A stretch of 64,000 bases of DNA, from contig NZ_CP065053.1 in NCBI RefSeq assembly GCF_015689335.1, forward strand, positions 7,130,001-7,194,000, read 5' to 3'. Below, piece after piece: positions 1 through 64,000 of the stretch. The notes beneath the pieces are model-generated. The model was given only the letters and a program-made list of their open reading frames with translations. It was not told the origin of the DNA and ran no database searches. Source of the DNA: Massilia antarctica. GTDB lineage: Bacteria; Pseudomonadota; Gammaproteobacteria; Burkholderiales; Burkholderiaceae_D. The stretch's first letter is position 1, and the number at the start of each line of letters is the position of its first letter. The translations under genes and the position numbers were made by a program.

Positions 1-2252
1 CACAGCTGCAGGAAGCGTTCAGGACGCGCCGACGAGTGCTCCGGACCCTGGCCTTCGTAACCGTGCGGCAGCATCATGACGAGACCCGAGGCGCGGCCCC
101 ATTTGACTTCGCCGGAGGCGATGAACTGGTCGATCACGACCTGGGCGCCGTTGGCGAAGTCGCCGAACTGGGCTTCCCAGATGGTCAGGGTGTTCGGTTC
201 GGCGGTCGAATAACCGTATTCGAACGCCAGTACCGCTTCTTCCGACAGCACCGAGTCGATGACGACGAACGGGGCCTGGCTTTCCGACACATTGCACAGC
301 GGGACATAGGTGCCCGCATCCCAGCGTTCGCGGTTCTGGTCGTGCAGCACGGCGTGGCGGTGGGTAAAGGTACCGCGGCCGGCATCCTGGCCCGACAAGC
401 GGATGGCGTAGCCGGACGAGACCAGCGAGGCGTAAGCGAGATGCTCGCCCATGCCCCAGTCCAGGTTCAATTCACCGCGGCCCATGGTGGCGCGATCGGC
501 CAGCACTTTTTCGACCAAGGAGTGGACCTTGAAGTTTTCCGGCAGGGTGGTGATGCGGGTGGCCAGGCGTTTCAGTTCCGTCATCGGCACGGCGGTGTCG
601 GCACTGTCGGTCCATTTGCGATTCAGGAACGGCAGCCAGTCGACCGCGTACTTGTTCTTGAAGTTCGAGATGACCGGATCGATCGTGTGCTTGCCGGCGT
701 CCATGGCGTCGCGGTAGGCCGAGACCATCTTGTCGCCGCCGTCGGCCGCCAGGGAGCCCTGGGCGATCAGTTTGTCCGCGTACAGCTTGCGGGTGCCCGG
801 ATGCTGGCCGATCTTCTTGTACATCAGCGGCTGGGTCAGCGCCGGCGTATCCTGCTCGTTGTGGCCAAGCTTGCGGTAGCAGATGATGTCGACCACGACG
901 TCTTTCTTGAACTGGACGCGGTAGTCGAGCGCGATTTGCGTCGCCAGCACGACCGCTTCAGGATCGTCGCCGTTCACGTGCAGCACCGGTGCTTCGATCA
1001 TCTTGACGACGTCCGAGCAGTACAGGGTCGAACGCGCGTCGCGCGGGTCGGACGTCGTGAAGCCGATCTGGTTGTTGATCACGATGTGCATCGTGCCGCC
1101 GGTGCCGTAGCCGCGGGTTTGCGCGAGGTTCAGGGTTTCCATGACCACGCCCTGGCCGGCGAAAGCAGCATCGCCGTGCACCAGGATCGGCAGCACTTGC
1201 GCGCCATCCTTGTCGCCGCGACGCTCCATGCGCGCCTTGACCGAGCCTTCGACGACCGGGTTGACGATTTCGAGGTGGGATGGGTTGAAGGCCAGCGACA
1301 GGTGCACCGGTCCGCCGGCGGTCGAGATATCGCTCGAAAAGCCCTGGTGGTACTTGACGTCGCCCGATGGCAGGTCGTCGCCGTGCTTGCCTTCGAATTC
1401 TTCGAACAGTTCCTGCGGCGATTTGCCCAGGGTGTTGACCAGCACGTTCAGGCGGCCGCGGTGGGCCATGCCGATAACGATCTCCTGCACGCCTTTTTCA
1501 CCGGCGCGCTGGATGGTTTCGTCGATCGAGGCGATGAAGGACTCGGAGCCTTCCAGCGAGAAGCGCTTGGCGCCGACGTACTTGGTGTGGAGGTAGCGCT
1601 CCAGGCCTTCGGCGGCCGTGAGGCGTTCGAGGATGTGGGCTTTTTTCTCGGCCGTGAAATTCGGGGTCGAGCGGATCGCTTCGAGCTTTTCCTGCAGCCA
1701 GCGCTTTTCCGCCGGATCGCCGATGTACATGAATTCGGCGCCGATCGAACGGCAGTAGGTATCGCGCAGCAGGTTCAGCAGATCGCGCAGGGATGCGGTT
1801 TCAGGGCCGAAGTAGGTATTGCTGATGTTGAACACGATGTCCATGTCGGCATCGGTGAAGCCGTAGAACGAGGGATCGAGTTCCGGGATCATCGGACGTT
1901 CCTGGCGCTGCAGCGGGTCCAGGTTGGCCCACTGCGAGCCCAGATAGCGGTACGCGGCGATCAGCTGGGTGACGGCGACGCGCTTGCGGCCCATTTCAGG
2001 ATCGTGCGAGGCGGTCACGACACGGATCGGACCGGCCTTGGCGCGCTCGGCGAACGAGGCGATGACGGAAGCGTGGGCTACGTCGGGTTTGTTGGAGCCG
2101 TCGACCGCAGGCACGTTCTGCATGGAGTCGAAATAGGCGCGCCAATTGTCTGGCACCGAGCCTGGATTGTCGAGGTAGGCCTCATACAGCTCTTCAACGT
2201 ACGGCGCGTTACCACCGAACAAATAGGAGTTCGCGGTTTGTTCTTGCATCAT
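1..2252 (-). CDS. sucA: 2-oxoglutarate dehydrogenase E1 component (partial, N-terminal 750 codons)
   Basis: This gene encodes the thiamine-diphosphate-dependent E1 subunit of the 2-oxoglutarate dehydrogenase complex, which decarboxylates 2-oxoglutarate and passes the succinyl group to the E2 lipoyl domain in the cytoplasm. Reading the minus strand gives a start of MMQEQTANSYLFGGNAPYV followed by VEELYEAYLDNPGSVPDNWR, the conserved E1 N-terminal segment. The family is about 950 residues long, so roughly the last 200 residues lie beyond position 1. Two adjacent ATG codons (2252-2250 and 2249-2247) could serve as start; an AAAGGTGAG ribosome site lies a few bases upstream. sucB and lpd would be expected downstream, outside the window. 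The other TCA genes lie 17 kb away in the same window. Confidence 0.95.
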   Translation of the reverse strand, partial: MMQEQTANSYLFGGNAPYVEELYEAYLDNPGSVPDNWRAYFDSMQNVPAVDGSNKPDVAHASVIASFAERAKAGPIRVVTASHDPEMGRKRVAVTQLIAAYRYLGSQWANLDPLQRQERPMIPELDPSFYGFTDADMDIVFNISNTYFGPETASLRDLLNLLRDTYCRSIGAEFMYIGDPAEKRWLQEKLEAIRSTPNFTAEKKAHILERLTAAEGLERYLHTKYVGAKRFSLEGSESFIASIDETIQRAGEKGVQEIVIGMAHRGRLNVLVNTLGKSPQELFEEFEGKHGDDLPSGDVKYHQGFSSDISTAGGPVHLSLAFNPSHLEIVNPVVEGSVKARMERRGDKDGAQVLPILVHGDAAFAGQGVVMETLNLAQTRGYGTGGTMHIVINNQIGFTTSDPRDARSTLYCSDVVKMIEAPVLHVNGDDPEAVVLATQIALDYRVQFKKDVVVDIICYRKLGHNEQDTPALTQPLMYKKIGQHPGTRKLYADKLIAQGSLAADGGDKMVSAYRDAMDAGKHTIDPVISNFKNKYAVDWLPFLNRKWTDSADTAVPMTELKRLATRITTLPENFKVHSLVEKVLADRATMGRGELNLDWGMGEHLAYASLVSSGYAIRLSGQDAGRGTFTHRHAVLHDQNRERWDAGTYVPLCNVSESQAPFVVIDSVLSEEAVLAFEYGYSTAEPNTLTIWEAQFGDFANGAQVVIDQFIASGEVKWGRASGLVMMLPHGYEGQGPEHSSARPERFLQL

Positions 2253-2629
2253 CTTGCTCACCTTTCTTCGCGCTTCGCGAGTTTGGCGGGTTAATCTAAC
2301 CTTCCGCGACACGGCCTGACCGGTTAGCGGATTGCACATCAAGTTGTGGGGAAGGACTTGTAAAGCTCGCAGCATTCTTACGACGTCGGAAGAATAGCAC
2401 GCGTATTGTAGCGTAACATTCCATCTTACGAAAAAAGTTGCCAATCATCTTTTAGTATTGGGTGATGCCAAAACCACGACTCAGCCGTGAAAAAATTGAC
2501 ACGGCACAGGTTTATGCTTCATTAACAGGAGAGTTTCTTGCGCCATCTCAAGGCGTAGATTTGGCCGTTCTGGGCTAAAACAAGCGATTGTTGCGTATTG
2601 TAAATCCCGGCCCAGTCCATTGACCGCGT
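2253..2629. other. Intergenic region between sucA and the iron operon
   Basis: About 380 bases separate the divergent sucA and PepSY-TM genes. The half near sucA is AT-richer than the coding sequence and should hold the sucA promoter. A TTGACA hexamer sits at 2496-2501 on the plus strand, but no good -10 element follows at 16-18 bases. I see no coding sequence or RNA gene in it. Confidence 0.5.
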
Positions 2630-2650
2630 AAATGATAATAGTTATCATTT
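2630..2650 (+). promoter_or_regulatory. Fur box (iron-responsive operator) of the PepSY/DUF2271/ApbE operon
   Basis: Two perfect 9-base inverted arms, AAATGATAA and TTATCATTT, are separated by the three bases TAG. This closely matches the classical Fur palindrome of GATAAT / ATTATC hexamers. It lies 28 bases before the first start codon of the operon, where Fe2+-Fur binding would block transcription, so the five downstream genes are predicted to be induced in iron starvation. Confidence 0.88.
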
Positions 2651-2678
2651 GCGTTTAGTTCGTTCACGGAAGCACCCG

Positions 2679-3317
2679 ATGTCCTCCCATGCCACGCTCC
2701 CCAGCGCCAGCCGCGCCGCCTGGCTCAAGAATTTGCACCGCTGGCACTGGATCAGCTCGGCGTTGTGCCTGATGGGCATGCTTTTATTCAGCATCACCGG
2801 CATCACGCTCAACCACGCGACCCAGATCGAAGCCAAGCCGACGGTCACCAAGCGCAAGGCCAGCCTGCCGGCGCCGCTGCGGCGCGACCTGGAACAGTTC
2901 GCCACCAAGCACGCCGACGCCCGCGCGCCGCTGCCGCCGCGCGTGGCCAGCTGGGCCGACCGCGAGTTCGGCCTGGACGTCGCGACCATTGACGCCGAAT
3001 GGACCGAGGAAGACGCTTACGTCGCCCTGCCCCGCCCCGGCGGCGACGCCTGGCTGCGCATCGGCGTCGACGGCGCCGCCGAATTCGAGAAGACCGGGCG
3101 CGGCATGGTTTCCTGGCTCAACGACCTGCACAAGGGCCGCAACGCGGGCCCCGTGTGGGGCTGGTTCATCGATATTTTTGCCATCGCCTGCGTGGTGTTT
3201 TCGCTCACCGGTTTCCTGATCATGAAGCTGCACGCGGCCAACCGCCCGTCCACCTGGCCGGTGATCGGTGCCGGCATCCTGCTGCCGCTCCTGCTCGCCC
3301 TCTTGTTTACCCACTAA
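2679..3317 (+). CDS. PepSY-associated transmembrane protein
   Basis: This is a 212-residue inner-membrane protein of the PepSY-TM type. Hydrophobic segments lie at about residues 24-45, 158-182 and 192-210, with a soluble loop of about 110 residues between the first and second. Histidines flank the helices (H20, H23, H46, H151, H185), an arrangement that in PepSY-TM reductases is thought to bind heme. In many genomes this module is fused to a flavodoxin/FAD reductase; here the reductase is the separate fifth gene of the operon. The ATG at 2679 follows a GGAAG site; a TTG 30 bases upstream is in frame but overlaps the Fur box. A role moving electrons across the membrane is inferred from the family and the neighbours. 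Confidence 0.8.
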   Translation: MSSHATLPSASRAAWLKNLHRWHWISSALCLMGMLLFSITGITLNHATQIEAKPTVTKRKASLPAPLRRDLEQFATKHADARAPLPPRVASWADREFGLDVATIDAEWTEEDAYVALPRPGGDAWLRIGVDGAAEFEKTGRGMVSWLNDLHKGRNAGPVWGWFIDIFAIACVVFSLTGFLIMKLHAANRPSTWPVIGAGILLPLLLALLFTH

Positions 3318-3328
3318 GTCCACTACCT

Positions 3329-3844
3329 ATGAAACTACAGCACACGCTTGCCCTAACCCTCCCCATGCTGAGCAGCTGGGCCGTCGGCGCCGACCTGGCC
3401 GTCAAGTTCGAGATCCCGCAACTGAACGTGGCTGAATACCACCGTCCTTATGTGGCGATGTGGCTGGAGCGCGCCGACCAGAGCGTGGCCGCCAACCTGT
3501 CGGTGCTGTACGACGTCAAGAAAAAGGATAACGGCGGCACCAAGTGGGTCAAGGACTTGCGCACCTGGTGGCGCAAGGCCGGGCGCGACGTGGAACTGCC
3601 ATTGGATGGCGTAAGCGGCGCCACCCGCGCCGCCGGCGAGCAGGCCATGAGCTTCGGCCCGGCCCGCACCGGCATCGACAAGCTGCCGGCCGGCGACTAC
3701 AAGCTGGTGATCGAAGCGGCGCGCGAATCGGGCGGACGCGAACTGGTACGCGTGCCCTTCACCTTGCCGCTCAAGGGCACGCAAACGGCCAGTGCGCGCG
3801 GCAAGGAAGAACTTGGCGCGGTTTCCCTCCAGATCACCCCTTGA
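3329..3844 (+). CDS. DUF2271 exported protein with predicted flavinylation motif
   Basis: This 171-residue protein has a signal peptide of about 21 residues ending near WAVGA, so it should be periplasmic. It belongs to the DUF2271 family, which occurs with ApbE and PepSY-TM genes. Residues 93-100 read DGVSGATR, matching the D-x-x-S/T-G-A-T/S motif on which ApbE attaches FMN through a phosphoester bond to the Thr (T99 here). I therefore predict a covalent flavin carrier that accepts electrons from the membrane partner. It starts 11 bases after the PepSY-TM gene and is followed after 11 bases by the DUF4198 gene, so all are co-transcribed. The flavinylation is inference from the motif and operon context. 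Confidence 0.82.
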   Translation: MKLQHTLALTLPMLSSWAVGADLAVKFEIPQLNVAEYHRPYVAMWLERADQSVAANLSVLYDVKKKDNGGTKWVKDLRTWWRKAGRDVELPLDGVSGATRAAGEQAMSFGPARTGIDKLPAGDYKLVIEAARESGGRELVRVPFTLPLKGTQTASARGKEELGAVSLQITP

Positions 3845-3855
3845 TTGAACCAGCC

Positions 3856-4689
3856 ATGAACAACACCACCATGAAGAAAACCCTGCTCGCGCTGGCCTTG
3901 GCGGCCGTCTCCCTGAGCGCCGCCGCGCACCGTGGCTGGCTGTACCCGCAGTCGACGATGGTTGAATCGAAGGAGCCATGGGTGACCATCGATGGCGCCA
4001 TTTCGGAAGGCTTGTTCGACGTCGACCACGTCGCCCTCAAGCTCGATGGCGCCACCGTCACCGATCCGGATGGCGTTGCTACGCCTGCGCCGGCCGGCTA
4101 CATGGGCAAGCAGCGCAGCACGTTCGATTTGAGGATGACCAAGAACGGCACTTACAAGATCAGCATCGTCAGCCGCAACGTGATGGCCAGCTACAAGGAC
4201 AAGACTGGCGAAACCAAGCGTTTCCGCGGCAGCGAGGAAGCCTACGCCAAGGAAGTGCCGGCCGACGCGGCGGAACTGAAAACCACCTACGCCCACCAGC
4301 GCCTGGAGACGTTCGTGAGCGCGAACAAGACCAGCGACGGTGCCTTCAAGCCGAGCGGCGTGGGACTGGAGATGATCCCGCTGACCAATCCGACCGACCT
4401 GCGCGCGGGCGAAACAGCCAGGTGGCGCTTCCAGCTCGATGGCAAGCCGCTGCCCAAATTCGCTTTCAGCCTGATTCCGGGCGGCGTGCGCTATCGCGGC
4501 GTGCTCGGAGAAGTGCGACTGGAAACCGATGCCAAGGGCGAGGCGGCGGTGACCTTGCCGGCCGCCGGCATGTACTGGCTCAACGCCGGCTTTCCGGCGG
4601 CCCAGGCGAAAGGCCCGGCCCCGGCCGACGCAGCGGCCGTCACGCGCCGCTACAGCTACGCCGCCACGCTCGAAGTGCTGCCAGAGTAA
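3856..4689 (+). CDS. DUF4198 domain-containing periplasmic protein
   Basis: The product has 277 residues with a clear signal peptide (basic MKK then a hydrophobic core ending in SAAAHRG, cleavage near residue 24). The mature protein begins with the HRGWLYPQST type of start seen in DUF4198 proteins, which resemble periplasmic metal-uptake accessory proteins with beta-sandwich folds. Its exact role is not known. Here it lies third in the Fur-controlled operon, its stop codon touching the apbE start at 4690, which suggests translational coupling. A ligand- or metal-binding partner of the flavoprotein DUF2271 is plausible but unproven. The start at 3856 was chosen over the internal ATG at 3871; either keeps the signal peptide. 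Confidence 0.75.
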   Translation: MNNTTMKKTLLALALAAVSLSAAAHRGWLYPQSTMVESKEPWVTIDGAISEGLFDVDHVALKLDGATVTDPDGVATPAPAGYMGKQRSTFDLRMTKNGTYKISIVSRNVMASYKDKTGETKRFRGSEEAYAKEVPADAAELKTTYAHQRLETFVSANKTSDGAFKPSGVGLEMIPLTNPTDLRAGETARWRFQLDGKPLPKFAFSLIPGGVRYRGVLGEVRLETDAKGEAAVTLPAAGMYWLNAGFPAAQAKGPAPADAAAVTRRYSYAATLEVLPE

Positions 4690-5700
4690 ATGGAACACCG
4701 CGTTCTCGTCCCCCTCGCCATCGCGCCGGCCCTGCCGCCGCGCGCAAGCACCTTGCACAAGCTGGGTGGCGGCACCATGGGCACCAGCTGGTCGGCGCGC
4801 GTGATGGCGCCGGGCGACGCCGGCCCGGCCTTGCTGGAGGACTTGCAGCGCCAGCTCGACCTGGTGGTGGCGCAAATGAGCCACTGGGAACGCGACTCGA
4901 ACCTGAGCCGCTTCAACAGTGCGCCGGCGGGCAACTGGCATCGCCTGCCCGATGAATTTTTCACGGTGCTCAGCTACGCGCTGGACGTGGCCGAGGCCAG
5001 CGGCGGCGCCTACGATCCTTGCGCCGGCGCGCTGGTCAACGCCTGGGGTTTCGGCGCGCGCCAGCGCTACAACGAAGCCAAATTTTACGCGCCCTTGCCG
5101 GCCGCCAGCGCGGCCATCGTGGCGCGCGCTGACCGCCAGCGCCTGCGCCTGGACCCAGGCAGCCGGCGCGCGCTACAACCGGGCGGCGTGCAGCTCGACC
5201 TGTCGTCGGTGGCCAAGGGCTACGCGGTCGACCTGCTGGCGCGCTGCCTGGAAGCGCAAGGCCTGCATCACTATCTGATCGAGATCGGCGGCGAACTGCG
5301 CGGCGCCGGCACCAAGGCCGACGGCCAGCCGTGGTGGGTCGCGCTCGAAGGCGTGCCTGATGCGGTCGATGGGGCAGCCCAGACCAGGGTGGCGCTGCAC
5401 GGGCTGGCAATTGCCACCTCGGGCGACTACCGGCGCTACTTCGAGCATGGCGGCCGGCGCGCCTCGCACACGCTCGACCCGCGCACCGGGGCGCCGATCC
5501 GCAACGACGTCGCCTCGGTCACCGTGCTGCATGCCGAATGCATGGCGGCCGACGCGCTCTCGACCGCGCTGTCGGTGCTCGGTCCCGTCGACGGTCTGGC
5601 CTTCGCCGAACGCCACCATCTGGCCGCGCGCTTCCTGCTGCGGCACGGCGGCGGCCTGCGCGAAGTGGTCTCCAGCGCTTACCAGGAACTGCTGCAATGA
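4690..5700 (+). CDS. apbE: FAD:protein FMN transferase
   Basis: This 336-residue protein is an ApbE-family flavin transferase, which uses FAD and Mg2+ to attach FMN covalently to Ser/Thr of an S-G-A-T motif. Family signatures are visible: GGTMGTSWSA (about residues 27-36), DLSSVAKGYAVD (170-181), SHTLDPRTGAP (259-269) and the metal-site segment AADALSTAL (287-295). The likely substrate is the DUF2271 protein two genes upstream. Unusually, no convincing signal peptide or lipobox precedes the catalytic domain, although ApbE proteins normally act outside the cytoplasm. The start codon directly follows the stop of the DUF4198 gene, and the end overlaps the reductase gene in an ATGA junction. Confidence 0.93.
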   Translation: MEHRVLVPLAIAPALPPRASTLHKLGGGTMGTSWSARVMAPGDAGPALLEDLQRQLDLVVAQMSHWERDSNLSRFNSAPAGNWHRLPDEFFTVLSYALDVAEASGGAYDPCAGALVNAWGFGARQRYNEAKFYAPLPAASAAIVARADRQRLRLDPGSRRALQPGGVQLDLSSVAKGYAVDLLARCLEAQGLHHYLIEIGGELRGAGTKADGQPWWVALEGVPDAVDGAAQTRVALHGLAIATSGDYRRYFEHGGRRASHTLDPRTGAPIRNDVASVTVLHAECMAADALSTALSVLGPVDGLAFAERHHLAARFLLRHGGGLREVVSSAYQELLQ

Positions 5701-7043
5701 CGATCAGTGTCGATCCGGTCCGCTGGGGCGGCGCCGCTGCCGCCGTGGCGGCCTACGCGGGCATGTGCCTGGCGCTGCTGCGCACGCGCCGAGGCTTGCG
5801 CCAGGATGGCGGCGCTGACCATGCCGACTGGCTGGTGGCCTACGCCAGCCAGACCGGCACCGGCGAAGCGCTGGCCGAACACACCGTGGCAACCCTGCGC
5901 ACGGGCGGCCTGTCGGCGCGCGCGCTCAGCGTCGAGCACCTCGATGACGCCACCCTGCGCGGCGCCGCGCGCATCCTGTTCATCGCCAGCACCTACGGCG
6001 AGGGCGACGCGCCCGACAGCGCGGCGCGCCTGGCGCGCCTGCTCGACCAGCCCGATCTTGCGCTCGGCCAGCTGCATTACGCGGTGCTGGCCTTGGGCGA
6101 CAGCAGCTACGCCAATTACTGCGGCTTCGGGCGCCGCCTCGATGCCGCCTTGAAGGCGCGCGGAGCACAGGCGCTGTTCGAGCGGGTGGAAGTGGACCGC
6201 GGGCGCGCCACCGCCATCGACGCCTGGCAGCATCACCTGAGCCACCTGGCCGGCACCAGCGACGCGCCCGACTGGAGCGCGCCAGCATACGGCCACTGGC
6301 GCATCGCCACGCGCCGCCTGATCAACCCGGGCAGCGCGGGCGCGCCCGTGTACCGCATCGACCTGGTGCCAGCAGCCGGCGCGCTGCCGGCTTGGGAAGC
6401 GGGCGACCTGGTGCAGGTGAGCGCGCCGGGCGAGCCGGATTATCCGCGCGAGTATTCGATCGCCTCGACCATGGGCGAAGGCTGCCTGTCGCTGCTGGTG
6501 CGATTGCACGTGCGCGACGACGGCACCGTCGGCATGGCGTCCGGCTGGCTGTGCCGCGAGGCGGGCGAAGGCGATGAAGTGCTGCTGCGGGTGCGCCAGC
6601 ACAGGCGCTTTCGGATCGGCGAAAACGCCGGGCGGCCGCTGATCTTGATCGGCAACGGTACCGGCATCGCGGGCTTGCGCGCGCACTTGAAAAGCCGCGC
6701 CGACGTTGGCGAGGCGCGCAACTGGCTGGTCTTCGGCGAGCGCAACGAAGCGCATGACCACTTCTGCGCGGGCGACATCGCGGCGTGGCGCCAGGCCGGC
6801 ATGCTCGACACGCTCAGCCTCGCCTTTTCGCGCGATGGCGGCAGCGCGCGCTACGTCCAGCACGCGCTCGATGCGCAGGCCGCGCAGCTGCGCGCCTGGG
6901 TCGACGCGGGCGCGGCGATCTATGTCTGCGGCAGCCTGCAAGGCATGGCCGGCGCCGTGCACGACACCCTGGCCAGGGTGCTCGGAAGCGATGCCCTGGC
7001 GCTGCTGGACGAGACTGGCCGCTACCGGCGCGACGTGTACTGA
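5697..7043 (+). CDS. Membrane-anchored diflavin reductase (flavodoxin plus FAD/NADPH domains)
   Basis: The product has 448 residues. An N-terminal hydrophobic segment (about 11-29) can anchor it in the inner membrane. A flavodoxin domain follows (about 45-185; AYASQTGTGEALAEH binds FMN phosphate, and FIASTYGEGDAPDSA is typical). Then comes a ferredoxin-reductase-like FAD domain (REYSIAS at 251-257) and an NAD(P)H domain (IGNGTGIAGLR at 318-328, YVCGSLQGM at 409-417). The order matches CysJ and cytochrome P450 reductase. It probably takes electrons from NADPH and feeds them through the PepSY-TM protein to the periplasmic flavoprotein. The start at 5697 overlaps the apbE stop (ATGA). Physiological acceptor unknown; sulfite reduction is unlikely given the Fur operon. 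Confidence 0.85.
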   Translation: MTISVDPVRWGGAAAAVAAYAGMCLALLRTRRGLRQDGGADHADWLVAYASQTGTGEALAEHTVATLRTGGLSARALSVEHLDDATLRGAARILFIASTYGEGDAPDSAARLARLLDQPDLALGQLHYAVLALGDSSYANYCGFGRRLDAALKARGAQALFERVEVDRGRATAIDAWQHHLSHLAGTSDAPDWSAPAYGHWRIATRRLINPGSAGAPVYRIDLVPAAGALPAWEAGDLVQVSAPGEPDYPREYSIASTMGEGCLSLLVRLHVRDDGTVGMASGWLCREAGEGDEVLLRVRQHRRFRIGENAGRPLILIGNGTGIAGLRAHLKSRADVGEARNWLVFGERNEAHDHFCAGDIAAWRQAGMLDTLSLAFSRDGGSARYVQHALDAQAAQLRAWVDAGAAIYVCGSLQGMAGAVHDTLARVLGSDALALLDETGRYRRDVY

Positions 7044-7118
7044 CGAGGCCATTTTTCACGCCGGAAAATATGCGTAACGCATGGACCGGCGATTTTAACA
7101 GATGCGAATGGAAATAGT

Positions 7119-7137
7119 ATTGATAACGATTATCATT
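7119..7137 (+). promoter_or_regulatory. Fur box upstream of fiu
   Basis: The core TGATAACGATTATCA at 7121-7135 is a perfect dyad (TGATAA / TTATCA around CGA), and flanking bases extend the match to the Fur consensus. It sits about 110 bases before the fiu start codon and after the end of the reductase gene. The receptor therefore probably has its own iron-regulated promoter in addition to possible read-through. Confidence 0.87.
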
Positions 7138-7248
7138 TACATGCTTTTACGTTTCTCCTACAATGACTAAGTTGTTGGCAATTTATGCCACGCCGGCGCG
7201 CGTTTCCAGGTCCGCCAGCGCCCACCCACCGTCAAAGAAGAGAAGCAG

Positions 7249-9537
7249 ATGGCACCGATCAAAAGCCGCAAGCACGCGCAATCCCGTTTTAATCAACACA
7301 TGAGCGTCGCGCTTGCCGCGCTGCTGGTGCCGGTGGCCGCCCAGGCCGCCGACGCACCCCAGGCCCGCACCATGCCGGAAGTCCAGGTCGTGAGCAAAAC
7401 CGGCGAAGAAACCGTCAACGACTTCAAGGCCGAACGCGCCGCGTCGCCGAAGTACACCGAACTGCTGATCAACACCGCGCAAACGATCACCGTCATCAAG
7501 AAAGAACTGATCCAGCAGCAAGGCGCGGTCACCCTGACCGAAGCGCTGCGCAATACCCCCGGCGTGGGCACCTTTTTCCTCGGCGAAAACGGCAGCACGA
7601 CCACCGGCGACAGCATCTACATGCGCGGCTTCGATTCGTCGACCAGCATTTTTGTCGATGGCGTGCGCGACATCGGCTCGATTTCGCGCGATGTCTTCAA
7701 CGTCGAGCAGCTCGACGTGCTCAAGGGCCCGGCCGGCACCGACACCGGGCACTCCTCGCCGACCGGTTCGGTCAACATGGTGACCAAGCAAGCCGTGATG
7801 GAGTCCGGCACGACCGGCTCGGTGATTGCCGGCAGCGGCAAGCAAAAGCGCGCCACGGTCGATTACGCCCAGGTGCTGAGCGCCGAAAAAGGCATCGCCC
7901 TGCGCCTGAACGCGCTGGCCCAGGATAGCGGCGTTCCCGGACGCGATGTCGTCAAGGACAAACGCTGGGCGCTGGCACCCTCGCTCGCCTTCGGCCTGAA
8001 CGGCCCGACCCGCATCTACCTGAACTACCTGCACGTCAACCAGGACAACGTGCCCAACGGCGGCGTACCGACCGTTGGCTTGCCGGGCTACACCAGCCCG
8101 GACGCGCGCGCCTTCCTGACCAGCGCGCCGCGCGTCGATCCGCGCAACTTCTACGGTTCCGTGACCGATTACGACAACGTCAAGGCCGACATGTTCACGG
8201 TCAAGGTCGAACATGACTTTGCACCGAACGTGAAGCTGCAAAACACCACGCGCTACGGCAAGACGTCGCAGGATTACCTGCTGACCGCGTTCATGGGCAA
8301 TAGCGCCAACCTGAAAACGCCGACCCCCAACGACCCGGCCAGCTGGACCATCACGCGCGGCAACCGCACGGTCAAGGACCAGAGCAACGCGATCCTCACC
8401 AACCAGAGCGTGGCGACGGTGGGCATGGACCTGGGCGGCATGAAGCACACCTTCGTGGGCGGACTGGAACTGACCAGCGAAGAGCAGAGCACCTATGGCT
8501 ACCTTGGCGCCGGCACGATGGCGGTCGATTCGCTGTACGCGCCGAATCCATCCTCGCCGATCACCGGCCTGAACCTGGTGCGCAACGGCGTGAGTACCAA
8601 TTCCAAGGTCGATACCCAGAGCCTGTACCTGTTCGACACCATCAAGCTGGGCGAGAAGTGGATCTTCAACCTTGGCGCCCGCATGGACCACTTCAACGTG
8701 AACTACAACGCGACGGCCCTGTCGACGGCCGCCGCCAATCCGGCGCTGCCGGTGGGCACGCTGGTGCCGACCACGCTCAAGCTGAGCGACACGGTAGGCA
8801 ATGGCAAGATATCGGCGCTGTACAAGCCGACCGCCGACAGCAGCGTCTACGCCCTGCTGGCGACATCGAAGCAGCCGCCGGGAACCAACCTGGCCTTGTC
8901 GACCTCGGCCAACAGCGCATCGAATCCGAAATACACCCCGCAGCAATCGACCACCACCGAAATCGGCACCAAGTGGGATTTCCTCAAGCAAAAGCTGTCG
9001 CTCACGGCGGCGGTGTACCGCACCACGGTCAAGAACGAGCTGGAGCAGGATCCGGTGGACCTGGTGTACTACCAGACCGGCCGCAAGCAGGTCAAAGGCA
9101 TCGAGCTTGGTGTGACGGGGGAAGTGGCGCGCAACTGGCTGGTGAGCGCCGGCTATGCCCGCATGGATACGGAAGTGAGCAATGGCAAGGTGGTGACCGC
9201 CAGCGGGATCAATAACCTGAACTACACGCCGAAAGATGCGTTCACCTCGTGGACTTCGTACACCCTGCCGATGGGCCTGAAAGTGGGCGGCGGCGCGCGC
9301 TATGTCGGCAAGCTGCTGCGCGGCGCCGATGGCGCGGTGGGCACGCCGGCGTTTGCCGATGCCTACTGGGTGGTCGATGCGATGGCGTCGTACACCGTGA
9401 GCAAGAACCTGGACGTGCAGCTGAACGTGTACAACCTGGCGGACAAGGAGTACATTGCGCAGATTAACAAGAGCGGTTACCGCTACACGCCGGGCGCGCC
9501 ACGCTCGGCCAGCCTGATGGCCAACTTCCGCTTCTAA
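7249..9537 (+). CDS. fiu: TonB-dependent catecholate siderophore receptor (Fiu type)
   Basis: This 762-residue outer-membrane receptor imports ferric catecholate siderophores using TonB energy. A signal peptide of about 34 residues ends at AAQAADA. The plug domain contains segments nearly identical in pattern to Escherichia coli Fiu: LRNTPGVGTFFLGENG, STTTGDSIYMRGFD and VFNVEQLDVLKGPAGTD. The protein ends in a C-terminal Phe (ANFRF), the normal signature for beta-barrel assembly. A GAGAAG ribosome site precedes the ATG. The piuC gene follows after 94 bases, the same pairing as fiu-ybiX in E. coli and piuA-piuC in pseudomonads. Regulation by Fur is predicted from the site at 7119-7137. Confidence 0.93.
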   Translation: MAPIKSRKHAQSRFNQHMSVALAALLVPVAAQAADAPQARTMPEVQVVSKTGEETVNDFKAERAASPKYTELLINTAQTITVIKKELIQQQGAVTLTEALRNTPGVGTFFLGENGSTTTGDSIYMRGFDSSTSIFVDGVRDIGSISRDVFNVEQLDVLKGPAGTDTGHSSPTGSVNMVTKQAVMESGTTGSVIAGSGKQKRATVDYAQVLSAEKGIALRLNALAQDSGVPGRDVVKDKRWALAPSLAFGLNGPTRIYLNYLHVNQDNVPNGGVPTVGLPGYTSPDARAFLTSAPRVDPRNFYGSVTDYDNVKADMFTVKVEHDFAPNVKLQNTTRYGKTSQDYLLTAFMGNSANLKTPTPNDPASWTITRGNRTVKDQSNAILTNQSVATVGMDLGGMKHTFVGGLELTSEEQSTYGYLGAGTMAVDSLYAPNPSSPITGLNLVRNGVSTNSKVDTQSLYLFDTIKLGEKWIFNLGARMDHFNVNYNATALSTAAANPALPVGTLVPTTLKLSDTVGNGKISALYKPTADSSVYALLATSKQPPGTNLALSTSANSASNPKYTPQQSTTTEIGTKWDFLKQKLSLTAAVYRTTVKNELEQDPVDLVYYQTGRKQVKGIELGVTGEVARNWLVSAGYARMDTEVSNGKVVTASGINNLNYTPKDAFTSWTSYTLPMGLKVGGGARYVGKLLRGADGAVGTPAFADAYWVVDAMASYTVSKNLDVQLNVYNLADKEYIAQINKSGYRYTPGAPRSASLMANFRF

Positions 9538-9553
9538 ACGCCTTACCGGCATC

Positions 9554-9600
9554 GCCAGACACCGTCATGTCCGCCCCTGGCAGGCATGACGGCGTTTGGC
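9554..9600 (+). terminator. Hairpin between fiu and piuC
   Basis: Arms 9554-9571 and 9583-9600 pair over 18 positions with three G-U type exceptions, around an 11-base loop. There is only a short T run after it, so it may be an attenuator or mRNA stabiliser that lowers piuC expression relative to fiu rather than a full terminator. Confidence 0.5.
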
Positions 9601-9631
9601 TTTCCACTTCCTTCGTCACCATTTTATTGCC

Positions 9632-10312
9632 ATGATGCTCCATATTCCCCACGTGCTCAGTCGCGACCAGGTCGCCGCCATGCGCCACGCGCTCGACAGC
9701 GCCGACTGGACCGACGGCCGCGCCACGGTCGGCGCGCAAGGCGCGCAGGTCAAGCACAACCAGCAACTGCCCGACAACGGTCCCGTGGCCGCTGAACTGG
9801 GCCGCATCATCCTGGCCGCCCTGGCCGCCAATCCCCTCTATTTCGCCGCCGCCCTGCCCCTGCGCACGGTGCCGCCGCTGTTCAACCGCTACACCGGCGG
9901 CGAACACTACGGCGCTCACGTGGACGGCGCCGTGCGCAACGTGGCCGGCAGTGCCTTGCCGCTGCGCACCGACCTGTCGTGCACCCTGTTCCTGTGCGAG
10001 CCGGACGACTACGATGGCGGCGAACTGGTCGTCAACGATACTTACGGCGTGCATGAAGTCAAGCTGCCGGCTGGCGACATGATTGTCTACCCCTCGTCCA
10101 GCGTGCACAAGGTCGAGCCGGTCACGCGCGGCAGCCGGGTTTGTTCCTTTTTCTGGGTGCAAAGCATGGTGCGCGACGATGGCCGCCGCGCCATGCTGCT
10201 CGAACTCGACCAGACTATCCAGCGTTTGCGCGCCCTCCTTGGCGATACCGAGGAAACGGTCGGCCTGACCGGGCATTATCACAACCTGCTGCGGATGTGG
10301 TCGGAGATCTGA
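9632..10312 (+). CDS. piuC: Fe(II)/2-oxoglutarate-dependent PKHD-type hydroxylase
   Basis: This 226-residue cytoplasmic protein is the PiuC/YbiX family dioxygenase, almost the same length as E. coli YbiX (225). The iron-binding facial triad is visible as H96-x-D98 ([10 protein letters not shown]) and H159 (SSVHKVEPV), with the 2-oxoglutarate-binding Arg at R169. The family is nearly always beside a catecholate-siderophore receptor and is iron-repressed; its substrate is not firmly established, though a role in processing imported siderophore or siderophore-drug conjugates has been suggested. Start chosen at the first of two adjacent ATGs (9632, 9635), which gives the family N-terminus [10 protein letters not shown]; an upstream TTG would add 12 residues not seen in the family. 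Confidence 0.92.
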
Positions 10313-10324
10313 ACTGGACTTTCA

Positions 10325-10348
10325 CATCTAGATAATTTATTCTAGATG
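10325..10348 (+). promoter_or_regulatory. Dyad operator at the start of the BlaI-type regulator gene
   Basis: Perfect 8-base inverted arms CATCTAGA (10325-10332) and TCTAGATG (10341-10348) flank the AT-rich spacer TAATTTAT. The site lies immediately upstream of, and overlaps one possible ATG of, the regulator gene, as expected for autoregulation by a dimeric winged-helix repressor. It also lies within 40 bases of the piuC stop. Confidence 0.65.
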
Positions 10349-10372
10349 CATTCCCACCAGTATCCGCCCCCC

Positions 10373-10756
10373 ATGTCCGAGCCGTCCGCCCCGCCCAAGC
10401 CCACCGCATCGGAACTGGAGATGCTGCGCCTGCTGTGGCAACTCGGTCCGGCCAGCGCCAAACAGGTGCACCAGGCAGCCATCACCAGCCGTCCCGACAT
10501 GGCGTACGCAACCGTGCTGCGCCTGCTCCAGCTGATGCACACCAAAGGCTTGCTCACGCGCGATGAAAGCGCCCGCGCGCATGTGTACGCGCCGGCCCAG
10601 CCGCAGGATTCGCTGCAGACCAGCCTGATCAAGGAATTGATTCACAAGGCGTTTTCGGGCTCGGGCAAGGAACTGGTGCTGGCGGCGTTGCGCGGGCATG
10701 TGAGCGCGCGCGAACGGGCGGAGATCCAGGCGATTTTGGATCAGGAGAAAAAGTGA
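10373..10756 (+). CDS. BlaI/MecI/CopY-family transcriptional repressor (orphan)
   Basis: The product (127 residues from this start) has the winged-helix pattern of the Penicillinase_R family: KPTASELEMLRLLWQLGPAS, then a recognition helix region ending AYATVLRLLQLMHTKGLL, and a C-terminal dimerisation helix. Family members repress beta-lactamase, copper or quinone-stress genes and are often inactivated by a neighbouring M56 (BlaR1-like) membrane peptidase. No such peptidase is encoded nearby, so the inducer is unknown. An in-frame ATG at 10346 would add nine residues but lies inside the operator and, like 10373, lacks a clear ribosome site; the start is therefore uncertain. Possible targets are itself and the adjacent genes. 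Confidence 0.8.
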   Translation: MSEPSAPPKPTASELEMLRLLWQLGPASAKQVHQAAITSRPDMAYATVLRLLQLMHTKGLLTRDESARAHVYAPAQPQDSLQTSLIKELIHKAFSGSGKELVLAALRGHVSARERAEIQAILDQEKK

Positions 10757-11003
10757 CGCCGCCGGCATGAAATCTGCACCGTTTTATTTCCCCACAGGAA
10801 ATTATACTTCCGCAACCGCCCGCGTCAACGAAGTAGTTCGTTTGATCGCTCAGCTGAGCGGCTTCCTTGCCCCACAGAACGATAGAGAGATGATGTCGAG
10901 ACATTTTGGCGCGGGTAGTATCGAGTGATAACCGATTTCGACCATTGCAGGGCTTCCGCACGGGCGGCAAGCGAATTTTATATCACTAGACGAGACCTGA
11001 CAC

Positions 11004-12125
11004 CTAAGGTGCCGTTTCCTTCGGCCCAAGTTGGTCTGCAATTCGCTTTACCGCATGATCCAGCAGCAATCCACATTGCCGATCAGCATCCAAAAACTTA
11101 TCTCGAAATTCTTGTCTTAAGGAAAATTGGCGCCCCGTTTCAATGCTTGCCGTAAGAGAATCGATGTCTTTCTTGGTGACAATTAGACGCTTATTAGATT
11201 TATCTGCACTTAGACGTTGCTTTTCGATCTCATTGTTCGCGTCTATTGCACTTAAAGCACCTATCTGGCCAGCTTTCTGCAAATATAAAATCTGTAGCTC
11301 AGGAGCGTTTGGAACAACGCAAGTTATCGATTTCTCACCGGCGACCGCACCCTTCAACTCAGCCAAATACGCGTCCGGAACCCGTCTTGGTCTATGTGAC
11401 ATATCCTCGATCGCCTCTGCTAGTATTTTAGTTGGAGAAAGGAAAAGCGTAGCCGCCTTGACAAAATTTTCTTCGTTCTTTTCGGGGGTTGACCTATATA
11501 AATTTTCCGTAAATTCGTAATGCTGACGAACCCGACGAAATGCTACGGCGAGATCAAATTCACTTACCAAAATCGTGCGCCGCGCAGTGTCCAAATGTCT
11601 GAGCTCGCTCGCTAAGTCATTTGCGGCGTTTCTCGCCGAACCCAATGCATCACGCTCCCGATTCCCCGCTAACAGAGCCGTATATCTCGCGGCTCGCTCC
11701 CGTTCTTCAGAGAGGCTCGCGCGCTCGTCACTCACCAAGGCCCTACCTCTGGCATGTATCAGCGCCGCATCCAGCTCAGCAATTTTCTTCTGTACAGCAA
11801 CTTGACGGTCGCGAAGTTCGGACAATAGCTTTCGCTCTCGCGCACTTTCCAATTCGAGCCGCGCGTTGTCTTCCTGAAGCTTCTGGTTTTGAAAAACCGG
11901 GAGCACTGTATAAAAGTAACCAAACACGGCCAATAGCAGCGTGCTTGCTGTCGCGACATTGGCAAGACGAGCTAAATTAACGTCAAGCCGTGATGGCACA
12001 TATGCGATCTGGCTGGCCGGAGGCAAAGGCGGTAGAGGTGGGGGTGTCGGCGGTGGGGGGACCGGAGAGGCTGGGGGTGTCGAGGGTGGCGGATTCCGTC
12101 TGTTGCGCAACAATGACCGTCTCAT
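11004..12125 (-). CDS. Proline-rich, single-pass coiled-coil membrane protein of unknown function
   Basis: This 373-residue protein matches no family I recognise. After a basic start (MRRSLLRNRRN) comes a Pro-rich stretch (about residues 12-38) and one hydrophobic helix (about 56-78, STLLLAVFGYFYTVLPVF). A long charged alpha-helical region follows (about 80-175, rich in E, R, L and A), likely a coiled coil. The rest is helical, with short motifs such as FLSPTKILAEAIEDM. Topology would place most of the protein on the periplasmic side if the basic N-terminus stays inside. Base composition is clearly more AT-rich than the neighbouring genes, suggesting acquisition. An AGG-type ribosome site precedes the ATG. 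It faces the BlaI gene tail to tail, with a 247-base gap (10757-11003) in which I see no gene. Confidence 0.6.
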   Translation of the reverse strand: MRRSLLRNRRNPPPSTPPASPVPPPPTPPPLPPLPPASQIAYVPSRLDVNLARLANVATASTLLLAVFGYFYTVLPVFQNQKLQEDNARLELESARERKLLSELRDRQVAVQKKIAELDAALIHARGRALVSDERASLSEERERAARYTALLAGNRERDALGSARNAANDLASELRHLDTARRTILVSEFDLAVAFRRVRQHYEFTENLYRSTPEKNEENFVKAATLFLSPTKILAEAIEDMSHRPRRVPDAYLAELKGAVAGEKSITCVVPNAPELQILYLQKAGQIGALSAIDANNEIEKQRLSADKSNKRLIVTKKDIDSLTASIETGRQFSLRQEFRDKFLDADRQCGLLLDHAVKRIADQLGPKETAP

Positions 12126-12197
12126 TATGGATGCCTAGTTTCCTAAATACGTACATATTACAGGAATAATGCATGCTATATTTCCTTCTAGCACAAT

Positions 12198-12482
12198 TTA
12201 CGTCGGTGCATGCTGCAAGCGAGCATAATGGGACGACCGAAAGGAAGGCAGACCCTGGTATAAATACACCGACTTACCGTAGTATGGTTTTGACCTGCCG
12301 ATCCATTCGCTGACTACTTCGATGTAGTAGTTTTTCAAGTACAAATCAACTACTCTGGCGGGTTGCGTATATGTCTCGCAAGTACTGAGCCTCGGGCATG
12401 GCCGGCACGAAGTCCCGGTGACCAATTGGACATGACCTTTGACCGGTATTTTTAAAGAAACTACGTTTCCAAGATTGTCCAC
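12198..12482 (-). CDS. Small hypothetical protein
   Basis: An open frame of 94 codons beginning at a GTG encodes a Cys- and Tyr-containing product (GTSCRPCPRLSTCETYTQPA, then VVDLYLKNYYIEVVSEWIG). A stop codon lies 15-20 bases upstream of the GTG in the same frame, so this is the full frame. No family is recognised. It lies in the same AT-richer islet as the coiled-coil protein gene. The amino-acid make-up is more protein-like than the other frames here, but it could be a gene remnant. The flanking 12483-12629 shows nothing else. Confidence 0.3.
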   Translation of the reverse strand: MDNLGNVVSLKIPVKGHVQLVTGTSCRPCPRLSTCETYTQPARVVDLYLKNYYIEVVSEWIGRSKPYYGKSVYLYQGLPSFRSSHYARLQHAPT

Positions 12483-12629
12483 AAGTTTGAAATTGAGATG
12501 TCAAATGTCGAAGAAGTGCCCCATCTGGCTGGTTCCAAACCGAAAAAAAATAGCGGACGACTGAAAGCCACGATTTGCGTAGCCAAATGCGCCCAGCAGA
12601 CTGTCGTCAATACCAATTCCCTTCCGATT

Positions 12630-13613
12630 TTATCGTGTAGCGCCACAGGAGCCCAGCACCGACAGCTCCAGCACGCCCCCTGCCGCATCCAGTTCATAGC
12701 TGGCAAAATCCTGCGCCAGGAACAGCTTGCCCGCGTAATGCTGGCGCGCCTCCGCTTCCAGTTCCGCCATGCCTTCCGGATTGTCGTAACGCGGGCTGAA
12801 ATGGGTCAGGATCAAATTCGGCAAGCCGCATTCGGTGGCGAACTGCGCCACGCGCTGCACGGAACTGTGGGTCGGCCCGGGGCCTACCTTTTGCAGGATC
12901 GCCTCGGTATAAGTCGCCTCGTGCACCAGCACCTGCGCATCGGCGCAAGCCTGGCCGAGCAGCGCCGGGGTATCGTTGTCGCCGCCGATCACCGCCACCG
13001 CGCGCTGCACATCGGCCACGCGAAAATCGGCGGCCGCCAAGGTCGTACCGTCGTCCAAGGTCACGTCGTGACCGGCCTGCAATTTGCCCCACAGCGGACC
13101 GGATGGCACGCCGCGCGCGCACAAGGCCGCGCTGTCGAGCTTCCATTTGGTGGTTTCCACCGCGAAGCGAAAACCGACGCTCGGCGCCCGGTGCGACAAG
13201 TTATGGCGCTCGATCGTCAGGCCCGGCTCCTGATGGACCTGCTGCTCGCCGGCGACATCCACATGGATCAGAGCAAACGGCAGGAACAGTTCGGTATGCA
13301 GCATGGTGGCGTCCAGCCAGGCTTTGACGCCCAGTGGCGCGATCAGGATCAGCGGGCGCTTGCGTCCGCCCATGGCCGCGCTGGCCAGAAAGCCGGGCAA
13401 GCCGTAACTGTGGTCGCCGTGAATGTGGGTGATGCAAATACCAGCCAGATCATGCACCGTCAGGGCGATGTGCTGCAGGCGATGCTGGGTGCCCTCGCCG
13501 CAGTCAATCAGCCACCAGTCGCGGTTCAGGGAGGTCTGCAGCGCCAGCGCGGTGACGTTGCGGTTTTTGGTTGGCACGCCCGAGGACGTGCCGAGAAAGG
13601 TCAGTTTGAACAT
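12630..13613 (-). CDS. rnz: Ribonuclease Z (tRNA 3'-processing endonuclease)
   Basis: This 327-residue metallo-beta-lactamase-fold enzyme cuts precursor tRNAs after the discriminator base. The zinc motif H63-x-H-x-D-H68 is visible in CITHIHGDHSYG, the substrate-handling start MFKLTFLGTSSGVPT is family-typical, and further metal ligands lie in LVHEATY and ILTHFSPRY. Length agrees with the short bacterial form. It is transcribed alone, with a PEP-CTERM gene upstream on the same strand. The islet downstream ends sharply at its 3' end. Confidence 0.95.
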   Translation of the reverse strand: MFKLTFLGTSSGVPTKNRNVTALALQTSLNRDWWLIDCGEGTQHRLQHIALTVHDLAGICITHIHGDHSYGLPGFLASAAMGGRKRPLILIAPLGVKAWLDATMLHTELFLPFALIHVDVAGEQQVHQEPGLTIERHNLSHRAPSVGFRFAVETTKWKLDSAALCARGVPSGPLWGKLQAGHDVTLDDGTTLAAADFRVADVQRAVAVIGGDNDTPALLGQACADAQVLVHEATYTEAILQKVGPGPTHSSVQRVAQFATECGLPNLILTHFSPRYDNPEGMAELEAEARQHYAGKLFLAQDFASYELDAAGGVLELSVLGSCGATR

Positions 13614-13710
13614 GCCGCATTATGCGCCAGCGCTAAAGCCGGCGCCAGCGCAGGCCGGACGCCTTGCGCGAGCGGCCACAGCGTCAGCGCCTGCAGCGGC
13701 GCCGCTCGTC

Positions 13711-14256
13711 TCAGCCCTGGCGGGCCTTGCGGGCGCGCCGGGCGCCGAAGCCCACCACCGCCAGTCCCAGCGAGAGCATCGCGAACGAGGTCGGTTCCGG
13801 CACGGCCGTGGTGATGAACTGGCCATTGAAGTAGGCATCGCGCGTTCCGTGCACGCCGCTCAGGTTGATTTCGACGTAATCGGCGCCCACCGTCAAGCCG
13901 TAGCCGACCATATTCGTGTCGACCTTCAGCGATTGCAGCGATGCGCCGTTACTGAAATCGAGATCGGTCAGGCGAAACACAATCCCGTTGCCCCAAGCGA
14001 AAGGATTGCGGTAATCGATGGCGAAACGGTCGGCATCGACATCGAGCGTGTAGGCGACGCTGTAATTTTTCTGGTCGGCTAGGCCGTTCTCGACCACGAA
14101 GGGGCCGTCCAGGCCGAATCCCATGATGCGGCCGACGCCTTTGCCGGTGTCGACGGTGCGGTACATGCCGGCATCGACCGTATCTCCCAGCAAGGATGCA
14201 TCGGCGCGCGCATCGGTAATCAAAACGAGTCCCAACAATACTGACAACAACTTCAT
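13711..14256 (-). CDS. PEP-CTERM sorting domain protein
   Basis: The product has 181 residues: a signal peptide (MKLLSVLLGLVLITDARA), a beta-rich extracellular body, and a C-terminal VPEPTSFAMLSLG segment followed by a hydrophobic helix and a basic tail (RRARKAR). This tripartite C-terminus is the exosortase recognition signal, so the protein is likely processed and released or attached to the cell surface or exopolysaccharide matrix. GGAGAC precedes the ATG at 14256, which was chosen over more distal starts because the signal peptide begins there. The specific function of the body domain is unknown. Confidence 0.88.
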   Translation of the reverse strand: MKLLSVLLGLVLITDARADASLLGDTVDAGMYRTVDTGKGVGRIMGFGLDGPFVVENGLADQKNYSVAYTLDVDADRFAIDYRNPFAWGNGIVFRLTDLDFSNGASLQSLKVDTNMVGYGLTVGADYVEINLSGVHGTRDAYFNGQFITTAVPEPTSFAMLSLGLAVVGFGARRARKARQG

Positions 14257-14451
14257 TCCTGTCTCCTTTATAGTTATTTTCATAATTTTCCTGCAGCAGG
14301 AAATTAACATAAAAAGCGGGTTGTATGTACAACTTTGTTGTCGCCGCGTGGGCAAAGCGCGCACGATGCTGAAATCCATGTTCCCATGCACCTCTTTACA
14401 ATAGGATAAAAATCCACAGCGCATGACGCTGAAACCTGAAAGGAAATACCG

Positions 14452-14910
14452 ATGTTCGAGATGAGCCACCCCTGGTGGGAATTCGTTATGCGTGGCGCGG
14501 CCGTGTATCTGATCCTGATGGTCATGGTGCGCGTGTCCGGCCGCCGCACGGTGGGCCAGTTCACGCCCTTCGACCTGCTGGTGGTGATGCTGCTGAGCGA
14601 GGCCGTGTCCAATTCCCTGACCGGAGGCGATCAATCGCTCATTGGCGGCTTCATCGTGGCGGCGGTGCTGGTGGGGCTGAATATGACGATGTCGTTCCTG
14701 TCATCGCGTAGCCAGACCATGTCCGACATTCTCGACGGCAGTGCCGTCCTGCTGGGGCGCGACGGCGAACTGTACGATAAGGTGATGAAGCGCTGCCGCA
14801 TTTCACGTGAAGAAGTCGACCAGGCCCTGCGCAGCTCCGATTGCGACATCAAAGACATGCGCTGCGCATTTCTTGAAGCCGATGGGCAAATCACTATCCA
14901 GAAGAAATAA
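14452..14910 (+). CDS. DUF421 (YetF-type) membrane protein
   Basis: This 152-residue protein has three hydrophobic segments in its first 85 residues and the DUF421 signature RVSGRRTVGQFTPFDLLVVM (about 27-46). A short cytoplasmic domain follows that contains ILDGSAVLLGRDGEL. DUF421 proteins such as Bacillus YetF are inner-membrane proteins of unknown biochemical role, several linked to sporulation or envelope stress. It stands alone, divergent from the preceding PEP-CTERM gene, with a 195-base shared upstream region. AAAGGA lies before the ATG. Confidence 0.88.
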   Translation: MFEMSHPWWEFVMRGAAVYLILMVMVRVSGRRTVGQFTPFDLLVVMLLSEAVSNSLTGGDQSLIGGFIVAAVLVGLNMTMSFLSSRSQTMSDILDGSAVLLGRDGELYDKVMKRCRISREEVDQALRSSDCDIKDMRCAFLEADGQITIQKK

Positions 14911-15135
14911 AATTGTTGCCGCCCCGACCGATGTAAAAAAATAGTGAACATCGCGGGCGTATTTATCGATGCGGCGAGGTCCAACCTCTGTACCGCGTCG
15001 ATGGCGCCCGCTGCGGCTTCCCCAAGCCCACCCAGCTGATGCTCTCCCGTCGCGTGTCCACGTTGTCAATGCCGGTTCCATACTCGCTGGAACCGCTTGA
15101 TTCGCCATTCGCGTCATCACCTCAGGAGAACATGC

Positions 15136-15726
15136 ATGAACCGTATCCTCTCATCGCTGGCAATCGTGTTTGCCATGCTACTTGCTGCGCCGGCGTTCGC
15201 CGCAACCACCACCTACCGCGCCACCATGAGCGGCCCGGGCGAGGCGGCGCCGAATGCCTCGCCCGCCCTCAGCATCGCCACCTTCATCATCGACGACGTT
15301 GGCATGACCCTGTCGATGAACGTTCCGTTCTACAACCTGCTCGGTCCCAGCACCACGGCGTACATCCATTGCTGCACCGCCGATCTGCTGACCGGCAGCG
15401 CGCCCCCTGCGACGTCCGAGCTCAACCAGCTCGGCTTTCCCACGGGTGTCACGGAAGGCTTGTTCAACACCACCCTCAGCCTGGTCGATCCCGCCACGTT
15501 CAGCCCTGCCTTCCTCCAGGCCAATGGTGGCACGGTCGACCAGGCGCGCGCCGCGCTGATCAGCGGCTTCGCCGCCAACAAGGCTTATTTCAACGTCCAC
15601 TCCGTGCCGTTTCCGGCCGGCGAAATCCGCGGCTTCATCGTCGCGGTGCCCGAGCCCGGTTCCTGGGCGATGATGGCGCTGGGATTGGGCGTACTGGGGT
15701 TTATCGCGCGCAAAAAGCGGCCTTGA
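15136..15726 (+). CDS. CHRD domain protein with PEP-CTERM anchor
   Basis: This 196-residue secreted protein has a signal peptide (to about AAPAFA, residue 22) and a CHRD-type domain. The family is recognised from TTYRATMSGPGEAAPNASPA, the central AYIHCCTADLLTG and the closing VHSVPFPAGEIRGFIV. A C-terminal VPEPGSWAMMALGLGVLG plus ARKKRP is a PEP-CTERM signal. CHRD domains occur in chordin and in bacterial surface proteins of unknown ligand. Start 15136 is preferred to the ATG at 15132 (other frame); AGGAG lies at 15123-15127. It runs towards gluQ, with a gap of 41 bases. Confidence 0.9.
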   Translation: MNRILSSLAIVFAMLLAAPAFAATTTYRATMSGPGEAAPNASPALSIATFIIDDVGMTLSMNVPFYNLLGPSTTAYIHCCTADLLTGSAPPATSELNQLGFPTGVTEGLFNTTLSLVDPATFSPAFLQANGGTVDQARAALISGFAANKAYFNVHSVPFPAGEIRGFIVAVPEPGSWAMMALGLGVLGFIARKKRP

Positions 15727-15767
15727 ACCCGGTCCGTCCGATATGCCCTGCGGGCTGCGGCAAATGA

Positions 15768-16856
15768 TTACGTGAAGCGGTTCGCCCAGGCGGGGATCGC
15801 CGCCTGCCAGAACGCGCTGACCGAGTCTGCCGGCGCGAGCTGCAGTTGCAGGAACGCGGCGGCGGTCTGCAGCGCGCTCAGGGCTTGAGCTTCGCTGTCG
15901 GGGGCTAGCGCCAGCGCGCCCGTTTGCTTGGACAGCTTTTCGCCTTCCGCATTGCGCACGACCGGCACATGCAGATAGCGCGGGGTAGGCACGCCCAGCA
16001 GTTGCTGCAGATAGATCTGGCGCGGCGTCGAATCGATCAGGTCGGCGCCGCGCACGATATCGGTGACGCCCTGTTCCGCGTCATCGACGACGACGGCAAG
16101 CTGGTAGGCCCAGAAGCCGTCGGCGCGCTTGAGCACGAAGTCGCCCGACTCGGTTGCCAGATGCTGCACCACGCGGCCGGCTGCGCGGTCGGTAAACGCA
16201 ATCAGGCCGGCATCATCGCCTGTCGCGCCGGGACTGCTGGCTGTGTTGACGGAACTACTGGCCGTGGTCGGGAGACAACTGGCCATGGTGACGGAACCAG
16301 CGGCCGAGTTGACTGCACTAGCGGCCATGGTGACGGCACTACCGGCCGAGTTGACTGCACCAGTGGCCGTGGTGACGGAACTACTGGCCGGGGTGGCAGG
16401 ATTTCCAATGCGGACGCCCGCGTCGGGCACCCGCACGCGCAGGCTGCGCATGGTCTTGCCTGGCGCCAGGCCGTGACGGCAAGTGCCGGGATAAATGGCC
16501 GAGCCATCGGGCGCAGTGCCGAGGCGGGAATCGGCGATTTCGCGGCGGTTGCAGCCGCAGGGATAGACGTGGGCGCCGAGTTTGTCGGCGGCCCCCTGGT
16601 ACAGCTGTTTGCGCTGGCTCTGCCAGACCACGTCGCCATCCCAGTCCATGCGCAGGGTGCGCAGCAGCGCCAGCATGGCCTCGGCGGCGCCCGGCACCTT
16701 GCGGCCTTCGTCCACATCTTCGATCCGCACCAGCCAGTGGCCGCGATGGGCCTTGGCATCCAGGTAGCTTGCCATGGCCGCTACCAAGGATCCCTGGTGC
16801 AGCGGACCGCTGGGCGATGGCGCGAAGCGGCCAATATAGTGGGTTCGGTTCTGCAC
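15768..16856 (-). CDS. gluQ: Glutamyl-Q tRNA(Asp) synthetase with heptad-repeat insertion
   Basis: This enzyme charges glutamate onto queuosine at the wobble position of tRNA(Asp). The class I signatures PSGPLHQG (residues 14-22, HIGH type) and KLSKQTG (KMSKS type) are intact, as are the zinc-site cysteines CGC (100-102) and YPGTC (122-126). The product has 362 residues, against about 290-300 in the family. The excess is an Ala/Ser/Thr/Val-rich insertion at about 152-216, made of seven-residue repeats between RVRVPDAGVRI and LIAFTDRAAGR. Both flanks are conserved and in frame, so the enzyme is probably active with a flexible loop. The repeat is listed separately at 16237-16404. Confidence 0.92.
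   Translation of the reverse strand: MQNRTHYIGRFAPSPSGPLHQGSLVAAMASYLDAKAHRGHWLVRIEDVDEGRKVPGAAEAMLALLRTLRMDWDGDVVWQSQRKQLYQGAADKLGAHVYPCGCNRREIADSRLGTAPDGSAIYPGTCRHGLAPGKTMRSLRVRVPDAGVRIGNPATPASSSVTTATGAVNSAGSAVTMAASAVNSAAGSVTMASCLPTTASSSVNTASSPGATGDDAGLIAFTDRAAGRVVQHLATESGDFVLKRADGFWAYQLAVVVDDAEQGVTDIVRGADLIDSTPRQIYLQQLLGVPTPRYLHVPVVRNAEGEKLSKQTGALALAPDSEAQALSALQTAAAFLQLQLAPADSVSAFWQAAIPAWANRFT
16237..16404 (-). repeat. Eight-copy 21-base imperfect tandem repeat inside gluQ
   Basis: Eight consecutive 21-base units of the pattern ctggccgtggtgacggaacta can be laid end to end (for example 16279-16299, 16321-16341, 16363-16383). They encode heptads such as SSVTTAT, GAVNSAG, SAVTMAA, SAVNSAA and GSVTMAS on the minus strand. 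The unit is a multiple of three, so copy-number change would not shift the frame. Confidence 0.9.
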
Positions 16857-16876
16857 GTGTGGCTTTTCGCTGGGCC

Positions 16877-17374
16877 TTATTTCACGGATGGAGCCGCTTC
16901 GAATTCCTTGATCGTTTTAGTGACCTTGTCCGCCACCGGATTGGGAACGGCGATGGACAGTTGATAATGCTCGATCTCGAATCCCTTGTCCGTCTTGCGC
17001 ATCACGCCGCTGGCCTGGCACACGCCCATCTGGGTATCGAGCAGCTCGTCGAACCAGATGAAGTTCTTGTCCTCGGACATATATACATTGCGCTTCGTGG
17101 CTTTGAAAGACCACGCCTTGCCCTTGTCGAAGAATCGTTTGGCCCAGGCCTTGAACTGGTCACGGTTCCACAGCTCGGTCTTGTCGGTGCCGATATACAC
17201 GCCATTGTTCGCCATCTTGTCGAAATAGGCTGGACGGGCATGCGCGGCGTCGTCGTGCCATTCGTCGATAAAGGCATTGATCTGCCTGGTATAGGGTGCG
17301 GCGGGGTCGGACGCTTGCGCAAACGCCCCCAGGCAGAACATGAACAGGATGCAGGCCAGCAGTGTTTTCTTCAT
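16877..17374 (-). CDS. Secreted NTF2-like (SnoaL/DUF4440 type) protein
   Basis: The product has 165 residues. A signal peptide ending at LGAFAQA precedes a compact alpha-beta domain starting YTRQINAFIDEWHDDAAHA and containing NNGVYIGTDKTELWNRDQF, the pattern of NTF2-like proteins. Such domains bind small ligands or act as enzymes; no specific role can be given. It follows the gluQ start by 20 bases on the same strand, so it may be transcribed ahead of gluQ. The ATG at 17374 has an AGGAGC-like upstream context on the minus strand. Confidence 0.7.
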   Translation of the reverse strand: MKKTLLACILFMFCLGAFAQASDPAAPYTRQINAFIDEWHDDAAHARPAYFDKMANNGVYIGTDKTELWNRDQFKAWAKRFFDKGKAWSFKATKRNVYMSEDKNFIWFDELLDTQMGVCQASGVMRKTDKGFEIEHYQLSIAVPNPVADKVTKTIKEFEAAPSVK

Positions 17375-17773
17375 TCTGACTTTCCAGGAGCAATAGGCGG
17401 GATGAGACGCGATTGTACACGCACCGGCGTGACGCTGGCACCGCCAATACCCTGCGCGCGGTCATGCATGGATATTATCTTTTATTAACGCAGGCAATCT
17501 AATATTCCATCACCGGCATCATCGTATATGTTTTTACCCTGGCTAAAACAAACATCCTATTATTACCGGCATATGAACAGCGGATAAATTCCCCGATAAT
17601 CATTTTTTATCGCCGAAATGAGCACCGCAATCGATTTCATCGCCGGAATAATGTGGTATCGTTAAATCAGCTGATATGAAAATCAGCCGAAACAGACGAT
17701 CTTCCTTTTTGCATTATCAACACGCCCACATGCCTCCTGCACCCAGGGCGGTATTCATTCCGAGGACTTGCAG
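17375..17773. other. AT-rich intergenic region
   Basis: About 400 bases separate the divergent NTF2-like and secreted-protein genes. The region is much more AT-rich than its surroundings and probably contains both promoters. Near 17665-17690 there are two copies of ATCAGC around GATATGAAA (AATCAGCTGATATG and AAATCAGCCG), a possible regulator site. I find no coding sequence in it. Confidence 0.45.
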
Positions 17774-19162
17774 ATGAAATTACTTGTAGCTGTTGGAACA
17801 CTGGCGCTGGCGTCCGTGACGCAGGCGTACGCGCAGACCGTACCCACGGTGACCTTTGGCACCTACCAAAAACCCTTTGCCGCCGATTCGCTCTGGAATT
17901 CCTATCCGGTCAATCCGGTATTCGACACCTGGGAAATCCCGGCTACCACATTCAATCCGGCGATTCAAGGCGGCGCTTACTCATCCGGCATCTTCGAGGC
18001 GAAAGCCACCGACGCGCCGATGCTGATTTACCCGATCGCCGGCAAGACCGGCGTGGTCGATACCGACACCGAAATGTCGACCCCGACCTACACGATTCCC
18101 CATTGGCCGGCGAACACCGTCCCCTCGACGAGCGGCGACGGCCATGCCGATATCATCGATGCCAGCCTGAACCGGATCTATTCGTTTTCCAACCTGAAGA
18201 AAAACACTGAAGGCAAATGGACCGCGACCAGGGTGTCGTGGACGCCTTTGAATGGCACCGGCTGGGGCGACCCGGCCCATTACTATCAGGGCGCGCGCGC
18301 GGCCGGCCCTGCGCCGACCGGCGGCATGATCCGCAGCGCCGAGGCAATCGATACCAAACCCCTGTTCGAGCACGCCCTGTCGATGTCGCTCGATTTCACG
18401 GGCTTGCTGGCCGGGGCCGACCGCTATACCTATCCGGCCACGGCAGCCGATACCCCGATCGCGAACAAGCCCAATACCGGCCGGATTCCCGAGGGCGCGC
18501 GCGTCATGCTGCCGCCTAATTTCGACCTGAGCAAGATCACCGATGCGCGCCTGCTGAAGGTCGCCAGGACCTTGATGAAATACGGCGCCTATGTCGTCGA
18601 CCGCAACGACAATACGCCGTTCGCGATCTACGTGGAAATTGGCGCGCCGTGGGCGGCCTCGCCCGCCGACCAGCTCAACCTGGTGCGCAAGTCGCTGCGC
18701 CGGGTGCTCGGGCAGAGCGGCCACATCGACGGCAACGGCAACCCGCGCGTGCCGGAAACGCATGTGAACCTGCTCTCGCTGCGTGGCGCCTGGACCCTGA
18801 TCGACGGCGTCGGCTCGCAAGGTGTGTACGATACCTTCAGCCAGTCCGTGGTGTGGGGCACGACCACGACACGGCCGATGACCCAGATTAACTACTCGAA
18901 CTGGGGCCTGGGCCGCGTTGCGAACAAGTTCCCTACCGCGCCCAAGCGCTACAAGCTGTCGGTCGCATCGACTGGCGGCACTACCATGAGCATGACGATG
19001 CAAGTGGGCACGGTCCAGACCACGACTGCGCAACTGGGTAATGGCCAGAGCCAGACGGTGGTATGGCCCGATAAAGCGACTGCCTTCTTCACTGCCAAAA
19101 AACCGGTGGGCGGACCTGCGAGCCTGAAGGCAAGCCTGGTCGAACTGTCGGCAGGCGAGTAA
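17774..19162 (+). CDS. Secreted protein of unknown function
   Basis: The protein has 462 residues with a signal peptide (MKLLVAVGTLALASVTQAYA), so it is exported. The mature part is rich in Trp, Tyr, Pro and Thr, with motifs such as KPFAADSLWNSYPVNPVFD near its start and RNDNTPFAIYVEIGAPW about two-thirds along. The C-terminal 90 residues are a Thr/Ser-rich beta-type domain (RYKLSVASTGGTTMSMTMQ). I do not recognise the family; an extracellular carbohydrate-related or surface protein is possible. Composition and length suggest a real, stable protein. GAGGACTTGCAG precedes the ATG. A strong terminator follows at 19181. Confidence 0.6.
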   Translation: MKLLVAVGTLALASVTQAYAQTVPTVTFGTYQKPFAADSLWNSYPVNPVFDTWEIPATTFNPAIQGGAYSSGIFEAKATDAPMLIYPIAGKTGVVDTDTEMSTPTYTIPHWPANTVPSTSGDGHADIIDASLNRIYSFSNLKKNTEGKWTATRVSWTPLNGTGWGDPAHYYQGARAAGPAPTGGMIRSAEAIDTKPLFEHALSMSLDFTGLLAGADRYTYPATAADTPIANKPNTGRIPEGARVMLPPNFDLSKITDARLLKVARTLMKYGAYVVDRNDNTPFAIYVEIGAPWAASPADQLNLVRKSLRRVLGQSGHIDGNGNPRVPETHVNLLSLRGAWTLIDGVGSQGVYDTFSQSVVWGTTTTRPMTQINYSNWGLGRVANKFPTAPKRYKLSVASTGGTTMSMTMQVGTVQTTTAQLGNGQSQTVVWPDKATAFFTAKKPVGGPASLKASLVELSAGE

Positions 19163-19180
19163 TCAAGCTGGCAGGACAAT

Positions 19181-19209
19181 AAAAAAGCGAGCCAGCGGCT
19201 CGCTTTTTT
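19181..19209 (+). terminator. Bidirectional rho-independent terminator
   Basis: Perfect arms AAAAAAGCGAGCC (19181-19193) and GGCTCGCTTTTTT (19197-19209) surround the loop AGC. Poly-A on one side and poly-T on the other allow termination from both the secreted-protein gene (plus) and gltA (minus). Confidence 0.9.
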
Positions 19210-19228
19210 TAATGGCAAGGCGCTTCGA

Positions 19229-20530
19229 TCAGCGCTTGTCCATCGGCTTGACGTCGCGCGTCGGCGAACCGATGAACAGCTGGCGTGGACGGCCGATCTT
19301 TTGCTCTGGATCGGAAATCATTTCGTTCCATTGCGCGATCCAGCCGATGGTGCGCGCCATCGCGAAGATACCGGTGAACAGCGACACCGGAATGCCCAGC
19401 GCCGATTGCACGATGCCCGAGTAGAAGTCGACGTTCGGGTACAGCTTGCGCGACACGAAGTAGTCGTCTTCCAGCGCGATTTTTTCCAGGGCCATGGCCA
19501 GTTTGAACAGCGGGTCGTCCTGCAGGCCCAGCTCTTCCAGCACTTCGTAGCAGGTTTCGCGCATCAGCTTGGCGCGCGGGTCGAAGTTCTTGTACACGCG
19601 GTGACCGAAACCCATCAGCTTGACGCCGGAATTCTTGTCTTTCACTTTTTCGATGAAAGCAGGAATGTTCTCGACCGTGCCGATTTCTTTCAGCATGTTC
19701 AGTGCGGCTTCGTTCGCACCACCGTGCGCCGGGCCCCACAGGCAGGCGATGCCGGCGGCGATACAGGCGAACGGATTGGCGCCCGAGGAACCGGCCAGGC
19801 GAACGGTCGAGGTCGATGCGTTTTGCTCGTGGTCCGCGTGCAGGATCAGGATGCGGTCGAGTGCGCGCACCAGCACGTCGTTGACGACGTATTCTTCGCA
19901 CGGATTGCCGAACATCATGCGCATGAAGTTGGCGCTGTACGACAGGTCGTTGCGTGGGTACACGAACGGCTGGCCGATCGAGTATTTGTACGACATCGCG
20001 ACCAGGGTCGGCATCTTGGCGATCAGGCGGATGGCCGATACTTCGCGGTGATGCGGATCGTTGATGTCGAGCGAGTCGTGGTAGAACGAGGCCAGCGCGC
20101 CGACCGTGCCGACCAGCACCGACATCGGGTGGGCGTCACGGCGGAAGCCGCGGAAGAAGAATTGCATCTGCTCGTGCACCATGGTGTGCTTGGTGACGGT
20201 GTCGCTGAACTTCAGGTTTTCTTCCTTGTTCGGCAGTTCGCCGTTCAGCAGCAGGAAGCAGGTTTCCAGGAAGTCGCAATTGACAGCCAGCTGCTCGATC
20301 GGGTAACCGCGGTACAGCAGTTCGCCCTTGTCGCCATCGATGTAGGTGATGCTCGAGTTGCAGGCGGCGGTCGACATGAAGCCCGGGTCGTAGGTGAATT
20401 TGCCGGTCTGGGCGTACAGCTTGCGGATGTCGATGACGTCCGGGCCAACGGTGCCCTTGTAAATCGGCATGTCGATGGGCGTGCTGCCATCGGAAAACGA
20501 CAGGGTGGCTTTGGTATCAGAGATGTTCAT
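19229..20530 (-). CDS. gltA: Citrate synthase (type II)
   Basis: This 433-residue enzyme condenses oxaloacetate and acetyl-CoA to citrate, the entry step of the TCA cycle. The catalytic triad is in place: H269 ([10 protein letters not shown]), H310 ([14 protein letters not shown]) and D368 (PNVDFYSG). Its length and N-terminal extension match the Gram-negative NADH-sensitive hexameric type. It lies downstream of sdhE on the same strand with a 94-base gap, and ends at the bidirectional terminator. A stretch of AAGGAAG precedes the ATG. Confidence 0.97.
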
Positions 20531-20624
20531 GGCACTTCCTTCTTGGGAGGTGAGGTCTACAAAATAAAAATTACGAAACTCGTCGGGCTATGCCACGGGC
20601 TTTCGCCACGGGCCGTTGCCACGC

Positions 20625-20891
20625 TTACGCTTGCCGCAGGCGCGCCAGCAAGGCGCGCACATGCGGCAAGTCGACTTCACCTTCGGGCTCCTTGCGCGCC
20701 AGGAGCAGGTCCATCAGCGGATTGTCCGCCAGATCGAGCAGCCGGGTCAGCGCGTCGACTTCGTCATCGGTCATCCCTTCCTCATGCGCGTCAAGGAAGC
20801 GCGTGAGGATCAGGTCGTTTTCGAGCAAACCCCGGCGGCTGCGCCAGCGCAGTCGCGAGCGGTTGGCCGGGTCGGATTGGTGCGTATTCAC
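20625..20891 (-). CDS. sdhE: Succinate dehydrogenase flavinylation factor (FAD assembly factor 2)
   Basis: This 88-residue cytoplasmic protein belongs to the SdhE/Sdh5/YgfY family that promotes covalent FAD attachment to SdhA. The signature R-G-x-x-E is seen at residues 20-24 (RRGLLENDLIL), followed by the helical bundle (DEVDALTRLLDLADNPLMDL). It lies between sdhB and gltA on the same strand, which fits its function. A stem-loop at 21021-21083 separates it from sdhB, so it and gltA may have a promoter in 20892-21020. Confidence 0.93.
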   Translation of the reverse strand: MNTHQSDPANRSRLRWRSRRGLLENDLILTRFLDAHEEGMTDDEVDALTRLLDLADNPLMDLLLARKEPEGEVDLPHVRALLARLRQA

Positions 20892-21020
20892 TCTAGAGTC
20901 CGTCGTTGGGTCAACACTATACTCCGCCTGCCGGATTTCGGCAGTACGGTACTTTTACTGTATTGCTTGCAACAATTCACCACACCAGACCATACCTGAC
21001 GGCATGCAAATCCGTCCCGG

Positions 21021-21083
21021 ATGGCAAGCGGGCGCGACGCGGACAAGCATGTCCGCGCCGCGCCCGCCATGGCGGCTTGCCAT
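21021..21083 (-). terminator. Compound stem-loop after sdhB
   Basis: An outer stem ATGGCAAGC (21021-21029) / GCTTGCCAT (21075-21083) encloses GC-rich pairing and an inner perfect stem CGCGGACA (21038-21045) / TGTCCGCG (21050-21057) with loop AGCA. It begins seven bases after the sdhB stop codon on the minus strand. No T run follows, so it may act as a 3' stabiliser or Rho-dependent end. Confidence 0.6.
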
Positions 21084-21089
21084 GCTGCC

Positions 21090-21800
21090 TTAGACGGCGC
21101 GGCGAACCATCAATTCCTTGATCTTGCCGATGGCCTTGTTCGGGTTCAGCCCCTTCGGGCACACGTCCACGCAATTCATGATCGAGTGGCAGCGGAACAG
21201 GCGGTACGGGTCTTCCAGGTTGTCCAGGCGCGCGCCGGTGTCTTCGTCGCGGCTGTCGGCGATGAAGCGGTAGGCTTGCAAGAGGCCGGCAGGACCGACG
21301 AACTTGTCCGGATTCCACCAGAACGATGGGCACGACGTCGAGCAGCAGGCGCACAGGATGCACTCGTACAGGCCGTCGAGCTCTTCGCGCTCGGTCGGGG
21401 TTTGCAGGCGCTCTTTTTCAGGCGGGATCGAATCGTTCACCAGGTAAGGCTTGATCGAATCGTACTGCTTGAAAAACTGCGTCATGTCGACGATCAGGTC
21501 GCGGATGACCGGCAGGCCGGCCAGCGGACGCAGGACGATCGGCTGGGTCAGCTCGTTCAGGTTGGTGGTGCAAGCCAGGCCGTTCTTGCCGTTGATGTTC
21601 ATCGCGTCCGAACCGCACACGCCTTCACGGCAGGAGCGGCGCAGGCTCAGGGTATCGTCCACGTCCGACTTGATGCGCTGCAGGGCGTCGAGCAGCATCT
21701 TGTCGGTGTCTTGCAGCTCGACGGTCACGTCTTGCATGTACGGCTTGGCATCCTGGTCGGGATCGTAGCGGTAGATTTTCAGTTTTACGGTGCGTGTCAT
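21090..21800 (-). CDS. sdhB: Succinate dehydrogenase iron-sulfur subunit
   Basis: This 236-residue subunit transfers electrons from SdhA to quinone through three clusters. The [2Fe-2S] ligands are in CREGVCGSDAMNINGKNG with the later Cys of GLAC. The [4Fe-4S] and [3Fe-4S] sets are in CILCACCSTSCPSFW and CHSIMNCVDVCPKGLNP. It is the last gene of sdhCDAB, ten bases after sdhA. Confidence 0.97.
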   Translation of the reverse strand: MTRTVKLKIYRYDPDQDAKPYMQDVTVELQDTDKMLLDALQRIKSDVDDTLSLRRSCREGVCGSDAMNINGKNGLACTTNLNELTQPIVLRPLAGLPVIRDLIVDMTQFFKQYDSIKPYLVNDSIPPEKERLQTPTEREELDGLYECILCACCSTSCPSFWWNPDKFVGPAGLLQAYRFIADSRDEDTGARLDNLEDPYRLFRCHSIMNCVDVCPKGLNPNKAIGKIKELMVRRAV

Positions 21801-21809
21801 GTTCTGACC

Positions 21810-23588
21810 TTAGAAAGTACGTGGTTTCGGCTTGAAGGTATCGACCGTCAGCGGCTTGGTGATCACAGGCTTGTAATCGAGGCGGTTGCCTTCGGAGTAG
21901 AACAAGGTGTGCTTCATCCAGACTTCATCGTCGCGCGCAGGGTAGTCGCTGTGGGCGTGCGCGCCGCGCGATTCCTTGCGTGCCACGGCCGATGTGATGG
22001 TCGCTTTCGCCGTTTCAATGAGATTATCGAGTTCCAGCGCTTCGACGCGGGCGGTGTTGAACACCATCGACTTGTCCTTGAACGAGACGTGCTTGCGGCG
22101 CTCGTCGAGCACCATGATCTCTTTGTAGCCCTGGGTCAGCAGCTCGTCGGTACGGAACACGCCGCAGTATTTCTGCATCGTGGAGCGGATGTCGTTGGCC
22201 ACGCCCTGCACTTTTTCGGAACCGGTCGAGGTTTCCAGGCGGTTCATGCGCTCGAGCGCGAAGTCGGCCGCATCCTTCGGCAAAGGCTTGTTTTCCTTTT
22301 GCTTCAGGTTCGATGCCACCACGTGGTTGCCGGCCGCGCGGCCGAACACCAGCAGGTCGAGCAGCGAGTTGGTGCCGAGGCGGTTGGCGCCGTGCACCGA
22401 CACGCAGGCGCATTCGCCGATCGCGTACAGGCCGTTCACCACGGCGACCGGGTTGCCATCTTTCGGCGCGACGACCTGGCCGTGGATGTTGGTCGGAATG
22501 CCGCCCATCTGGTAGTGAATCGTCGGCACGACCGGAATCGGTTCCTTGGTGGCGTCGACGTTGGCGAACTTGTGGCCGATTTCGAGAATCGACGGCAGGC
22601 GCTTGGCGATGGTGTCGGCGCCGATGTGGCGCAGGTCCAGCAGCACGTGGTCCTTGTTCGGACCGCAGCCGCGGCCTTCCTTGATTTCCTGGTCCATCGA
22701 ACGCGACACGAAGTCGCGCGGCGCCAGGTCTTTCAGGGTCGGCGCGTAGCGCTCCATGAAGCGTTCGCCATTGCTGTTGATCAGGATACCGCCTTCGCCG
22801 CGCACGCCCTCGGTAATCAAGACACCCGCGCCGGACACGCCGGTCGGGTGGAACTGCCAGAATTCCATGTCTTGCAGCGGCAGGCCGGCGCGCGCCGCCA
22901 TGCCCATGCCGTCGCCGGTGTTAATGAAGGCATTGGTCGAGGCGGCGAAGATGCGCCCTGCCCCGCCGGTGGCGAAGATGGTGGTCTTCGCTTCCAGGAT
23001 CATGCATTCGCCGGTTTCCATTTCGAGCGCAACGACACCGACGCAATCGCCGTCGGCGTCGCGGATGATGTCGATCGCCATCCACTCGACGAAGAAGTGG
23101 GTGCGTGCGCGCACGTTACGCTGGTACAGGGTGTGCAGCAGTGCGTGGCCGGTACGGTCGGCCGCCGCGCAGGCGCGCTGGACCGGCTTTTCGCCGAAGT
23201 TGGCGGTGTGGCCGCCGAACGGACGCTGGTAAATCGTGCCATCCGGATTGCGGTCGAAAGGCATGCCGAAGTGTTCCAGTTCGTACACGACCTTCGGTGC
23301 TTCGCGGCACATGAATTCGATCGCATCCTGGTCGCCCAGGTAGTCGCCACCCTTGACGGTGTCGAACATATGCCAGTACCAGTCATCTTCCGACATATTG
23401 CCGAGGGACGCGCCGATGCCGCCCTGGGCCGCGACCGTGTGCGAACGGGTCGGGAAGACTTTCGACAGCACGGCAACGTTCAGGCCGGCTTCAGCCAGTT
23501 GCAGGGATGCGCGCATGCCCGAACCGCCGGCGCCGATGATGACCGCGTCGAAGCGGCGGGTAGGAAGTGCTTTTTTGATTGCTGCCAC
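21810..23588 (-). CDS. sdhA: Succinate dehydrogenase flavoprotein subunit
   Basis: The catalytic subunit oxidises succinate to fumarate at the cytoplasmic face of the inner membrane. It has 592 residues. The Rossmann motif AVIIGAGGSGMRASLQLA lies near the N-terminus, and the covalent-FAD histidine is in SHTVAAQGGIGASLGN. The active-site region HPTGVSGAGVLITEGVRGE is also intact. The start is a GTG at 23588 with GGAG nine bases upstream; the frame stays open further upstream, but that extension overlaps sdhD and is not part of the family. The gap to sdhD is two bases. Confidence 0.97.
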   Translation of the reverse strand: MAAIKKALPTRRFDAVIIGAGGSGMRASLQLAEAGLNVAVLSKVFPTRSHTVAAQGGIGASLGNMSEDDWYWHMFDTVKGGDYLGDQDAIEFMCREAPKVVYELEHFGMPFDRNPDGTIYQRPFGGHTANFGEKPVQRACAAADRTGHALLHTLYQRNVRARTHFFVEWMAIDIIRDADGDCVGVVALEMETGECMILEAKTTIFATGGAGRIFAASTNAFINTGDGMGMAARAGLPLQDMEFWQFHPTGVSGAGVLITEGVRGEGGILINSNGERFMERYAPTLKDLAPRDFVSRSMDQEIKEGRGCGPNKDHVLLDLRHIGADTIAKRLPSILEIGHKFANVDATKEPIPVVPTIHYQMGGIPTNIHGQVVAPKDGNPVAVVNGLYAIGECACVSVHGANRLGTNSLLDLLVFGRAAGNHVVASNLKQKENKPLPKDAADFALERMNRLETSTGSEKVQGVANDIRSTMQKYCGVFRTDELLTQGYKEIMVLDERRKHVSFKDKSMVFNTARVEALELDNLIETAKATITSAVARKESRGAHAHSDYPARDDEVWMKHTLFYSEGNRLDYKPVITKPLTVDTFKPKPRTF

Positions 23589-23590
23589 GA

Positions 23591-23956
23591 TTAAACGCTC
23601 CAGAGAATTTGTACAGTCCATGCGGCGCAGCCAATCAGCCACACGATGGTGGCCGCTTGCAGCGTCAGGCGCACGCCGACCGGTTTGATGTAATCCATCC
23701 AGACGTCGCGCATGCCGACCCAGGCGTGGTAGTACAGGCCGGCGAAGGTCACCAGGCTGAACAGCTTGAACCACTGCTGCGAGAACAGGTGGGACCAGCC
23801 TTCGTAGGTGAAGTTCTGGCCGGTCAGGAAGGAGATCAGCAGGGTGAAGGTGTACACGGCCATCACGACCGCGGTGAGGCGCTGGGCCATCCAATCCCTC
23901 AGGCCGTAGTGGGCGCCGACGACGAGGCGGTTACGTCCGACATTATTCTTTGCCAT
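23591..23956 (-). CDS. sdhD: Succinate dehydrogenase membrane anchor subunit
   Basis: This 121-residue hydrophobic subunit anchors SdhAB in the inner membrane and shares the heme b and quinone site with SdhC. Three transmembrane helices are visible (about residues 30-50, 62-84 and 92-115), and a histidine in YYHAWVGMRDVWMDYIKP is the likely heme ligand. The ATG at 23956 overlaps the stop of sdhC by one base (TGATG), showing translational coupling. A longer upstream open frame overlaps sdhC and is rejected. Confidence 0.93.
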   Translation of the reverse strand: MAKNNVGRNRLVVGAHYGLRDWMAQRLTAVVMAVYTFTLLISFLTGQNFTYEGWSHLFSQQWFKLFSLVTFAGLYYHAWVGMRDVWMDYIKPVGVRLTLQAATIVWLIGCAAWTVQILWSV

Positions 23957-24378
23957 CAAAACACTCCAAACAGTTTGAGACCAGCCAGTGCGGTCAGGAT
24001 CAGGCTGACAACGAGCACGCTGACAGCGCTCTGGCGCGAGGAATCTTTCTCGATGCCCATGTGCATGTCCATGAACAGGTGACGGAAACCGGCGCAGAAG
24101 TGGTGCATATACGCCCAAATCAGGCCCAGCAGGACCAGTTTGCACAGCGGATGCGAGAGGATGCCTTTGAAATAGTCGAACGACATTTCGGACTGGACGC
24201 TGTTCTGGAACAGATACAGCAGGAACGGCAGCATCAGGAAGATCGCCGCGCCGCTGATGCGGTGCAGGATCGACACATAGGCGCCAGGCGTCATATTGTA
24301 ATTCATCAAATCGGTAACATGAATGTTACGGATCTCGGGCCGTTCTTTTTTTGGAACTTCCTTCACGGCTTCGGACAT
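23956..24378 (-). CDS. sdhC: Succinate dehydrogenase cytochrome b556 subunit
   Basis: The first gene of the sdh operon encodes a 140-residue membrane subunit with three transmembrane helices. The family signature SILHRISGAAIFLMLP lies at about 35-50, and HHFCAGFRHLFMDMHMG contains the histidine expected to ligate heme b. A very strong ribosome site, GGGGAGG, lies seven bases before the ATG at 24378. The 239 bases upstream, up to the end of the GntR gene, should contain the operon promoter. Confidence 0.94.
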   Translation of the reverse strand: MSEAVKEVPKKERPEIRNIHVTDLMNYNMTPGAYVSILHRISGAAIFLMLPFLLYLFQNSVQSEMSFDYFKGILSHPLCKLVLLGLIWAYMHHFCAGFRHLFMDMHMGIEKDSSRQSAVSVLVVSLILTALAGLKLFGVF

Positions 24379-24617
24379 GGCAGTACCTCCCCTTAGACTA
24401 ACTAAATTGTAATGAACCCGCAATTTTCGCCCATTTTGCCCAAATGCACCAATATTCCTCTTGGGATTGGCATGTTCAGCAACAATATGGGCAGATGCAT
24501 GCTACTTTCTTATGATCAATGCATTTTAAACGGAACGGGCATTTTGTGCACCGCACCGTCGCACTGCGCACCCCTGAATCAAGGGTCAATCGCGGTTCGG
24601 CAACACTTGTCTTGAAA

Positions 24618-25415
24618 CTACGACAAGTCATTCTGGTAATGGTGGTGCGCCGTCAGGTACAGCCCGCGGCGCAGCTCGACCGCCTTGTCGCCGTAGGTGA
24701 ACGAGACGCGCTCGGCGCACAGCAGCGGCGCCCCTTCGGGCACCCCGAGAAACTGGGCGGCGCCGGCATCGGCCCCGAGTGCGCGGATTTTCTCGCTGGC
24801 GCGGATCATGCGGGTGCCGAACTCGGACTCGAACAACCCGTACATTGGACCCTTGTACTCGACCAGGCGTTCCGCGGTCAGTCCCTTGAACAGGAGGCCG
24901 GGAAGCCACATTTCTTCAAGAATTGTCGGCGTGCCGTCGAACGACATCACGCGCTTGATATACACTACGGAGTCGCCCGATTTCAAGTCCAGCAGGCGCG
25001 CCACTTCGGCCGGCGCGCGCATGCGCTTGACTTCGATGATCTTGTTGTCGGGATGGTGAGGCACGCCTTCGTCGGGCATCAGGCGCAGGAAGCGGAAATG
25101 CGCGCGCGCCTCGTGATGGGTGGCGACAAAGGTGCCCTTGCCCTGGCGCCGCAGCACCAGGTTTTCGGCGGCCAGTTCGTCGATCGCCTTGCGCACGGTG
25201 CCCTGGCTGACCTTGAAGCGGCCGGCCAGCTCGACTTCGCTGGGGATCATTTCGCCGGGTTTCCATTCGCCCGCCTGCAGGCCCTGCGTGATGAGCGCCT
25301 TGATCTGCTGATAAAGGGGGCTGAAGGTCGGCGAACCGCCCGACGCGCCGGCGGCAGCGCCGGTCCCGCTGGCCGTTGTACCATGCAAGATCGGAGGGGT
25401 CGGGACTGGGTTCAT
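24618..25415 (-). CDS. GntR-family (HutC/UTRA type) transcriptional regulator
   Basis: The product has 265 residues from this ATG. An N-terminal Ala/Gly-rich tail precedes the winged helix (about 35-100, with EVELAGRFKVSQGTVRKAID as recognition region). A UTRA effector domain fills about 115-260 (YIKRVMSFDGTPTILEEMW, then RMIRASEKIRALGAD). Such regulators respond to small metabolites. The conserved position between sdhC and mdh suggests control of TCA genes, and a perfect dyad sits just upstream at 25477-25498. The start is uncertain: neither 25415 nor an in-frame GTG at 25433 has a good ribosome site. Confidence 0.88.
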   Translation of the reverse strand: MNPVPTPPILHGTTASGTGAAAGASGGSPTFSPLYQQIKALITQGLQAGEWKPGEMIPSEVELAGRFKVSQGTVRKAIDELAAENLVLRRQGKGTFVATHHEARAHFRFLRLMPDEGVPHHPDNKIIEVKRMRAPAEVARLLDLKSGDSVVYIKRVMSFDGTPTILEEMWLPGLLFKGLTAERLVEYKGPMYGLFESEFGTRMIRASEKIRALGADAGAAQFLGVPEGAPLLCAERVSFTYGDKAVELRRGLYLTAHHHYQNDLS

Positions 25416-25476
25416 AGACCGAGATTTCAACACAAACGGGCTTGCCAGTCCAGTGTAATCGCCGCAGACAGCTGTT

Positions 25477-25498
25477 TTATATAAGGTGTCTTATATAA
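25477..25498 (+). promoter_or_regulatory. Perfect dyad operator in the gntR-mdh intergenic region
   Basis: Arms TTATATAAG (25477-25485) and CTTATATAA (25490-25498) surround GTGT, giving a 22-base perfect inverted repeat. It is 62 bases upstream of the gntR start codon and about 215 bases upstream of mdh. Position and symmetry suit binding by the dimeric GntR-type protein for autoregulation and perhaps control of mdh. I did not see a second copy near sdhC or acnA. Confidence 0.75.
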
Positions 25499-25714
25499 GA
25501 TATATGATACGAATTGACAGAACGCCGACCTGCGCCTACACTCGCGTTCGATCCGGCATACGCGCGTATCGCCCCGCAAGCGTTTTGTGACGGGGGACGG
25601 GAAGTTCCGGCTGTGGTGTCCGATGTCGGTATCCGATTTTGGTATCATTACGGTTTTCCCGAACAAGCGTATCCTCAGCTTCGACCGTTTTCTTTCCCAC
25701 TTTGGAGATTCATC

Positions 25715-26704
25715 ATGGCTAAAACCCCACTGCGCGTTGCTGTCACCGGCGCTGCCGGCCAGATCGGCTATTCCCTGCTGTTCCGCATCGCGAACGGTGA
25801 CATGCTCGGCAAAGACCAGCCAGTCATTTTGCAATTGCTGGAAATCGCCGACGAGAAAGCCCAGAAAGCGCTCAAGGGCGTCATGATGGAAATCGACGAC
25901 TGCGCATTCCCGCTGCTGGCCGGCATGAGCGCCCACGCCGACCCGATGACCGCCTTCAAGGATGCCGATTTCGCCCTGCTGGTCGGCGCCCGTCCGCGCG
26001 GTCCCGGCATGGAGCGTAAAGACCTGCTCGAAGCCAATGCCCAGATCTTCACGGTGCAAGGCAAGGCGCTCGACGCCGTCGCTTCGCGCAACGTCAAGGT
26101 GCTGGTGGTCGGCAACCCTGCCAACACCAACGCCTACATCGCCATGAAATCGGCGCCGTCGCTGCCGGCCAAGAACTTCACCGCCATGCTGCGCCTGGAC
26201 CACAACCGCGCCCTGTCGCAGATCGCGACCAAAACCGGCAAGCCGGTCGCCTCGATCGAAAAACTGTGCGTGTGGGGCAACCACTCGCCGACCATGTACG
26301 CCGACTACCGTTTCGCCCAGATCGATGGCGCATCGGTCAAGGACACCATCAACGACGACACATGGAACCGCGACACCTTCCTGCCAACCGTCGGCAAGCG
26401 CGGCGCCGCGATCATCGAAGCGCGCGGCCTGTCGTCGGCGGCATCGGCGGCCAACGCAGCCATCGACCACATGCATGACTGGTACCTCGGTACCAACGGC
26501 AAGTGGACCACCATGGGGATTGCTTCGGATGGTTCGTACGGCATCCCTGAAGGCACCATGTTCGGCTTCCCGGTCACCACCGCGAATGGCGAATACACGA
26601 TCGTGCAAGGTTTGCCGATCGACGAGTTCTCGCAAGAACGCATCAACCTCACGCTCAAGGAACTGACCGAAGAGCGTGAAGGCGTTGCCCACCTGCTGGC
26701 CTGA
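25715..26704 (+). CDS. mdh: Malate dehydrogenase
   Basis: This 329-residue NAD-dependent enzyme interconverts malate and oxaloacetate. The nucleotide motif [18 protein letters not shown] spans residues 11-28. The substrate arginines lie in the mobile loop [13 protein letters not shown] (R95, R101), and the D162 / H190 relay is in LDHNR and WGNHSP. Sequence and length fit the cytosolic-type MDH found in Burkholderiales. GGAG lies nine bases before the ATG. The long untranslated leader (about 215 bases from the dyad) contains two GGTATC repeats near 25629-25646. Confidence 0.97.
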
Positions 26705-26760
26705 GTTTCAACGCGGCCGGATTCGTGGATCCCGTAAGCCCACCGATTCGCCGCACGCGC

Positions 26761-26781
26761 CGTGCCGCCCCGAGCGGCACG
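26761..26781 (+). other. Hairpin in the mdh-citE-like intergenic region
   Basis: CGTGCCGC (26761-26768) and GCGGCACG (26774-26781) pair perfectly around CCCGA. There is no T run. It may set differential mRNA stability between mdh and the following gene, or be fortuitous in GC-rich DNA. Confidence 0.35.
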
Positions 26782-26802
26782 AGCGCTGCTGTACCTGAGA
26801 AA

Positions 26803-27804
26803 ATGAACATGCATCCCTCCGAGGTTTTATTCCAGGGCAAACGCCAGCCTTTGCTGCTCCCCGCCTGCGACCACTATGCAGGCTCCGAAAAGCTGATGCT
26901 CAAGTCGATGGCCCTGCAACAAGAGCTTGGCCCCCTGTTCGACATCACGTTCGACTGCGAGGACGGCGCCACCGCCGGTGCCGAGCCCGAACACGCCCAA
27001 ATGATCGTGCGCCTGCTCAATGACGACGGCAACCGCCACAACCGCATCGGCGTGCGCGTGCACGACGTGGCCAGCCCGTTTTTCGACGGCGACCTGTCGG
27101 TGATCGTGGGCGGCGCCGCCCAGCGCCTCGCCTACATCGTGCTGCCCAAGATCCACAGCGCGGCCGAAGTGGCGCGTGCCATCAAGACCATCAACCAGCA
27201 TGCCACCAAGGCCGGCCGCACCAGCCCGCTGCCGGTGCACGTGCTGATCGAAACCCATGGCGGCCTGCGCGAAGCCGATGCCATCGCCGCCCTGCCCCAG
27301 GTCGAGTGCCTGTCGTTCGGCATCATGGATTTCGTGTCCAGCCACTACGGCGCCATTCCGGGCGCGGCCATGCGCACGCCGGGCCAGTTCACGCACCCGC
27401 TGGTGGTGCGTGCCAAGCTCGAAATGGCGGCCGCCTGCCATGCGCACGGCAAGGTGCCCTCGCATAACGTCACCACCGACATCAAGGACAGCGCCGTGGT
27501 GGCCAACGATGCCCAGCGCGCCGCCGCCGAATTCGGCTTTACGCGCATGTGGAGCATCCACCCCGACCAGATCAAGCCGATCCTGAAAGCGTTCACGCCG
27601 CGCCTGTCGGAAGTAAACGAAGCGACCAACATCCTCACCGAAGGCAAGAACGCCGGCTGGGGCCCGATCGCCCAGAACGGGCGCTTGCACGACCGCGCCA
27701 GCTATCGCTATTATTGGACGGTGCTGCAGCGCGCGAAACTGGCGGGCCTGGCCCTGCCCGACGCCGCCGCCGCGCTCGTCAACGACCCACAACCCGCCAC
27801 CTGA
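26803..27804 (+). CDS. HpcH/HpaI aldolase / citrate lyase beta-like CoA ester lyase
   Basis: This 333-residue TIM-barrel protein belongs to the CitE-like family that cleaves or forms CoA thioesters such as malyl-CoA or citramalyl-CoA. Family features include FDITFDCEDGATAGAEPEHA near residue 50, VRVHDVASPFF and VHVLIETHGGLREADAIAAL, whose Glu would bind Mg2+. Citrate lyase alpha and gamma subunit genes are absent, so it is not part of a classical citrate lyase. Its place between mdh and acnA is a recurrent arrangement in Burkholderiales; the true substrate is unknown. ATG codons at 26803 and 26809 are both possible starts. Confidence 0.85.
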   Translation: MNMHPSEVLFQGKRQPLLLPACDHYAGSEKLMLKSMALQQELGPLFDITFDCEDGATAGAEPEHAQMIVRLLNDDGNRHNRIGVRVHDVASPFFDGDLSVIVGGAAQRLAYIVLPKIHSAAEVARAIKTINQHATKAGRTSPLPVHVLIETHGGLREADAIAALPQVECLSFGIMDFVSSHYGAIPGAAMRTPGQFTHPLVVRAKLEMAAACHAHGKVPSHNVTTDIKDSAVVANDAQRAAAEFGFTRMWSIHPDQIKPILKAFTPRLSEVNEATNILTEGKNAGWGPIAQNGRLHDRASYRYYWTVLQRAKLAGLALPDAAAALVNDPQPAT

Positions 27805-27819
27805 ACGGATCCATTCCCG

Positions 27820-28434
27820 ATGCCCACCCTGATCAAGAACACCCTGCTCGCCTGCTCGCTGGCGATGGCAGCGGCCACGCTGTGCGCGGCCGCGTCGGCC
27901 AACGCGGCCGAACCGAAAAAAACCGTCAAGGCCAACGGTTCGGCCAAAACCGCGGCCAAGTCGAAGAGCCATCCGAAAGCGGTCGACGTGGTCGCCAGCG
28001 AGCCGGAACCGGACATCAGCGGCACCACCACCACCGAGTTCGACTGCGAACTGGGCAACAAGGTCACGACCTACCATAACGATACCGACGACGGCCACAT
28101 CGCGCTGCGCTGGAAAAAACGCTTGCACCGCCTCACCCGCGTGGGGACCACCACGGGCGCCAAGCGCTTCGAGAACCCGCTCTTCGGCCTGGTCTGGATC
28201 GGCATTCCGGCCAAGGGCATGCTGCTCGATTCGCGCCTGAACCGCCAGCTGGCCAATGAATGCAAGAACGCCGAGCAGATGAAACCGGTTGTCGACACCC
28301 CGGTGGCGCCTGTCGCGGCCCCGGCGGCGATGCCGGCGGCAACCCCGGCATCGGGCGAACTTGCAGTACCAGCGGTGCCGCCCCTGGCGGCGCCGGCGGC
28401 GCTTGACGCCCCTGAAGCAAAAAAAACGAACTGA
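27820..28434 (+). CDS. Secreted protein with MliC-like (lysozyme inhibitor) domain
   Basis: The product has 204 residues: a signal peptide to about ASANA (residue 29), a Lys/Ala-rich linker, and then a domain at about 70-152 with the MliC pattern. That pattern is a first Cys in TEFDCELGNKVTTY, then RLTRVGTTTGAKRFENP, LVWIGIPAKGMLLD and a closing ANEC. The two cysteines can form the family disulfide. An Ala/Pro/Val-rich tail follows. MliC proteins protect periplasmic peptidoglycan from C-type lysozyme, but the match here is divergent. It is 15 bases after the citE-like gene and 29 before acnA, so it is likely co-transcribed with TCA genes for no obvious metabolic reason. Confidence 0.6.
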   Translation: MPTLIKNTLLACSLAMAAATLCAAASANAAEPKKTVKANGSAKTAAKSKSHPKAVDVVASEPEPDISGTTTTEFDCELGNKVTTYHNDTDDGHIALRWKKRLHRLTRVGTTTGAKRFENPLFGLVWIGIPAKGMLLDSRLNRQLANECKNAEQMKPVVDTPVAPVAAPAAMPAATPASGELAVPAVPPLAAPAALDAPEAKKTN

Positions 28435-28463
28435 AATAACAATACCCCACTGAAGGAGAGGTC

Positions 28464-31172
<2,709 letters not shown>

Positions 31173-31204
31173 TCAGCCACACCCGCCGAGCGCGGGGCTG
31201 GCAC

Positions 31205-31236
31205 AAAAAACGCCGGATTCGTCCGGCGTTTTTTTT
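31205..31236 (+). terminator. Rho-independent terminator of acnA
   Basis: Six A residues, the stem CGCCGGA / TCCGGCG with a TTCG tetraloop (31211-31228), and a run of eight T (31229-31236) form a classical terminator 33 bases after the acnA stop. Confidence 0.95.
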
Positions 31237-31423
31237 CGTCCGGCGATGTTGCGGCAAGGCCGAGTGAGCGCCCACTACCCACCCTCCCGCTCAACTTTTT
31301 TTCACACTTCTTGCGCCGTCTTCATGGGCAAGGGACGAATGAACTACAATACGGGCGATAAGGGTTTATCATTGTTACGACATTATTGATCCGTTCATTC
31401 ACTTACAAAGACTCTTATACGCC

Positions 31424-32689
31424 ATGCGTCGTCCAACCAAAGATTCATCCCATAAGTTGTCGGCCGAGAGCCAACGCCTGGTCAGCATCAGCCAGGCAAT
31501 CGTCCAGGCGTCCAGCCGCATTGAAGAACGGGCCTGGGAACGCCAGCTCGATACGCACTTGCAGCGCCTGCTCAAGAGCGGGCACCAGGATACCGTCGAC
31601 ACCACCCTCAACGTGCTGTTCAAGGAAGACCTGAACGCCTACGATACCCTGATGGAAGGTGTCGAAGCGGTCAGCGAATCGTCGACCATGGTCGAGCAGC
31701 ACGAGGGCACGGAAAAGACCTTCCAGGCACTGCTGGTGGCGGCGCCGATCCTGGCGTGGACCCGTTTTTCGATTGCGTCGGGCACCATTCCGGCCGAGCT
31801 GCTGCAAACCCTGTCCGCCCATTTTTCGGCGCACCTGCTGGCCGATGGCGTGCAGTTGGCCATGGCGCCGACCCTGTTCTCGATCGACCAGTTGCCACGC
31901 ACCCACGCCGAAACCTACACCACCACCCACAAGCTGGCCCAGGCCGCGCACAAGGGCACGGCCGTCAAGCCGATGGCCAAGCCGGCCGAGACCGCGCCCT
32001 TCCTGGCCGACACGCGCTACCTGATGGTAGCCATCGTGGCGCCGCTGGGCGCACCCCTGTTCCGCTGGCAGGAGCCGCAGTTCCAGTCGACCTTCATGGT
32101 CGAGCGCGCCAATGCGCTCGAACAATGGCGTGCCCAGGCCGGTCCGACCATCACGCGCCTGCTGCCGGGCTGCGGAGTCGAACTGCTGCTGCCGGAAGCG
32201 TATTACGTGGCTTGCCGCGAAGCCGATAAGCTGATCCGTCCGGTATCGGTGCGCGCCGCCGTGCATTACCTGACCAATACCTTGGGTGTGGAAGCGTCCG
32301 ACCTGCGCGCCGTCATTGCCGGCTTCGGCGACGAATCGGCCGAAGGCCAGATCGACGAATACCGGGTCGGCTTCACCATGCGCCAGACGTCCGATGTCAT
32401 CTACGGCATCGTGTGGCCGCTGTACGGGCAGGAAGATGAAGACGGCACGCCGGTGGAAGGCTTGTCGGCGGCCGCCCTGGGCGGCATGGACGAGCCGAAG
32501 GCGCCGCTCGACGACATCATCGGCCACCTGAACGAAGCTGGGGTCACCCACATCAAGCGCCATAACGAGCGTTTCGTGACCGAGTATTGCGACGATTGCG
32601 ACGCGCCCCTGTTTGCCGACCCAACTGGCGAACTGGTGCACGCGGAAATGCCGGAAGACGCGCCTGCCGGCACCGAGCATTTTCACTAA
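31424..32689 (+). CDS. DUF2863 family protein
   Basis: This 421-residue cytoplasmic protein belongs to DUF2863, a family found mainly in Burkholderiales and without known function. It has no signal peptide or membrane helix. Features include a charged helical N-terminal part with RRPTKDSSHKLSAESQRL, a central PFLADTRYLMVAIVAPLGAP segment and a C-terminal EYCDDCDAPLFADPTGELVH, in which a C-x-x-C pair could bind metal. It is transcribed alone between two strong terminators. Confidence 0.85.
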   Translation: MRRPTKDSSHKLSAESQRLVSISQAIVQASSRIEERAWERQLDTHLQRLLKSGHQDTVDTTLNVLFKEDLNAYDTLMEGVEAVSESSTMVEQHEGTEKTFQALLVAAPILAWTRFSIASGTIPAELLQTLSAHFSAHLLADGVQLAMAPTLFSIDQLPRTHAETYTTTHKLAQAAHKGTAVKPMAKPAETAPFLADTRYLMVAIVAPLGAPLFRWQEPQFQSTFMVERANALEQWRAQAGPTITRLLPGCGVELLLPEAYYVACREADKLIRPVSVRAAVHYLTNTLGVEASDLRAVIAGFGDESAEGQIDEYRVGFTMRQTSDVIYGIVWPLYGQEDEDGTPVEGLSAAALGGMDEPKAPLDDIIGHLNEAGVTHIKRHNERFVTEYCDDCDAPLFADPTGELVHAEMPEDAPAGTEHFH

Positions 32690-32709
32690 GCACGCATTGC
32701 CGCATCGAG

Positions 32710-32734
32710 AACCCGGGCCCGCCCGGGTTTTTTT
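32710..32734 (+). terminator. Rho-independent terminator of the DUF2863 gene
   Basis: AACCCGGG (32710-32717) and CCCGGGTT (32722-32729) pair around CCCG, followed by T residues to 32734. It starts 20 bases after the stop codon. Confidence 0.92.
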
Positions 32735-32839
32735 ACGCCGCAAGCTTTGTTGGGCGCGCACAAGATAACGAAATGCCAACACCCCTACACTCCTTGAGTG
32801 GCTCGTCCGGGCCGCGTCAACGCACTGTGGAGAACAAGC

Positions 32840-32938
32840 ATGGACGATATGATGATTCAGGTGGTGCCGGTGTTGACCGGATTTATCGATACTTTCATCA
32901 CCTGGTTCCTGGCAATCGCCCGGGTTTTCAAGTGGTAG
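32840..32938 (+). CDS. 32-residue predicted small membrane protein
   Basis: A short frame starting ATG at 32840 encodes MDDMMIQVVPVLTGFIDTFI followed by TWFLAIARVFKW. It has an acidic start, a continuous hydrophobic stretch of about 22 residues and a basic aromatic end, the make-up of single-span small membrane proteins (N-terminus acidic, C-terminus basic). A GGAGA ribosome site lies seven bases upstream (32829-32833 region). It stands between the DUF2863 terminator and a GC-rich hairpin at 32967-32987, which fits an independent short transcript. No family is recognised. The alternative is a chance frame, but hydrophobicity plus ribosome site plus isolation support a real gene. Confidence 0.6.
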   Translation: MDDMMIQVVPVLTGFIDTFITWFLAIARVFKW

Positions 32939-33375
32939 GCAAGCGGCCCTTGTAGCTTGCCGCAACGCGTGGGCGCCCTGCCCACGCCGGCATCTTGCGC
33001 CTGGTTCCGGGCGCCGTCCAGCCCCGGTGCGAGCCGGACCCGCACCTCATCCACGCCCGGGTTCCTTGTTTCCGGGTGCCCCCACTTCAGCGATGCGGCA
33101 GCGCCCCGGCGCGACCGTCCGGCGCCCCGTTTGCTGGCATCCGGCGATCACAAAAATTGCACTTTTACATGTGCGGCAATGATAAAATAGCATGATTATA
33201 TTGCTGCAGGACGCGCTCGACACAAGCACGGATGGTCCAGGCTCCCTGCGCTCGCCCCCAGGTTTTCAGGCTTTTATCCGTCGCCGCGGCAGCCGGCTTG
33301 CCGCATGCGCCGCATCCATGGCCCCGGGTTGGCCGATCACCGCCCTGCCAGCCAAGACTATTCCGAGAGTGAAGC
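32939..33375. other. Intergenic region upstream of the T6SS effector island
   Basis: This holds a perfect hairpin, GCGTGGGC / GCCCACGC around GCCCT (32967-32987), likely ending the small-protein transcript. A markedly AT-rich patch follows at about 33145-33210 (with GATAAAATAGCATGATTATAT) that probably contains the island promoter. The rest is GC-rich with no gene I can support. Confidence 0.5.
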
Positions 33376-33900
33376 ATGCAACCGATACCCTATGCTCCTG
33401 CCACTGCGGCAACGCCCGCGCCGGATGACGCCCCGGCCGCACAACTGCTGCACGACGTCATCGTCCAGACAGCGCAGCTGCCGGCACGCGCCGACGGCAT
33501 CGCCGTGGGCCGCTTCGACGCCATCGGCGACGACGGCGTTGCCCTGGTCAGCATTCCCGCCTTCGGCTTGAGCCGCATCGCCGCACGCACACTCAGTGCG
33601 CTCGACCCCGCGCAGATCGGCCAATCCGTCGCGCTGGGATTCGAATCGGGCGACCCGCGGCGTCCGCTCATCCTCGGTTTCATGCTGGCGCCGCAAGCGC
33701 CGCCGGCGCAGGCCAGCACCCATGTCGTGCTCGACGGCGAACGTGTCGTGCTCAGCGCCGAGCACGAAATTGAATTGCGTTGTGGTGAAGCCGCGCTCGT
33801 CCTAAGTGCCGATGGCCGCATCCAGCTGCGCGGCACCTACATCACCAGCCAGGCCAGCGCGACCCAGCGCATCCTGGGCGGTTCGGTTCACGTCAACTAG
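33376..33900 (+). CDS. DUF6484 domain-containing T6SS-associated protein
   Basis: This 174-residue protein has the DUF6484 pattern. An N-terminal variable segment leads to IAVGRFDAIGDDGVALVSIP, an SH3/OB-like barrel with SVALGFESGDPRRPLILGFM, and a C-terminal beta-strand end reading GRIQLRGTYITSQASATQRI. DUF6484 proteins are found next to VgrG and PAAR-type genes; their role in the spike complex is not established. It is the first gene of a 10-gene island, with the next start eight bases after its stop. Confidence 0.82.
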   Translation: MQPIPYAPATAATPAPDDAPAAQLLHDVIVQTAQLPARADGIAVGRFDAIGDDGVALVSIPAFGLSRIAARTLSALDPAQIGQSVALGFESGDPRRPLILGFMLAPQAPPAQASTHVVLDGERVVLSAEHEIELRCGEAALVLSADGRIQLRGTYITSQASATQRILGGSVHVN

Positions 33901-33907
33901 GGCCGGC

Positions 33908-35029
33908 ATGGACATTCAAGTCGCCTCGAAGCATTTGATTGCACAGGTCGCCACGTCGCTCGACGTCGATGGGCGCGAGCATCTTGTGATCGTCATCAAG
34001 GGAAGCTGGCGTATCCCCGAGGAAGGCCAACGCCCGCGCCCGATCGCACCATCGCCGCTGTCCGTGAGCGATGCCTTCGTCGGCGAACCGGGCCTGAGCG
34101 CCCTGCTCTACGGCGACGATTTCGCGCGCTATAAACCGCGCTGCGACGTCCTGTTCGATGCATATGCGCATGCGCCCGACGGCCAGGAAGTGCAAGAGAT
34201 CACGGTGGCATGCCAGGTTGGCCCAATGAAAAAAGGCATCAAGGTGGTCGGCCCGCGCCAGTGGCGCAAACTGATGGGCATCTACACGCTCACCAAACCC
34301 GAACCTTTTACGCGCATGCCTTTGCACTACGGTCATGCCTTCGGCGGCGCCCGCACCTACCAGCAAGGCTGGGGCGAGAACCGGCAGACCATGACCGAAA
34401 CCATGCTCGCCAATCCGGCCGGAATCGGATGGGGCGGCAAACGCACGGGCGGCGACCTCGATGGAGAAAGCGCACCGAATCTGCAGGCGCTCGGCGAAAC
34501 AATCAGCAGCCCGACCGGCAATTACACGCCGGTCGCCTTGTCGGCCGTCGGCCGCCACTGGACGCCGCGCAGCGACCATGCCGGCACCTACGACAAGCAT
34601 TGGGAGGAAAACGTCTGCCCCTTCCTGCCGGAAGATTTTGACGAGCAACACAACCAGTGTGCAGCGGCCGATCAACAGATTGCCTACCCTGGCGGCGGTG
34701 AAACCGTCATCTTGCGCAACATGATGGCCGGACGGCCGGACGTGCGCTTCACCTTGCCGCGCCTTGACGACCTGCAGGTGCGGATTCTGCGCACCGATTA
34801 CAGCACCGAGATCCTGGCGCCGGCGGTCGACACCCTGTTCTTCGAAACCGAAAAAGGCAGTTTCTCGGCGATATGGCGCACCAGCGTGCCGATCCGGCGC
34901 CGCATCCAGGAATTCCTGGTGCTGGCGGTCGGTCCGGTCGACCCGGCGTGGTGGCAGCGCCAGCGCGCGGGCGCCGGCGGCTGCCACGGATGCGGCCACG
35001 GGATGGATGACAACGAAGGGTCGGCATGA
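33908..35029 (+). CDS. DUF2169 family T6SS effector adaptor candidate
   Basis: This 373-residue protein belongs to DUF2169, a family linked to type VI effector loading and regularly beside PAAR-like (DUF4150) genes. Typical segments are DGREHLVIVIKGSWRIPEEG at the start and MPLHYGHAFGGARTYQQG and AVGRHWTPRSDHAGTYDKHW in the middle. The C-terminus has CHGCGHGMDD, a C-x-x-C-x-H cluster that could hold a metal. It overlaps the next gene by four bases (ATGA), indicating coupling. An adaptor role is inferred from the family and position. Confidence 0.85.
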   Translation: MDIQVASKHLIAQVATSLDVDGREHLVIVIKGSWRIPEEGQRPRPIAPSPLSVSDAFVGEPGLSALLYGDDFARYKPRCDVLFDAYAHAPDGQEVQEITVACQVGPMKKGIKVVGPRQWRKLMGIYTLTKPEPFTRMPLHYGHAFGGARTYQQGWGENRQTMTETMLANPAGIGWGGKRTGGDLDGESAPNLQALGETISSPTGNYTPVALSAVGRHWTPRSDHAGTYDKHWEENVCPFLPEDFDEQHNQCAAADQQIAYPGGGETVILRNMMAGRPDVRFTLPRLDDLQVRILRTDYSTEILAPAVDTLFFETEKGSFSAIWRTSVPIRRRIQEFLVLAVGPVDPAWWQRQRAGAGGCHGCGHGMDDNEGSA

Positions 35030-36141
35030 ATTCCTTAACGAAAAACAGTTTCTGGAACAAGTTTGGCGCCGGGCCCGCCGACACAGCGTCGACGCCGGCC
35101 CTGGCCATCCGCGCGGCCGGCCTGTGTTGTGCGGTCGGGTACAACCTGGATGCGGCCGTGTGCGCCATGCGCGCCAACATGGACCATTTCCAGCGCAGCG
35201 ACTTCAAGACAGGGCGGCACGAGCGAGTGCTGGTGGCGCGCCTGGACGACGACAATGTATGGGGCCAGGGACGGCTGGCGCGCTGGATTGCCCTAGCCAT
35301 TGCGGATTGTCTGAGCACGGTCGGGCAGTGCGACGTCAGCAAGGTGCCGCTGGTCTGGCTGGCCCCCGAACCGGAACGCAGCGGCAGCGACAGCGATTGG
35401 TATGCCAGCGTATTCAGCCAGGCCGTCGACCAGCTCGGCCTGCAGTTTCACCCGCGTTCCGGCGTCATGGCGTCAGGCCGCGCCGGGCTGGCGAATGCAC
35501 TCAAACAGGCCGCTGCGCTGCTGGCGTTGCCCGATTGCGAACAGGTGCTCCTGGTCGGCGCCGATACCTACCTGAACGCCACCACCATCAACGCCTATCT
35601 CCAGGCTGGCCGCCTGCAAGTGCGGGGCAACAGCGACGGCTTCATTCCCGGCGAAGCCGCTGCCGCCGTTCTCTTGCAGAAAGCGGCGGTGGCCGCCGCC
35701 GGCGAACCGGCACCGGCCCGGCACGATGGCGAGGTGCGCATCCTCGGCTTTGGCACCGGTGACGAGCCTGGCCGCGTCGATGGCAGCGTGCCGAGCAAAT
35801 CGCAGGGATTGACCGCAGCGATCCGCGCGGCGCTCACGATGAGCCGCCTTGCATTCGAGGACCTCGCATTCCGGGTCAGCGATCAGAACGGCGAGTCGTT
35901 TTTTGCGCGCGAAGCATCCAATGCCATGACCCGCCTGGCGCCGGCCGGCAGCAACCTGCCGGGCCTGGTGACGGTGGCCGACTGCCTGGGCGAAGTCGGG
36001 GCGGCGACCGGACCGGCCATGCTGGCCTATTTATTCAAGACCATGCGCCATCCGGCAGGGCCGGGTGCCGGCGGATTACTGCACTTAGCCAACGACAACG
36101 GGCTGCGCAGCGCAGTGATATTACAACGAAGCATAGCCTAG
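35026..36141 (+). CDS. Ketosynthase-like (thiolase-fold) protein lacking the catalytic cysteine
   Basis: The 371-residue product resembles beta-ketoacyl-ACP synthases. AGLCCAVGYNLDAAV matches the N-terminal start, GLANALKQAAALL the helix after the active site, and DGFIPGEAAAAVLL (204-217) the D-G-F-x-x-G-E-G-A motif. At the position of the active-site Cys the sequence is RSGVMASGRAG (145-154) with no Cys, and the later HGTGT motif is not seen. It is therefore likely non-catalytic. Thiolase-like proteins of this kind are found in T6SS-related islands with DUF2169 and DUF4150; a structural or chaperone role is a guess. It overlaps DUF2169 by ATGA and is followed by the PAAR-like gene. Confidence 0.72.
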   Translation: MNSLTKNSFWNKFGAGPADTASTPALAIRAAGLCCAVGYNLDAAVCAMRANMDHFQRSDFKTGRHERVLVARLDDDNVWGQGRLARWIALAIADCLSTVGQCDVSKVPLVWLAPEPERSGSDSDWYASVFSQAVDQLGLQFHPRSGVMASGRAGLANALKQAAALLALPDCEQVLLVGADTYLNATTINAYLQAGRLQVRGNSDGFIPGEAAAAVLLQKAAVAAAGEPAPARHDGEVRILGFGTGDEPGRVDGSVPSKSQGLTAAIRAALTMSRLAFEDLAFRVSDQNGESFFAREASNAMTRLAPAGSNLPGLVTVADCLGEVGAATGPAMLAYLFKTMRHPAGPGAGGLLHLANDNGLRSAVILQRSIA

Positions 36142-36154
36142 GAGATTGCAAGCG

Positions 36155-36541
36155 ATGGACACCCACGTGTATGCCAATGACAATCAAATTTCATCCAAAG
36201 CGGCCGATGGAAAATCGTTTTCCTTCCCCGATCCCTGCTGGAGCCCGCCGCCTCCCGGCGTGGGACCGGTGGTCATTCCCTACCCCAATACCGCGTTTGC
36301 CAAGCATCTCCAGAATGGAAGCTCAACGGTATTTATTTGCGGTACCGAAGTGGCGCTGAAGAATGTGTCGTATTTTTCGACCAGCACCGGCGACGAGCCG
36401 GCGACCCTGCTGTTTAAAAAGGGCGTGAAAAGCGGCGTCATCAAAGGCAAGGCGTATTTCACCCAATGGTCATCCAACGTGAAATTCGAAGGATTGAACG
36501 TGTGCAGGCATAACGACACCATGACGCACAACCACGGATGA
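36155..36541 (+). CDS. DUF4150 PAAR-like spike-tip protein
   Basis: This 128-residue protein belongs to DUF4150, the PAAR-like group that caps the VgrG spike of type VI systems and recruits effectors. It begins MDTHVYANDNQISSKAADGK, contains the PDPCWSPPPPGVGPVVIPYP segment typical of the family, and ends CRHNDTMTHNHG, where Cys and His can bind the tip zinc. The ATG at 36155 follows GGAG at 36141-36144; a TTG at 36146 would add three residues. The effector gene starts four bases after its stop. Confidence 0.88.
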   Translation: MDTHVYANDNQISSKAADGKSFSFPDPCWSPPPPGVGPVVIPYPNTAFAKHLQNGSSTVFICGTEVALKNVSYFSTSTGDEPATLLFKKGVKSGVIKGKAYFTQWSSNVKFEGLNVCRHNDTMTHNHG

Positions 36542-36545
36542 GTAA

Positions 36546-37721
36546 ATGACAACGCAACCCACCAAGGCAAAAAAGCGGGCGGCCACCGCCACAGCCGGCG
36601 GCCCCAAGCCGAAAAAGGCCCGCGTCGCCAAACCCAAGGCCGTCAAGCCCAAGGTGCCCAGGGCGAAAAAGCCGCGTCGTCCGGTTCAGAAAGCCGGCAA
36701 TACCGCCGATTACCACTACTTTCATAACAAGACCGATCATGGCGACTGCAAGGACGACTACGACCGCATTATAGAAAAATGCGCCGACACACCAGCCAAC
36801 GATCAAGCCGCCGCCGCCTCGAGACAAAATTCCAAGCTGGGCACAAACGCCGCGCCTTCGGTGAAAAGCCATGAAACGGATGTCAAGAAAGCGCTCGTGG
36901 ATATTGACGCCCAGGCGAAAATAGACACCGGCTTCAAAAGCACCAAAAAGAATGCGTGGATGAAGAACTGCACCGGCTTGTGGCAGAAGCCGGGCGGCGA
37001 ACGCGGTCCGGACAATGCCAAGGTGTCGAACACCCAAAAATTCAAGGATCAGCTGACGACCACCTTCGCGAACTCGCCGGATCTGCTCACGCCGGGTCCG
37101 ATGGAAGACATCATGGCCGCGACGATGGCCTCGGCCGCCCATGCGGACCCCTGTATCAAGGCGAGAAAATGCCTCTTGATCCCGTACATGGATGCCGATA
37201 AGACCGCCGCCGGCAATGGATGCTGCCCCGGCCAGACCGGGCATCACCTGCTCCCGAGCGCCATGTTCGACCAATATGCGCCGGAGCTCAACAGCGACAA
37301 GAAAACCTATAAAAGGAAGATGAAAAACGATGGCCGGCGGCCTTGCTGGAAAGGCTATGAGCATAATGCGGCACTGACGATTTGCCTGGAAGGCACGACC
37401 AATCGCTCGGCCAACGGCAGCCACGGGCACGCGCACAAAGAGACGGGCGACATTCTGGACCGCTTTCGAAAATCGGCCGACATGCCCTATACTGACGCGC
37501 GCAACGAGGTGGCGGACATGTTCGCCACCATGTTCGGATGCGACTCCAAATGCCTGTCCGAGCAGCTCGACGATTCCTTAAAGAACAAGCACAGCTGCGG
37601 TGACCTCGACAAGGCAAAAGTTTCCCCGCACTCTGGCGAGGCGAACGGCGGACCGGACGCGCCCACCGGCCCGGTCCCGGCCCCCACTGCCGCGCCGCTC
37701 ACACCGACCAATGTAATTTAG
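36546..37721 (+). CDS. Putative T6SS nuclease effector (GHH / HNH-endonuclease VII fold)
   Basis: The protein has 391 residues. Residues 7-48 are a Lys/Ala/Pro-rich, strongly basic disordered tail. The C-terminal half carries a nuclease signature: GQTGHHLLPSAMF (229-241, the GHH core H233-H234), GYEHNAALTIC (270-280) with an Asn typical of HNH folds, and NRSANGSHGHAH (286-297) with further histidines. Cys pairs (C208/C209 region, C226-C227, C267, C280) may hold structural metal. This pattern is close to the Tox-GHH2 domain of known antibacterial T6SS DNases such as Tse7. Its place directly after a PAAR-like gene supports delivery by the spike. DNase activity is inferred. Confidence 0.8.
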   Translation: MTTQPTKAKKRAATATAGGPKPKKARVAKPKAVKPKVPRAKKPRRPVQKAGNTADYHYFHNKTDHGDCKDDYDRIIEKCADTPANDQAAAASRQNSKLGTNAAPSVKSHETDVKKALVDIDAQAKIDTGFKSTKKNAWMKNCTGLWQKPGGERGPDNAKVSNTQKFKDQLTTTFANSPDLLTPGPMEDIMAATMASAAHADPCIKARKCLLIPYMDADKTAAGNGCCPGQTGHHLLPSAMFDQYAPELNSDKKTYKRKMKNDGRRPCWKGYEHNAALTICLEGTTNRSANGSHGHAHKETGDILDRFRKSADMPYTDARNEVADMFATMFGCDSKCLSEQLDDSLKNKHSCGDLDKAKVSPHSGEANGGPDAPTGPVPAPTAAPLTPTNVI

Positions 37722-37730
37722 GAGATTTCG

Positions 37731-38759
37731 ATGGACGAGGTTTTTAACAAGGAAACGTGGACAAAATTTGTCAGCGGATACACCATCTTCGATTGCGCCA
37801 TCATCCGGGAAAAAGGATTCGGCTTCATCCTGGTGGAAGAGCGCGACAGCCGCGATCCCCTGCCGAAAACACGCTTTATCAACATGGCGATCGACCAGCC
37901 GATCGAGAACCGCTTTGCCGTCTCGGAGAGCGAGGACTTTACTTTCACCTCGATCGCGGCCAGCATGACCCCGCCGGAATACGTGTCCGTCGATACGCGC
38001 AGCCAGGTGTATTCGGCCAGCGGCCAGCGCAAGGGCCAGGAAACGGCCATCGATGACTTGATCGACATGAGTACGGTTGGCGCACGCGTGGGCATCGTGA
38101 CGAAAGTGGTTCGCGCCGCCGGGCAAATCTACGCCATCGGCGACTACCGAAAAATATACCGGCGCCTCGGCGTCGATCAGTGGATCGAACTGGGCAATGA
38201 AGGCAAGGGCGTTCCCCTGCCGGCCGACGTGGCGACCTCGGGCGCCCTGCCCAGTACCTTCGGTTTCAGCGACATGAGCGCCTTCGACACCAACGACATG
38301 TATGCGGTGGGCGGCAAGGGCGATGTCTGGCGTTTCGACGGCAGCAAGTGGCACAACTGCCCGATTCCAACCAATGCAAAACTGAAAACGGTATGCTGCG
38401 CCGGCGACGGCGTGGTCTACCTTACCGAAGCAAACGGCAGCGTGTGGGCGGGCCGCACCGATAACTGGAAGCTGATCGCGGAAGCGGATATCGCGCCCGG
38501 ATACCAGCCGGTGGATGCCGCCTGGTTCAACAATCGCCTGTATCTGGGCGGGCAAGAGGGTATCTGGACGATCGATGTGAAGAAGAAGCTGGTCGTTCCG
38601 CTTCAGGAAGTCGAGCCGGATGCGCCGAACCCGACCAATGGCGGCCGGCTCGATATCAGCCCCGACGGCAAATTCCTGCTGACAGCCGGCCCGCACGGCG
38701 CCTGTCTCCACGATGGCAGCGGATGGCGCCGGCTTTTCAGCGCATTCGATTATCTTTGA
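37731..38759 (+). CDS. Beta-propeller-like protein, candidate immunity protein
   Basis: The product has 342 residues, no signal peptide and no membrane helix. From about residue 125 it contains repeats of the type Y-x-x-G-x-x-G-x-x-W/Y: IYAIGDYRKIYRR, MYAVGGKGDVWRFDG, YLTEANGSVWAGRT and LYLGGQEGIWTID, suggesting a small beta-propeller. It starts nine bases after the nuclease effector with its own GGAG ribosome site. A cytoplasmic protein encoded directly after a nuclease toxin is most simply its immunity protein. I do not recognise a named family. Confidence 0.6.
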   Translation: MDEVFNKETWTKFVSGYTIFDCAIIREKGFGFILVEERDSRDPLPKTRFINMAIDQPIENRFAVSESEDFTFTSIAASMTPPEYVSVDTRSQVYSASGQRKGQETAIDDLIDMSTVGARVGIVTKVVRAAGQIYAIGDYRKIYRRLGVDQWIELGNEGKGVPLPADVATSGALPSTFGFSDMSAFDTNDMYAVGGKGDVWRFDGSKWHNCPIPTNAKLKTVCCAGDGVVYLTEANGSVWAGRTDNWKLIAEADIAPGYQPVDAAWFNNRLYLGGQEGIWTIDVKKKLVVPLQEVEPDAPNPTNGGRLDISPDGKFLLTAGPHGACLHDGSGWRRLFSAFDYL

Positions 38760-38847
38760 GCGGCAACGGGGGGGGAACACGCTGCATCGCGGCCCGTGGC
38801 CGCGCCCGCGCGGATGACCTCCTCCCCAGCTAACCACCCGGTATCCC

Positions 38848-40248
38848 ATGCAACTACAACAAAATCGCCAGGTCATTCCAGCCATGGTGCGCAGGCACGT
38901 TGAAGACACGGCCTTTTACTGGTCGCAATACGACGTCTCGGAACAGTCGTTCACGCTCAGCCTGTCCGACCTGATCCGTTTCAACGGCACATTGCAAGCC
39001 CATCTCGACGGGATCGCGGTCGCCGGCAGCGGTGCATGGCCGTTCGCGCTGGCGGCACTCGAACGCTGGAACAAACCAGGCGAGGCGTTCGCCTGCACCT
39101 ATGCCGCCATCCTGGACGGCGACCCTGCCCGGCTCGACCTACTGGCCGCGCACATCCAGGCCAGCCCGGATGCACTGCTGCGCGGCGCGATCAGCGCCTT
39201 GGCCTGGGCGCCATGGCCGGCGGCCGAGCGCGCCATTGCGCGCTGGAGCGCACCCGGCGCCGAACCGGTGATGCTGGTCGCCGCCCTGCGCGCCCTGAAC
39301 CTGATCAATCAGTGCCTCGTATCGGACCCGGCATCGACGGACAGCGATACATGGCTGCAAACGCCGCTGCCCGAATTGCTGGCCAGCCCGAACGCGCATG
39401 TGCGCGCCGCCGCATGCCGCCTGGCTGCGCAGGCCGATGAGGATGAGCAGGTCAAGCAGCTGGTGAAGGCAGCGCTGCACGACGGCGACCTTGCCGTGCG
39501 CGCCCAGGCCGCCATCGCAGTGGCGCGCCTGGCGCGCGACGGGGCGTATGCTTCCCGATTCGATGAGCAAGCGGACCACGAACTGCGCCTGCGCAGTGTC
39601 GATACCTTGCGCCACTGCGTTGCCAGCCAGGTTGCACTGCTCGCCGGCGCCAGCGGCTGGTTTGCGAAACAAGCCAGGCGGCGCCTCGAGCGCTGGGTCG
39701 AACATCTCGCCTGGATGATCGAACCCGGCAGCGGCGAGCTGGCGACCATGCTGGCGGCCATGCCGGTGCGCAGCGCCTTGCATTTCGTGGCTTGCCATGG
39801 CGATCCCGCCCATCTGCCGTTCGTCGTGCACCAGATGAACGATCCGGCCACGGCGCGCTATGCCGGCTGGGTGTGGCAAGTCATCAGCGGCGTCGATATC
39901 GTCGGGGCCGGGCTGATTCTCGCGCAGCCGGCGGTCTCCGCCGACGCCACGCTCGACAGCGCCCCGGTCGACGCCGACTTCGGCCTGGTGCTGCCCAACG
40001 GCGCGGCGATCGCCCGCCATCGCTTGTCGCTGCCGGCCGGGGAACGCTGCATCAACGGGCAGCCGGCCGACCACGCGTCCATGCTCGAGATCATGGAGGG
40101 AAGCAGCCAAGCCATTCGCCGTATTGCGGCTCAACACCTGCAATCGCTCGACCCGCTGTTCATTGTGCCGGTGCGCGCACCGGCGGCGATCCAACTGCAG
40201 TGCGCCGACACGATCGACGCACTGATGGACCTGGAACACGCCGCATGA
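38848..40248 (+). CDS. TIGR02270 family HEAT-like repeat protein
   Basis: This 466-residue protein is rich in Ala-Leu helices arranged as HEAT-like repeats (for example PLPELLASPNAHVRAAACRL, then LVKAALHDGDLAVRAQAAIA). It resembles TIGR02270, a family encoded near type VI secretion genes in proteobacteria. The N-terminal ending of that family, with VRRHVEDTAFYWSQYD, is visible at about 14-29. It probably acts as a cytoplasmic scaffold or adaptor; activity is unknown. Its stop overlaps the start of the thioredoxin-like gene (ATGA). Confidence 0.75.
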   Translation: MQLQQNRQVIPAMVRRHVEDTAFYWSQYDVSEQSFTLSLSDLIRFNGTLQAHLDGIAVAGSGAWPFALAALERWNKPGEAFACTYAAILDGDPARLDLLAAHIQASPDALLRGAISALAWAPWPAAERAIARWSAPGAEPVMLVAALRALNLINQCLVSDPASTDSDTWLQTPLPELLASPNAHVRAAACRLAAQADEDEQVKQLVKAALHDGDLAVRAQAAIAVARLARDGAYASRFDEQADHELRLRSVDTLRHCVASQVALLAGASGWFAKQARRRLERWVEHLAWMIEPGSGELATMLAAMPVRSALHFVACHGDPAHLPFVVHQMNDPATARYAGWVWQVISGVDIVGAGLILAQPAVSADATLDSAPVDADFGLVLPNGAAIARHRLSLPAGERCINGQPADHASMLEIMEGSSQAIRRIAAQHLQSLDPLFIVPVRAPAAIQLQCADTIDALMDLEHAA

Positions 40249-40643
40249 GCATGCTCGATCCATGGGACCACGCCAGCGCCCTGGCGCAACGCCTGCAAGC
40301 GCCCGAATCACGCCTGATGATCGTGGTCGGCGCCGAAGCATGGTGCGCCCGCTGCCGCGAGGTCCGGCCCGACGTCGATGCCCTGGCCGCGCGCGCGCCC
40401 GACGACGAGACCTGGCTGTGGCTCGACATGGAGGACCATGGGCAATTCCTGGGCGACTACCAGCCCGGCAATTTACCGATGATGTTCGTGTATCGGGGTC
40501 AGCGCCTGGTATCGGCGACATTTCTGGACAATGGCGCGACCCTGGAGCGCGCCGCGACAGGCGCGCCCATGCACCCGGACGACATTCCAGCCGACCCCGG
40601 CATTCGCGCACGACTTCTCCAGCAGGATTGGGCGCTGGAATAG
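40245..40643 (+). CDS. Thioredoxin-fold protein with C-x-x-C motif
   Basis: This 132-residue cytoplasmic protein has the thioredoxin pattern: a beta strand MIVVGAEAWCARCREV with C34-A-R-C37, TWLWLDMEDHG, and the cis-Pro region GNLPMMFVYRGQRL. It lacks a signal peptide. The WCARC site differs from the canonical WCGPC. Within the T6SS island it overlaps TIGR02270, so it may control the redox state of Cys-rich partners such as the effector (ten or more Cys) or DUF2169. That role is inference. Confidence 0.78.
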   Translation: MSMLDPWDHASALAQRLQAPESRLMIVVGAEAWCARCREVRPDVDALAARAPDDETWLWLDMEDHGQFLGDYQPGNLPMMFVYRGQRLVSATFLDNGATLERAATGAPMHPDDIPADPGIRARLLQQDWALE

Positions 40644-40853
40644 CAGCGCCGCAATCCCCCACCGGCGCCGCTCCAGCGTGGCAAACGCGCCACAGCCGCG
40701 CCATTTGCGCTCCCCGCATCCCGGGCGCGAGCGTGTTTGCCCGCCGTCATTTCTTGCAAATATAGCTTCAAAGTAAGCGAATTTTGCTAAAATGACAGCT
40801 ATTTCATAGTATCAGCATCCTTTCAATCTTGTAATTGACAGTCGGGAACGTCG

Positions 40854-41747
40854 ATGGCGGTTTACAAAATACAGCGTCCGGACGGCAGCACCGAGTTTAC
40901 CGACAGGCCGCAAGGCGCGGGCAGCATCTCGTCGGTCAACCGTAACGGCAGCACCACGACCGTGCGCGAGCGCGAGCGTACCGCCGATGAACACAACCGG
41001 GAGATCAAGTCGCTGATCATGCAGGCGCGCACCCGCGGCGCCAAGCTGGCCGATTACCTGGAATACATCGACTACCTGCGCCACTACAGCCCGGTGCGCT
41101 TCGACCGCGTGATGCGCGAACTGCGCGATGAAGATCCGCAAGCGTGGATGAAGCTGCAAAAGTATGCGCAGTTCCGTCCACTGAGAGAAACGAGCATCGG
41201 ACTCAAGGCCGGCACCAACATCATGGGCGCCTCGGCGGGGCTGGCCAACGGCAAGTTCGGCGGCAGCATGGAAAAATGGATGGAGAGCACGCTCAAGGAT
41301 GCGATGAAGCGCGACCGCTACGGCCCGTACGCCGAGGTGCTCGGCGAAAAAGCCAGCACCCTGCCCACCAAGACCGCGACCTATTCCAATTCACGCCTCG
41401 GCCAGTACATGAAAATCGAAGTTGCCGAAGCCGAGGTGGCATCCGCTAAGGCGGCGAAAGAACTGGCCGGCAGTAAAGCCGCGTTACGCGCCGCCAAGGG
41501 CACGGCCGTGGTACGCGCCGCCGGCCCGGTACTCGACGTCCTCATCGCCGCCCTCAATCCGGATGTGCTCTCGACCGCCGCCATCGTGGTGCTGCGCAAG
41601 CGCATGGACACCATGTTCCACGACGGCGTGTTGTCCGAGGAAGAATATATCGATGCCCGCAATTTGCTCAGCCAAAGCAAGTACGGCGAACTGAAACGCT
41701 CCCTGGACAAGGCCCAGGCAGCCTACGTGCGGGGTGTGTCCAAGTGA
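40854..41747 (+). CDS. DUF4124-like N-terminus protein of unknown function, candidate second effector
   Basis: The 297-residue product starts MAVYKIQRPDGSTEFTDRPQ, which matches the DUF4124 beta-hairpin pattern, but unlike most DUF4124 proteins it has no signal peptide. The rest is helical and charged, with NIMGASAGLANGKFGG (about 121-136) and an Ala-rich hydrophobic helix TAVVRAAGPVLDVLIAALNP (about 220-239). It starts 210 bases after the thioredoxin-like gene with its own AT-rich upstream region, and its stop overlaps the GTG start of the ankyrin gene. A toxin-immunity pair with that gene is possible: the second gene is exported. No toxin domain is recognised. Confidence 0.55.
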   Translation: MAVYKIQRPDGSTEFTDRPQGAGSISSVNRNGSTTTVRERERTADEHNREIKSLIMQARTRGAKLADYLEYIDYLRHYSPVRFDRVMRELRDEDPQAWMKLQKYAQFRPLRETSIGLKAGTNIMGASAGLANGKFGGSMEKWMESTLKDAMKRDRYGPYAEVLGEKASTLPTKTATYSNSRLGQYMKIEVAEAEVASAKAAKELAGSKAALRAAKGTAVVRAAGPVLDVLIAALNPDVLSTAAIVVLRKRMDTMFHDGVLSEEEYIDARNLLSQSKYGELKRSLDKAQAAYVRGVSK

Positions 41748-42544
41748 GCCGGCGTACTCCCCTGCGCGCGGTATGGCTGGCCTTGCTCTTCACGACGGCA
41801 AGCCTCGCCCAGGCCAAGGCGCCGCCGCCCGCGCTGCGCTGCAGCGAAGCGCGCGACAGTGGCGACGCCGCCGCGGACGTTGCGCGCGACTTCAAGCCTG
41901 GCGTCGCCCCGCGCATCTTCCTGGCCCTGGGCCGCGACCGTTACGCGACACTCAAGCAAGTGCTCGCCGCCGGCGACGATCCGAATGCCTGCCACGCCGG
42001 CATCAGCCCGCTGATGCTGGCCATCGCCAGTGGCGACCTCAAGGCGGTCACGATGTTGCTCGACGCCGGCGCCCGCACCGACAGTCCGCGCGATGCCATC
42101 GGCGCCACGCCGCTGCAGCATGCGCTCAGTGCGCCCCAGTTCGCCATCGCCGGCCTGCTGCTCGATCGCGGCGCCGATGCGCGCCTGGTCGACGACGGCG
42201 CCAAGACCGCGCTGCACAGCCTGGCGCTGCAGCCGCTGCCGCCCGCGCCGCAGCGCGCCCTGCAAATCGCCCTGGCCGGCCGTCTGTTGCGGCTGCAGGT
42301 GCCGCTCAATGCGGTCCACGTGCAGGGCAGCACCGCCCTGCATATGGCGATTGCGTCCGGCAACCTGGACCTGATGAGCTTTTTGCTCGACCAGCATGCC
42401 GACCCGGCGCTGCCCAACAAGCGCGGCGAAGACGCCCTCGCCTATGCGCGCCGGCTCGGCCATGCCGCGCTGGTGGCGCGCCTGGAGCAGCATCTTGCCA
42501 AGGTGGCCGCCCCCGCCGCCAGCGCTCAGAAACACACTCCGTGA
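41744..42544 (+). CDS. Exported ankyrin-repeat protein, candidate periplasmic immunity protein
   Basis: This 266-residue protein starts at a GTG overlapping the previous stop (GTGA). A signal peptide (basic start, TPLRAVWLALLFTTASLAQA) places it in the periplasm. Ankyrin repeats follow: AGISPLMLAIASGDLKAVTM, GATPLQHALSAPQFAIAGLL and GSTALHMAIASGNLDLMSFL, each with L-L-D-x-G/H-A-D ends. Exported ankyrin proteins often neutralise periplasm-active T6SS toxins. It lies directly before vgrG, and its tight coupling to the DUF4124 gene is the reason for proposing an immunity function. Confidence 0.72.
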   Translation: MSRRTPLRAVWLALLFTTASLAQAKAPPPALRCSEARDSGDAAADVARDFKPGVAPRIFLALGRDRYATLKQVLAAGDDPNACHAGISPLMLAIASGDLKAVTMLLDAGARTDSPRDAIGATPLQHALSAPQFAIAGLLLDRGADARLVDDGAKTALHSLALQPLPPAPQRALQIALAGRLLRLQVPLNAVHVQGSTALHMAIASGNLDLMSFLLDQHADPALPNKRGEDALAYARRLGHAALVARLEQHLAKVAAPAASAQKHTP

Positions 42545-42575
42545 CTCGTCACATGCTCACCAAAAGGATGCCCGC

Positions 42576-44732
42576 ATGACCCGCCAGAACAACCGCCTGC
42601 TGCGCCTGAATTTTCCGAACGGAGATGGCCCGTCCAGCCTCGTTGCCAACAGGCTCGACGCGGTGGAAGGCTTGTCGCGCGACTTCCACTTCACCATCGA
42701 GTGCCTGACCGACGACCCCCACATCGCCCTCAAGGATGTGCAGGGCAAGATGGTCACCGTGGAACTGGTGCGCGAAGACGACACCATGCGCTACTTCAAC
42801 GGCTACGTGTTCGAGTTCCGCCGCGTGCGCGCCGACGGCGGCGAAGTGTATTACGACATGGTCCTGCTGCCGTGGCTGGCGTATCTGCGCCTGCGCCGCG
42901 ACAACTATCTGTTCCACGACATGAGCATCCAGGACCAGAGCGACGATATCTTCGGCGACTACGCGGTGCGCAAGAGCGAGTTCCGCATCAACGGCGCGGA
43001 CCCGATCATGACCGACGCTTGCCAGTACGACGAGTCCGACTACAACTACCTGCACCGGCGCTGGGAAGAAAAAGGCTGGTTCTACTGGTACGAGCACACG
43101 GCCGCCGGCCACACCCTGATCCTGTCGGACGATTCGACCGCCGCCGCGCCCATCGACGGCCCGGCCCACATTCCCTTCAACCGCGCCGCCGGCACCGAGG
43201 AAGACGACGCCCTGGGCGAATGGACGCCGGTGCGGCGCCTGGTGCCGGCCAAGTACGCCTTGTCCAGCTTCAATTTCAAGAGCCCGAAGCCGCTCAAGAC
43301 CCAACTGCCTACCGTCAACGAGCAGGGCGACGTGCTCAAGAAGGAAGTGTACGAATACGTCGGTGCCTACGGCTTCAAGGATGCAGGCGACGCCGACACG
43401 AAGACCCGCCTGCGGCTGGAAGAAATCGAAGCAAGCGGCAAGCATTTCGAAGGCGCTGGCAACGACCGCTACGTCCTGCCGGGCCGTAGCTTTACGCTCA
43501 CGGAACATTTCGATGATGGTGGCAAGGAATTCCTGATCATGGAAGTGCGCCACTCGGCCACCAACAACTACCAGGTCAACGTACAGACCCCGTCGCACTA
43601 CGAAAACCGGGTTTCGTGCATCCGCAAGCAGATCCCGTGGCGCCCGGGGCGCGGCTACAACAGCGTGGAACCGAAGATCTACGGGCTGCAAACGGCGCTG
43701 GTGGTCGGTCCCAAGGGCGAAGAGATCCACACCGACCAATACGGGCGGGTGCGGGTGCAATTTCACTGGGACCGCATCGGTGAATACGACGAGAAGAGCT
43801 CGGCCTGGATCCGGGTCGTCACCTCATGGTCGGGCGCCAACTTCGGCGTCACGGCGATCCCGCGCATCGGCTCGGAAGTGGTCATCCAGTTCATGGACGG
43901 CAATCCGGACCGCCCGCTGGTAACCGGCATGGTGCCCAACGAAGACACGATGGTGCCCTGGACCCTGCCCGACAACAAGACCCAGAGCGGGATCCTGTCG
44001 CGCTCCACGCCCAAGGGCAGCTACGCCAACGCCAACGCCCTGCGCTTCGAGGACAAAAAAGGCCAGGAGCAGCTGTGGCTGCACGCCGAGAAGGACCAGC
44101 TCACCGAGGTCGAGCACGACGAGGATAAATGGGTCGGCAACGACCGCCGCAAGACGGTCGACCGTGACGAGACCAACCACGTCAAGCGCGACCGCACGGA
44201 AACGGTGGACCGCGACGAAACCATCACCGTCCACAACAACCGCAAGGAGCGGGTCGACCACAACGAGAACATCAGCATTGGCGACAACCGCACCGAGGAT
44301 GTCGGCATCAACGAAACCATCACGATCGGCGCCAACCGCACCAAGACCGTGGGGCAGAACGAGACCGACACCATCGGCGGCAGCTGGGATATCAATGTGG
44401 CGCGGATGAAGACCGAAACGATCGGCCTGGCCTCGGTGCAGAACGTCGGCATGGCGCGCATGGACAACGTCGGACTCGGTTACGACCTGAACGTGGGAAT
44501 GATGATGGCGACGGTGGTCGGCAAAAGCCAGATCACCCACGTGGAAAATTCCATTTCGATTAACGCGGGCGACGAACTGTCGATCACGGTGGGCAAGGCG
44601 AAGCTGGTGATGAAGTCCGACGGCACGATTATTTTTAACGGGCACACCTTCAGCGTCGGCACCAGCGACGAGCAAATCTTCAAGGCCGATGGCAACATCA
44701 CCCTCAACGGCAAGAAAATCATGGAGAACTGA
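42576..44732 (+). CDS. vgrG: Type VI secretion system tip protein VgrG (TssI)
   Basis: This 718-residue protein forms the trimeric spike of the T6SS. The gp27-like part occupies about residues 1-400 (GLSRDFHFTIECLTDDPHIA, QYDESDYNYLHRRWEEKGWF), followed by the gp5 OB-fold (DQYGRVRVQFHWDR, then SAWIRVVTSWSGANFG and IPRIGSEVVIQFMDGNPDRP). The C-terminal needle is made of short beta-helix repeats (RDETITVHNNRKERVDHNEN, INETITIGANRTKTVG). There is no obvious toxic C-terminal extension, so cargo is probably carried by the DUF4150 protein. The ATG at 42576 follows AAAGGA. No structural T6SS genes are in the window, so this is a satellite vgrG island. Confidence 0.96.
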   Translation: MTRQNNRLLRLNFPNGDGPSSLVANRLDAVEGLSRDFHFTIECLTDDPHIALKDVQGKMVTVELVREDDTMRYFNGYVFEFRRVRADGGEVYYDMVLLPWLAYLRLRRDNYLFHDMSIQDQSDDIFGDYAVRKSEFRINGADPIMTDACQYDESDYNYLHRRWEEKGWFYWYEHTAAGHTLILSDDSTAAAPIDGPAHIPFNRAAGTEEDDALGEWTPVRRLVPAKYALSSFNFKSPKPLKTQLPTVNEQGDVLKKEVYEYVGAYGFKDAGDADTKTRLRLEEIEASGKHFEGAGNDRYVLPGRSFTLTEHFDDGGKEFLIMEVRHSATNNYQVNVQTPSHYENRVSCIRKQIPWRPGRGYNSVEPKIYGLQTALVVGPKGEEIHTDQYGRVRVQFHWDRIGEYDEKSSAWIRVVTSWSGANFGVTAIPRIGSEVVIQFMDGNPDRPLVTGMVPNEDTMVPWTLPDNKTQSGILSRSTPKGSYANANALRFEDKKGQEQLWLHAEKDQLTEVEHDEDKWVGNDRRKTVDRDETNHVKRDRTETVDRDETITVHNNRKERVDHNENISIGDNRTEDVGINETITIGANRTKTVGQNETDTIGGSWDINVARMKTETIGLASVQNVGMARMDNVGLGYDLNVGMMMATVVGKSQITHVENSISINAGDELSITVGKAKLVMKSDGTIIFNGHTFSVGTSDEQIFKADGNITLNGKKIMEN

Positions 44733-44770
44733 TCGCGCCAGTCTGGCGCCGGCTGGGCCAGCAGCCGGCG

Positions 44771-44818
44771 CGGTAGCCGACGCGGTAGCCGACGCGGTAG
44801 CCGACGCGGCAGCCGACA
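44771..44818 (+). repeat. Four-copy 12-base tandem repeat after vgrG
   Basis: Three exact copies of GCGGTAGCCGAC and a fourth with one change (GCGGCAGCCGAC) lie end to end in the 177-base gap between vgrG and the DUF2177 gene. No stop-free frame with a start codon makes a convincing gene here. Confidence 0.9.
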
Positions 44819-44869
44819 CGGCGTTGACAGGAATGATTGCGTCCGGCTGCGCGGCATGAGCGGAACGAA

Positions 44870-45625
44870 ACGCGTATGCTCGGCTGTACATTCTCCACCA
44901 AAGGCCGCCATGCGCAAACTGCTGATTCCCTACCTCATACTCATCGCCGGGATGGTCGTGCTGGATGTGCTGTGGCTCGGTTTCATCGCCAAGTCGGTGT
45001 ACGCCGACGGCATCGGCCACCTGATGGCCGCACAGCCGCGGGTCGCGCCGGCAATTGCCTTTTACCTGTTGTATGCGCTCGGCCTGATGGTCTTCGCCCT
45101 GCCCCCTCACGGCCCGCGCCGCACCCTGCGCACCACACTCACCGCGGCGGCACTGTTCGGCACGGTGGCGTACGCCACCTACGACCTGTCCAACCTCGCC
45201 ACACTGCGCGACTGGCCCCTCAGCCTGGCCCTGATCGACATCGCCTGGGGCTGCGTCGCCAGCACCCTGTCCGTTCTTGCCGCCAAAACGGCCATGGACA
45301 GGCTAGGGCCTACTTAGCAATCGCCTTTCCTGTTGCACGGCCCCGACGACGTGCGGTCCTTCTGCTCCACCATGACCTCCACGGCCGAATCCCTGGCAAA
45401 CTTTAAATGCCCCAATCCGAAATACCAGGTCCTGACCTTGGGCGAGGACACCGTGCCGTCCACCCGGACCTGACGCACACCTTCGTTGCCATCACCCTCA
45501 TCGTCTTCTGCACTGCCAAGCAAATATTTGCCTGCCACCAGATTGCCATTGACGTAAAAATGCGTCATGCCGCGCGAGACGGTGTCGCAGTCGACATTCC
45601 CGAGCACGAACAGCGCGTGCATGTA
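44870..45625 (+). repeat. Segmental duplication, copy 1
   Basis: From about 44870 the sequence closely matches 48722-49478. It includes the leader ACGCGTATGCTC, a complete DUF2177 gene and the 3' part of a convergent secreted-protein gene. Similarity stops at about 45625, exactly where the IS481-type transposase remnant begins. The limits are read by eye. Confidence 0.88.
44910..45317 (+). CDS. DUF2177 membrane protein (duplicate copy 1)
   Basis: The product is a 135-residue integral membrane protein of the DUF2177 family with four hydrophobic segments. Recognisable parts are DVLWLGFIAKSVYADGIGHL and GTVAYATYDLSNLATLRDWP. Its function is unknown. It differs from the copy at 48766-49173 at only 9 of 135 residues. 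AAAGG lies six bases upstream of the ATG. Its stop overlaps the stop of the convergent gene fragment. Confidence 0.88.
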   Translation: MRKLLIPYLILIAGMVVLDVLWLGFIAKSVYADGIGHLMAAQPRVAPAIAFYLLYALGLMVFALPPHGPRRTLRTTLTAAALFGTVAYATYDLSNLATLRDWPLSLALIDIAWGCVASTLSVLAAKTAMDRLGPT

Positions 45626-45628
45626 GAT
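45314..45628 (-). pseudogene. C-terminal remnant of the secreted protein intact at 49170-49892
   Basis: The last roughly 100 codons (from FVLGNVDCDTVSRGMTHFY to EQKDRTSSGPCNRKGDC) match the intact gene downstream with few changes. The first roughly 135 codons, including the signal peptide, are missing. They are replaced by transposase sequence of a different reading frame, so no normal product can be made. Confidence 0.85.
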
Positions 45629-46237
45629 AGCCAGGGTGAGCCGTTTCGATTTCGCCGTGCGCAACGTCGTCGTCCTGTTTGCGCTCAAGCGCGACAACCT
45701 GGGCTTCGGTCAGCACCTCACCCGTCGCTGCCACGTGGGCTTCGAGCGCTTTTAGCCGCTTCTTGAACGACTCCAGATCGCGGCGTAGCCATACTGAGCG
45801 CACACCGGATGGCGAAATGAAAATGCCACGCTTGCGCAGCTCGTTGGAAGCATGTACCTGCCCTAAGGCCGGCTGCTCCAGCGAGAAGGCGACAACGGCA
45901 GTTTCCGTGGCTTCCTCGACGCGGTTCTTGAGCTTGGGTTTCTTGCGCGGTTCGCGTTGATCGGGGCATCGATGCCGCCGGCCTCGACGGCCGACTGGTA
46001 TCGATAGAAGGTATCGCGGGAAAATCCCATCACCTTGCAGGCACGGGATACGTTGCCAAGCTCAGTTGCCAGATTTAGCAGACCGACCTTGTGTTTGATG
46101 ACGCTTTGAGGAACACTGCTCATGGGCTTACTCCTTGGCGCTTATGCGCTGGTTTGATAAAGATTCGCACCTCTATCAAACCGGGTAACCCCACCCTTGG
46201 CAAGGCCTTACTGTCAGATCAAGTCGGAACTACTACA
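45628..46237 (-). mobile_element. IS481-family insertion sequence remnant
   Basis: On the minus strand the N-terminal half of an IS481-type transposase is readable. It starts with SVIKHKVGLLNLATELGNVS and the helix-turn-helix ACKVMGFSRDTFYRYQ (from ATG 46123). A frameshift near 45960 follows, then the second frame continues with SNELRKRGIFISPSGVRSVW and KKRLKALEAHVAATGEVLTE up to GEIETAHPGYL. The DDE catalytic domain is gone, cut at about 45628 where the duplicated segment begins. TGTAGTAGTTCCGACTTGAT on the minus strand (46237-46218) looks like the outer inverted repeat. A 9-base inverted repeat GGTTTGATA / TATCAAACC (46151-46182) lies in its leader. The element is dead. Confidence 0.82.
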
Positions 46238-46361
46238 ACTGATGCAAGGCTACTTCACTTCCCGCCACCAAACACGATGCGGAGTTATGTGCCGCAATGC
46301 GCGGGCGCCCTTCAGGAAAGGTCAGGCGGACCTCCGGGCGCCCTGGTCAACTTTTATCAGG

Positions 46362-47102
46362 TCAGGCGCGGCGCCGGCGGCGTGCCATCAGGCCCACCAG
46401 CACCCCACCGGCCAGCATCATTGCACCGGTAGCTGGTTCTGGAACAGCAGACACTGAATCCGCCCACGTCGCTGTGGAAGTATACAAGCGCCCTTGTCCC
46501 ACATCGTTTCCCGTGACCAGATAGCGCGACAAACCGTAGTCACGGTCGCCATTGGTCCGCAGCGAATTGGACCAGGTCTGGTTAAAGGTGCGCTCGACAC
46601 CGTTGTCCAGCGTGCGCAAATCAAGCTGGACGAACAGATCGCCGCGCAAGTCTTCCCCTTGCCGCGCGTCCGCGTGCAGATTGCCGGTCGCCGAGAACAT
46701 CAAGCCGGTATGGGGCGTCAGTGTGAAATAAAAATTCTGCTCGGCTTGCGCGTTGTAACTCAGATTTTGTCCATGCTGGGTCACCAGCGAGACATGGGAG
46801 GATGCATGGGTATAGTCCGAACTGGCTTCCGCGACGTTGCCGAGATGCGTAATGCGCGCGCTGCCCGGGGCGGAGTAGGACACCTGGGAATCGAAGGGCC
46901 ATGAATGGTATACCGCCCGATAACCGGCCCTGTCGGTAAACGTGATCATGGGTGTGATGCCATCGTTCAGATCCAGGTCGACCAGTGAAAAGCTGATCTG
47001 CGAGACGGACGAGCGCACGTCGGCATTCAGGGCATGCGCCATGGGCGCGGTGGTCAACAGTGCCGCGGCCAGCAGGCCGGCAAGGTGCATTGGTTTTTTC
47101 AT
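46362..47102 (-). CDS. PEP-CTERM protein (tandem paralogue B)
   Basis: The product has 246 residues from MKKPMHLAGLL: a signal peptide ending near MAHALNA, a beta-rich body containing SQISFSLVDLDLNDGITPMI, and a C-terminal VPEPATGAMMLAGGVLVGLM plus ARRRRRA exosortase signal. The shared motif shows it is a paralogue of the next gene upstream. An in-frame ATG at 47168 overlaps that gene's stop (ATGA) and would add 22 residues before the signal peptide. No good ribosome site is visible at either start, so coupling by the overlap is possible. Function unknown; surface or matrix location expected. Confidence 0.8.
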   Translation of the reverse strand: MKKPMHLAGLLAAALLTTAPMAHALNADVRSSVSQISFSLVDLDLNDGITPMITFTDRAGYRAVYHSWPFDSQVSYSAPGSARITHLGNVAEASSDYTHASSHVSLVTQHGQNLSYNAQAEQNFYFTLTPHTGLMFSATGNLHADARQGEDLRGDLFVQLDLRTLDNGVERTFNQTWSNSLRTNGDRDYGLSRYLVTGNDVGQGRLYTSTATWADSVSAVPEPATGAMMLAGGVLVGLMARRRRRA

Positions 47103-47164
47103 GGTGTCGGGGGTGGGTGGGGAGATGGGATTGCTCATGGCTGTGTTAATCATGGCTGCGCCGA

Positions 47165-47920
47165 TCATGGCCGCGCCGATTTTCTGCGGCGCGCCGCACC
47201 GACGACCAGCAGGCCGGCAGCCAGCATGGCATACGATTCAGGTTCGGGCACCGGCGGTATCTCGACAAATGCGTGGTTCGAGATCTCGACATATGCGCTC
47301 ACGTAGCCGGTGGCCGCTACACGGGATGCCAGATAACCGCCCAGCTGGTACACGCCGCTGCCCAGCGTGGTGGAGGCCGAATCGCCGAAGCTTCCGTGCT
47401 CACTGACGTCGTCAACCGCGTCGTCCAGCCCGCCGCCAAAGTACACGCTGGCCGAGCCGCCGCCCGATGCGGTGTGGTCCGCCGACAGCGAGCCCAGCGC
47501 TGACCAGGTCACGCCGGTATTGGCGCTCAGGGTAAAGCGTTGCAGTCTGTGGGCTGTGACGTACAGGCCAGTTCCACTGGCCACGGAGGGCGCCAGCGCA
47601 CCGCTGGCGGAGGCCGACGTGCTGGTGACGCCAGAACGCACGTTGCCGTAGGCGTTCGCGATAGTCAATTCGCCAAACGCCTCGCTTTGAAGGGTCTCTC
47701 GCTGATCGTAGCCGATGGAGGCGACCTGGCTGTTGACGGTGCTGGTAAAGGTCAGCGACGGAGTGATACCGTCATTCAGGTCCAGATCGATCAGTTGATA
47801 CGACAGCTGCGTGATCGAGCCTGAAGTGGCGTTCGACGCAGCATGTGCTGACGAGCCGGCCGCCAGCAGCGCAATGCCCATGGCCGCCGCGATGGCGGCC
47901 ACACTGTTTAATTTCCGCAT
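47165..47920 (-). CDS. PEP-CTERM protein (tandem paralogue A)
   Basis: The product has 251 residues with signal peptide MRKLNSVAAIAAAMGIALLA (cleavage near SSAHA) and the shared segment TQLSYQLIDLDLNDGITPSL. A Ser/Gly/Ala-rich beta body precedes a C-terminal VPEPESYAMLAAGLLVVGAA plus RRRKSARP signal for exosortase. It is the first gene of the two-gene set. Upstream bases GGGAATA-like lie before the ATG. As in paralogue B, the DLDLNDGITP motif may define a small PEP-CTERM subfamily. Confidence 0.85.
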   Translation of the reverse strand: MRKLNSVAAIAAAMGIALLAAGSSAHAASNATSGSITQLSYQLIDLDLNDGITPSLTFTSTVNSQVASIGYDQRETLQSEAFGELTIANAYGNVRSGVTSTSASASGALAPSVASGTGLYVTAHRLQRFTLSANTGVTWSALGSLSADHTASGGGSASVYFGGGLDDAVDDVSEHGSFGDSASTTLGSGVYQLGGYLASRVAATGYVSAYVEISNHAFVEIPPVPEPESYAMLAAGLLVVGAARRRKSARP

Positions 47921-48032
47921 ATTATTCCCGTGAATACTCGGCGCCAATCGCAGAGTTATGGACATAATAACATTGACCAATATCTATTTTTGTATCTTCC
48001 TGCTGACATTCGGGACTCTGTGACTGCCACCG

Positions 48033-48320
48033 TCACTGCCCCGGCTTGGCCAGCACCCGCGCCAGCACCTGCTGCTCCAGCGCGGCGAAACGCGCCGTGC
48101 CGCGGCGTCCGGCGCGCGGCAGGTCCCCCGCCAGATCCAAGGTCAGGCGGCCGTTTTCGATCAGCAGCACGCGGTCGGCCAGGGTCAGCGCTTCCTGTAC
48201 GCCGTGAGTTACCAGCACGGCGGTGAAGCCGCGCTCCTGCCACAGCGACTCGATCAGCTTCTGCATCTCGATGCGGTCCAGCGCCTTGCCGCGAACCGCT
48301 GCATCGCGTCGGCCAATCCA
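48033..48320 (-). pseudogene. C-terminal fragment of an ABC transporter ATPase (SsuB/TauB-like)
   Basis: The frame holds [20 protein letters not shown], then [20 protein letters not shown] (the switch-histidine region, normally VTHDV) and [20 protein letters not shown]. This is the last third of a sulfonate or nitrate-type import ATPase. Walker A, the signature motif and Walker B are absent, because sequence of another origin starts at about 48320. It is a truncated remnant. Confidence 0.78.
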
Positions 48321-48341
48321 GGCGGCTCGGCCCTGGTCGGC

Positions 48342-48611
48342 ATGGCCAGCAAGCACGGCACCGAGGAATCCTTGGGCAACATCATGGCGTCATCCACAAA
48401 AATCTGCACCGTGGTGCAGTTGCCACAACTGGGCGCCAATGCCCACGCATCGTTTGCATGCAAGGCCCCGGCCAATACGGCAATGTCGATCAATTTTGTA
48501 AAGAACGGCACCCACGTCATGATGATCTACGCGCCGCCTGACCGCGCTGCGGTCGAAAGCGACATCAAGGCACTGGAAGTTGTGACAAAGCGGGCATTTG
48601 ACCGCTTCTGA
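48342..48611 (+). CDS. Hypothetical protein, possibly a gene fragment
   Basis: The frame from ATG 48342 encodes 89 residues ([20 protein letters not shown], then [20 protein letters not shown]). Its frame is open further upstream into the ABC-ATPase remnant without an obvious start, so it may be the 3' end of a longer gene broken at the same junction. No family, signal peptide or good ribosome site is seen. Confidence 0.3.
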
Positions 48612-48721
48612 TATCAGTCAATGTAGCGCCTGAAACGCGCCTGGTGAAACGACAGCGCGTCGTTCCACCAGGCGTGGCAAGTACAGTGGTACGCAGCTTG
48701 TCCAGCGCGGCGCAAGCCGGG

Positions 48722-49478
48722 GGAAACGCGTATGCTCCGCTGTACTTTCTCCACCAAAGACCGCAATGCGCAAACTGCTGATTCCCTACCTCATACTCAT
48801 TGCCGGGATGGTGTTGCTGGATGTGCTGTGGCTCGGTTTTATCGCCAAATCAATCTACGCCGACGGCATCGGCCACCTCATGGCCGCGCAGCCGCGCTTC
48901 GGTGCGGCGATCGCCTTTTACCTGCTGTATGCGCTCGGCCTGATGGTCTTCGCCCTGGCCCCTCACGGCCCGCGCCGCACCCTGCGCACCACACTCACCG
49001 CGGCGGCCCTGTTCGGCACCGTCGCGTACGCCACCTACGACCTGTCCAACCTCGCCACCTTGCGCGACTGGCCGCTCGGCCTGGCCCTGATCGATATCGC
49101 CTGGGGCTGCGCCGCCAGCACCCTGTCCGTTCTTGCCGCCAAAACGGCCATGGACAGGCTAGGGCCTGCTTAGCAATCGCCTTTCCTGTTGCACGGCCCC
49201 GACGACGTGCGGTCCTTCTGCTCCACCATGACCTCCACGGCCGAATCCTTGGCAAACTTTAAATGCCCCAGACCGAAGTACCAGGTCCTGACCTTGGGCG
49301 AGGACACCGTGCCATCCACGCGGACCTGACGCTCGCCTTCATTGCCATCACCCTCATCGTCTTCTGCACTGCCAAGCAAATATTTGCGTGCCACGAGATT
49401 GCCCTTGACGTAAAAATGCGTCATGCCGAGCGAGACGGTGTCGCAGTCGACATTCCCGAGCACGAACACCGCGTGCAT
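48722..49478 (+). repeat. Segmental duplication, copy 2
   Basis: This is the partner of 44870-45625. It carries the DUF2177 gene and the C-terminal half of the convergent secreted-protein gene, which continues intact beyond the end of the duplicated part. The two copies are about 3.1 kb apart in direct orientation. Confidence 0.88.
48766..49173 (+). CDS. DUF2177 membrane protein (duplicate copy 2)
   Basis: This 135-residue, four-helix membrane protein is 93 percent identical to the product at 44910-45317 (nine changes, mostly among small or hydrophobic residues, which suggests both copies were kept under selection). Its upstream bases also match copy 1. The stop codon TAG (49171-49173) overlaps the stop of the convergent gene, whose TAA occupies 49172-49170 on the other strand. 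Confidence 0.88.
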   Translation: MRKLLIPYLILIAGMVLLDVLWLGFIAKSIYADGIGHLMAAQPRFGAAIAFYLLYALGLMVFALAPHGPRRTLRTTLTAAALFGTVAYATYDLSNLATLRDWPLGLALIDIAWGCAASTLSVLAAKTAMDRLGPA

Positions 49479-49892
49479 ATAGCCGGTATCCAATGCGCGG
49501 CAATGAAGGTCGCCATTGATGACCAGCAGACGGTCACCCTCAAGCAGGGCGTCCTCGAATGGCGAGAGGGTTTTTTTGGCGAGCGTTTTTTTGGACGCCG
49601 CATCGGCGATCTGGATGTTTTCGTCGAGCGTGACATTTCCCTCAAAAACGAGCGCCTGCTTGACGTCGGCAAACTCAGTGAGCGCATCCTCGTCCTTTCT
49701 CGAAAGAGGACTGAGCAGCGACACCAGCTTGTAGCGCTTGATCACTTCCTTGGCCGGCAGTACCGAAAACGGCGCATTCGGCAGGGCGATGCCTTGCTTC
49801 GGAACGGGCTTGAGCACCGCCGCGTGAACAGGCGACAACACCAGCGCGGCGCCGGCAAAAACGGATGCGATAATACGGAAATGAGAAAACAT
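49170..49892 (-). CDS. Secreted beta-solenoid-like protein of unknown function (intact copy)
   Basis: The product has 240 residues with a signal peptide ending near SPVHAA. The mature protein has turns such as ALVFEGNVTLDENIQIAD, LLVINGDLHCRALDTGYMHA and VFVLGNVDCDTVSLGMTHFY. The recurrent hydrophobic-G-N/D-hydrophobic pattern resembles a bactofilin-like or polymer-forming beta-solenoid. It ends in EQKDRTSSGPCNRKGDC. AAGGAG lies nine bases before the ATG. A truncated copy sits at 45314-45628. No named family is recognised. Confidence 0.65.
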   Translation of the reverse strand: MFSHFRIIASVFAGAALVLSPVHAAVLKPVPKQGIALPNAPFSVLPAKEVIKRYKLVSLLSPLSRKDEDALTEFADVKQALVFEGNVTLDENIQIADAASKKTLAKKTLSPFEDALLEGDRLLVINGDLHCRALDTGYMHAVFVLGNVDCDTVSLGMTHFYVKGNLVARKYLLGSAEDDEGDGNEGERQVRVDGTVSSPKVRTWYFGLGHLKFAKDSAVEVMVEQKDRTSSGPCNRKGDC

Positions 49893-49922
49893 CGAACGGA
49901 CTCCTTGGTCGGTGCGGGCACA

Positions 49923-50024
49923 ATGGCAAATCGTTTATTTTACGTCAACACTCGCCACGGCCGTTACCAGAAATTCCCGCCCGACCGCGAGCGCCCTCCT
50001 GTCGTCGAACGCGAGGCATCATGA
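49923..50024 (+). CDS. 33-residue ORF coupled to the next gene
   Basis: A short frame MANRLFYVNTRHGRYQKFPP plus DRERPPVVEREAS ends at a TGA overlapping the ATG of the next gene (ATGA). It is hydrophilic and basic. The overlap suggests a leader peptide or small partner protein, but the ribosome site is weak. No family is known. Confidence 0.35.
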   Translation: MANRLFYVNTRHGRYQKFPPDRERPPVVEREAS

Positions 50025-50569
50025 CTGCGGGCGCGTGGTCCGCCACCGACGTGCATCATCCGCCGTTCAAAACCAGCATGCTGCGCTCATGGGACGATCA
50101 ATGGGTTTTTCTCGACAGCGTGGACTTCCGCATTCACGGAATCGGATTCTCGCATCCGGACAGCGCGTGCGTGGCGGGCGCCTTTGCCTGCGAAATCGCA
50201 GCGGATCTGCGCCGTCTGAGCCAGCAAGACATAGCGGACAACGAGGCACTGATGCAGCGCCTGTTTTCATCGGCGCGCTACGACAACGATCCGCCCGACC
50301 TGGGCACGGACCTCTCCCGCCAACTGGATCTGGACACCTCGTCCTTCGAACACTGCGCCGTATTGTGGGGACCGGAACCGTTCGCTGGCTGCCTGTCGCT
50401 CCTGATTCGCTTGCGCCGCCACGATATATTCATCGGCCCGGCGCATGGAAAGAACCAGGGCGCCGGCCCGCATGTTTTTGCACTCCCGTCCGGCGCATTC
50501 CAGCATCACCTGAGGGAAGTGCTATGCCGCCTCTCAATTCCAGCTACCACGCCGAATACGGCAAGGTAA
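50021..50569 (+). CDS. Hypothetical protein
   Basis: The frame encodes 182 residues without signal peptide or membrane span: MTAGAWSATDVHHPPFKTSM at the start, SWDDQWVFLDSVDFRIHGIG and HCAVLWGPEPFAGCLSLLIR further on. I recognise no family. It overlaps the short upstream ORF at its start and the 3' end of the convergent CYTH gene by 26 bases. Codon use is similar to the neighbouring genes. Confidence 0.5.
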   Translation: MTAGAWSATDVHHPPFKTSMLRSWDDQWVFLDSVDFRIHGIGFSHPDSACVAGAFACEIAADLRRLSQQDIADNEALMQRLFSSARYDNDPPDLGTDLSRQLDLDTSSFEHCAVLWGPEPFAGCLSLLIRLRRHDIFIGPAHGKNQGAGPHVFALPSGAFQHHLREVLCRLSIPATTPNTAR

Positions 50570-51008
50570 TCAGGCTCGAATTGAAATAGCGCCGATCATG
50601 CGTGACTTCCTCGCCGATCCAGTCCGGTTTATCGAATGGCTGGTCTTCCGACGCCAGTTCGATTTCAGCGAACATCAAGCCCGCGTTCGCCCCCAGGAAT
50701 TCATCGACTTCCCACACATTGCCCGCGAACGCAATCCGGCGCCGGTATTTTTCGATTATCGGCCGTTCGCACAAACGGTCGAGCAGCTCATTCGCATCAA
50801 GCAGCGCAATGGGATACTCCCACTCGCCGCGCGTGGCGCCCACGCTGCGCCCCTTGATGGTGAGGCTGGCCTTGTCGCCCTCGATACGCACGCGCACGGT
50901 GCGGTCCGGATCGGTGGACAGATAACCCTGGCGCAGCAGCACCGGCTCGCCCAGAGCGCGCCAGGCGTCGCCCGCGAGCAGGAACTTGCGCTCGATTTCG
51001 ACGCCCAC
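50544..51008 (-). CDS. CYTH domain protein (triphosphate tunnel metalloenzyme)
   Basis: This 154-residue cytoplasmic protein starts MGVEIERKFLL, the E-x-E-R-K signature of the CYTH superfamily. Strands of the tunnel follow (TVRVRIEGDKASLTIKGRS, IEKYRRRIAF, WEVDEFLGANAGLMFAEIEL) with alternating charged residues pointing to the metal-triphosphate site. Bacterial members such as NeuTTM hydrolyse tripolyphosphate. It begins at a GTG only two bases after the stop of the M14 peptidase gene, so the two are co-translated. Confidence 0.92.
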   Translation of the reverse strand: MGVEIERKFLLAGDAWRALGEPVLLRQGYLSTDPDRTVRVRIEGDKASLTIKGRSVGATRGEWEYPIALLDANELLDRLCERPIIEKYRRRIAFAGNVWEVDEFLGANAGLMFAEIELASEDQPFDKPDWIGEEVTHDRRYFNSSLITLPYSAW

Positions 51009-51010
51009 GA

Positions 51011-52132
51011 TCAGCCCAGCGCTTTCAGGATCGGCTGCAGGATCGCCTTGCCCAGCTCGCTGCTGCGCGCCCCATTCCAGCCGGTGTAGGAATCAGGCAG
51101 GTCGGCATTGTCCTTGAACGGCATTTCCAGGGTCAAGGATAGGCACTTGAAGGTATGCCCGATATACTTCGACGCCAGGGTCAGCATGTCTTCCTTGTAT
51201 TTGCTGGCCGCGTAGCCGTGCACCTTCTGGAAGTCGGGGCTGGCCGCGATGTAATTGTCGATGAAGGATTGTTGCAGCGCGGCACGCTCGGGCGTGAAAT
51301 CGTTCAGCATTTCATTGCCGGCCACAAAGTTGTACGGCAAGGCTTCATCGCCATGGATGTCGAAGAACATATCGCAGCCGACTTCGTGGATTTTTTGCTT
51401 CACGCACAGCACTTCCGGGCTGCGCTCCAGCGATGGCGTCATCCACTCGCGGTTCAGGTTGGCGCCGGCCGCGTTGGTGCGCAGATTGCCGCGCACCGAG
51501 CCGTCCGGATTCATGTTCGGAATGATGTAGAACACCGCGCTCTGCAACAGCTTGCGCGAGATCGGACTGGCGTTGTCGAGCAGCGCATCCATCATGCCTT
51601 CGACAAACCATTCCGCCATCGTCTCGCCCGGATGCTGGCGCGCGATGACCCAGATTTTCTTTTCGGCGGCAGGATTGCCAATCACCACCATGTTCATGTC
51701 GCGGCCGTCGACGGTGGTGCCGATATCATGCACGCGCGCAATCGGATTCTCCGCCACTTCGCCCAACAGGCGCAGGTGGCGTTCCCACGAATACGGTTCG
51801 AAATAGGCGTAATACACGCTGTCGAGTTCCGGCGTGTGGGTCACGCTCATGACCTGGCCGTCGAAGGTGGTCGGCACGCGGAACCAGTTTTCGGTATCGT
51901 AGCTGGCTGCTACCTGGTAACCCTCGAAACCGGCGGCGTAGGTCGCCTGGCCGGCGTTCAGGAAGCGGATCGTGCATGCCTGCCCGCGCGCGCCCTGCAG
52001 GCGGAAGTGAAACCATTGGTGGATGTCGGCGTGCGAGTCCGAGCGCAGGTTCAGGTCGATCTGGCTGGCTTTCTCGGCTTGAACGATGTCAATGGCGCCG
52101 GAATCGAAATGCTGGCTGATTTTAATGGGCAT
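51011..52132 (-). CDS. M14-family cytosolic zinc carboxypeptidase
   Basis: The product has 373 residues and no signal peptide. An N-terminal beta domain (about 1-120) is followed by the M14 catalytic domain: zinc ligands H167-x-x-E170 in ARQHPGETMAEWF and H260 in FFDIHGDEALPYN, substrate residues in GANLNREW (223-230), and the general base E336 in SLTLEMPFK. This is the cytosolic CCP-like subgroup that removes C-terminal acidic residues in eukaryotes; the bacterial substrate is unknown. AAGGA lies before the ATG at 52132. Two upstream in-frame ATGs would add 13 residues and are less likely. Confidence 0.9.
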   Translation of the reverse strand: MPIKISQHFDSGAIDIVQAEKASQIDLNLRSDSHADIHQWFHFRLQGARGQACTIRFLNAGQATYAAGFEGYQVAASYDTENWFRVPTTFDGQVMSVTHTPELDSVYYAYFEPYSWERHLRLLGEVAENPIARVHDIGTTVDGRDMNMVVIGNPAAEKKIWVIARQHPGETMAEWFVEGMMDALLDNASPISRKLLQSAVFYIIPNMNPDGSVRGNLRTNAAGANLNREWMTPSLERSPEVLCVKQKIHEVGCDMFFDIHGDEALPYNFVAGNEMLNDFTPERAALQQSFIDNYIAASPDFQKVHGYAASKYKEDMLTLASKYIGHTFKCLSLTLEMPFKDNADLPDSYTGWNGARSSELGKAILQPILKALG

Positions 52133-52217
52133 GGCGGATCCTTCTCTTCGGTTCTCAAAGAAGAGCATCATACCGAAATGCCGCCCGCTTGGGGGCGGGC
52201 AACACCAGCGCGACCGG

Positions 52218-52619
52218 CTAGAAACCGAGGTCCATCAAGTCGCCACGGTAACCTTCCATCATCTGGCGCATCAGTTCCACATTGGCGCGGTTGAGCAGCA
52301 CCGTCAGCTTGGCCGTGCGGTCCAGTTCCATCGTCATGCGGATCGCATCGTCGAACTGCTTGCACTGCACGCTCAGCACGCGCGGGTTGACCACGTCGTC
52401 CCAGTCTTCGGGCAGCACGTGCGGCAGGTTGGGCGGCGGCAGCAATTCCGGGTCCTGGTTCACCGGCAAGTGGGCCAGCAGCCAGAACACGACAGAAGCG
52501 GGAAGGAACACGCATGCATCCTTGCCGCCCTCGAAAGCGAACTTGGCCAGCAAGAGGTTACCGATGGGATCGCATGACAGGTACATGCTCTTGACTTGGC
52601 GGATGACTGCTTGTTTCAC
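52218..52619 (-). CDS. Conserved hypothetical protein
   Basis: This 133-residue protein starts at a GTG (MKQAVIRQVKSMYLSCDPIG). It contains ACVFLPASVVFWLLAHLPVN and ends RANVELMRQMMEGYRGDLMD. It has no signal peptide; the hydrophobic stretch is short and followed by a Pro-rich loop. I recognise no named domain. It precedes the M14 and CYTH genes on the same strand (86-base gap) and may share their transcript. A GAGGGA site lies upstream. Confidence 0.6.
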   Translation of the reverse strand: MKQAVIRQVKSMYLSCDPIGNLLLAKFAFEGGKDACVFLPASVVFWLLAHLPVNQDPELLPPPNLPHVLPEDWDDVVNPRVLSVQCKQFDDAIRMTMELDRTAKLTVLLNRANVELMRQMMEGYRGDLMDLGF

Positions 52620-52735
52620 GACGGGATCCCTCTGGGTTGTTAAATTGGCGCAACAATTCTACCCCATCCCACGGGCTGCCTGTACGAATCGTCCGACATA
52701 AAATGGGGAGCCGCCGCCCCCCGCCATGGTCCGGC

Positions 52736-53044
52736 TCAGCGTGGCTTGTCGCTGCCTGCCTTGCTGCCACCGCCCGCGCTCTGCTTGTTGCCGCTGTCAG
52801 CCTTGTCGGTCCCGGCGCGGGTGCCGCCCTGGTCCGACTGTCGATTGCCGTGGCTCATGCTGCCGGCCCGGCGCGCTTCCTCGGACGTGAATTCGTGCGC
52901 CGTGCCCTTCTGGTGGGCGGCCTTGCCGCCTTCGCTGGCGATTTCGCGCTGGCGCTCGGGATCCATCGATGCAAACCCACGGTTGCTGGTGCCCTTGCCG
53001 CCCGGACTGCCGCTTTGCTTGTTGCCTTGGTTGTTTGTAGCCAT
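52736..53044 (-). CDS. KGG-motif stress-type protein
   Basis: This 102-residue, highly hydrophilic protein carries the repeats of the KGG / general stress protein family: NRGFASMDPERQREIASEGG, then KAAHQKGTAHEFTSEEARRA and a Gly/Ser/Lys tail. Related proteins (E. coli YciG type) are induced in stationary phase or desiccation and linked to motility and stress. AAGGAG lies six bases before the ATG at 53044; an ATG six bases further upstream touches the ribosome site and is less likely. It is divergent from the disordered protein gene at 53393. Confidence 0.88.
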   Translation of the reverse strand: MATNNQGNKQSGSPGGKGTSNRGFASMDPERQREIASEGGKAAHQKGTAHEFTSEEARRAGSMSHGNRQSDQGGTRAGTDKADSGNKQSAGGGSKAGSDKPR

Positions 53045-53164
53045 GGTCATCTCCTTTAGCTAGTGCCTCTGTCTGACCCCACCAGCTGCGCGCCGATGAG
53101 CGATCAAGCCAATCCATCTTAGCAGCGCGCATCGCTGCGGCTATAGGACTGGATGCATGCGCTT

Positions 53165-53243
53165 TGTAGGACAACAGGCGACGTCCTCTTGGTACTGGAC
53201 GCCCCGAAACTACTGGTTGGCTTCACTGGGGATTTGTCCTACA
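53165..53243. promoter_or_regulatory. Spaced inverted repeat TGTAGGACAA / TTGTCCTACA
   Basis: Two 10-base perfect inverted arms (53165-53174 and 53234-53243) are 59 bases apart in the region between two divergent stress-type genes. Spaced operator halves or two divergent promoters with a shared element would fit. The identity of the binding factor is unknown. Confidence 0.55.
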
Positions 53244-53392
53244 CAGTTTCGGTCAGTGTTCCGATACAGCACCCCGGAAGGGACGCGCATGATTCCAATC
53301 CTGGCAACGCCGCCTACGGACTGGACCTTAACCCGGTCCCTGCGCAAGCGGCGGGTGCCACCCTATGTTTGTCTCTACTCGGAAAGGAATTA

Positions 53393-53887
53393 ATGATGAA
53401 CTCGAATCAACGTAGCGAGGGGAACAACCAATCGAGCAACGGCGGCAACGAGAAATCGGCATCATCGTCGCGTGGCGGCACAGTCGAGAAAGACAATCTG
53501 AATCAATCGAACCAATCGGGTACCTTGGGCGGATCTCAGCAGTCGGGCAACTTGGGCGACTCGCAGCAATCGGGCAGCCTGGGAGGATCGAAACAGCAGC
53601 AAGGCGGATCGCAGCAAGGTTCCCAGATCGGCCAGCAAAGCACGGAACGTTCCGGCTCGCAAACCGGTAACCAGCAGCAAGGCATCCCGGGACAGCATCA
53701 GTCGAACGATGTTGCCGGTGGCATGCCGAAGAGCCCGGGCGGCAAACGCCTGTCGGCCGATCAGGACATGGACGACGACACCGGCCTGTCCAACCAGCAG
53801 AACCGCCAGTCGGCCGATCTGGACCAGGGCAGCCGCCAGTCGCAGCAGAGCAACGTGGGGCGCCGCAGCGACGGCACACCCGATTAA
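53393..53887 (+). CDS. Gln/Ser/Gly-rich intrinsically disordered protein
   Basis: The 164-residue product is almost entirely Gln, Ser, Gly and Asn. It has a run of repeats of the type QSG-x-LGGSQ (about 45-75) and a charged C-terminal part (GGKRLSADQDMDDDTGLSNQ). It has no signal peptide and no hydrophobic core, so it is expected to be disordered, as in desiccation- or stress-protective proteins. AAGGAA lies before two adjacent ATGs (53393, 53396). No family is recognised. The in-frame sequence upstream is rejected because its composition changes sharply at this start. Confidence 0.7.
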   Translation: MMNSNQRSEGNNQSSNGGNEKSASSSRGGTVEKDNLNQSNQSGTLGGSQQSGNLGDSQQSGSLGGSKQQQGGSQQGSQIGQQSTERSGSQTGNQQQGIPGQHQSNDVAGGMPKSPGGKRLSADQDMDDDTGLSNQQNRQSADLDQGSRQSQQSNVGRRSDGTPD

Positions 53888-53899
53888 GTCGTCTGCTGT

Positions 53900-55207
53900 T
53901 TAACTAGCCTGCTGTTCCGGTGATGCGGGGTGGGCACGGGCAACCGTGTCCACCCCTTGCGTTTGGGGCAGCGCCAGGGTGGCGGCGCTGGCCGGGAACA
54001 CCGGCTGGCGCAAGCCCGGCGCCTCCCACCCGTACAAAAATCCGCAGGCCGCGCCGCACACCCGGCCCTGGCACGGCCCCATGCCCGCACGCGTTTGCAG
54101 CTTAGCGCTGCGCCAGCCCGTATGCGGCTCCAGATCGGCCGCCACCACATCTTCGCAGCGGCACACGATGGTCGCCCCGCTGCACATCGTGCGCAGCGAT
54201 GGCAACGGTGCAAACGCTTGCGCCAGCAGCGCGCCGAACGCATGCGCCGTGGCGCGCGCGCCCAGGTCGCGGGGATCGGGCGCGGCGCCGGCTGCGTCGA
54301 GGCCCGCGATGCGGCCTTCGGCCAGCGCCTTGTCCACGCCGCCGATGCCGGTCGACTCGCCCGCCGCCCACACGCCCTGCACACTGCTGCGCTGCGCGCC
54401 GTCGACCGCGACCCTGCCCTGCCCGACCGCGCAGCCGAACAAGGCGGCCAGTTCCAGCGATGGGGTCAGGCCGAAGCCGCACGCCAGAAAGTCGCAGTCG
54501 ATTGCCTTGTCGCGCCCTTGGTGACGCAGCAGCACACGTTCCACGCGCCCGCTACCTTCGGCGGCCAGCAGACCCGCGCCGCGCAGATAAGGCACGCCGC
54601 GCAAACGCGCCGCCAGTTGCAGCGATTGCAGCAGCTTGCCCCGGTGCGACAGCGCCAGCCGCGCCGCGAAGCGCGCCAGATCGCCGCTGGCGCGATGTTC
54701 GAGCAGCGCCACGACCTCGCCACCGTATTCCCGCACCGTCGCCGCCACGGCCAGCAGCAGCGGTCCGGTGCCGGCCACCACCACCCGCTTGCCCGCCACC
54801 GGCATGCCGCCTTTGATCAGCGCCTGCAGTCCGCCGGCCCCGGTCACGCCGGGCAGGGTCCAGCCGGGGAAAGGCAGCAGCAGTTCGCGCGCGCCGCTGC
54901 ACACGATGACCTTTTCCCACGGCTGGGTGAGCGCGCCGTCCACCGTTTCCAGCAGCAGCGCGCGCGGGCCGGCCGGCGCCACCACGCGCGCCCCGGCCAG
55001 CAAGGTGACGTGCGGGCGAGAGCGCAGCGCATCCCACAGACGGCCGGCGCGCTCGTCGCGCCAGCGCTGCGGGCCGCCGCGCCAGATCTGGCCACCCGGC
55101 GCGCTGTTTTCATCGATCAGCAGCACCGGCTGGCCCGAGGCCGACGCCACCTCCGCCGCGGCCAGGCCGGCCGGACCGGCACCGAGCACGATCAGCGGCG
55201 CGCTCAT
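53900..55207 (-). CDS. FAD/NAD(P)-binding oxidoreductase subunit with BFD-like [2Fe-2S] domain
   Basis: This 435-residue protein resembles HcnB and the alpha subunit of opine/D-hydroxyproline dehydrogenases. The FAD site is LIVLGAGPAGLAAAEVASAS near residue 5, a second nucleotide site is KRVVVAGTGPLLLAVAATVR, and the C-terminal part has the four Cys of a BFD-like [2Fe-2S] domain (IVCRCEDV, then GMGPCQGRVCG). It is the last gene of a four-gene operon and overlaps the small ferredoxin-like gene by four bases. Together with the next two genes it should form a heterotrimeric dehydrogenase. Confidence 0.85.
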   Translation of the reverse strand: MSAPLIVLGAGPAGLAAAEVASASGQPVLLIDENSAPGGQIWRGGPQRWRDERAGRLWDALRSRPHVTLLAGARVVAPAGPRALLLETVDGALTQPWEKVIVCSGARELLLPFPGWTLPGVTGAGGLQALIKGGMPVAGKRVVVAGTGPLLLAVAATVREYGGEVVALLEHRASGDLARFAARLALSHRGKLLQSLQLAARLRGVPYLRGAGLLAAEGSGRVERVLLRHQGRDKAIDCDFLACGFGLTPSLELAALFGCAVGQGRVAVDGAQRSSVQGVWAAGESTGIGGVDKALAEGRIAGLDAAGAAPDPRDLGARATAHAFGALLAQAFAPLPSLRTMCSGATIVCRCEDVVAADLEPHTGWRSAKLQTRAGMGPCQGRVCGAACGFLYGWEAPGLRQPVFPASAATLALPQTQGVDTVARAHPASPEQQAS

Positions 55208-55467
55208 GCTTGGCTCCCGGCGCCGGTGGCAATCACCATGCCGGCGCGGCATGCCGTCTGGCAGGCCAGCCGGTGCGGCCGGCCATCGATGCTGACCCGG
55301 CACTCCTGGCAATAGCCCATGCCGCAGAACGCAAAGCGCGCCTCGCCGCCGACCGAGCGGCGCGTGCACAGCGAATCGGCCAGCACCAGCGCCGCGATCA
55401 CGCTCGCGCCCTGCGCCACCGCCACCGGCCGCCCGTCCACCTGCACAAAAATGTCGTCAGTCGCCAT
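55204..55467 (-). CDS. Small [2Fe-2S] ferredoxin-like subunit
   Basis: This 87-residue protein is the HcnA-like gamma subunit of the dehydrogenase. The ligands are C48, C53 and C56 in FCGMGYCQECRVSIDG, plus a later Cys in HRLACQTAC. It starts with VQVDGRPVAVAQGASVIAAL, the beta-grasp fold. It overlaps both neighbours (11 bases with the oxidase gene, four with the last gene), showing a tightly coupled complex. Confidence 0.9.
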   Translation of the reverse strand: MATDDIFVQVDGRPVAVAQGASVIAALVLADSLCTRRSVGGEARFAFCGMGYCQECRVSIDGRPHRLACQTACRAGMVIATGAGSQA

Positions 55468-56593
55468 TATTCATCTCCGCCAATGCCGCGAAACGCGCCG
55501 GCGCGTACGGCGCCGCATCGATCTGGCTGGCGCGCCCGATAATCTGATCGGTCAGCAGGCGCGCGGTGGCGAACGCGGTGGTTGCACCCAGCCCTTCATG
55601 GCCGCAGGCCAGCCAGGTGCCGGGCCGCCCGGGATGCGCGCCGATCAGGGGACGGCCATCGGGCGACGCCGGCCGCATGCCGGTCCAGGCGCGCACGATG
55701 TTCATGTCGGCCAGGCAGGGCAGCAAACCGATCGCGCTGCGCAGCACGGCGGCCAGCACCGCCGGCTCGATGGCGCTGTCGGTGCGCCCATCCTGGCGGC
55801 ACGAGCCCACCAGCCACTGCCCCGTGGGACGCGGCTGTACATTGGCAGCGACCGCCAGCGCATCGTCGCCGGCGGCGCTCTGTCCATAATTCATGCTCAC
55901 GATCTGGTGCGCCAGGCGGCCGGGATAACGGTCGGTGATCGCCAGGTGGCCCTTGCGCGCGAAGATCGGCAGCTCGGGCATCAGGCGCGCGCACTGCACG
56001 CCGGCTGCCACCACCACCGCCTGCGCATTCAGGAGCGTGCCATCGTCGAGGGTCAGGCTGCCCGTGGCGGCCTTGCCCACGCGCCGGCCAAGATGCAGCT
56101 CGCCGCCGGCGCGCGCAAACTGCTCGCTGAGGAACTGCGCCACCGCCGGGGGATACACCACGCTGTCGCCGCGCACCCGCACGCCGCCGCACAAGCCCTG
56201 GCGCAATGCCGGTTCCAGCCGCGCGAGCGCGTCGCCATTGAGCGCTTCGGCGTGCCAACCCTGCGCCGACAGGCGCGCGGCGCGCGTGTGCGCCTCGGCC
56301 AGCTGGTGCTCGTCCTCGGCCACCCACAAGGTGCCGCAGCGCGAGGGCTCGCCCACGCCGGGATGGTCCTGCATGAAGGCGTCCCACAGGCGCAGCGACA
56401 TCAGGCACAGCGCCAGTTCGTCGCTGCTCTCGTCGAGCGCCACCAGATGGCCCATGCCGGCCGCCGTCACGCCGGACCCCGGCGTGGCGGCGTCGACCAG
56501 CGCCACCGTCATGCCCTGTTCGCGCAGCGCCAGCGCGCAGGACGTGCCGACAATGCCGGCGCCGACCACGATCGCATCGTACCCCCGCGCCAC
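55457..56593 (-). CDS. FAD-dependent amino acid oxidase-type subunit (D-hydroxyproline dehydrogenase catalytic subunit candidate)
   Basis: The product has 378 residues of the DAO superfamily. The FAD motif is DAIVVGAGIVGTSCALALRE (residues 6-25), and the C-terminal GHEGLGATTAFATARLLTDQ binds the flavin ring and tail. It begins at a GTG. With the two other subunits and the downstream-pathway deaminase upstream, it most likely oxidises cis-4-hydroxy-D-proline to pyrroline-4-hydroxy-2-carboxylate. Opine or another imino acid is the alternative substrate. The gap to the deaminase gene is four bases. Confidence 0.82.
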   Translation of the reverse strand: MARGYDAIVVGAGIVGTSCALALREQGMTVALVDAATPGSGVTAAGMGHLVALDESSDELALCLMSLRLWDAFMQDHPGVGEPSRCGTLWVAEDEHQLAEAHTRAARLSAQGWHAEALNGDALARLEPALRQGLCGGVRVRGDSVVYPPAVAQFLSEQFARAGGELHLGRRVGKAATGSLTLDDGTLLNAQAVVVAAGVQCARLMPELPIFARKGHLAITDRYPGRLAHQIVSMNYGQSAAGDDALAVAANVQPRPTGQWLVGSCRQDGRTDSAIEPAVLAAVLRSAIGLLPCLADMNIVRAWTGMRPASPDGRPLIGAHPGRPGTWLACGHEGLGATTAFATARLLTDQIIGRASQIDAAPYAPARFAALAEMNNGD

Positions 56594-56597
56594 TGTA

Positions 56598-57494
56598 TCA
56601 GCCGAAGCGCGGCAGTTGCGGACGCGTTTCCATCGCCGCGCGGATGATGCGCTCGGCCCGCGCGCGCTGTTCGCCCACCAAAGGCAGGCGCGGTGCGCGT
56701 ACGCGCTCGGTCGAGCCGATCGCCATCGCTTCGGCCAGTTTGATGTTCTGCACCAGGTAAGTCGACACGTCCAGGTCCAGCAATGGCCGGAACCAGCGGT
56801 AGATCGACAGCGCCTCGGCCTGGCGGCCTTCCTTCATCAGATGGAAAATGGCCACGGTCTCCTTCGGGAAGGCCAGCCCTAGCCCCGCCACCCAGCCGAT
56901 CGCGCCCACTGCCAGCGCCTCGAACGCCAGGTTGTCGACACCGGTGAACAGGTCGTAGCGCTGGCCCAGGCGGTTGATGATTTCCGTGCTGCGGCGGATG
57001 TCGTCTGACGACTCCTTGACCGCCACGAAGCGCGCATCGTCGGCCAGTTCTTCCAGCATGTCGGTGGTCACGTCGACCCGGTAAGCCAGGCGGTTCGAGT
57101 AAATCATGATCGGCAAATCACCCGCCGCGGCGATGGCGCGCAGGGTGGCGATGGTCTCGGCGTGGTTGCTGTGATAGATCGTGCTGGGCACCACCATCAG
57201 GCCATCGGCACCGGCCTTGGCCGCCTTTTCGGCCAGCGCGCAGGCTTCGCGGGTGCCCGCTTCGGCTACCGTCAGGATGGCCGGCTTGCTGCCGCTGACC
57301 TGCTTGGCCAGGCGCAGCACAGCGATGCGTTCGTCCTGCGTGAGCATCGGGCCTTCGCCCAGCGAGCCGCAGGCGATCAGGCCATCGCAGCCGGCCTCCA
57401 TCTGCAAGCCGAAGCAGCGCTCCATTTCGCCCATGTCGAGCGAACCGTCTTCATTGAATTTGGTCGATACAGCGGGAATCACACCTTGCCACAT
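56598..57494 (-). CDS. Dihydrodipicolinate synthase-family lyase, probable pyrroline-4-hydroxy-2-carboxylate deaminase
   Basis: This 298-residue TIM-barrel enzyme is first in the operon. The Schiff-base lysine is in FVAVKESSDDIRR and the catalytic Tyr in IMIYSNRLAYRVD. The substrate-loop GSLGEGPMLTQDER replaces the usual G-T-T-G-E. In hydroxyproline pathways this family deaminates the dehydrogenase product to 2-oxoglutarate semialdehyde. DapA itself is unlikely, given the neighbours and the changed loop. AAGG precedes the ATG at 57494. Confidence 0.82.
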   Translation of the reverse strand: MWQGVIPAVSTKFNEDGSLDMGEMERCFGLQMEAGCDGLIACGSLGEGPMLTQDERIAVLRLAKQVSGSKPAILTVAEAGTREACALAEKAAKAGADGLMVVPSTIYHSNHAETIATLRAIAAAGDLPIMIYSNRLAYRVDVTTDMLEELADDARFVAVKESSDDIRRSTEIINRLGQRYDLFTGVDNLAFEALAVGAIGWVAGLGLAFPKETVAIFHLMKEGRQAEALSIYRWFRPLLDLDVSTYLVQNIKLAEAMAIGSTERVRAPRLPLVGEQRARAERIIRAAMETRPQLPRFG

Positions 57495-57666
57495 GAGGGT
57501 ACCTTGCTTTCTCCGGCGCGCCGGTCGGTTTAGAAGCGTTCAGATTAGCCCTGTCAAGGGCTGCGGTCTTGATCGATGGTCGGGCGTGAAAAGGCTCAAA
57601 TCGGCACAATTATTTTCCTCGCGCCGACTTATACTACCGCATTGCGACCGAACTGGAGAGACCCCC

Positions 57667-58419
57667 ATGGACATGAGTACGCTGTTTAGCGAGGCCCCGG
57701 CCATTCGCGCGGTGCAGCTGGCCTCACTGGAAGCCCTGTTCGACGCGCTCAACGACGTGGCCTTTTTTATCAAGGACCGCGAGGGCCGCTACGTGAGCGT
57801 GAACACCACCCTGGTGCGGCGCTGCGGCCTGCGCAGCAAGGACCAGTTGATCGGGCGCACCGCGCTCGAAGTCCATCCGCGCCTTTTGGCACAGACTTAC
57901 GAGGCGCAGGACCGCCACGTGATCGACAGCGGCACGGCGCTCAAGAAGCACCTGGAACTGCACCTGTACCCGAGCCGCGCGCGCGGCTGGTGCCTGACCC
58001 ACAAGACGCCCCTGCGCGACGAGAATGGCGCCATCGTCGGCCTGGCCGGCACCTCGCAAGACCTGGGCCTGGCCGACGAACTGCATCCCGTGTACCGCAA
58101 GATCGCCGACATCGCCGCCCACATCCGCGCAAATTATCATGCCAATGTCAGCATGGAAGAACTGGCCAGCAATGCCGGCCTGTCGCTCTCGCGCGTGGAG
58201 CGGCTGTTCCAGCGCGTATTTCACTACTCGCCGCGCCAGTTGCTGCTGCAATCGCGCCTGGGCGCGGCCATGGCGCTGATCGAATCGGGCAGCAAGAACA
58301 GCATCGCCCAGATTGCGTACGCCTGCGGCTATACCGACCACAGCGCGTTCAGCCGCCAGTTCAAGTCGCACACGGGCATGAGTCCGGTCCAGTACCGGGC
58401 TCATTGCCGAGGGGATTGA
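57667..58419 (+). CDS. PAS domain-containing AraC-family transcriptional regulator
   Basis: The product has 250 residues. A PAS domain fills about 20-130 (LFDALNDVAFFIKDREGRYV, HKTPLRDENGAIVGLAGTSQD). The AraC DNA-binding domain is at about 150-246, with helix-turn-helix segments MEELASNAGLSLSRVERLFQ and IAQIAYACGYTDHSAFSRQF and the family ending GMSPVQYR. It is transcribed divergently from the putative hydroxyproline operon across a 172-base gap, so it is probably its activator with the PAS domain sensing the substrate. GGAGAG lies before the ATG. Confidence 0.92.
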   Translation: MDMSTLFSEAPAIRAVQLASLEALFDALNDVAFFIKDREGRYVSVNTTLVRRCGLRSKDQLIGRTALEVHPRLLAQTYEAQDRHVIDSGTALKKHLELHLYPSRARGWCLTHKTPLRDENGAIVGLAGTSQDLGLADELHPVYRKIADIAAHIRANYHANVSMEELASNAGLSLSRVERLFQRVFHYSPRQLLLQSRLGAAMALIESGSKNSIAQIAYACGYTDHSAFSRQFKSHTGMSPVQYRAHCRGD

Positions 58420-58505
58420 GCGTCGGATTTAGGCGAGCTCAACAGTACGCGGCGGATGTGTAGCCGTCGATATAATTGGCCGACGCCACCCCATTTGAGT
58501 TAATC

Positions 58506-59393
58506 ATGAAGAAACTGCACGCCGCCCTGCTCGGCGCAATATTGCTGGGCGGCGTGGCCGCCTGCTCGCCACTGCCCACCCTGAACGCGCTGTCGCCGGG
58601 CAAGAGCCTGCGCAGCGGCAGCGCCCTGGCCTATGGCGAGAACACCCGCCACAAGCTCGATGTGTATTCGCCCGAAGACAATAGCGTGGCGGCGCCGGTC
58701 GTCGTGTTTTTCCTGGGTGGCAACTGGACCAAGGGCGAGCGCGACGATTACGCCTTCGTCGGGCGGGCGCTGGCCGCGCGCGGCATCGTGGCCGTCATTC
58801 CCGATGTCCGGCTGTATCCGGAAGTGCGCTATCCCGACTTCCTCGACGACTCGGCGCGCGCCCTCGCCTGGACCGTGCGCGAAATCGCCCGCTACGGCGG
58901 CGACCCGGCGCGTTTGTTCGTGATGGGCCACAGTTCCGGCGCCTACAACGCGGCCATGATGGCGCTCGATCCGCAATGGCTGGCGAAACAGGGCATGCAG
59001 CCGGCCGCGCTGCGTGGCTGGATCGGGCTGGCCGGGCCCTACGATTTCCTGCCGATCGAAAACAAGACCACGCAACCAGTTTTCCACTTCCCCGACACGC
59101 CGCCGGAATCGCAGCCGATCAACCATGCCAGGGCGGGCACGCCGCCGGCCTTGCTGATTGCCGCCAACAACGACCAACTGGTCGACCCGCTGCGCAACAC
59201 GGGCGCCATGGCGGCCAGGCTGCGCGGCAAAGGCGTGGCGGTGCAGGAGCTGCATTTCGACAAGGTCAGCCATACTACCCTGGTGGCCTCGCTGGCCGCG
59301 CCGCTGCGCTTCCTGGCACCGACCTTGAACACCGTGGAGCAGTTCGTCAAGAGCGATGCCGGACGGCTGGCACCTGGCATCAAACCCGACTGA
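58506..59393 (+). CDS. Lipoprotein alpha/beta-hydrolase (esterase)
   Basis: The protein has 295 residues. The signal peptide ends in a lipobox (GGVAAC, Cys20), so it is a lipoprotein. The hydrolase domain shows the oxyanion region VVVFFLGGNWTKGERDDYAF and the nucleophile elbow FVMGHSSGAYNAAM (G-H-S-S-G). A likely acid Asp is in AANNDQLVDPLR, and a His in FDKVSHTTLV. It resembles carbohydrate or kynurenine-formamidase-like esterases. The ATG at 58506 was chosen because the signal peptide begins there. The cluster of glycan genes downstream may hint at a polysaccharide substrate. Confidence 0.85.
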   Translation: MKKLHAALLGAILLGGVAACSPLPTLNALSPGKSLRSGSALAYGENTRHKLDVYSPEDNSVAAPVVVFFLGGNWTKGERDDYAFVGRALAARGIVAVIPDVRLYPEVRYPDFLDDSARALAWTVREIARYGGDPARLFVMGHSSGAYNAAMMALDPQWLAKQGMQPAALRGWIGLAGPYDFLPIENKTTQPVFHFPDTPPESQPINHARAGTPPALLIAANNDQLVDPLRNTGAMAARLRGKGVAVQELHFDKVSHTTLVASLAAPLRFLAPTLNTVEQFVKSDAGRLAPGIKPD

Positions 59394-59616
59394 ACCCTTC
59401 CTGATCCGCTGGTGCCCGGCCTCGGCCGCGGCATCAACAGCCGTCCACCCCCCTCCCCGTCACGCGCGCACTTGATGCAGATTCAAACCGCGCGATACAG
59501 CAGGAACTCGTCCGCCTGTCCGCGAATCGAACCATTCTCATCGTTCACCGCTCGCAGGGAGGCATCATGATCTCGACAATACCCGCTGCGCACGTCCGCG
59601 TGCATGCGAGGCCGCC

Positions 59617-60594
59617 ATGCGCCGCCTGAAAGTGCTGACCTGGCAGACCCACGGCAGCTATCTGTACTACCTCACCCAGGCGCCGCACGAATTCTATGTG
59701 CTGTCCAGGCCGGGCCGCCCGCCCGGCTATGGCGGGCGCAGCAACAACATGCCGTGGGGCGACAATGTGCACGACATGCCGGTGTCGGAAGCCCGCCACC
59801 ACCAGTTCGACTGCATCCTCTTCCAGGACGACGAGCAGTACGAGAAAGACCAGTACGAGTTCCTCAGCGCCGCCCAGCGCGCGCTGCCGCGCATCTATAT
59901 AGAACACGACCCGCCGCGCGGGCATCCCACCGACACGCGCCACCTGATCGACACGCCCGAAGTGCTGCTGGTTCACGTCACCCCTTTCAACGCGCTGATG
60001 TGGGACAGCGGCACCACCCCGGCCTGCGTGATCGAGCACGGCGTCAAGGTCCCCGAGGGCGTCCACTACCGCGGCCAGCAAGACAGCGGCCTGGTCATCA
60101 TCAACCACCTGGCGCGGCGCGGCCGGCGGCTCGGCGCCGACATCTTCGAGGCGGCCCGGGCCGAAGTGCCCCTGGAACTGGTCGGCATGGGGGCGCAGGA
60201 ACTCGGCGGCCTGGGCGAGATCGACCATGCGCGGTTGCCCGCCTTCGCCGCCAACTACCGCTACCTGTTCAACCCGATCCGCTACACCAGCCTGGGCCTG
60301 GCGGTCATCGAAGCGATGATGATCGGCATGCCCGTGGTGGCCTTGGCCACCACCGAAATGGCAACCGTCATCGCCGACGGCGAGAACGGCTTCATCGATA
60401 CGCGCCTGGCCACCCTGCTCGGCCACATGCGCGAACTGGGGCGCAATCCCGCCCTGGCGCGCGCGCTCGGGGCGCAGGCGCGGCGGCGCGCGTGCGAACG
60501 CTTTGCCATCGGCCGCTTCCGCGACGACTGGGACCGCGCGCTGTGCCACGTGACCGATCTGGCGCGCGCGCCCTTCCACGGGCAGCCGTACTGA
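59617..60594 (+). CDS. Glycosyltransferase (GT4-like)
   Basis: This 325-residue cytoplasmic protein has the C-terminal GT-B domain hallmarks: PIRYTSLGLAVIEAMMIGMP, then VVALATTEMATVIADGENGF with the E-A-x-x-x-G-x-P type donor motif. The N-terminal domain starts MRRLKVLTWQTHGSYLYYLT. It is the first gene of a surface-glycan cluster. The gap upstream (59394-59616) has no gene I can support. Donor and acceptor sugars are unknown. Confidence 0.85.
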   Translation: MRRLKVLTWQTHGSYLYYLTQAPHEFYVLSRPGRPPGYGGRSNNMPWGDNVHDMPVSEARHHQFDCILFQDDEQYEKDQYEFLSAAQRALPRIYIEHDPPRGHPTDTRHLIDTPEVLLVHVTPFNALMWDSGTTPACVIEHGVKVPEGVHYRGQQDSGLVIINHLARRGRRLGADIFEAARAEVPLELVGMGAQELGGLGEIDHARLPAFAANYRYLFNPIRYTSLGLAVIEAMMIGMPVVALATTEMATVIADGENGFIDTRLATLLGHMRELGRNPALARALGAQARRRACERFAIGRFRDDWDRALCHVTDLARAPFHGQPY

Positions 60595-60629
60595 GCAATT
60601 TCCACGACAAAATCAATAAAGGAGCTGGC

Positions 60630-61958
60630 ATGTTACTTGGTGACTTACATCCGGAGCCGCGCGCCGGCGGTGCCGTCAGGCGCATCGCCATCGTCAGCGA
60701 GCACGCTTCGCCGCTGGCCGCGCCCGGCAGCGTCGACAGCGGCGGCCAGAACGTCTACGTGGCCCACCTCGCGCGCGAGCTGGCGCTGGCCGGCTACCTG
60801 GTCGACATCTTCACCCGGCGCGATGCCGTCGGCCAGAAGCAGCTGGTGCACTGGCGCCGCAACATCCGCGTGGTGCACGTGCCGGCCGGACCGGCCCACT
60901 ACATTCCCAAGGAACGCATGCTGCCCTACATCGACACTTTCGCGCGCTTCGTGGCCCGCTTCGCGCGCCGCCAGGAAGCGCTCTACGATGTCACGCATGC
61001 CAATTTCTTCATGTCGGGCATGGTCGCCCACCATCTCAAGCAAGTGCTCGGCATTCCCTTCGTCATCACCTTCCATGCGCTGGGGCAGGTGAGGCTGCGC
61101 GCGCAGGGGGCGGCCGACGCCTTTCCGCCGTCGCGCCTGCAGATCGAAAACACCCTGATGCGCCACGCCGACCGCATCATCGCCGAATGCCCGCAAGACC
61201 GGCAAGACATGGAGCAGCTCTACGACGCACCCGGCAAGCGCATCGACATCGCCCCCTGCGGCTTCGATCCGCGCGAACTGTGGCCGGTGCCGATGCGCCT
61301 GGCGCGCCAAAAGCTGGGCCTGACCCAAGGCAAATTCCTGGTCTTGCAGCTCGGGCGCATCGTGCCGCGCAAGGGCATCGATACCGTGATCCACGCCCTG
61401 GCCTTGCTGCGCCGCCAGCATGGCATCGACGCCGAACTGCTGGTGGTGGGCGGCGAGGCCGCCGCCAGCCCCTACCACGACACGCCGGAGCTGGCGCGCC
61501 TGCGCGCCCTGGCGGCGCAGCTGGGCATGACGCAGCACGTTCGTTTCACCGGCCGCAAGGAACGGACCGAACTGCGCTACTGGTACAGCGCCGCCAACGT
61601 CTTCGTCACCACGCCCTGGTACGAACCGTTCGGCATCACGCCGGTGGAAGCGATGGCGTGCGCGCGCCCGGTCATCGGCGCGGCCGTGGGCGGCATCAAG
61701 CACACGGTGAGGGATGCCGCGAGCGGCTTCCTGGTGCCGCCGCGCGACGCCCAGGCCGTGGCCGACAGGCTGGCCCTGCTGCAACGCGACCCCGGCCTGG
61801 CCTCCGCCATGGGCGACGAAGGCATGCGCCGCGCCTTCCTGCATTACACCTGGCGCCACGTGGCGCGCAAGGCCGCTGCCATCTACGCCGACGTGGTCGG
61901 CAAGCAGGTGCCCGCCGCCAGCGCCGCTTGCGCCGTTTCCCGTTTGTCCACCCGATAG
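60630..61958 (+). CDS. Glycosyltransferase family 4 protein
   Basis: The 442-residue protein is of the GT-B fold. The N-terminal acceptor domain carries DSGGQNVYVAHLARELALAG, resembling sucrose-phosphate-synthase-like GT4 enzymes. The donor domain has LQLGRIVPRKGIDTVIHALA and TPWYEPFGITPVEAMACARP with the E-x7-E motif. AAAGGAG precedes the ATG by six bases. It follows the first glycosyltransferase by 35 bases and is followed by an SDR gene after 11. Confidence 0.93.
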   Translation: MLLGDLHPEPRAGGAVRRIAIVSEHASPLAAPGSVDSGGQNVYVAHLARELALAGYLVDIFTRRDAVGQKQLVHWRRNIRVVHVPAGPAHYIPKERMLPYIDTFARFVARFARRQEALYDVTHANFFMSGMVAHHLKQVLGIPFVITFHALGQVRLRAQGAADAFPPSRLQIENTLMRHADRIIAECPQDRQDMEQLYDAPGKRIDIAPCGFDPRELWPVPMRLARQKLGLTQGKFLVLQLGRIVPRKGIDTVIHALALLRRQHGIDAELLVVGGEAAASPYHDTPELARLRALAAQLGMTQHVRFTGRKERTELRYWYSAANVFVTTPWYEPFGITPVEAMACARPVIGAAVGGIKHTVRDAASGFLVPPRDAQAVADRLALLQRDPGLASAMGDEGMRRAFLHYTWRHVARKAAAIYADVVGKQVPAASAACAVSRLSTR

Positions 61959-61969
61959 GAGGATGCCTC

Positions 61970-62722
61970 ATGTCCGACCAACACCTTGATCCCGAACCGC
62001 CCAGCCTGCGCGGCAAAGCCGTGTTCGTCACCGGCGGCGCCAGCGGTCTCGGCGCGGCGCTGTGCCAGCTGCTGGCGCGCTCCGGCGCCGACCTGATCGT
62101 CGCCGACATCAACCGCGACATGGCCACCGTCAGCGCCAACATCCTGCGCGAACACGGGGTGCGCGTCCATGCGCTCGGCTTCGACGTGGGCGACCCGGCC
62201 AGCGCCGAGCAAGCCATCAACACGGCGCTGGAGCGCTTCGGCCGCCTGGATGTGCTGATCAACAATGCCGGCACCGATGTCACCCTGCCGATGGCCGAGA
62301 TGACGCCGCAGCAATGGATGCGGGTCATCAATACCAACCTGAACGGGCCGTTCTTGCTGGCGAAATATGCCTCGCAGCACATGCGCGCAGCCGGGGGCGG
62401 CCACATCGTCAACGTTGCGTCCACGGCCGCCAAGCGCGCCTGGCCCAACGCCAGCGCCTACCATGCCAGCAAGTGGGGATTGCTGGGCCTGTCGCATGCC
62501 ATGCATGCCGAACTGCGGCCGCACAACATCAAGGTCACGGCCGTGATCGCGGGCGGCATGCGCACGCCCTTCCTGCTCGACCGCTTCCCCGACCTCGACC
62601 AGGCGACCCTGCAGGATCCGATGAACGTGGCCCAGGCCATCCGCTCGGTGCTGCTGCTGCCGCGCGAGAGCGTGGTGGCCGAGATCACCGTGCTGCCCAT
62701 GCAAGAATCTTCCTGGCCCTGA
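61970..62722 (+). CDS. Short-chain dehydrogenase/reductase
   Basis: This 250-residue NAD(P)-dependent oxidoreductase has the nucleotide motif VFVTGGASGLGAALCQLLAR, the structural NNAG (INNAGTDV) and a catalytic S-Y-K set with S of NVASTAAKRAW and Y-x-x-x-K in AYHASKWGLLGL. AGGAGG lies upstream of the ATG. Within the cluster it may modify a sugar or nucleotide sugar. Its substrate cannot be told from the sequence. Confidence 0.92.
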   Translation: MSDQHLDPEPPSLRGKAVFVTGGASGLGAALCQLLARSGADLIVADINRDMATVSANILREHGVRVHALGFDVGDPASAEQAINTALERFGRLDVLINNAGTDVTLPMAEMTPQQWMRVINTNLNGPFLLAKYASQHMRAAGGGHIVNVASTAAKRAWPNASAYHASKWGLLGLSHAMHAELRPHNIKVTAVIAGGMRTPFLLDRFPDLDQATLQDPMNVAQAIRSVLLLPRESVVAEITVLPMQESSWP

Positions 62723-62725
62723 GCC

Positions 62726-63292
62726 ATGAAAGCGATTTTCCTGGACAAGGACGGCACCCTGGTCGACGACCTGCCCTACAACGCCGAGCCGCGCCGCATC
62801 ACCCTGTGCAGCGGGGCCGGCGCCGCCCTGCGCCTGCTGGCGCGCTGCGATTACCGCTTGTTCATCGTCAGCAACCAGGATGGCATCGCGCACGGCTACT
62901 TCGACGAAGCGGCCATGGAGTGTATCGAACGGCGCCTGGCCGACCTGCTGTTCCGCGAACAGCTGAGCCTGGACGGCTTTTACTATTGCCCCCACCATCC
63001 GGACGGCAAGGTGCAGGCCTACGCGCTGCCCTGCACCTGCCGCAAGCCCATGCCCGGCATGCTGCTGCGCGCCGCAAGCGAGCACGGCATCGACCTGCGG
63101 GCGTCGTGGATGGTGGGCGACATCCTGAACGATGTGGAGGCCGGGAACCGCGCCGGCTGCCGCACCCTGCTGATCGACAAGGGCAACGAAACCGAGTGGC
63201 AACTCGGTCCGCATCGTGTACCCACCCGCATCGCCACCGACCTGTACGGGGCCGCCGTGATGATCGTCAAGGATGACGAGGCCCGCAGATGA
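62726..63292 (+). CDS. HAD-IIIA phosphatase, GmhB-like (heptose bisphosphate phosphatase type)
   Basis: The 188-residue product has the HAD motif I D-x-D-G-T (FLDKDGTLVDD), motif II in FIVSNQDGIAHG, motif III Lys in CRKPMPGML, and motif IV in WMVGDILNDVEAGNRAG. A zinc loop with YYCPHHPDG and PCTC matches the GmhB subgroup, which removes the C7 phosphate of heptose 1,7-bisphosphate in LPS heptose synthesis. The next gene, a GT9 heptosyltransferase-like enzyme, supports a heptose role. It overlaps that gene by four bases. Confidence 0.88.
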   Translation: MKAIFLDKDGTLVDDLPYNAEPRRITLCSGAGAALRLLARCDYRLFIVSNQDGIAHGYFDEAAMECIERRLADLLFREQLSLDGFYYCPHHPDGKVQAYALPCTCRKPMPGMLLRAASEHGIDLRASWMVGDILNDVEAGNRAGCRTLLIDKGNETEWQLGPHRVPTRIATDLYGAAVMIVKDDEARR

Positions 63293-64000
63293 GCACGCCG
63301 GACTGGGCCAATGCGCGCAACGTTCTGTGCGTGCGCCTCGACGCGATGGGCGACGTGCTCATGTGCACGCCGGCGATCCACGCCGTCAAGCAGGCGCGGC
63401 CGAATAGAGTGCTCACCTTGCTCAGTTCGGCGAGCGGCGTGGCCCTGGCGCCCTACCTCGACGATGTGGACGCCGTGATCGGCTACGCGGCACCATGGAT
63501 CAAGGCGGGCGGCGGTCATCCGCCGTCCAGCGACAGCGCCTTCATCGCGCGCCTGGCCGAGCGCCGCTTCGACGCGGCCGTCATTTTCACCTCCTACAGC
63601 CAGAGCGCCCTGCCCGCCGCCCTGATGTGCTACATGGCGGGCATTCCCCTGCGCCTGGGGCATTGCCGCGAAAATCCCTACCGCATGCTGTCGCACTGGG
63701 TGCGGGAAAGCGAGCCCGAGTCGGTGATCCGGCACGAAGTGCGGCGCCAGCTCGACCTGGTCGGCAAGGTCGGTTGCCGCGTCGGCTACCGCGCCGACGA
63801 CGCGCGCATGCAGTTTGCCGTGCGCCCTTGTGATGTGGAGGCGGTGCGGCACATGCTGGGCGAACGCGGCATTGAACCGCGCCAGCCCTGGGTACTCATG
63901 CACCCGGGCGCCAGCGCGCCCTCGCGCCGCTATCCGCCGGGGCGCTGGGCCGAGGTCATCCGCGCACTGGCCAGGCGGACCGGCTGCCCGATCGTGCTGA
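63289..64000 (+). CDS. Glycosyltransferase family 9 (heptosyltransferase-like), partial
   Basis: The first 237 codons lie in the window and the gene runs past position 64000. It starts with NVLCVRLDAMGDVLMCTPAI, the N-terminal pattern of GT9 (R-x-D-x-x-G-D-x-x), and has VLMHPGASAPSRRYPPGRWA, the donor-side motif of ADP-heptose transferases. The start overlaps the HAD gene stop (ATGA), so the two are coupled. It probably adds heptose to a cell-surface glycan or LPS core. Confidence 0.9.
   Translation, partial: MSTPDWANARNVLCVRLDAMGDVLMCTPAIHAVKQARPNRVLTLLSSASGVALAPYLDDVDAVIGYAAPWIKAGGGHPPSSDSAFIARLAERRFDAAVIFTSYSQSALPAALMCYMAGIPLRLGHCRENPYRMLSHWVRESEPESVIRHEVRRQLDLVGKVGCRVGYRADDARMQFAVRPCDVEAVRHMLGERGIEPRQPWVLMHPGASAPSRRYPPGRWAEVIRALARRTGCPIVL

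Follow-up and report, generated by a model that had tools for sequence, protein, structure and literature searches.

In the soil bacterium Massilia antarctica, five adjacent genes within the stretch of DNA analyzed here (the window, 64,000 nucleotides) raise the question of whether a single operon could carry electrons from the cytoplasm to ferric iron in the periplasm, and of where in the cell its flavin carrier would be completed.

Organization of the operon and its probable control by Fur

The five-gene set (positions 2679–7043, forward strand) encodes, in order, a PepSY_TM protein, DUF2271, DUF4198, ApbE, and a CysJ-like diflavin reductase (Table 1). An earlier note on this DNA had described these genes as nearly touching or overlapping and as preceded by a Fur box; the intergenic gaps of 11, 11, 0, and −4 nt, the Pfam domains, and a zero-mismatch box all bear out this description. 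The best NCBIfam relative of the reductase is CysJ, at a score below the CysJ cut-off, and its best PDB relative is likewise CysJ (6efv).

Table 1. Features of the operon and of the neighboring receptor genes (window coordinates).
Feature	Position	Strand	Basis
Sigma-70-like promoter TTGACC-17-TATCAT	2620–2648	+	10/12 match; overlapped by Fur box 2630–2650
Fur box of operon	2630–2650	+	0 mismatches to palindrome; best site in genome
PepSY_TM_like_2 membrane protein, 212 aa	2679–3317	+	PF16357, E 1e-73; PF03929, 1.4e-11 (Pfam)
DUF2271, secreted flavin carrier	3329–3844	+	PF10029, 1.1e-47 (Pfam); N-terminal signal-like sequence
Flavinylation motif D93-G-V-S-G-A-T99 of DUF2271	3605–3625	+	T99 in 74/75
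DUF4198, secreted, probable periplasmic metal binder	3856–4689	+	PF10670, 3.4e-48 (Pfam)
ApbE FAD:protein FMN transferase, no recognizable signal peptide, N-terminal RVLVP motif	4690–5700	+	PF02424, 1.2e-78
Short CysJ-like diflavin reductase, N-terminal hydrophobic anchor	5697–7043	+	Flavodoxin_1, 4.1e-27; NAD_binding_1, 2.8e-8
Second Fur box, ahead of receptor gene	7118–7138	.	2 mismatches
Fiu-class catecholate TonB-dependent receptor	7249–9537	+	NF007349, 1007.6 bits vs cut-off 686
PiuC/YbiX/CciO-type Fe(II)/2OG dioxygenase	9632–10312	+	NF003975

The Fur-box palindrome used for scanning is AAATGATAATNNTTATCATTT, and its perfect match ahead of the operon is the best in the whole 7.43-Mb genome. 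Seven genomic sites lie within three mismatches of this pattern, versus none for the reversed control pattern. Six of them adjoin iron genes (the PepSY operon, the Fiu gene, feoAB/bfd-tonB, a DhbC-like isochorismate synthase gene, and two TonB-receptor-plug genes), and inspection by eye found no obvious iron gene near the seventh. Across 71 loci, Fur-like boxes (at least 15/19) occur upstream of the PepSY gene in 19. With 20 shuffles per region as control, this score was reached in 3 of the 71 regions in one run and by 0 of 1420 shuffles in another; the best matches of 12–13/19 (27 regions) and 10–11/19 (17 regions) are no better than shuffles. Binding of Fur to the promoter of the Caulobacter crescentus orthologue has been shown by EMSA (PMC3751524), and limiting iron or losing fur raises expression of that operon 12- to 51-fold. 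The predicted box, by analogy with this orthologue, supports Fur control of the Massilia operon, as the earlier note proposed. The catecholate receptor and PiuC that it placed behind the five genes are both present, but their own Fur box and the 205-nt gap before them suggest that they are transcribed separately and are not the tail of the five-gene unit.

The operon is a member of a described class

The five-gene order recurs in 43 of 75 loci taken from family, class, and phylum draws (the draw set, whose loci are not independent) and in 65 of 80 loci representing the best 80 of 503 relatives (the relatives set), which rules out an arrangement peculiar to this strain and answers the search for the same gene order that had been suggested. 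Among 95 large loci, 20 lack a strong DUF2271 by profile and were handled apart from the 75; 16 of these have a long reductase, 13 of which carry the flavinylation motif by motif expression.

The novelty first attributed to the five-part set was overstated. Caulobacter CC3059-3063 (CCNA_03155-03159) matches it gene for gene and in order, is repressed by Fur, and has a Fur box over its promoter, a comparison that rests on published annotation and not on sequence. More broadly, Meheust et al. (2021, eLife; PMC8238504) described 3220 PepSY-like clusters, with DUF2271 in 2833 and a secreted DUF4198 in 1500, and proposed for them an iron role and Fur control. As in that class, the Massilia PF16357/PF03929 protein is clustered with ApbE, DUF2271, and a secreted DUF4198, and the operon contains what was used there for recognition: a clustered PepSY protein, at least one target gene with a signal peptide, and an [S/T]GA[S/T] site. 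The operon is thus a member of a widespread, already described PepSY-like flavinylation class. One difference is that the account in PMC8238504 counts 1077 genes whose PepSY protein itself carries NAD-binding domains, whereas in Massilia the diflavin reductase forms an anchored subunit of its own. The literature consulted, in part, also includes PMC11334425, PMC7190382, PMC12424826, PMC13038864, PMC6028853, and PMC12537917.

A candidate electron path across the membrane

The gene set, motifs, conservation, fusions, and missing signal peptide that we describe are read from sequence. The predicted structure of the PepSY_TM protein (mean pLDDT 91.0) has three long helices that we read as transmembrane (residues 9–45, 157–186, and 192–211) and a periplasmic domain at about residues 55–140. 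Four candidate heme ligands are conserved, His23 (71/71), His46 (64/71), His151 (71/71), and His185 (57/71); the model places them at the ends of helices or close by. Their counts agree with the FoxB-type feature of two conserved His pairs in the transmembrane core, the pairs here being putative. A Foldseek search with the model gave no match at E ≤ 0.001, FoxB was not among the 50 matches listed, and PDB searches with the single sequence and with a profile returned nothing useful. FoxB, HiuB, and VciB resemble the Massilia protein in belonging to the PepSY family and in the periplasmic iron reduction proposed for it, and FoxB and HiuB also in their paired heme histidines; they differ in that the available accounts of them describe no flavinylated carrier, whereas in Massilia the PepSY protein has three helices and DUF2271 and the reductase are proteins of their own.

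In a sister architecture, PepSY_TM is fused to a diflavin reductase (flavodoxin plus FNR; confirmed by Pfam in all four of the long proteins scanned), which supports an NADPH-to-heme route. We infer NADPH as the electron donor from the kinship of the reductase with CysJ. Together, the conserved histidines and these natural fusions support the putative cytoplasm-to-periplasm electron path of the earlier note.

We consider it likely that these genes form an operon of the known PepSY-like class that serves as a ferric reductase under iron starvation, in which electrons would pass from NADPH through hemes and DUF2271-FMN to Fe(III). Low iron would cause Fur to release the operon, and the membrane-anchored diflavin reductase would then transfer electrons from NADPH via FAD and FMN to the cytoplasmic heme of the three-helix PepSY_TM protein. 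The second heme would deliver them across the membrane to FMN on Thr99 of periplasmic DUF2271, and DUF2271-FMN would reduce Fe(III) imported by TonB receptors, here the Fiu-class catecholate receptor. DUF4198, by way of its N-terminal His, probably binds the released metal and passes it towards FeoB, and ApbE would load DUF2271 with FMN, a step that most likely takes place in the cytoplasm, ahead of Sec export. We found no paper that reconstitutes the five-part set in full.

DUF2271 is the motif-bearing protein

DUF2271 carries a flavinylation motif (Table 1), as expected of the flavinylatable carrier it had been taken for; the site at Thr99 reads SGAT and fits [S/T]GA[S/T]. The motif D-x(2,3)-[ST]GA[ST] is found in 113 of 155 DUF2271 proteins, and many of the others have close variants such as SGPT and SSAT. 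Flavinylation of a DUF2271 protein has been shown biochemically for A. ursilacus (PMC8238504). The E. coli genome used as a control encodes an ApbE but no DUF2271. Modification by ApbE of the diflavin reductase or another operon protein was rejected, as the motif is absent from all four others; by motif expression, it occurs in 0/150 PepSY, 0/151 DUF4198, 0/121 ApbE, and 0/131 reductase sequences. Tat export of folded, flavinylated DUF2271 was likewise set aside: an N-terminal 'RR' occurs in 4 of 75 sequences, none Tat-like by eye.

ApbE without a signal peptide

A signal peptide was recognized in only 2 of 118 operon ApbEs (L117 and L269), whereas DUF2271 is secreted. The Massilia enzyme has no recognizable lipoprotein or secretion signal, and position 4690 is the first start available in its frame. 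It scores 264.8 bits against PF02424 and 201 against NF007774, below the equivalog cut-off of 498, as do the lipoprotein and fusion-type ApbEs tested. Signals, including those of DUF2271, were judged from a hydrophobicity rule, not SignalP, together with visual inspection. This rule is crude, with a cut-off (1.6) chosen after the values had been seen; at 1.0, 1.3, 1.5, and 1.6, it passes 25, 10, 6, and 2 of the 118 ApbEs, and 137, 135, 116, and 99 of 146 DUF2271 proteins. The four ApbEs that pass at 1.5 but not at 1.6 (L080, L211, L215, and L243) are not signal-like by eye, and five of seven that had seemed signal-like by a first crude rule proved on sight to have proline-rich RVLIP-type or other unlikely N-termini. 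Three ApbEs from the single-ApbE genomes described below (L133, L137, and L142) have no usual start codon before the conserved core, and their in-frame upstream sequence holds no hydrophobic signal.

The distribution of ApbEs among genomes bears on the same point. Of 72 genomes, 38 encode no ApbE besides that of the operon (36 of these enzymes are in the set of 118; L145 and L148 were judged separately), and none of the 38 encodes an FMN_bind protein. Conversely, 21 strong loci have no operon apbE: one stops at a contig end (L067) and two encode ApbE–DUF2271 fusions (L149 and L152). For the other 18, ApbEs were drawn from 15 genomes (16 proteins), leaving aside G607, G720, G595, and further copies in G692 and G700; all 15 have FMN_bind proteins and lipoprotein ApbEs. 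Because the operon ApbE is signal-less while DUF2271 is secreted, and given these two patterns of distribution, DUF2271 is probably flavinylated before Sec export. On balance, we lean towards a fuller version, in which a signal-less ApbE clade flavinylates the DUF2271 precursor in the FAD-supplied cytoplasm and Sec exports the flavin-bearing chain; no FAD exporter or periplasmic ApbE would be needed, and apbE would be dispensable only where a periplasmic FMN_bind system already exists.

It is possible, but rather unlikely, that ApbE instead reaches the periplasm by an unrecognized route, or that another ApbE flavinylates DUF2271 there, as in canonical systems. Canonical ApbEs are periplasmic lipoproteins, and a signal-cut ApbE failed to complement in one study, as reviewed in PMC12052999. 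The Massilia genome also encodes four ApbEs, one of them a lipoprotein in a nos cluster, and ApbE–DUF2271 fusion proteins do carry a signal. Against a periplasmic enzyme stand the single-ApbE genomes, with their lack of FMN_bind substrates, and the fusion-type architecture, where a signal is likewise missing from all 15 ApbE N-termini seen. Observations that count against cytoplasmic flavinylation are the signal-bearing fusions, L117 and L269, and the A. ursilacus assay, in which a 'signal peptide-truncated' cognate ApbE was used (PMC8238504), a wording that takes this ApbE to have a signal. It was not among the 120 of 7993 kin listed.

A Klebsiella cytoplasmic ApbE similarly has no signal peptide, but it modifies a soluble fumarate reductase (PMC12052999), whereas the only motif-bearing protein of the Massilia operon is secreted. 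The available text of PMC8238504 does not mention a missing ApbE signal peptide, and our literature search found no statement of DUF2271 flavinylation before Sec export. What is new here is that the flavin-attaching ApbE seems to act inside the cell, before export of the carrier.

DUF4198 and the substrate of the relay

The predicted mature N-terminus of DUF4198 is His25 (codon 3928–3930), and a mature N-terminal His is kept in 74 of 74 sequences. The fold and this His are shared with known, distant DUF4198 metal binders (IsDUF4198, 9gcb; Zcp, 9mhj-9mhn), and the model matches metal-binding structures, among them those of Zcp with Cu, Zn, and Co; DUF4198 is a probable periplasmic metal binder. 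Matched by residue number, the Ni ligand His18 of IsDUF4198 corresponds to Trp in 61 of 74 mature sequences; Asp22 (70/74) and His34 (60/74) are conserved. The metals known to be bound by relatives are Ni, Cu, Zn, and Co, and iron binding was not found in the literature.

These kinships bear on an alternative that we regard as improbable, namely that the relay handles another metal (Cu or Ni) or a periplasmic oxidant, with iron control reflecting general metal homeostasis. IsDUF4198 binds Ni with a Kd of 18 nM, Zcp was solved with three other metals, and the PepSY_TM protein CrpH has been tied to copper. Against it stand the strong induction of the Caulobacter operon noted above and the siderophore receptors and PiuC that often neighbor the operon.

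The TonB-receptor link that the earlier note asked after holds in part. Within the fetched locus, a Fiu-class receptor is present in 33 of 65 draw-set and 27 of 68 relatives-set loci with full flanks, and absent from about half. PiuC lies in 26 of the 65; it is present in 53 of 66 genomes, 7 of which hold more than one copy. A ferric-siderophore (catecholate) substrate is thus only suggested, by neighborhood. A competing possibility, to which we give somewhat less than even weight, is a general periplasmic Fe(III) reductase serving FeoB for any iron source, with the catecholate receptor and PiuC merely co-regulated neighbors. In this direction point the 22 of 65 draw-set and 34 of 68 relatives-set full-flank loci with no profile-recognized TonB receptor, and the Fur box of feoAB in the Massilia genome. 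In addition, the Caulobacter operon is far in locus numbering from the Fiu-like cciT-cciO (CCNA_00028-27), whereas the Massilia receptor pair adjoins, and insertions in the Caulobacter operon lower fitness in complex medium containing EDTA (PMC12004947). The opposing evidence is that Fiu–PiuC pairs adjoin the operon at many loci, in either order and orientation, far above expectation for one copy per 4–5 Mb.

Implications

The operon offers a gene-by-gene candidate path for periplasmic iron release in many Proteobacteria, and joins the fields of flavinylation, PepSY reductases, and N-terminal-histidine metalloproteins. The pattern of ApbE signals makes testable whether Sec can export a covalent flavoprotein already made in the cell. 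In that case, these operons would be a common exception to the usual picture, in which a secreted ApbE completes extracytosolic flavoproteins with exported FAD, and counts that require a signal peptide on ApbE would overlook the signal-less enzymes.

Operon composition and conservation

The five genes lie at the positions claimed for them in an earlier note, with intergenic gaps of 11, 11, 0 and -4 nt, and of the two genes that follow in that note, a catecholate receptor and PiuC, the first encodes a Fiu-class receptor and the second a PiuC-type protein. The reductase is CysJ-like (TIGR01931, 224 bits, below the equivalog cut-off; best solved relative 6efv), is shorter than CysJ at 448 aa, and has a hydrophobic anchor at its N-terminus. 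In the SRD...YVQ and RxYS-type stretches, which in CysJ contact NADPH and FAD, residues S378, R379, Y386, V387, Q388, R251, Y253, and S254 are each kept in 52 to 54 of 55 relatives. A BlaI-type regulator stands after Fiu and PiuC in 4/75 draw loci (window counted) and in 2/80 named loci. Elsewhere in the window, the presence of DUF2169 and VgrG-type proteins points to a type VI secretion region.

Draws from the family, class, and phylum supplied 94 large loci, 95 with the window included. A strong DUF2271 is present in 75 of the 95; these 75 contain PepSY (71), DUF4198 (74), ApbE (54), the reductase (55), a Fiu-class receptor (35), and PiuC (27). The search for the gene order across genomes that had been proposed recovered PepSY>DUF2271>DUF4198>ApbE>reductase in 43/75 draw loci and in 65 of the best 80 named loci of 503 relatives, which range over Massilia, Duganella, Cupriavidus, Herbaspirillum, Xanthomonas, and Lysobacter, Massilia species being closest. 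Such retention of order indicates that the five-gene arrangement is stable as a unit. The distribution of DUF2271 is uneven, with scores above the family cut-off in 29/97 family genomes and 65/398 phylum-draw genomes. The receptors near the operon vary: in loci with full flanks, a Fiu-class receptor occurs in 33/65 draw and 27/68 named loci, PiuC in 26/65 and 20/68, and any TonB receptor in 43/65 and 34/68. Because PiuC is usually single-copy (present in 53/66 genomes, with more than one copy in 7 of the 53), linkage of this kind over 20 kb greatly exceeds what chance would give, although it is not universal.

The novelty ascribed to the five-part set is overstated, as the operon is a further member of a class already described (PMC8238504; CC3059-3063 in PMC3751524). 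Separately, the sequence library gives the Zcp chains of PDB 9mhi-9mho (a DUF4198 relative) the molecule name phosphoribosylglycinamide formyltransferase, which is probably a mislabelling.

Probable Fur control

Across the 7.43 Mb genome, the palindrome pattern is matched without any mismatch only by the predicted Fur box ahead of the operon. At up to three mismatches the pattern occurs at only 7 places in the genome (see table), and a reversed control pattern at none. Because one Fur-like box adjoins a DhbC-like isochorismate synthase gene, the strain may itself make a catecholate siderophore. Across loci, 19/71 upstream regions match at least 15/19 Fur-consensus positions; in shuffle controls (20 per region), 3/71 regions reached this level in the first set and 0/1420 shuffles in the second. 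Seventeen of the 71 regions score only 10-11/19, and the E. coli-type consensus therefore does not fit all lineages. According to PMC3751524, limiting iron or losing fur raises the orthologous Caulobacter operon, CC3059-3063, by 12- to 51-fold, and EMSA shows Fur bound to the promoter of this operon. Its EDTA fitness is covered in PMC12004947, and Alteromonas DUF2271 and DUF4198 genes are iron-responsive (PMC7190382).

Coordinates of features in the window, the M. antarctica genome (G000, contig C1), and fetched loci
Feature	Location	Remark
Fur-pattern place, five-gene operon	window 2630-2650	
Fur-pattern place, Fiu gene		
Fur-pattern place, feoAB facing bfd and tonB		
Fur-pattern place, DhbC-like isochorismate synthase	G000:C1:6628113-6628133 (L180)	box directly upstream
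Fur-pattern places, two genes with TonB-receptor plugs		
Fur-pattern place, one without clear iron gene		
BlaI/penicillinase-repressor-type regulator	window 10346-10756	directly after PiuC
DUF2169 and VgrG-type (Phage_GPD, Gp5_trimer_C) proteins	window 33806-44732	
FMN_bind frame (189 aa) and ApbE	G000:C1:6200690-6201734 (L168)	
Sister-architecture loci	L071-L076, L153-L164 (e.g. L153:9320-12986)	full in 16/18; L073, L161 only DUF2271

Proposed electron path through PepSY

Four PepSY histidines, H23 (71/71), H46 (64/71), H151 (71/71), and H185 (57/71), would be suited to binding two haems. The structural model (mean pLDDT 91.0) predicts long helices at 9-45, 157-186, and 192-211 and places all four at or near helix ends; H20 (47/71) and H212 (65/71) are also kept, so that more than one pairing of ligands is possible.

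Of the 20 loci set aside from the strong-DUF2271 group, 16 have a sister architecture that lacks DUF4198 and consists of a short, secreted DUF2271 (13/16 with the motif DGx[ST]GAS), a fusion protein, and a signal-less ApbE. The fusion protein (726-839 aa) joins PepSY_TM, flavodoxin, and NAD-binding domains in 4/4 scanned, and this PepSY_TM-flavodoxin-FNR chain provides good evidence that the separate reductase would feed the separate PepSY protein in the M. antarctica operon. Loci L149-L152 encode a signal-bearing ApbE (about 490 aa) with DUF2271 joined at its C-terminus, so that enzyme and substrate would be exported as one chain; a motif expression found no DxxSGAS-type site in the L149-L151 fusions.

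An ApbE without a signal peptide

No usual start codon lies further upstream in the frame of the window's ApbE, which begins right behind the stop codon of DUF4198. Its N-terminus, MEHRVLVPLAIAPALPP, resembles those of relatives such as MRRVLLPQHIS, which, judged by sequence, cannot be signal peptides. Under a rule requiring a hydrophobic core of 12 residues with mean hydropathy of at least 1.6, a cut-off chosen after the values were seen, only 2/118 operon ApbEs pass (lipoprotein-like L117, and L269), compared with 145/149 DUF4198 proteins, 99/146 DUF2271 proteins, and 15/16 stand-alone ApbEs. Among the best 120 of 7993 homologues of the Andreprevotia ApbE, none passes and 114 carry an RVL[IV]P-type motif; by eye, 15/15 printed fusion-type ApbEs are without a signal. 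In a 76-sequence ApbE tree, the operon type is a single group (99/91) whose neighbour is the fusion type (100/100); the clade that unites both (91/81) lies apart from lipoprotein ApbEs. The two operon ApbEs with a signal diverge close to the base of the operon group. At another M. antarctica locus (L168), an FMN_bind frame beside an ApbE without an obvious signal peptide is a possible second cytoplasmic flavinylation pair.

Place of flavinylation

The operon ApbE is the sole ApbE in 38/72 genomes searched, and none of these 38 has an FMN_bind protein. In contrast, where the operon has no apbE (15 genomes covered out of 18), FMN_bind proteins occur in all 15, and the 16 ApbEs retrieved from these genomes start with a hydrophobic signal that runs up to a cysteine (14 by lipobox expression, 2 by eye). 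This genomic contrast is clean. Flavinylation before export would be physically possible, because a motif of seven residues is enough for ApbE (PMC12052999) and SecYEG, whose lumen can reach about 2.4 nm, can let rigid groups through (PMC6028853). The cytoplasmic ApbE of Klebsiella differs in that its target is a soluble fumarate reductase (PMC12052999, in part).

In M. antarctica itself, DUF2271 could possibly be flavinylated by a periplasmic route instead, as the genome encodes 4 ApbEs, among them a lipoprotein in a nos cluster, and two FMN_bind proteins. The main conflict with cytoplasmic modification is that PMC8238504, in its available text, names a signal-peptide-truncated A. ursilacus ApbE. 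No such signal is present in either of the two Chitinibacteraceae ApbEs covered (L248 and L249), which come from kin of A. ursilacus. The article passages searched contained no statement of DUF2271 flavinylation before export, and the signal-less ApbE with its two-way genome pattern appears to have gone unremarked so far. Most simply, the operon would supply a cytoplasmic ApbE of its own, and DUF2271 would be modified before Sec export.
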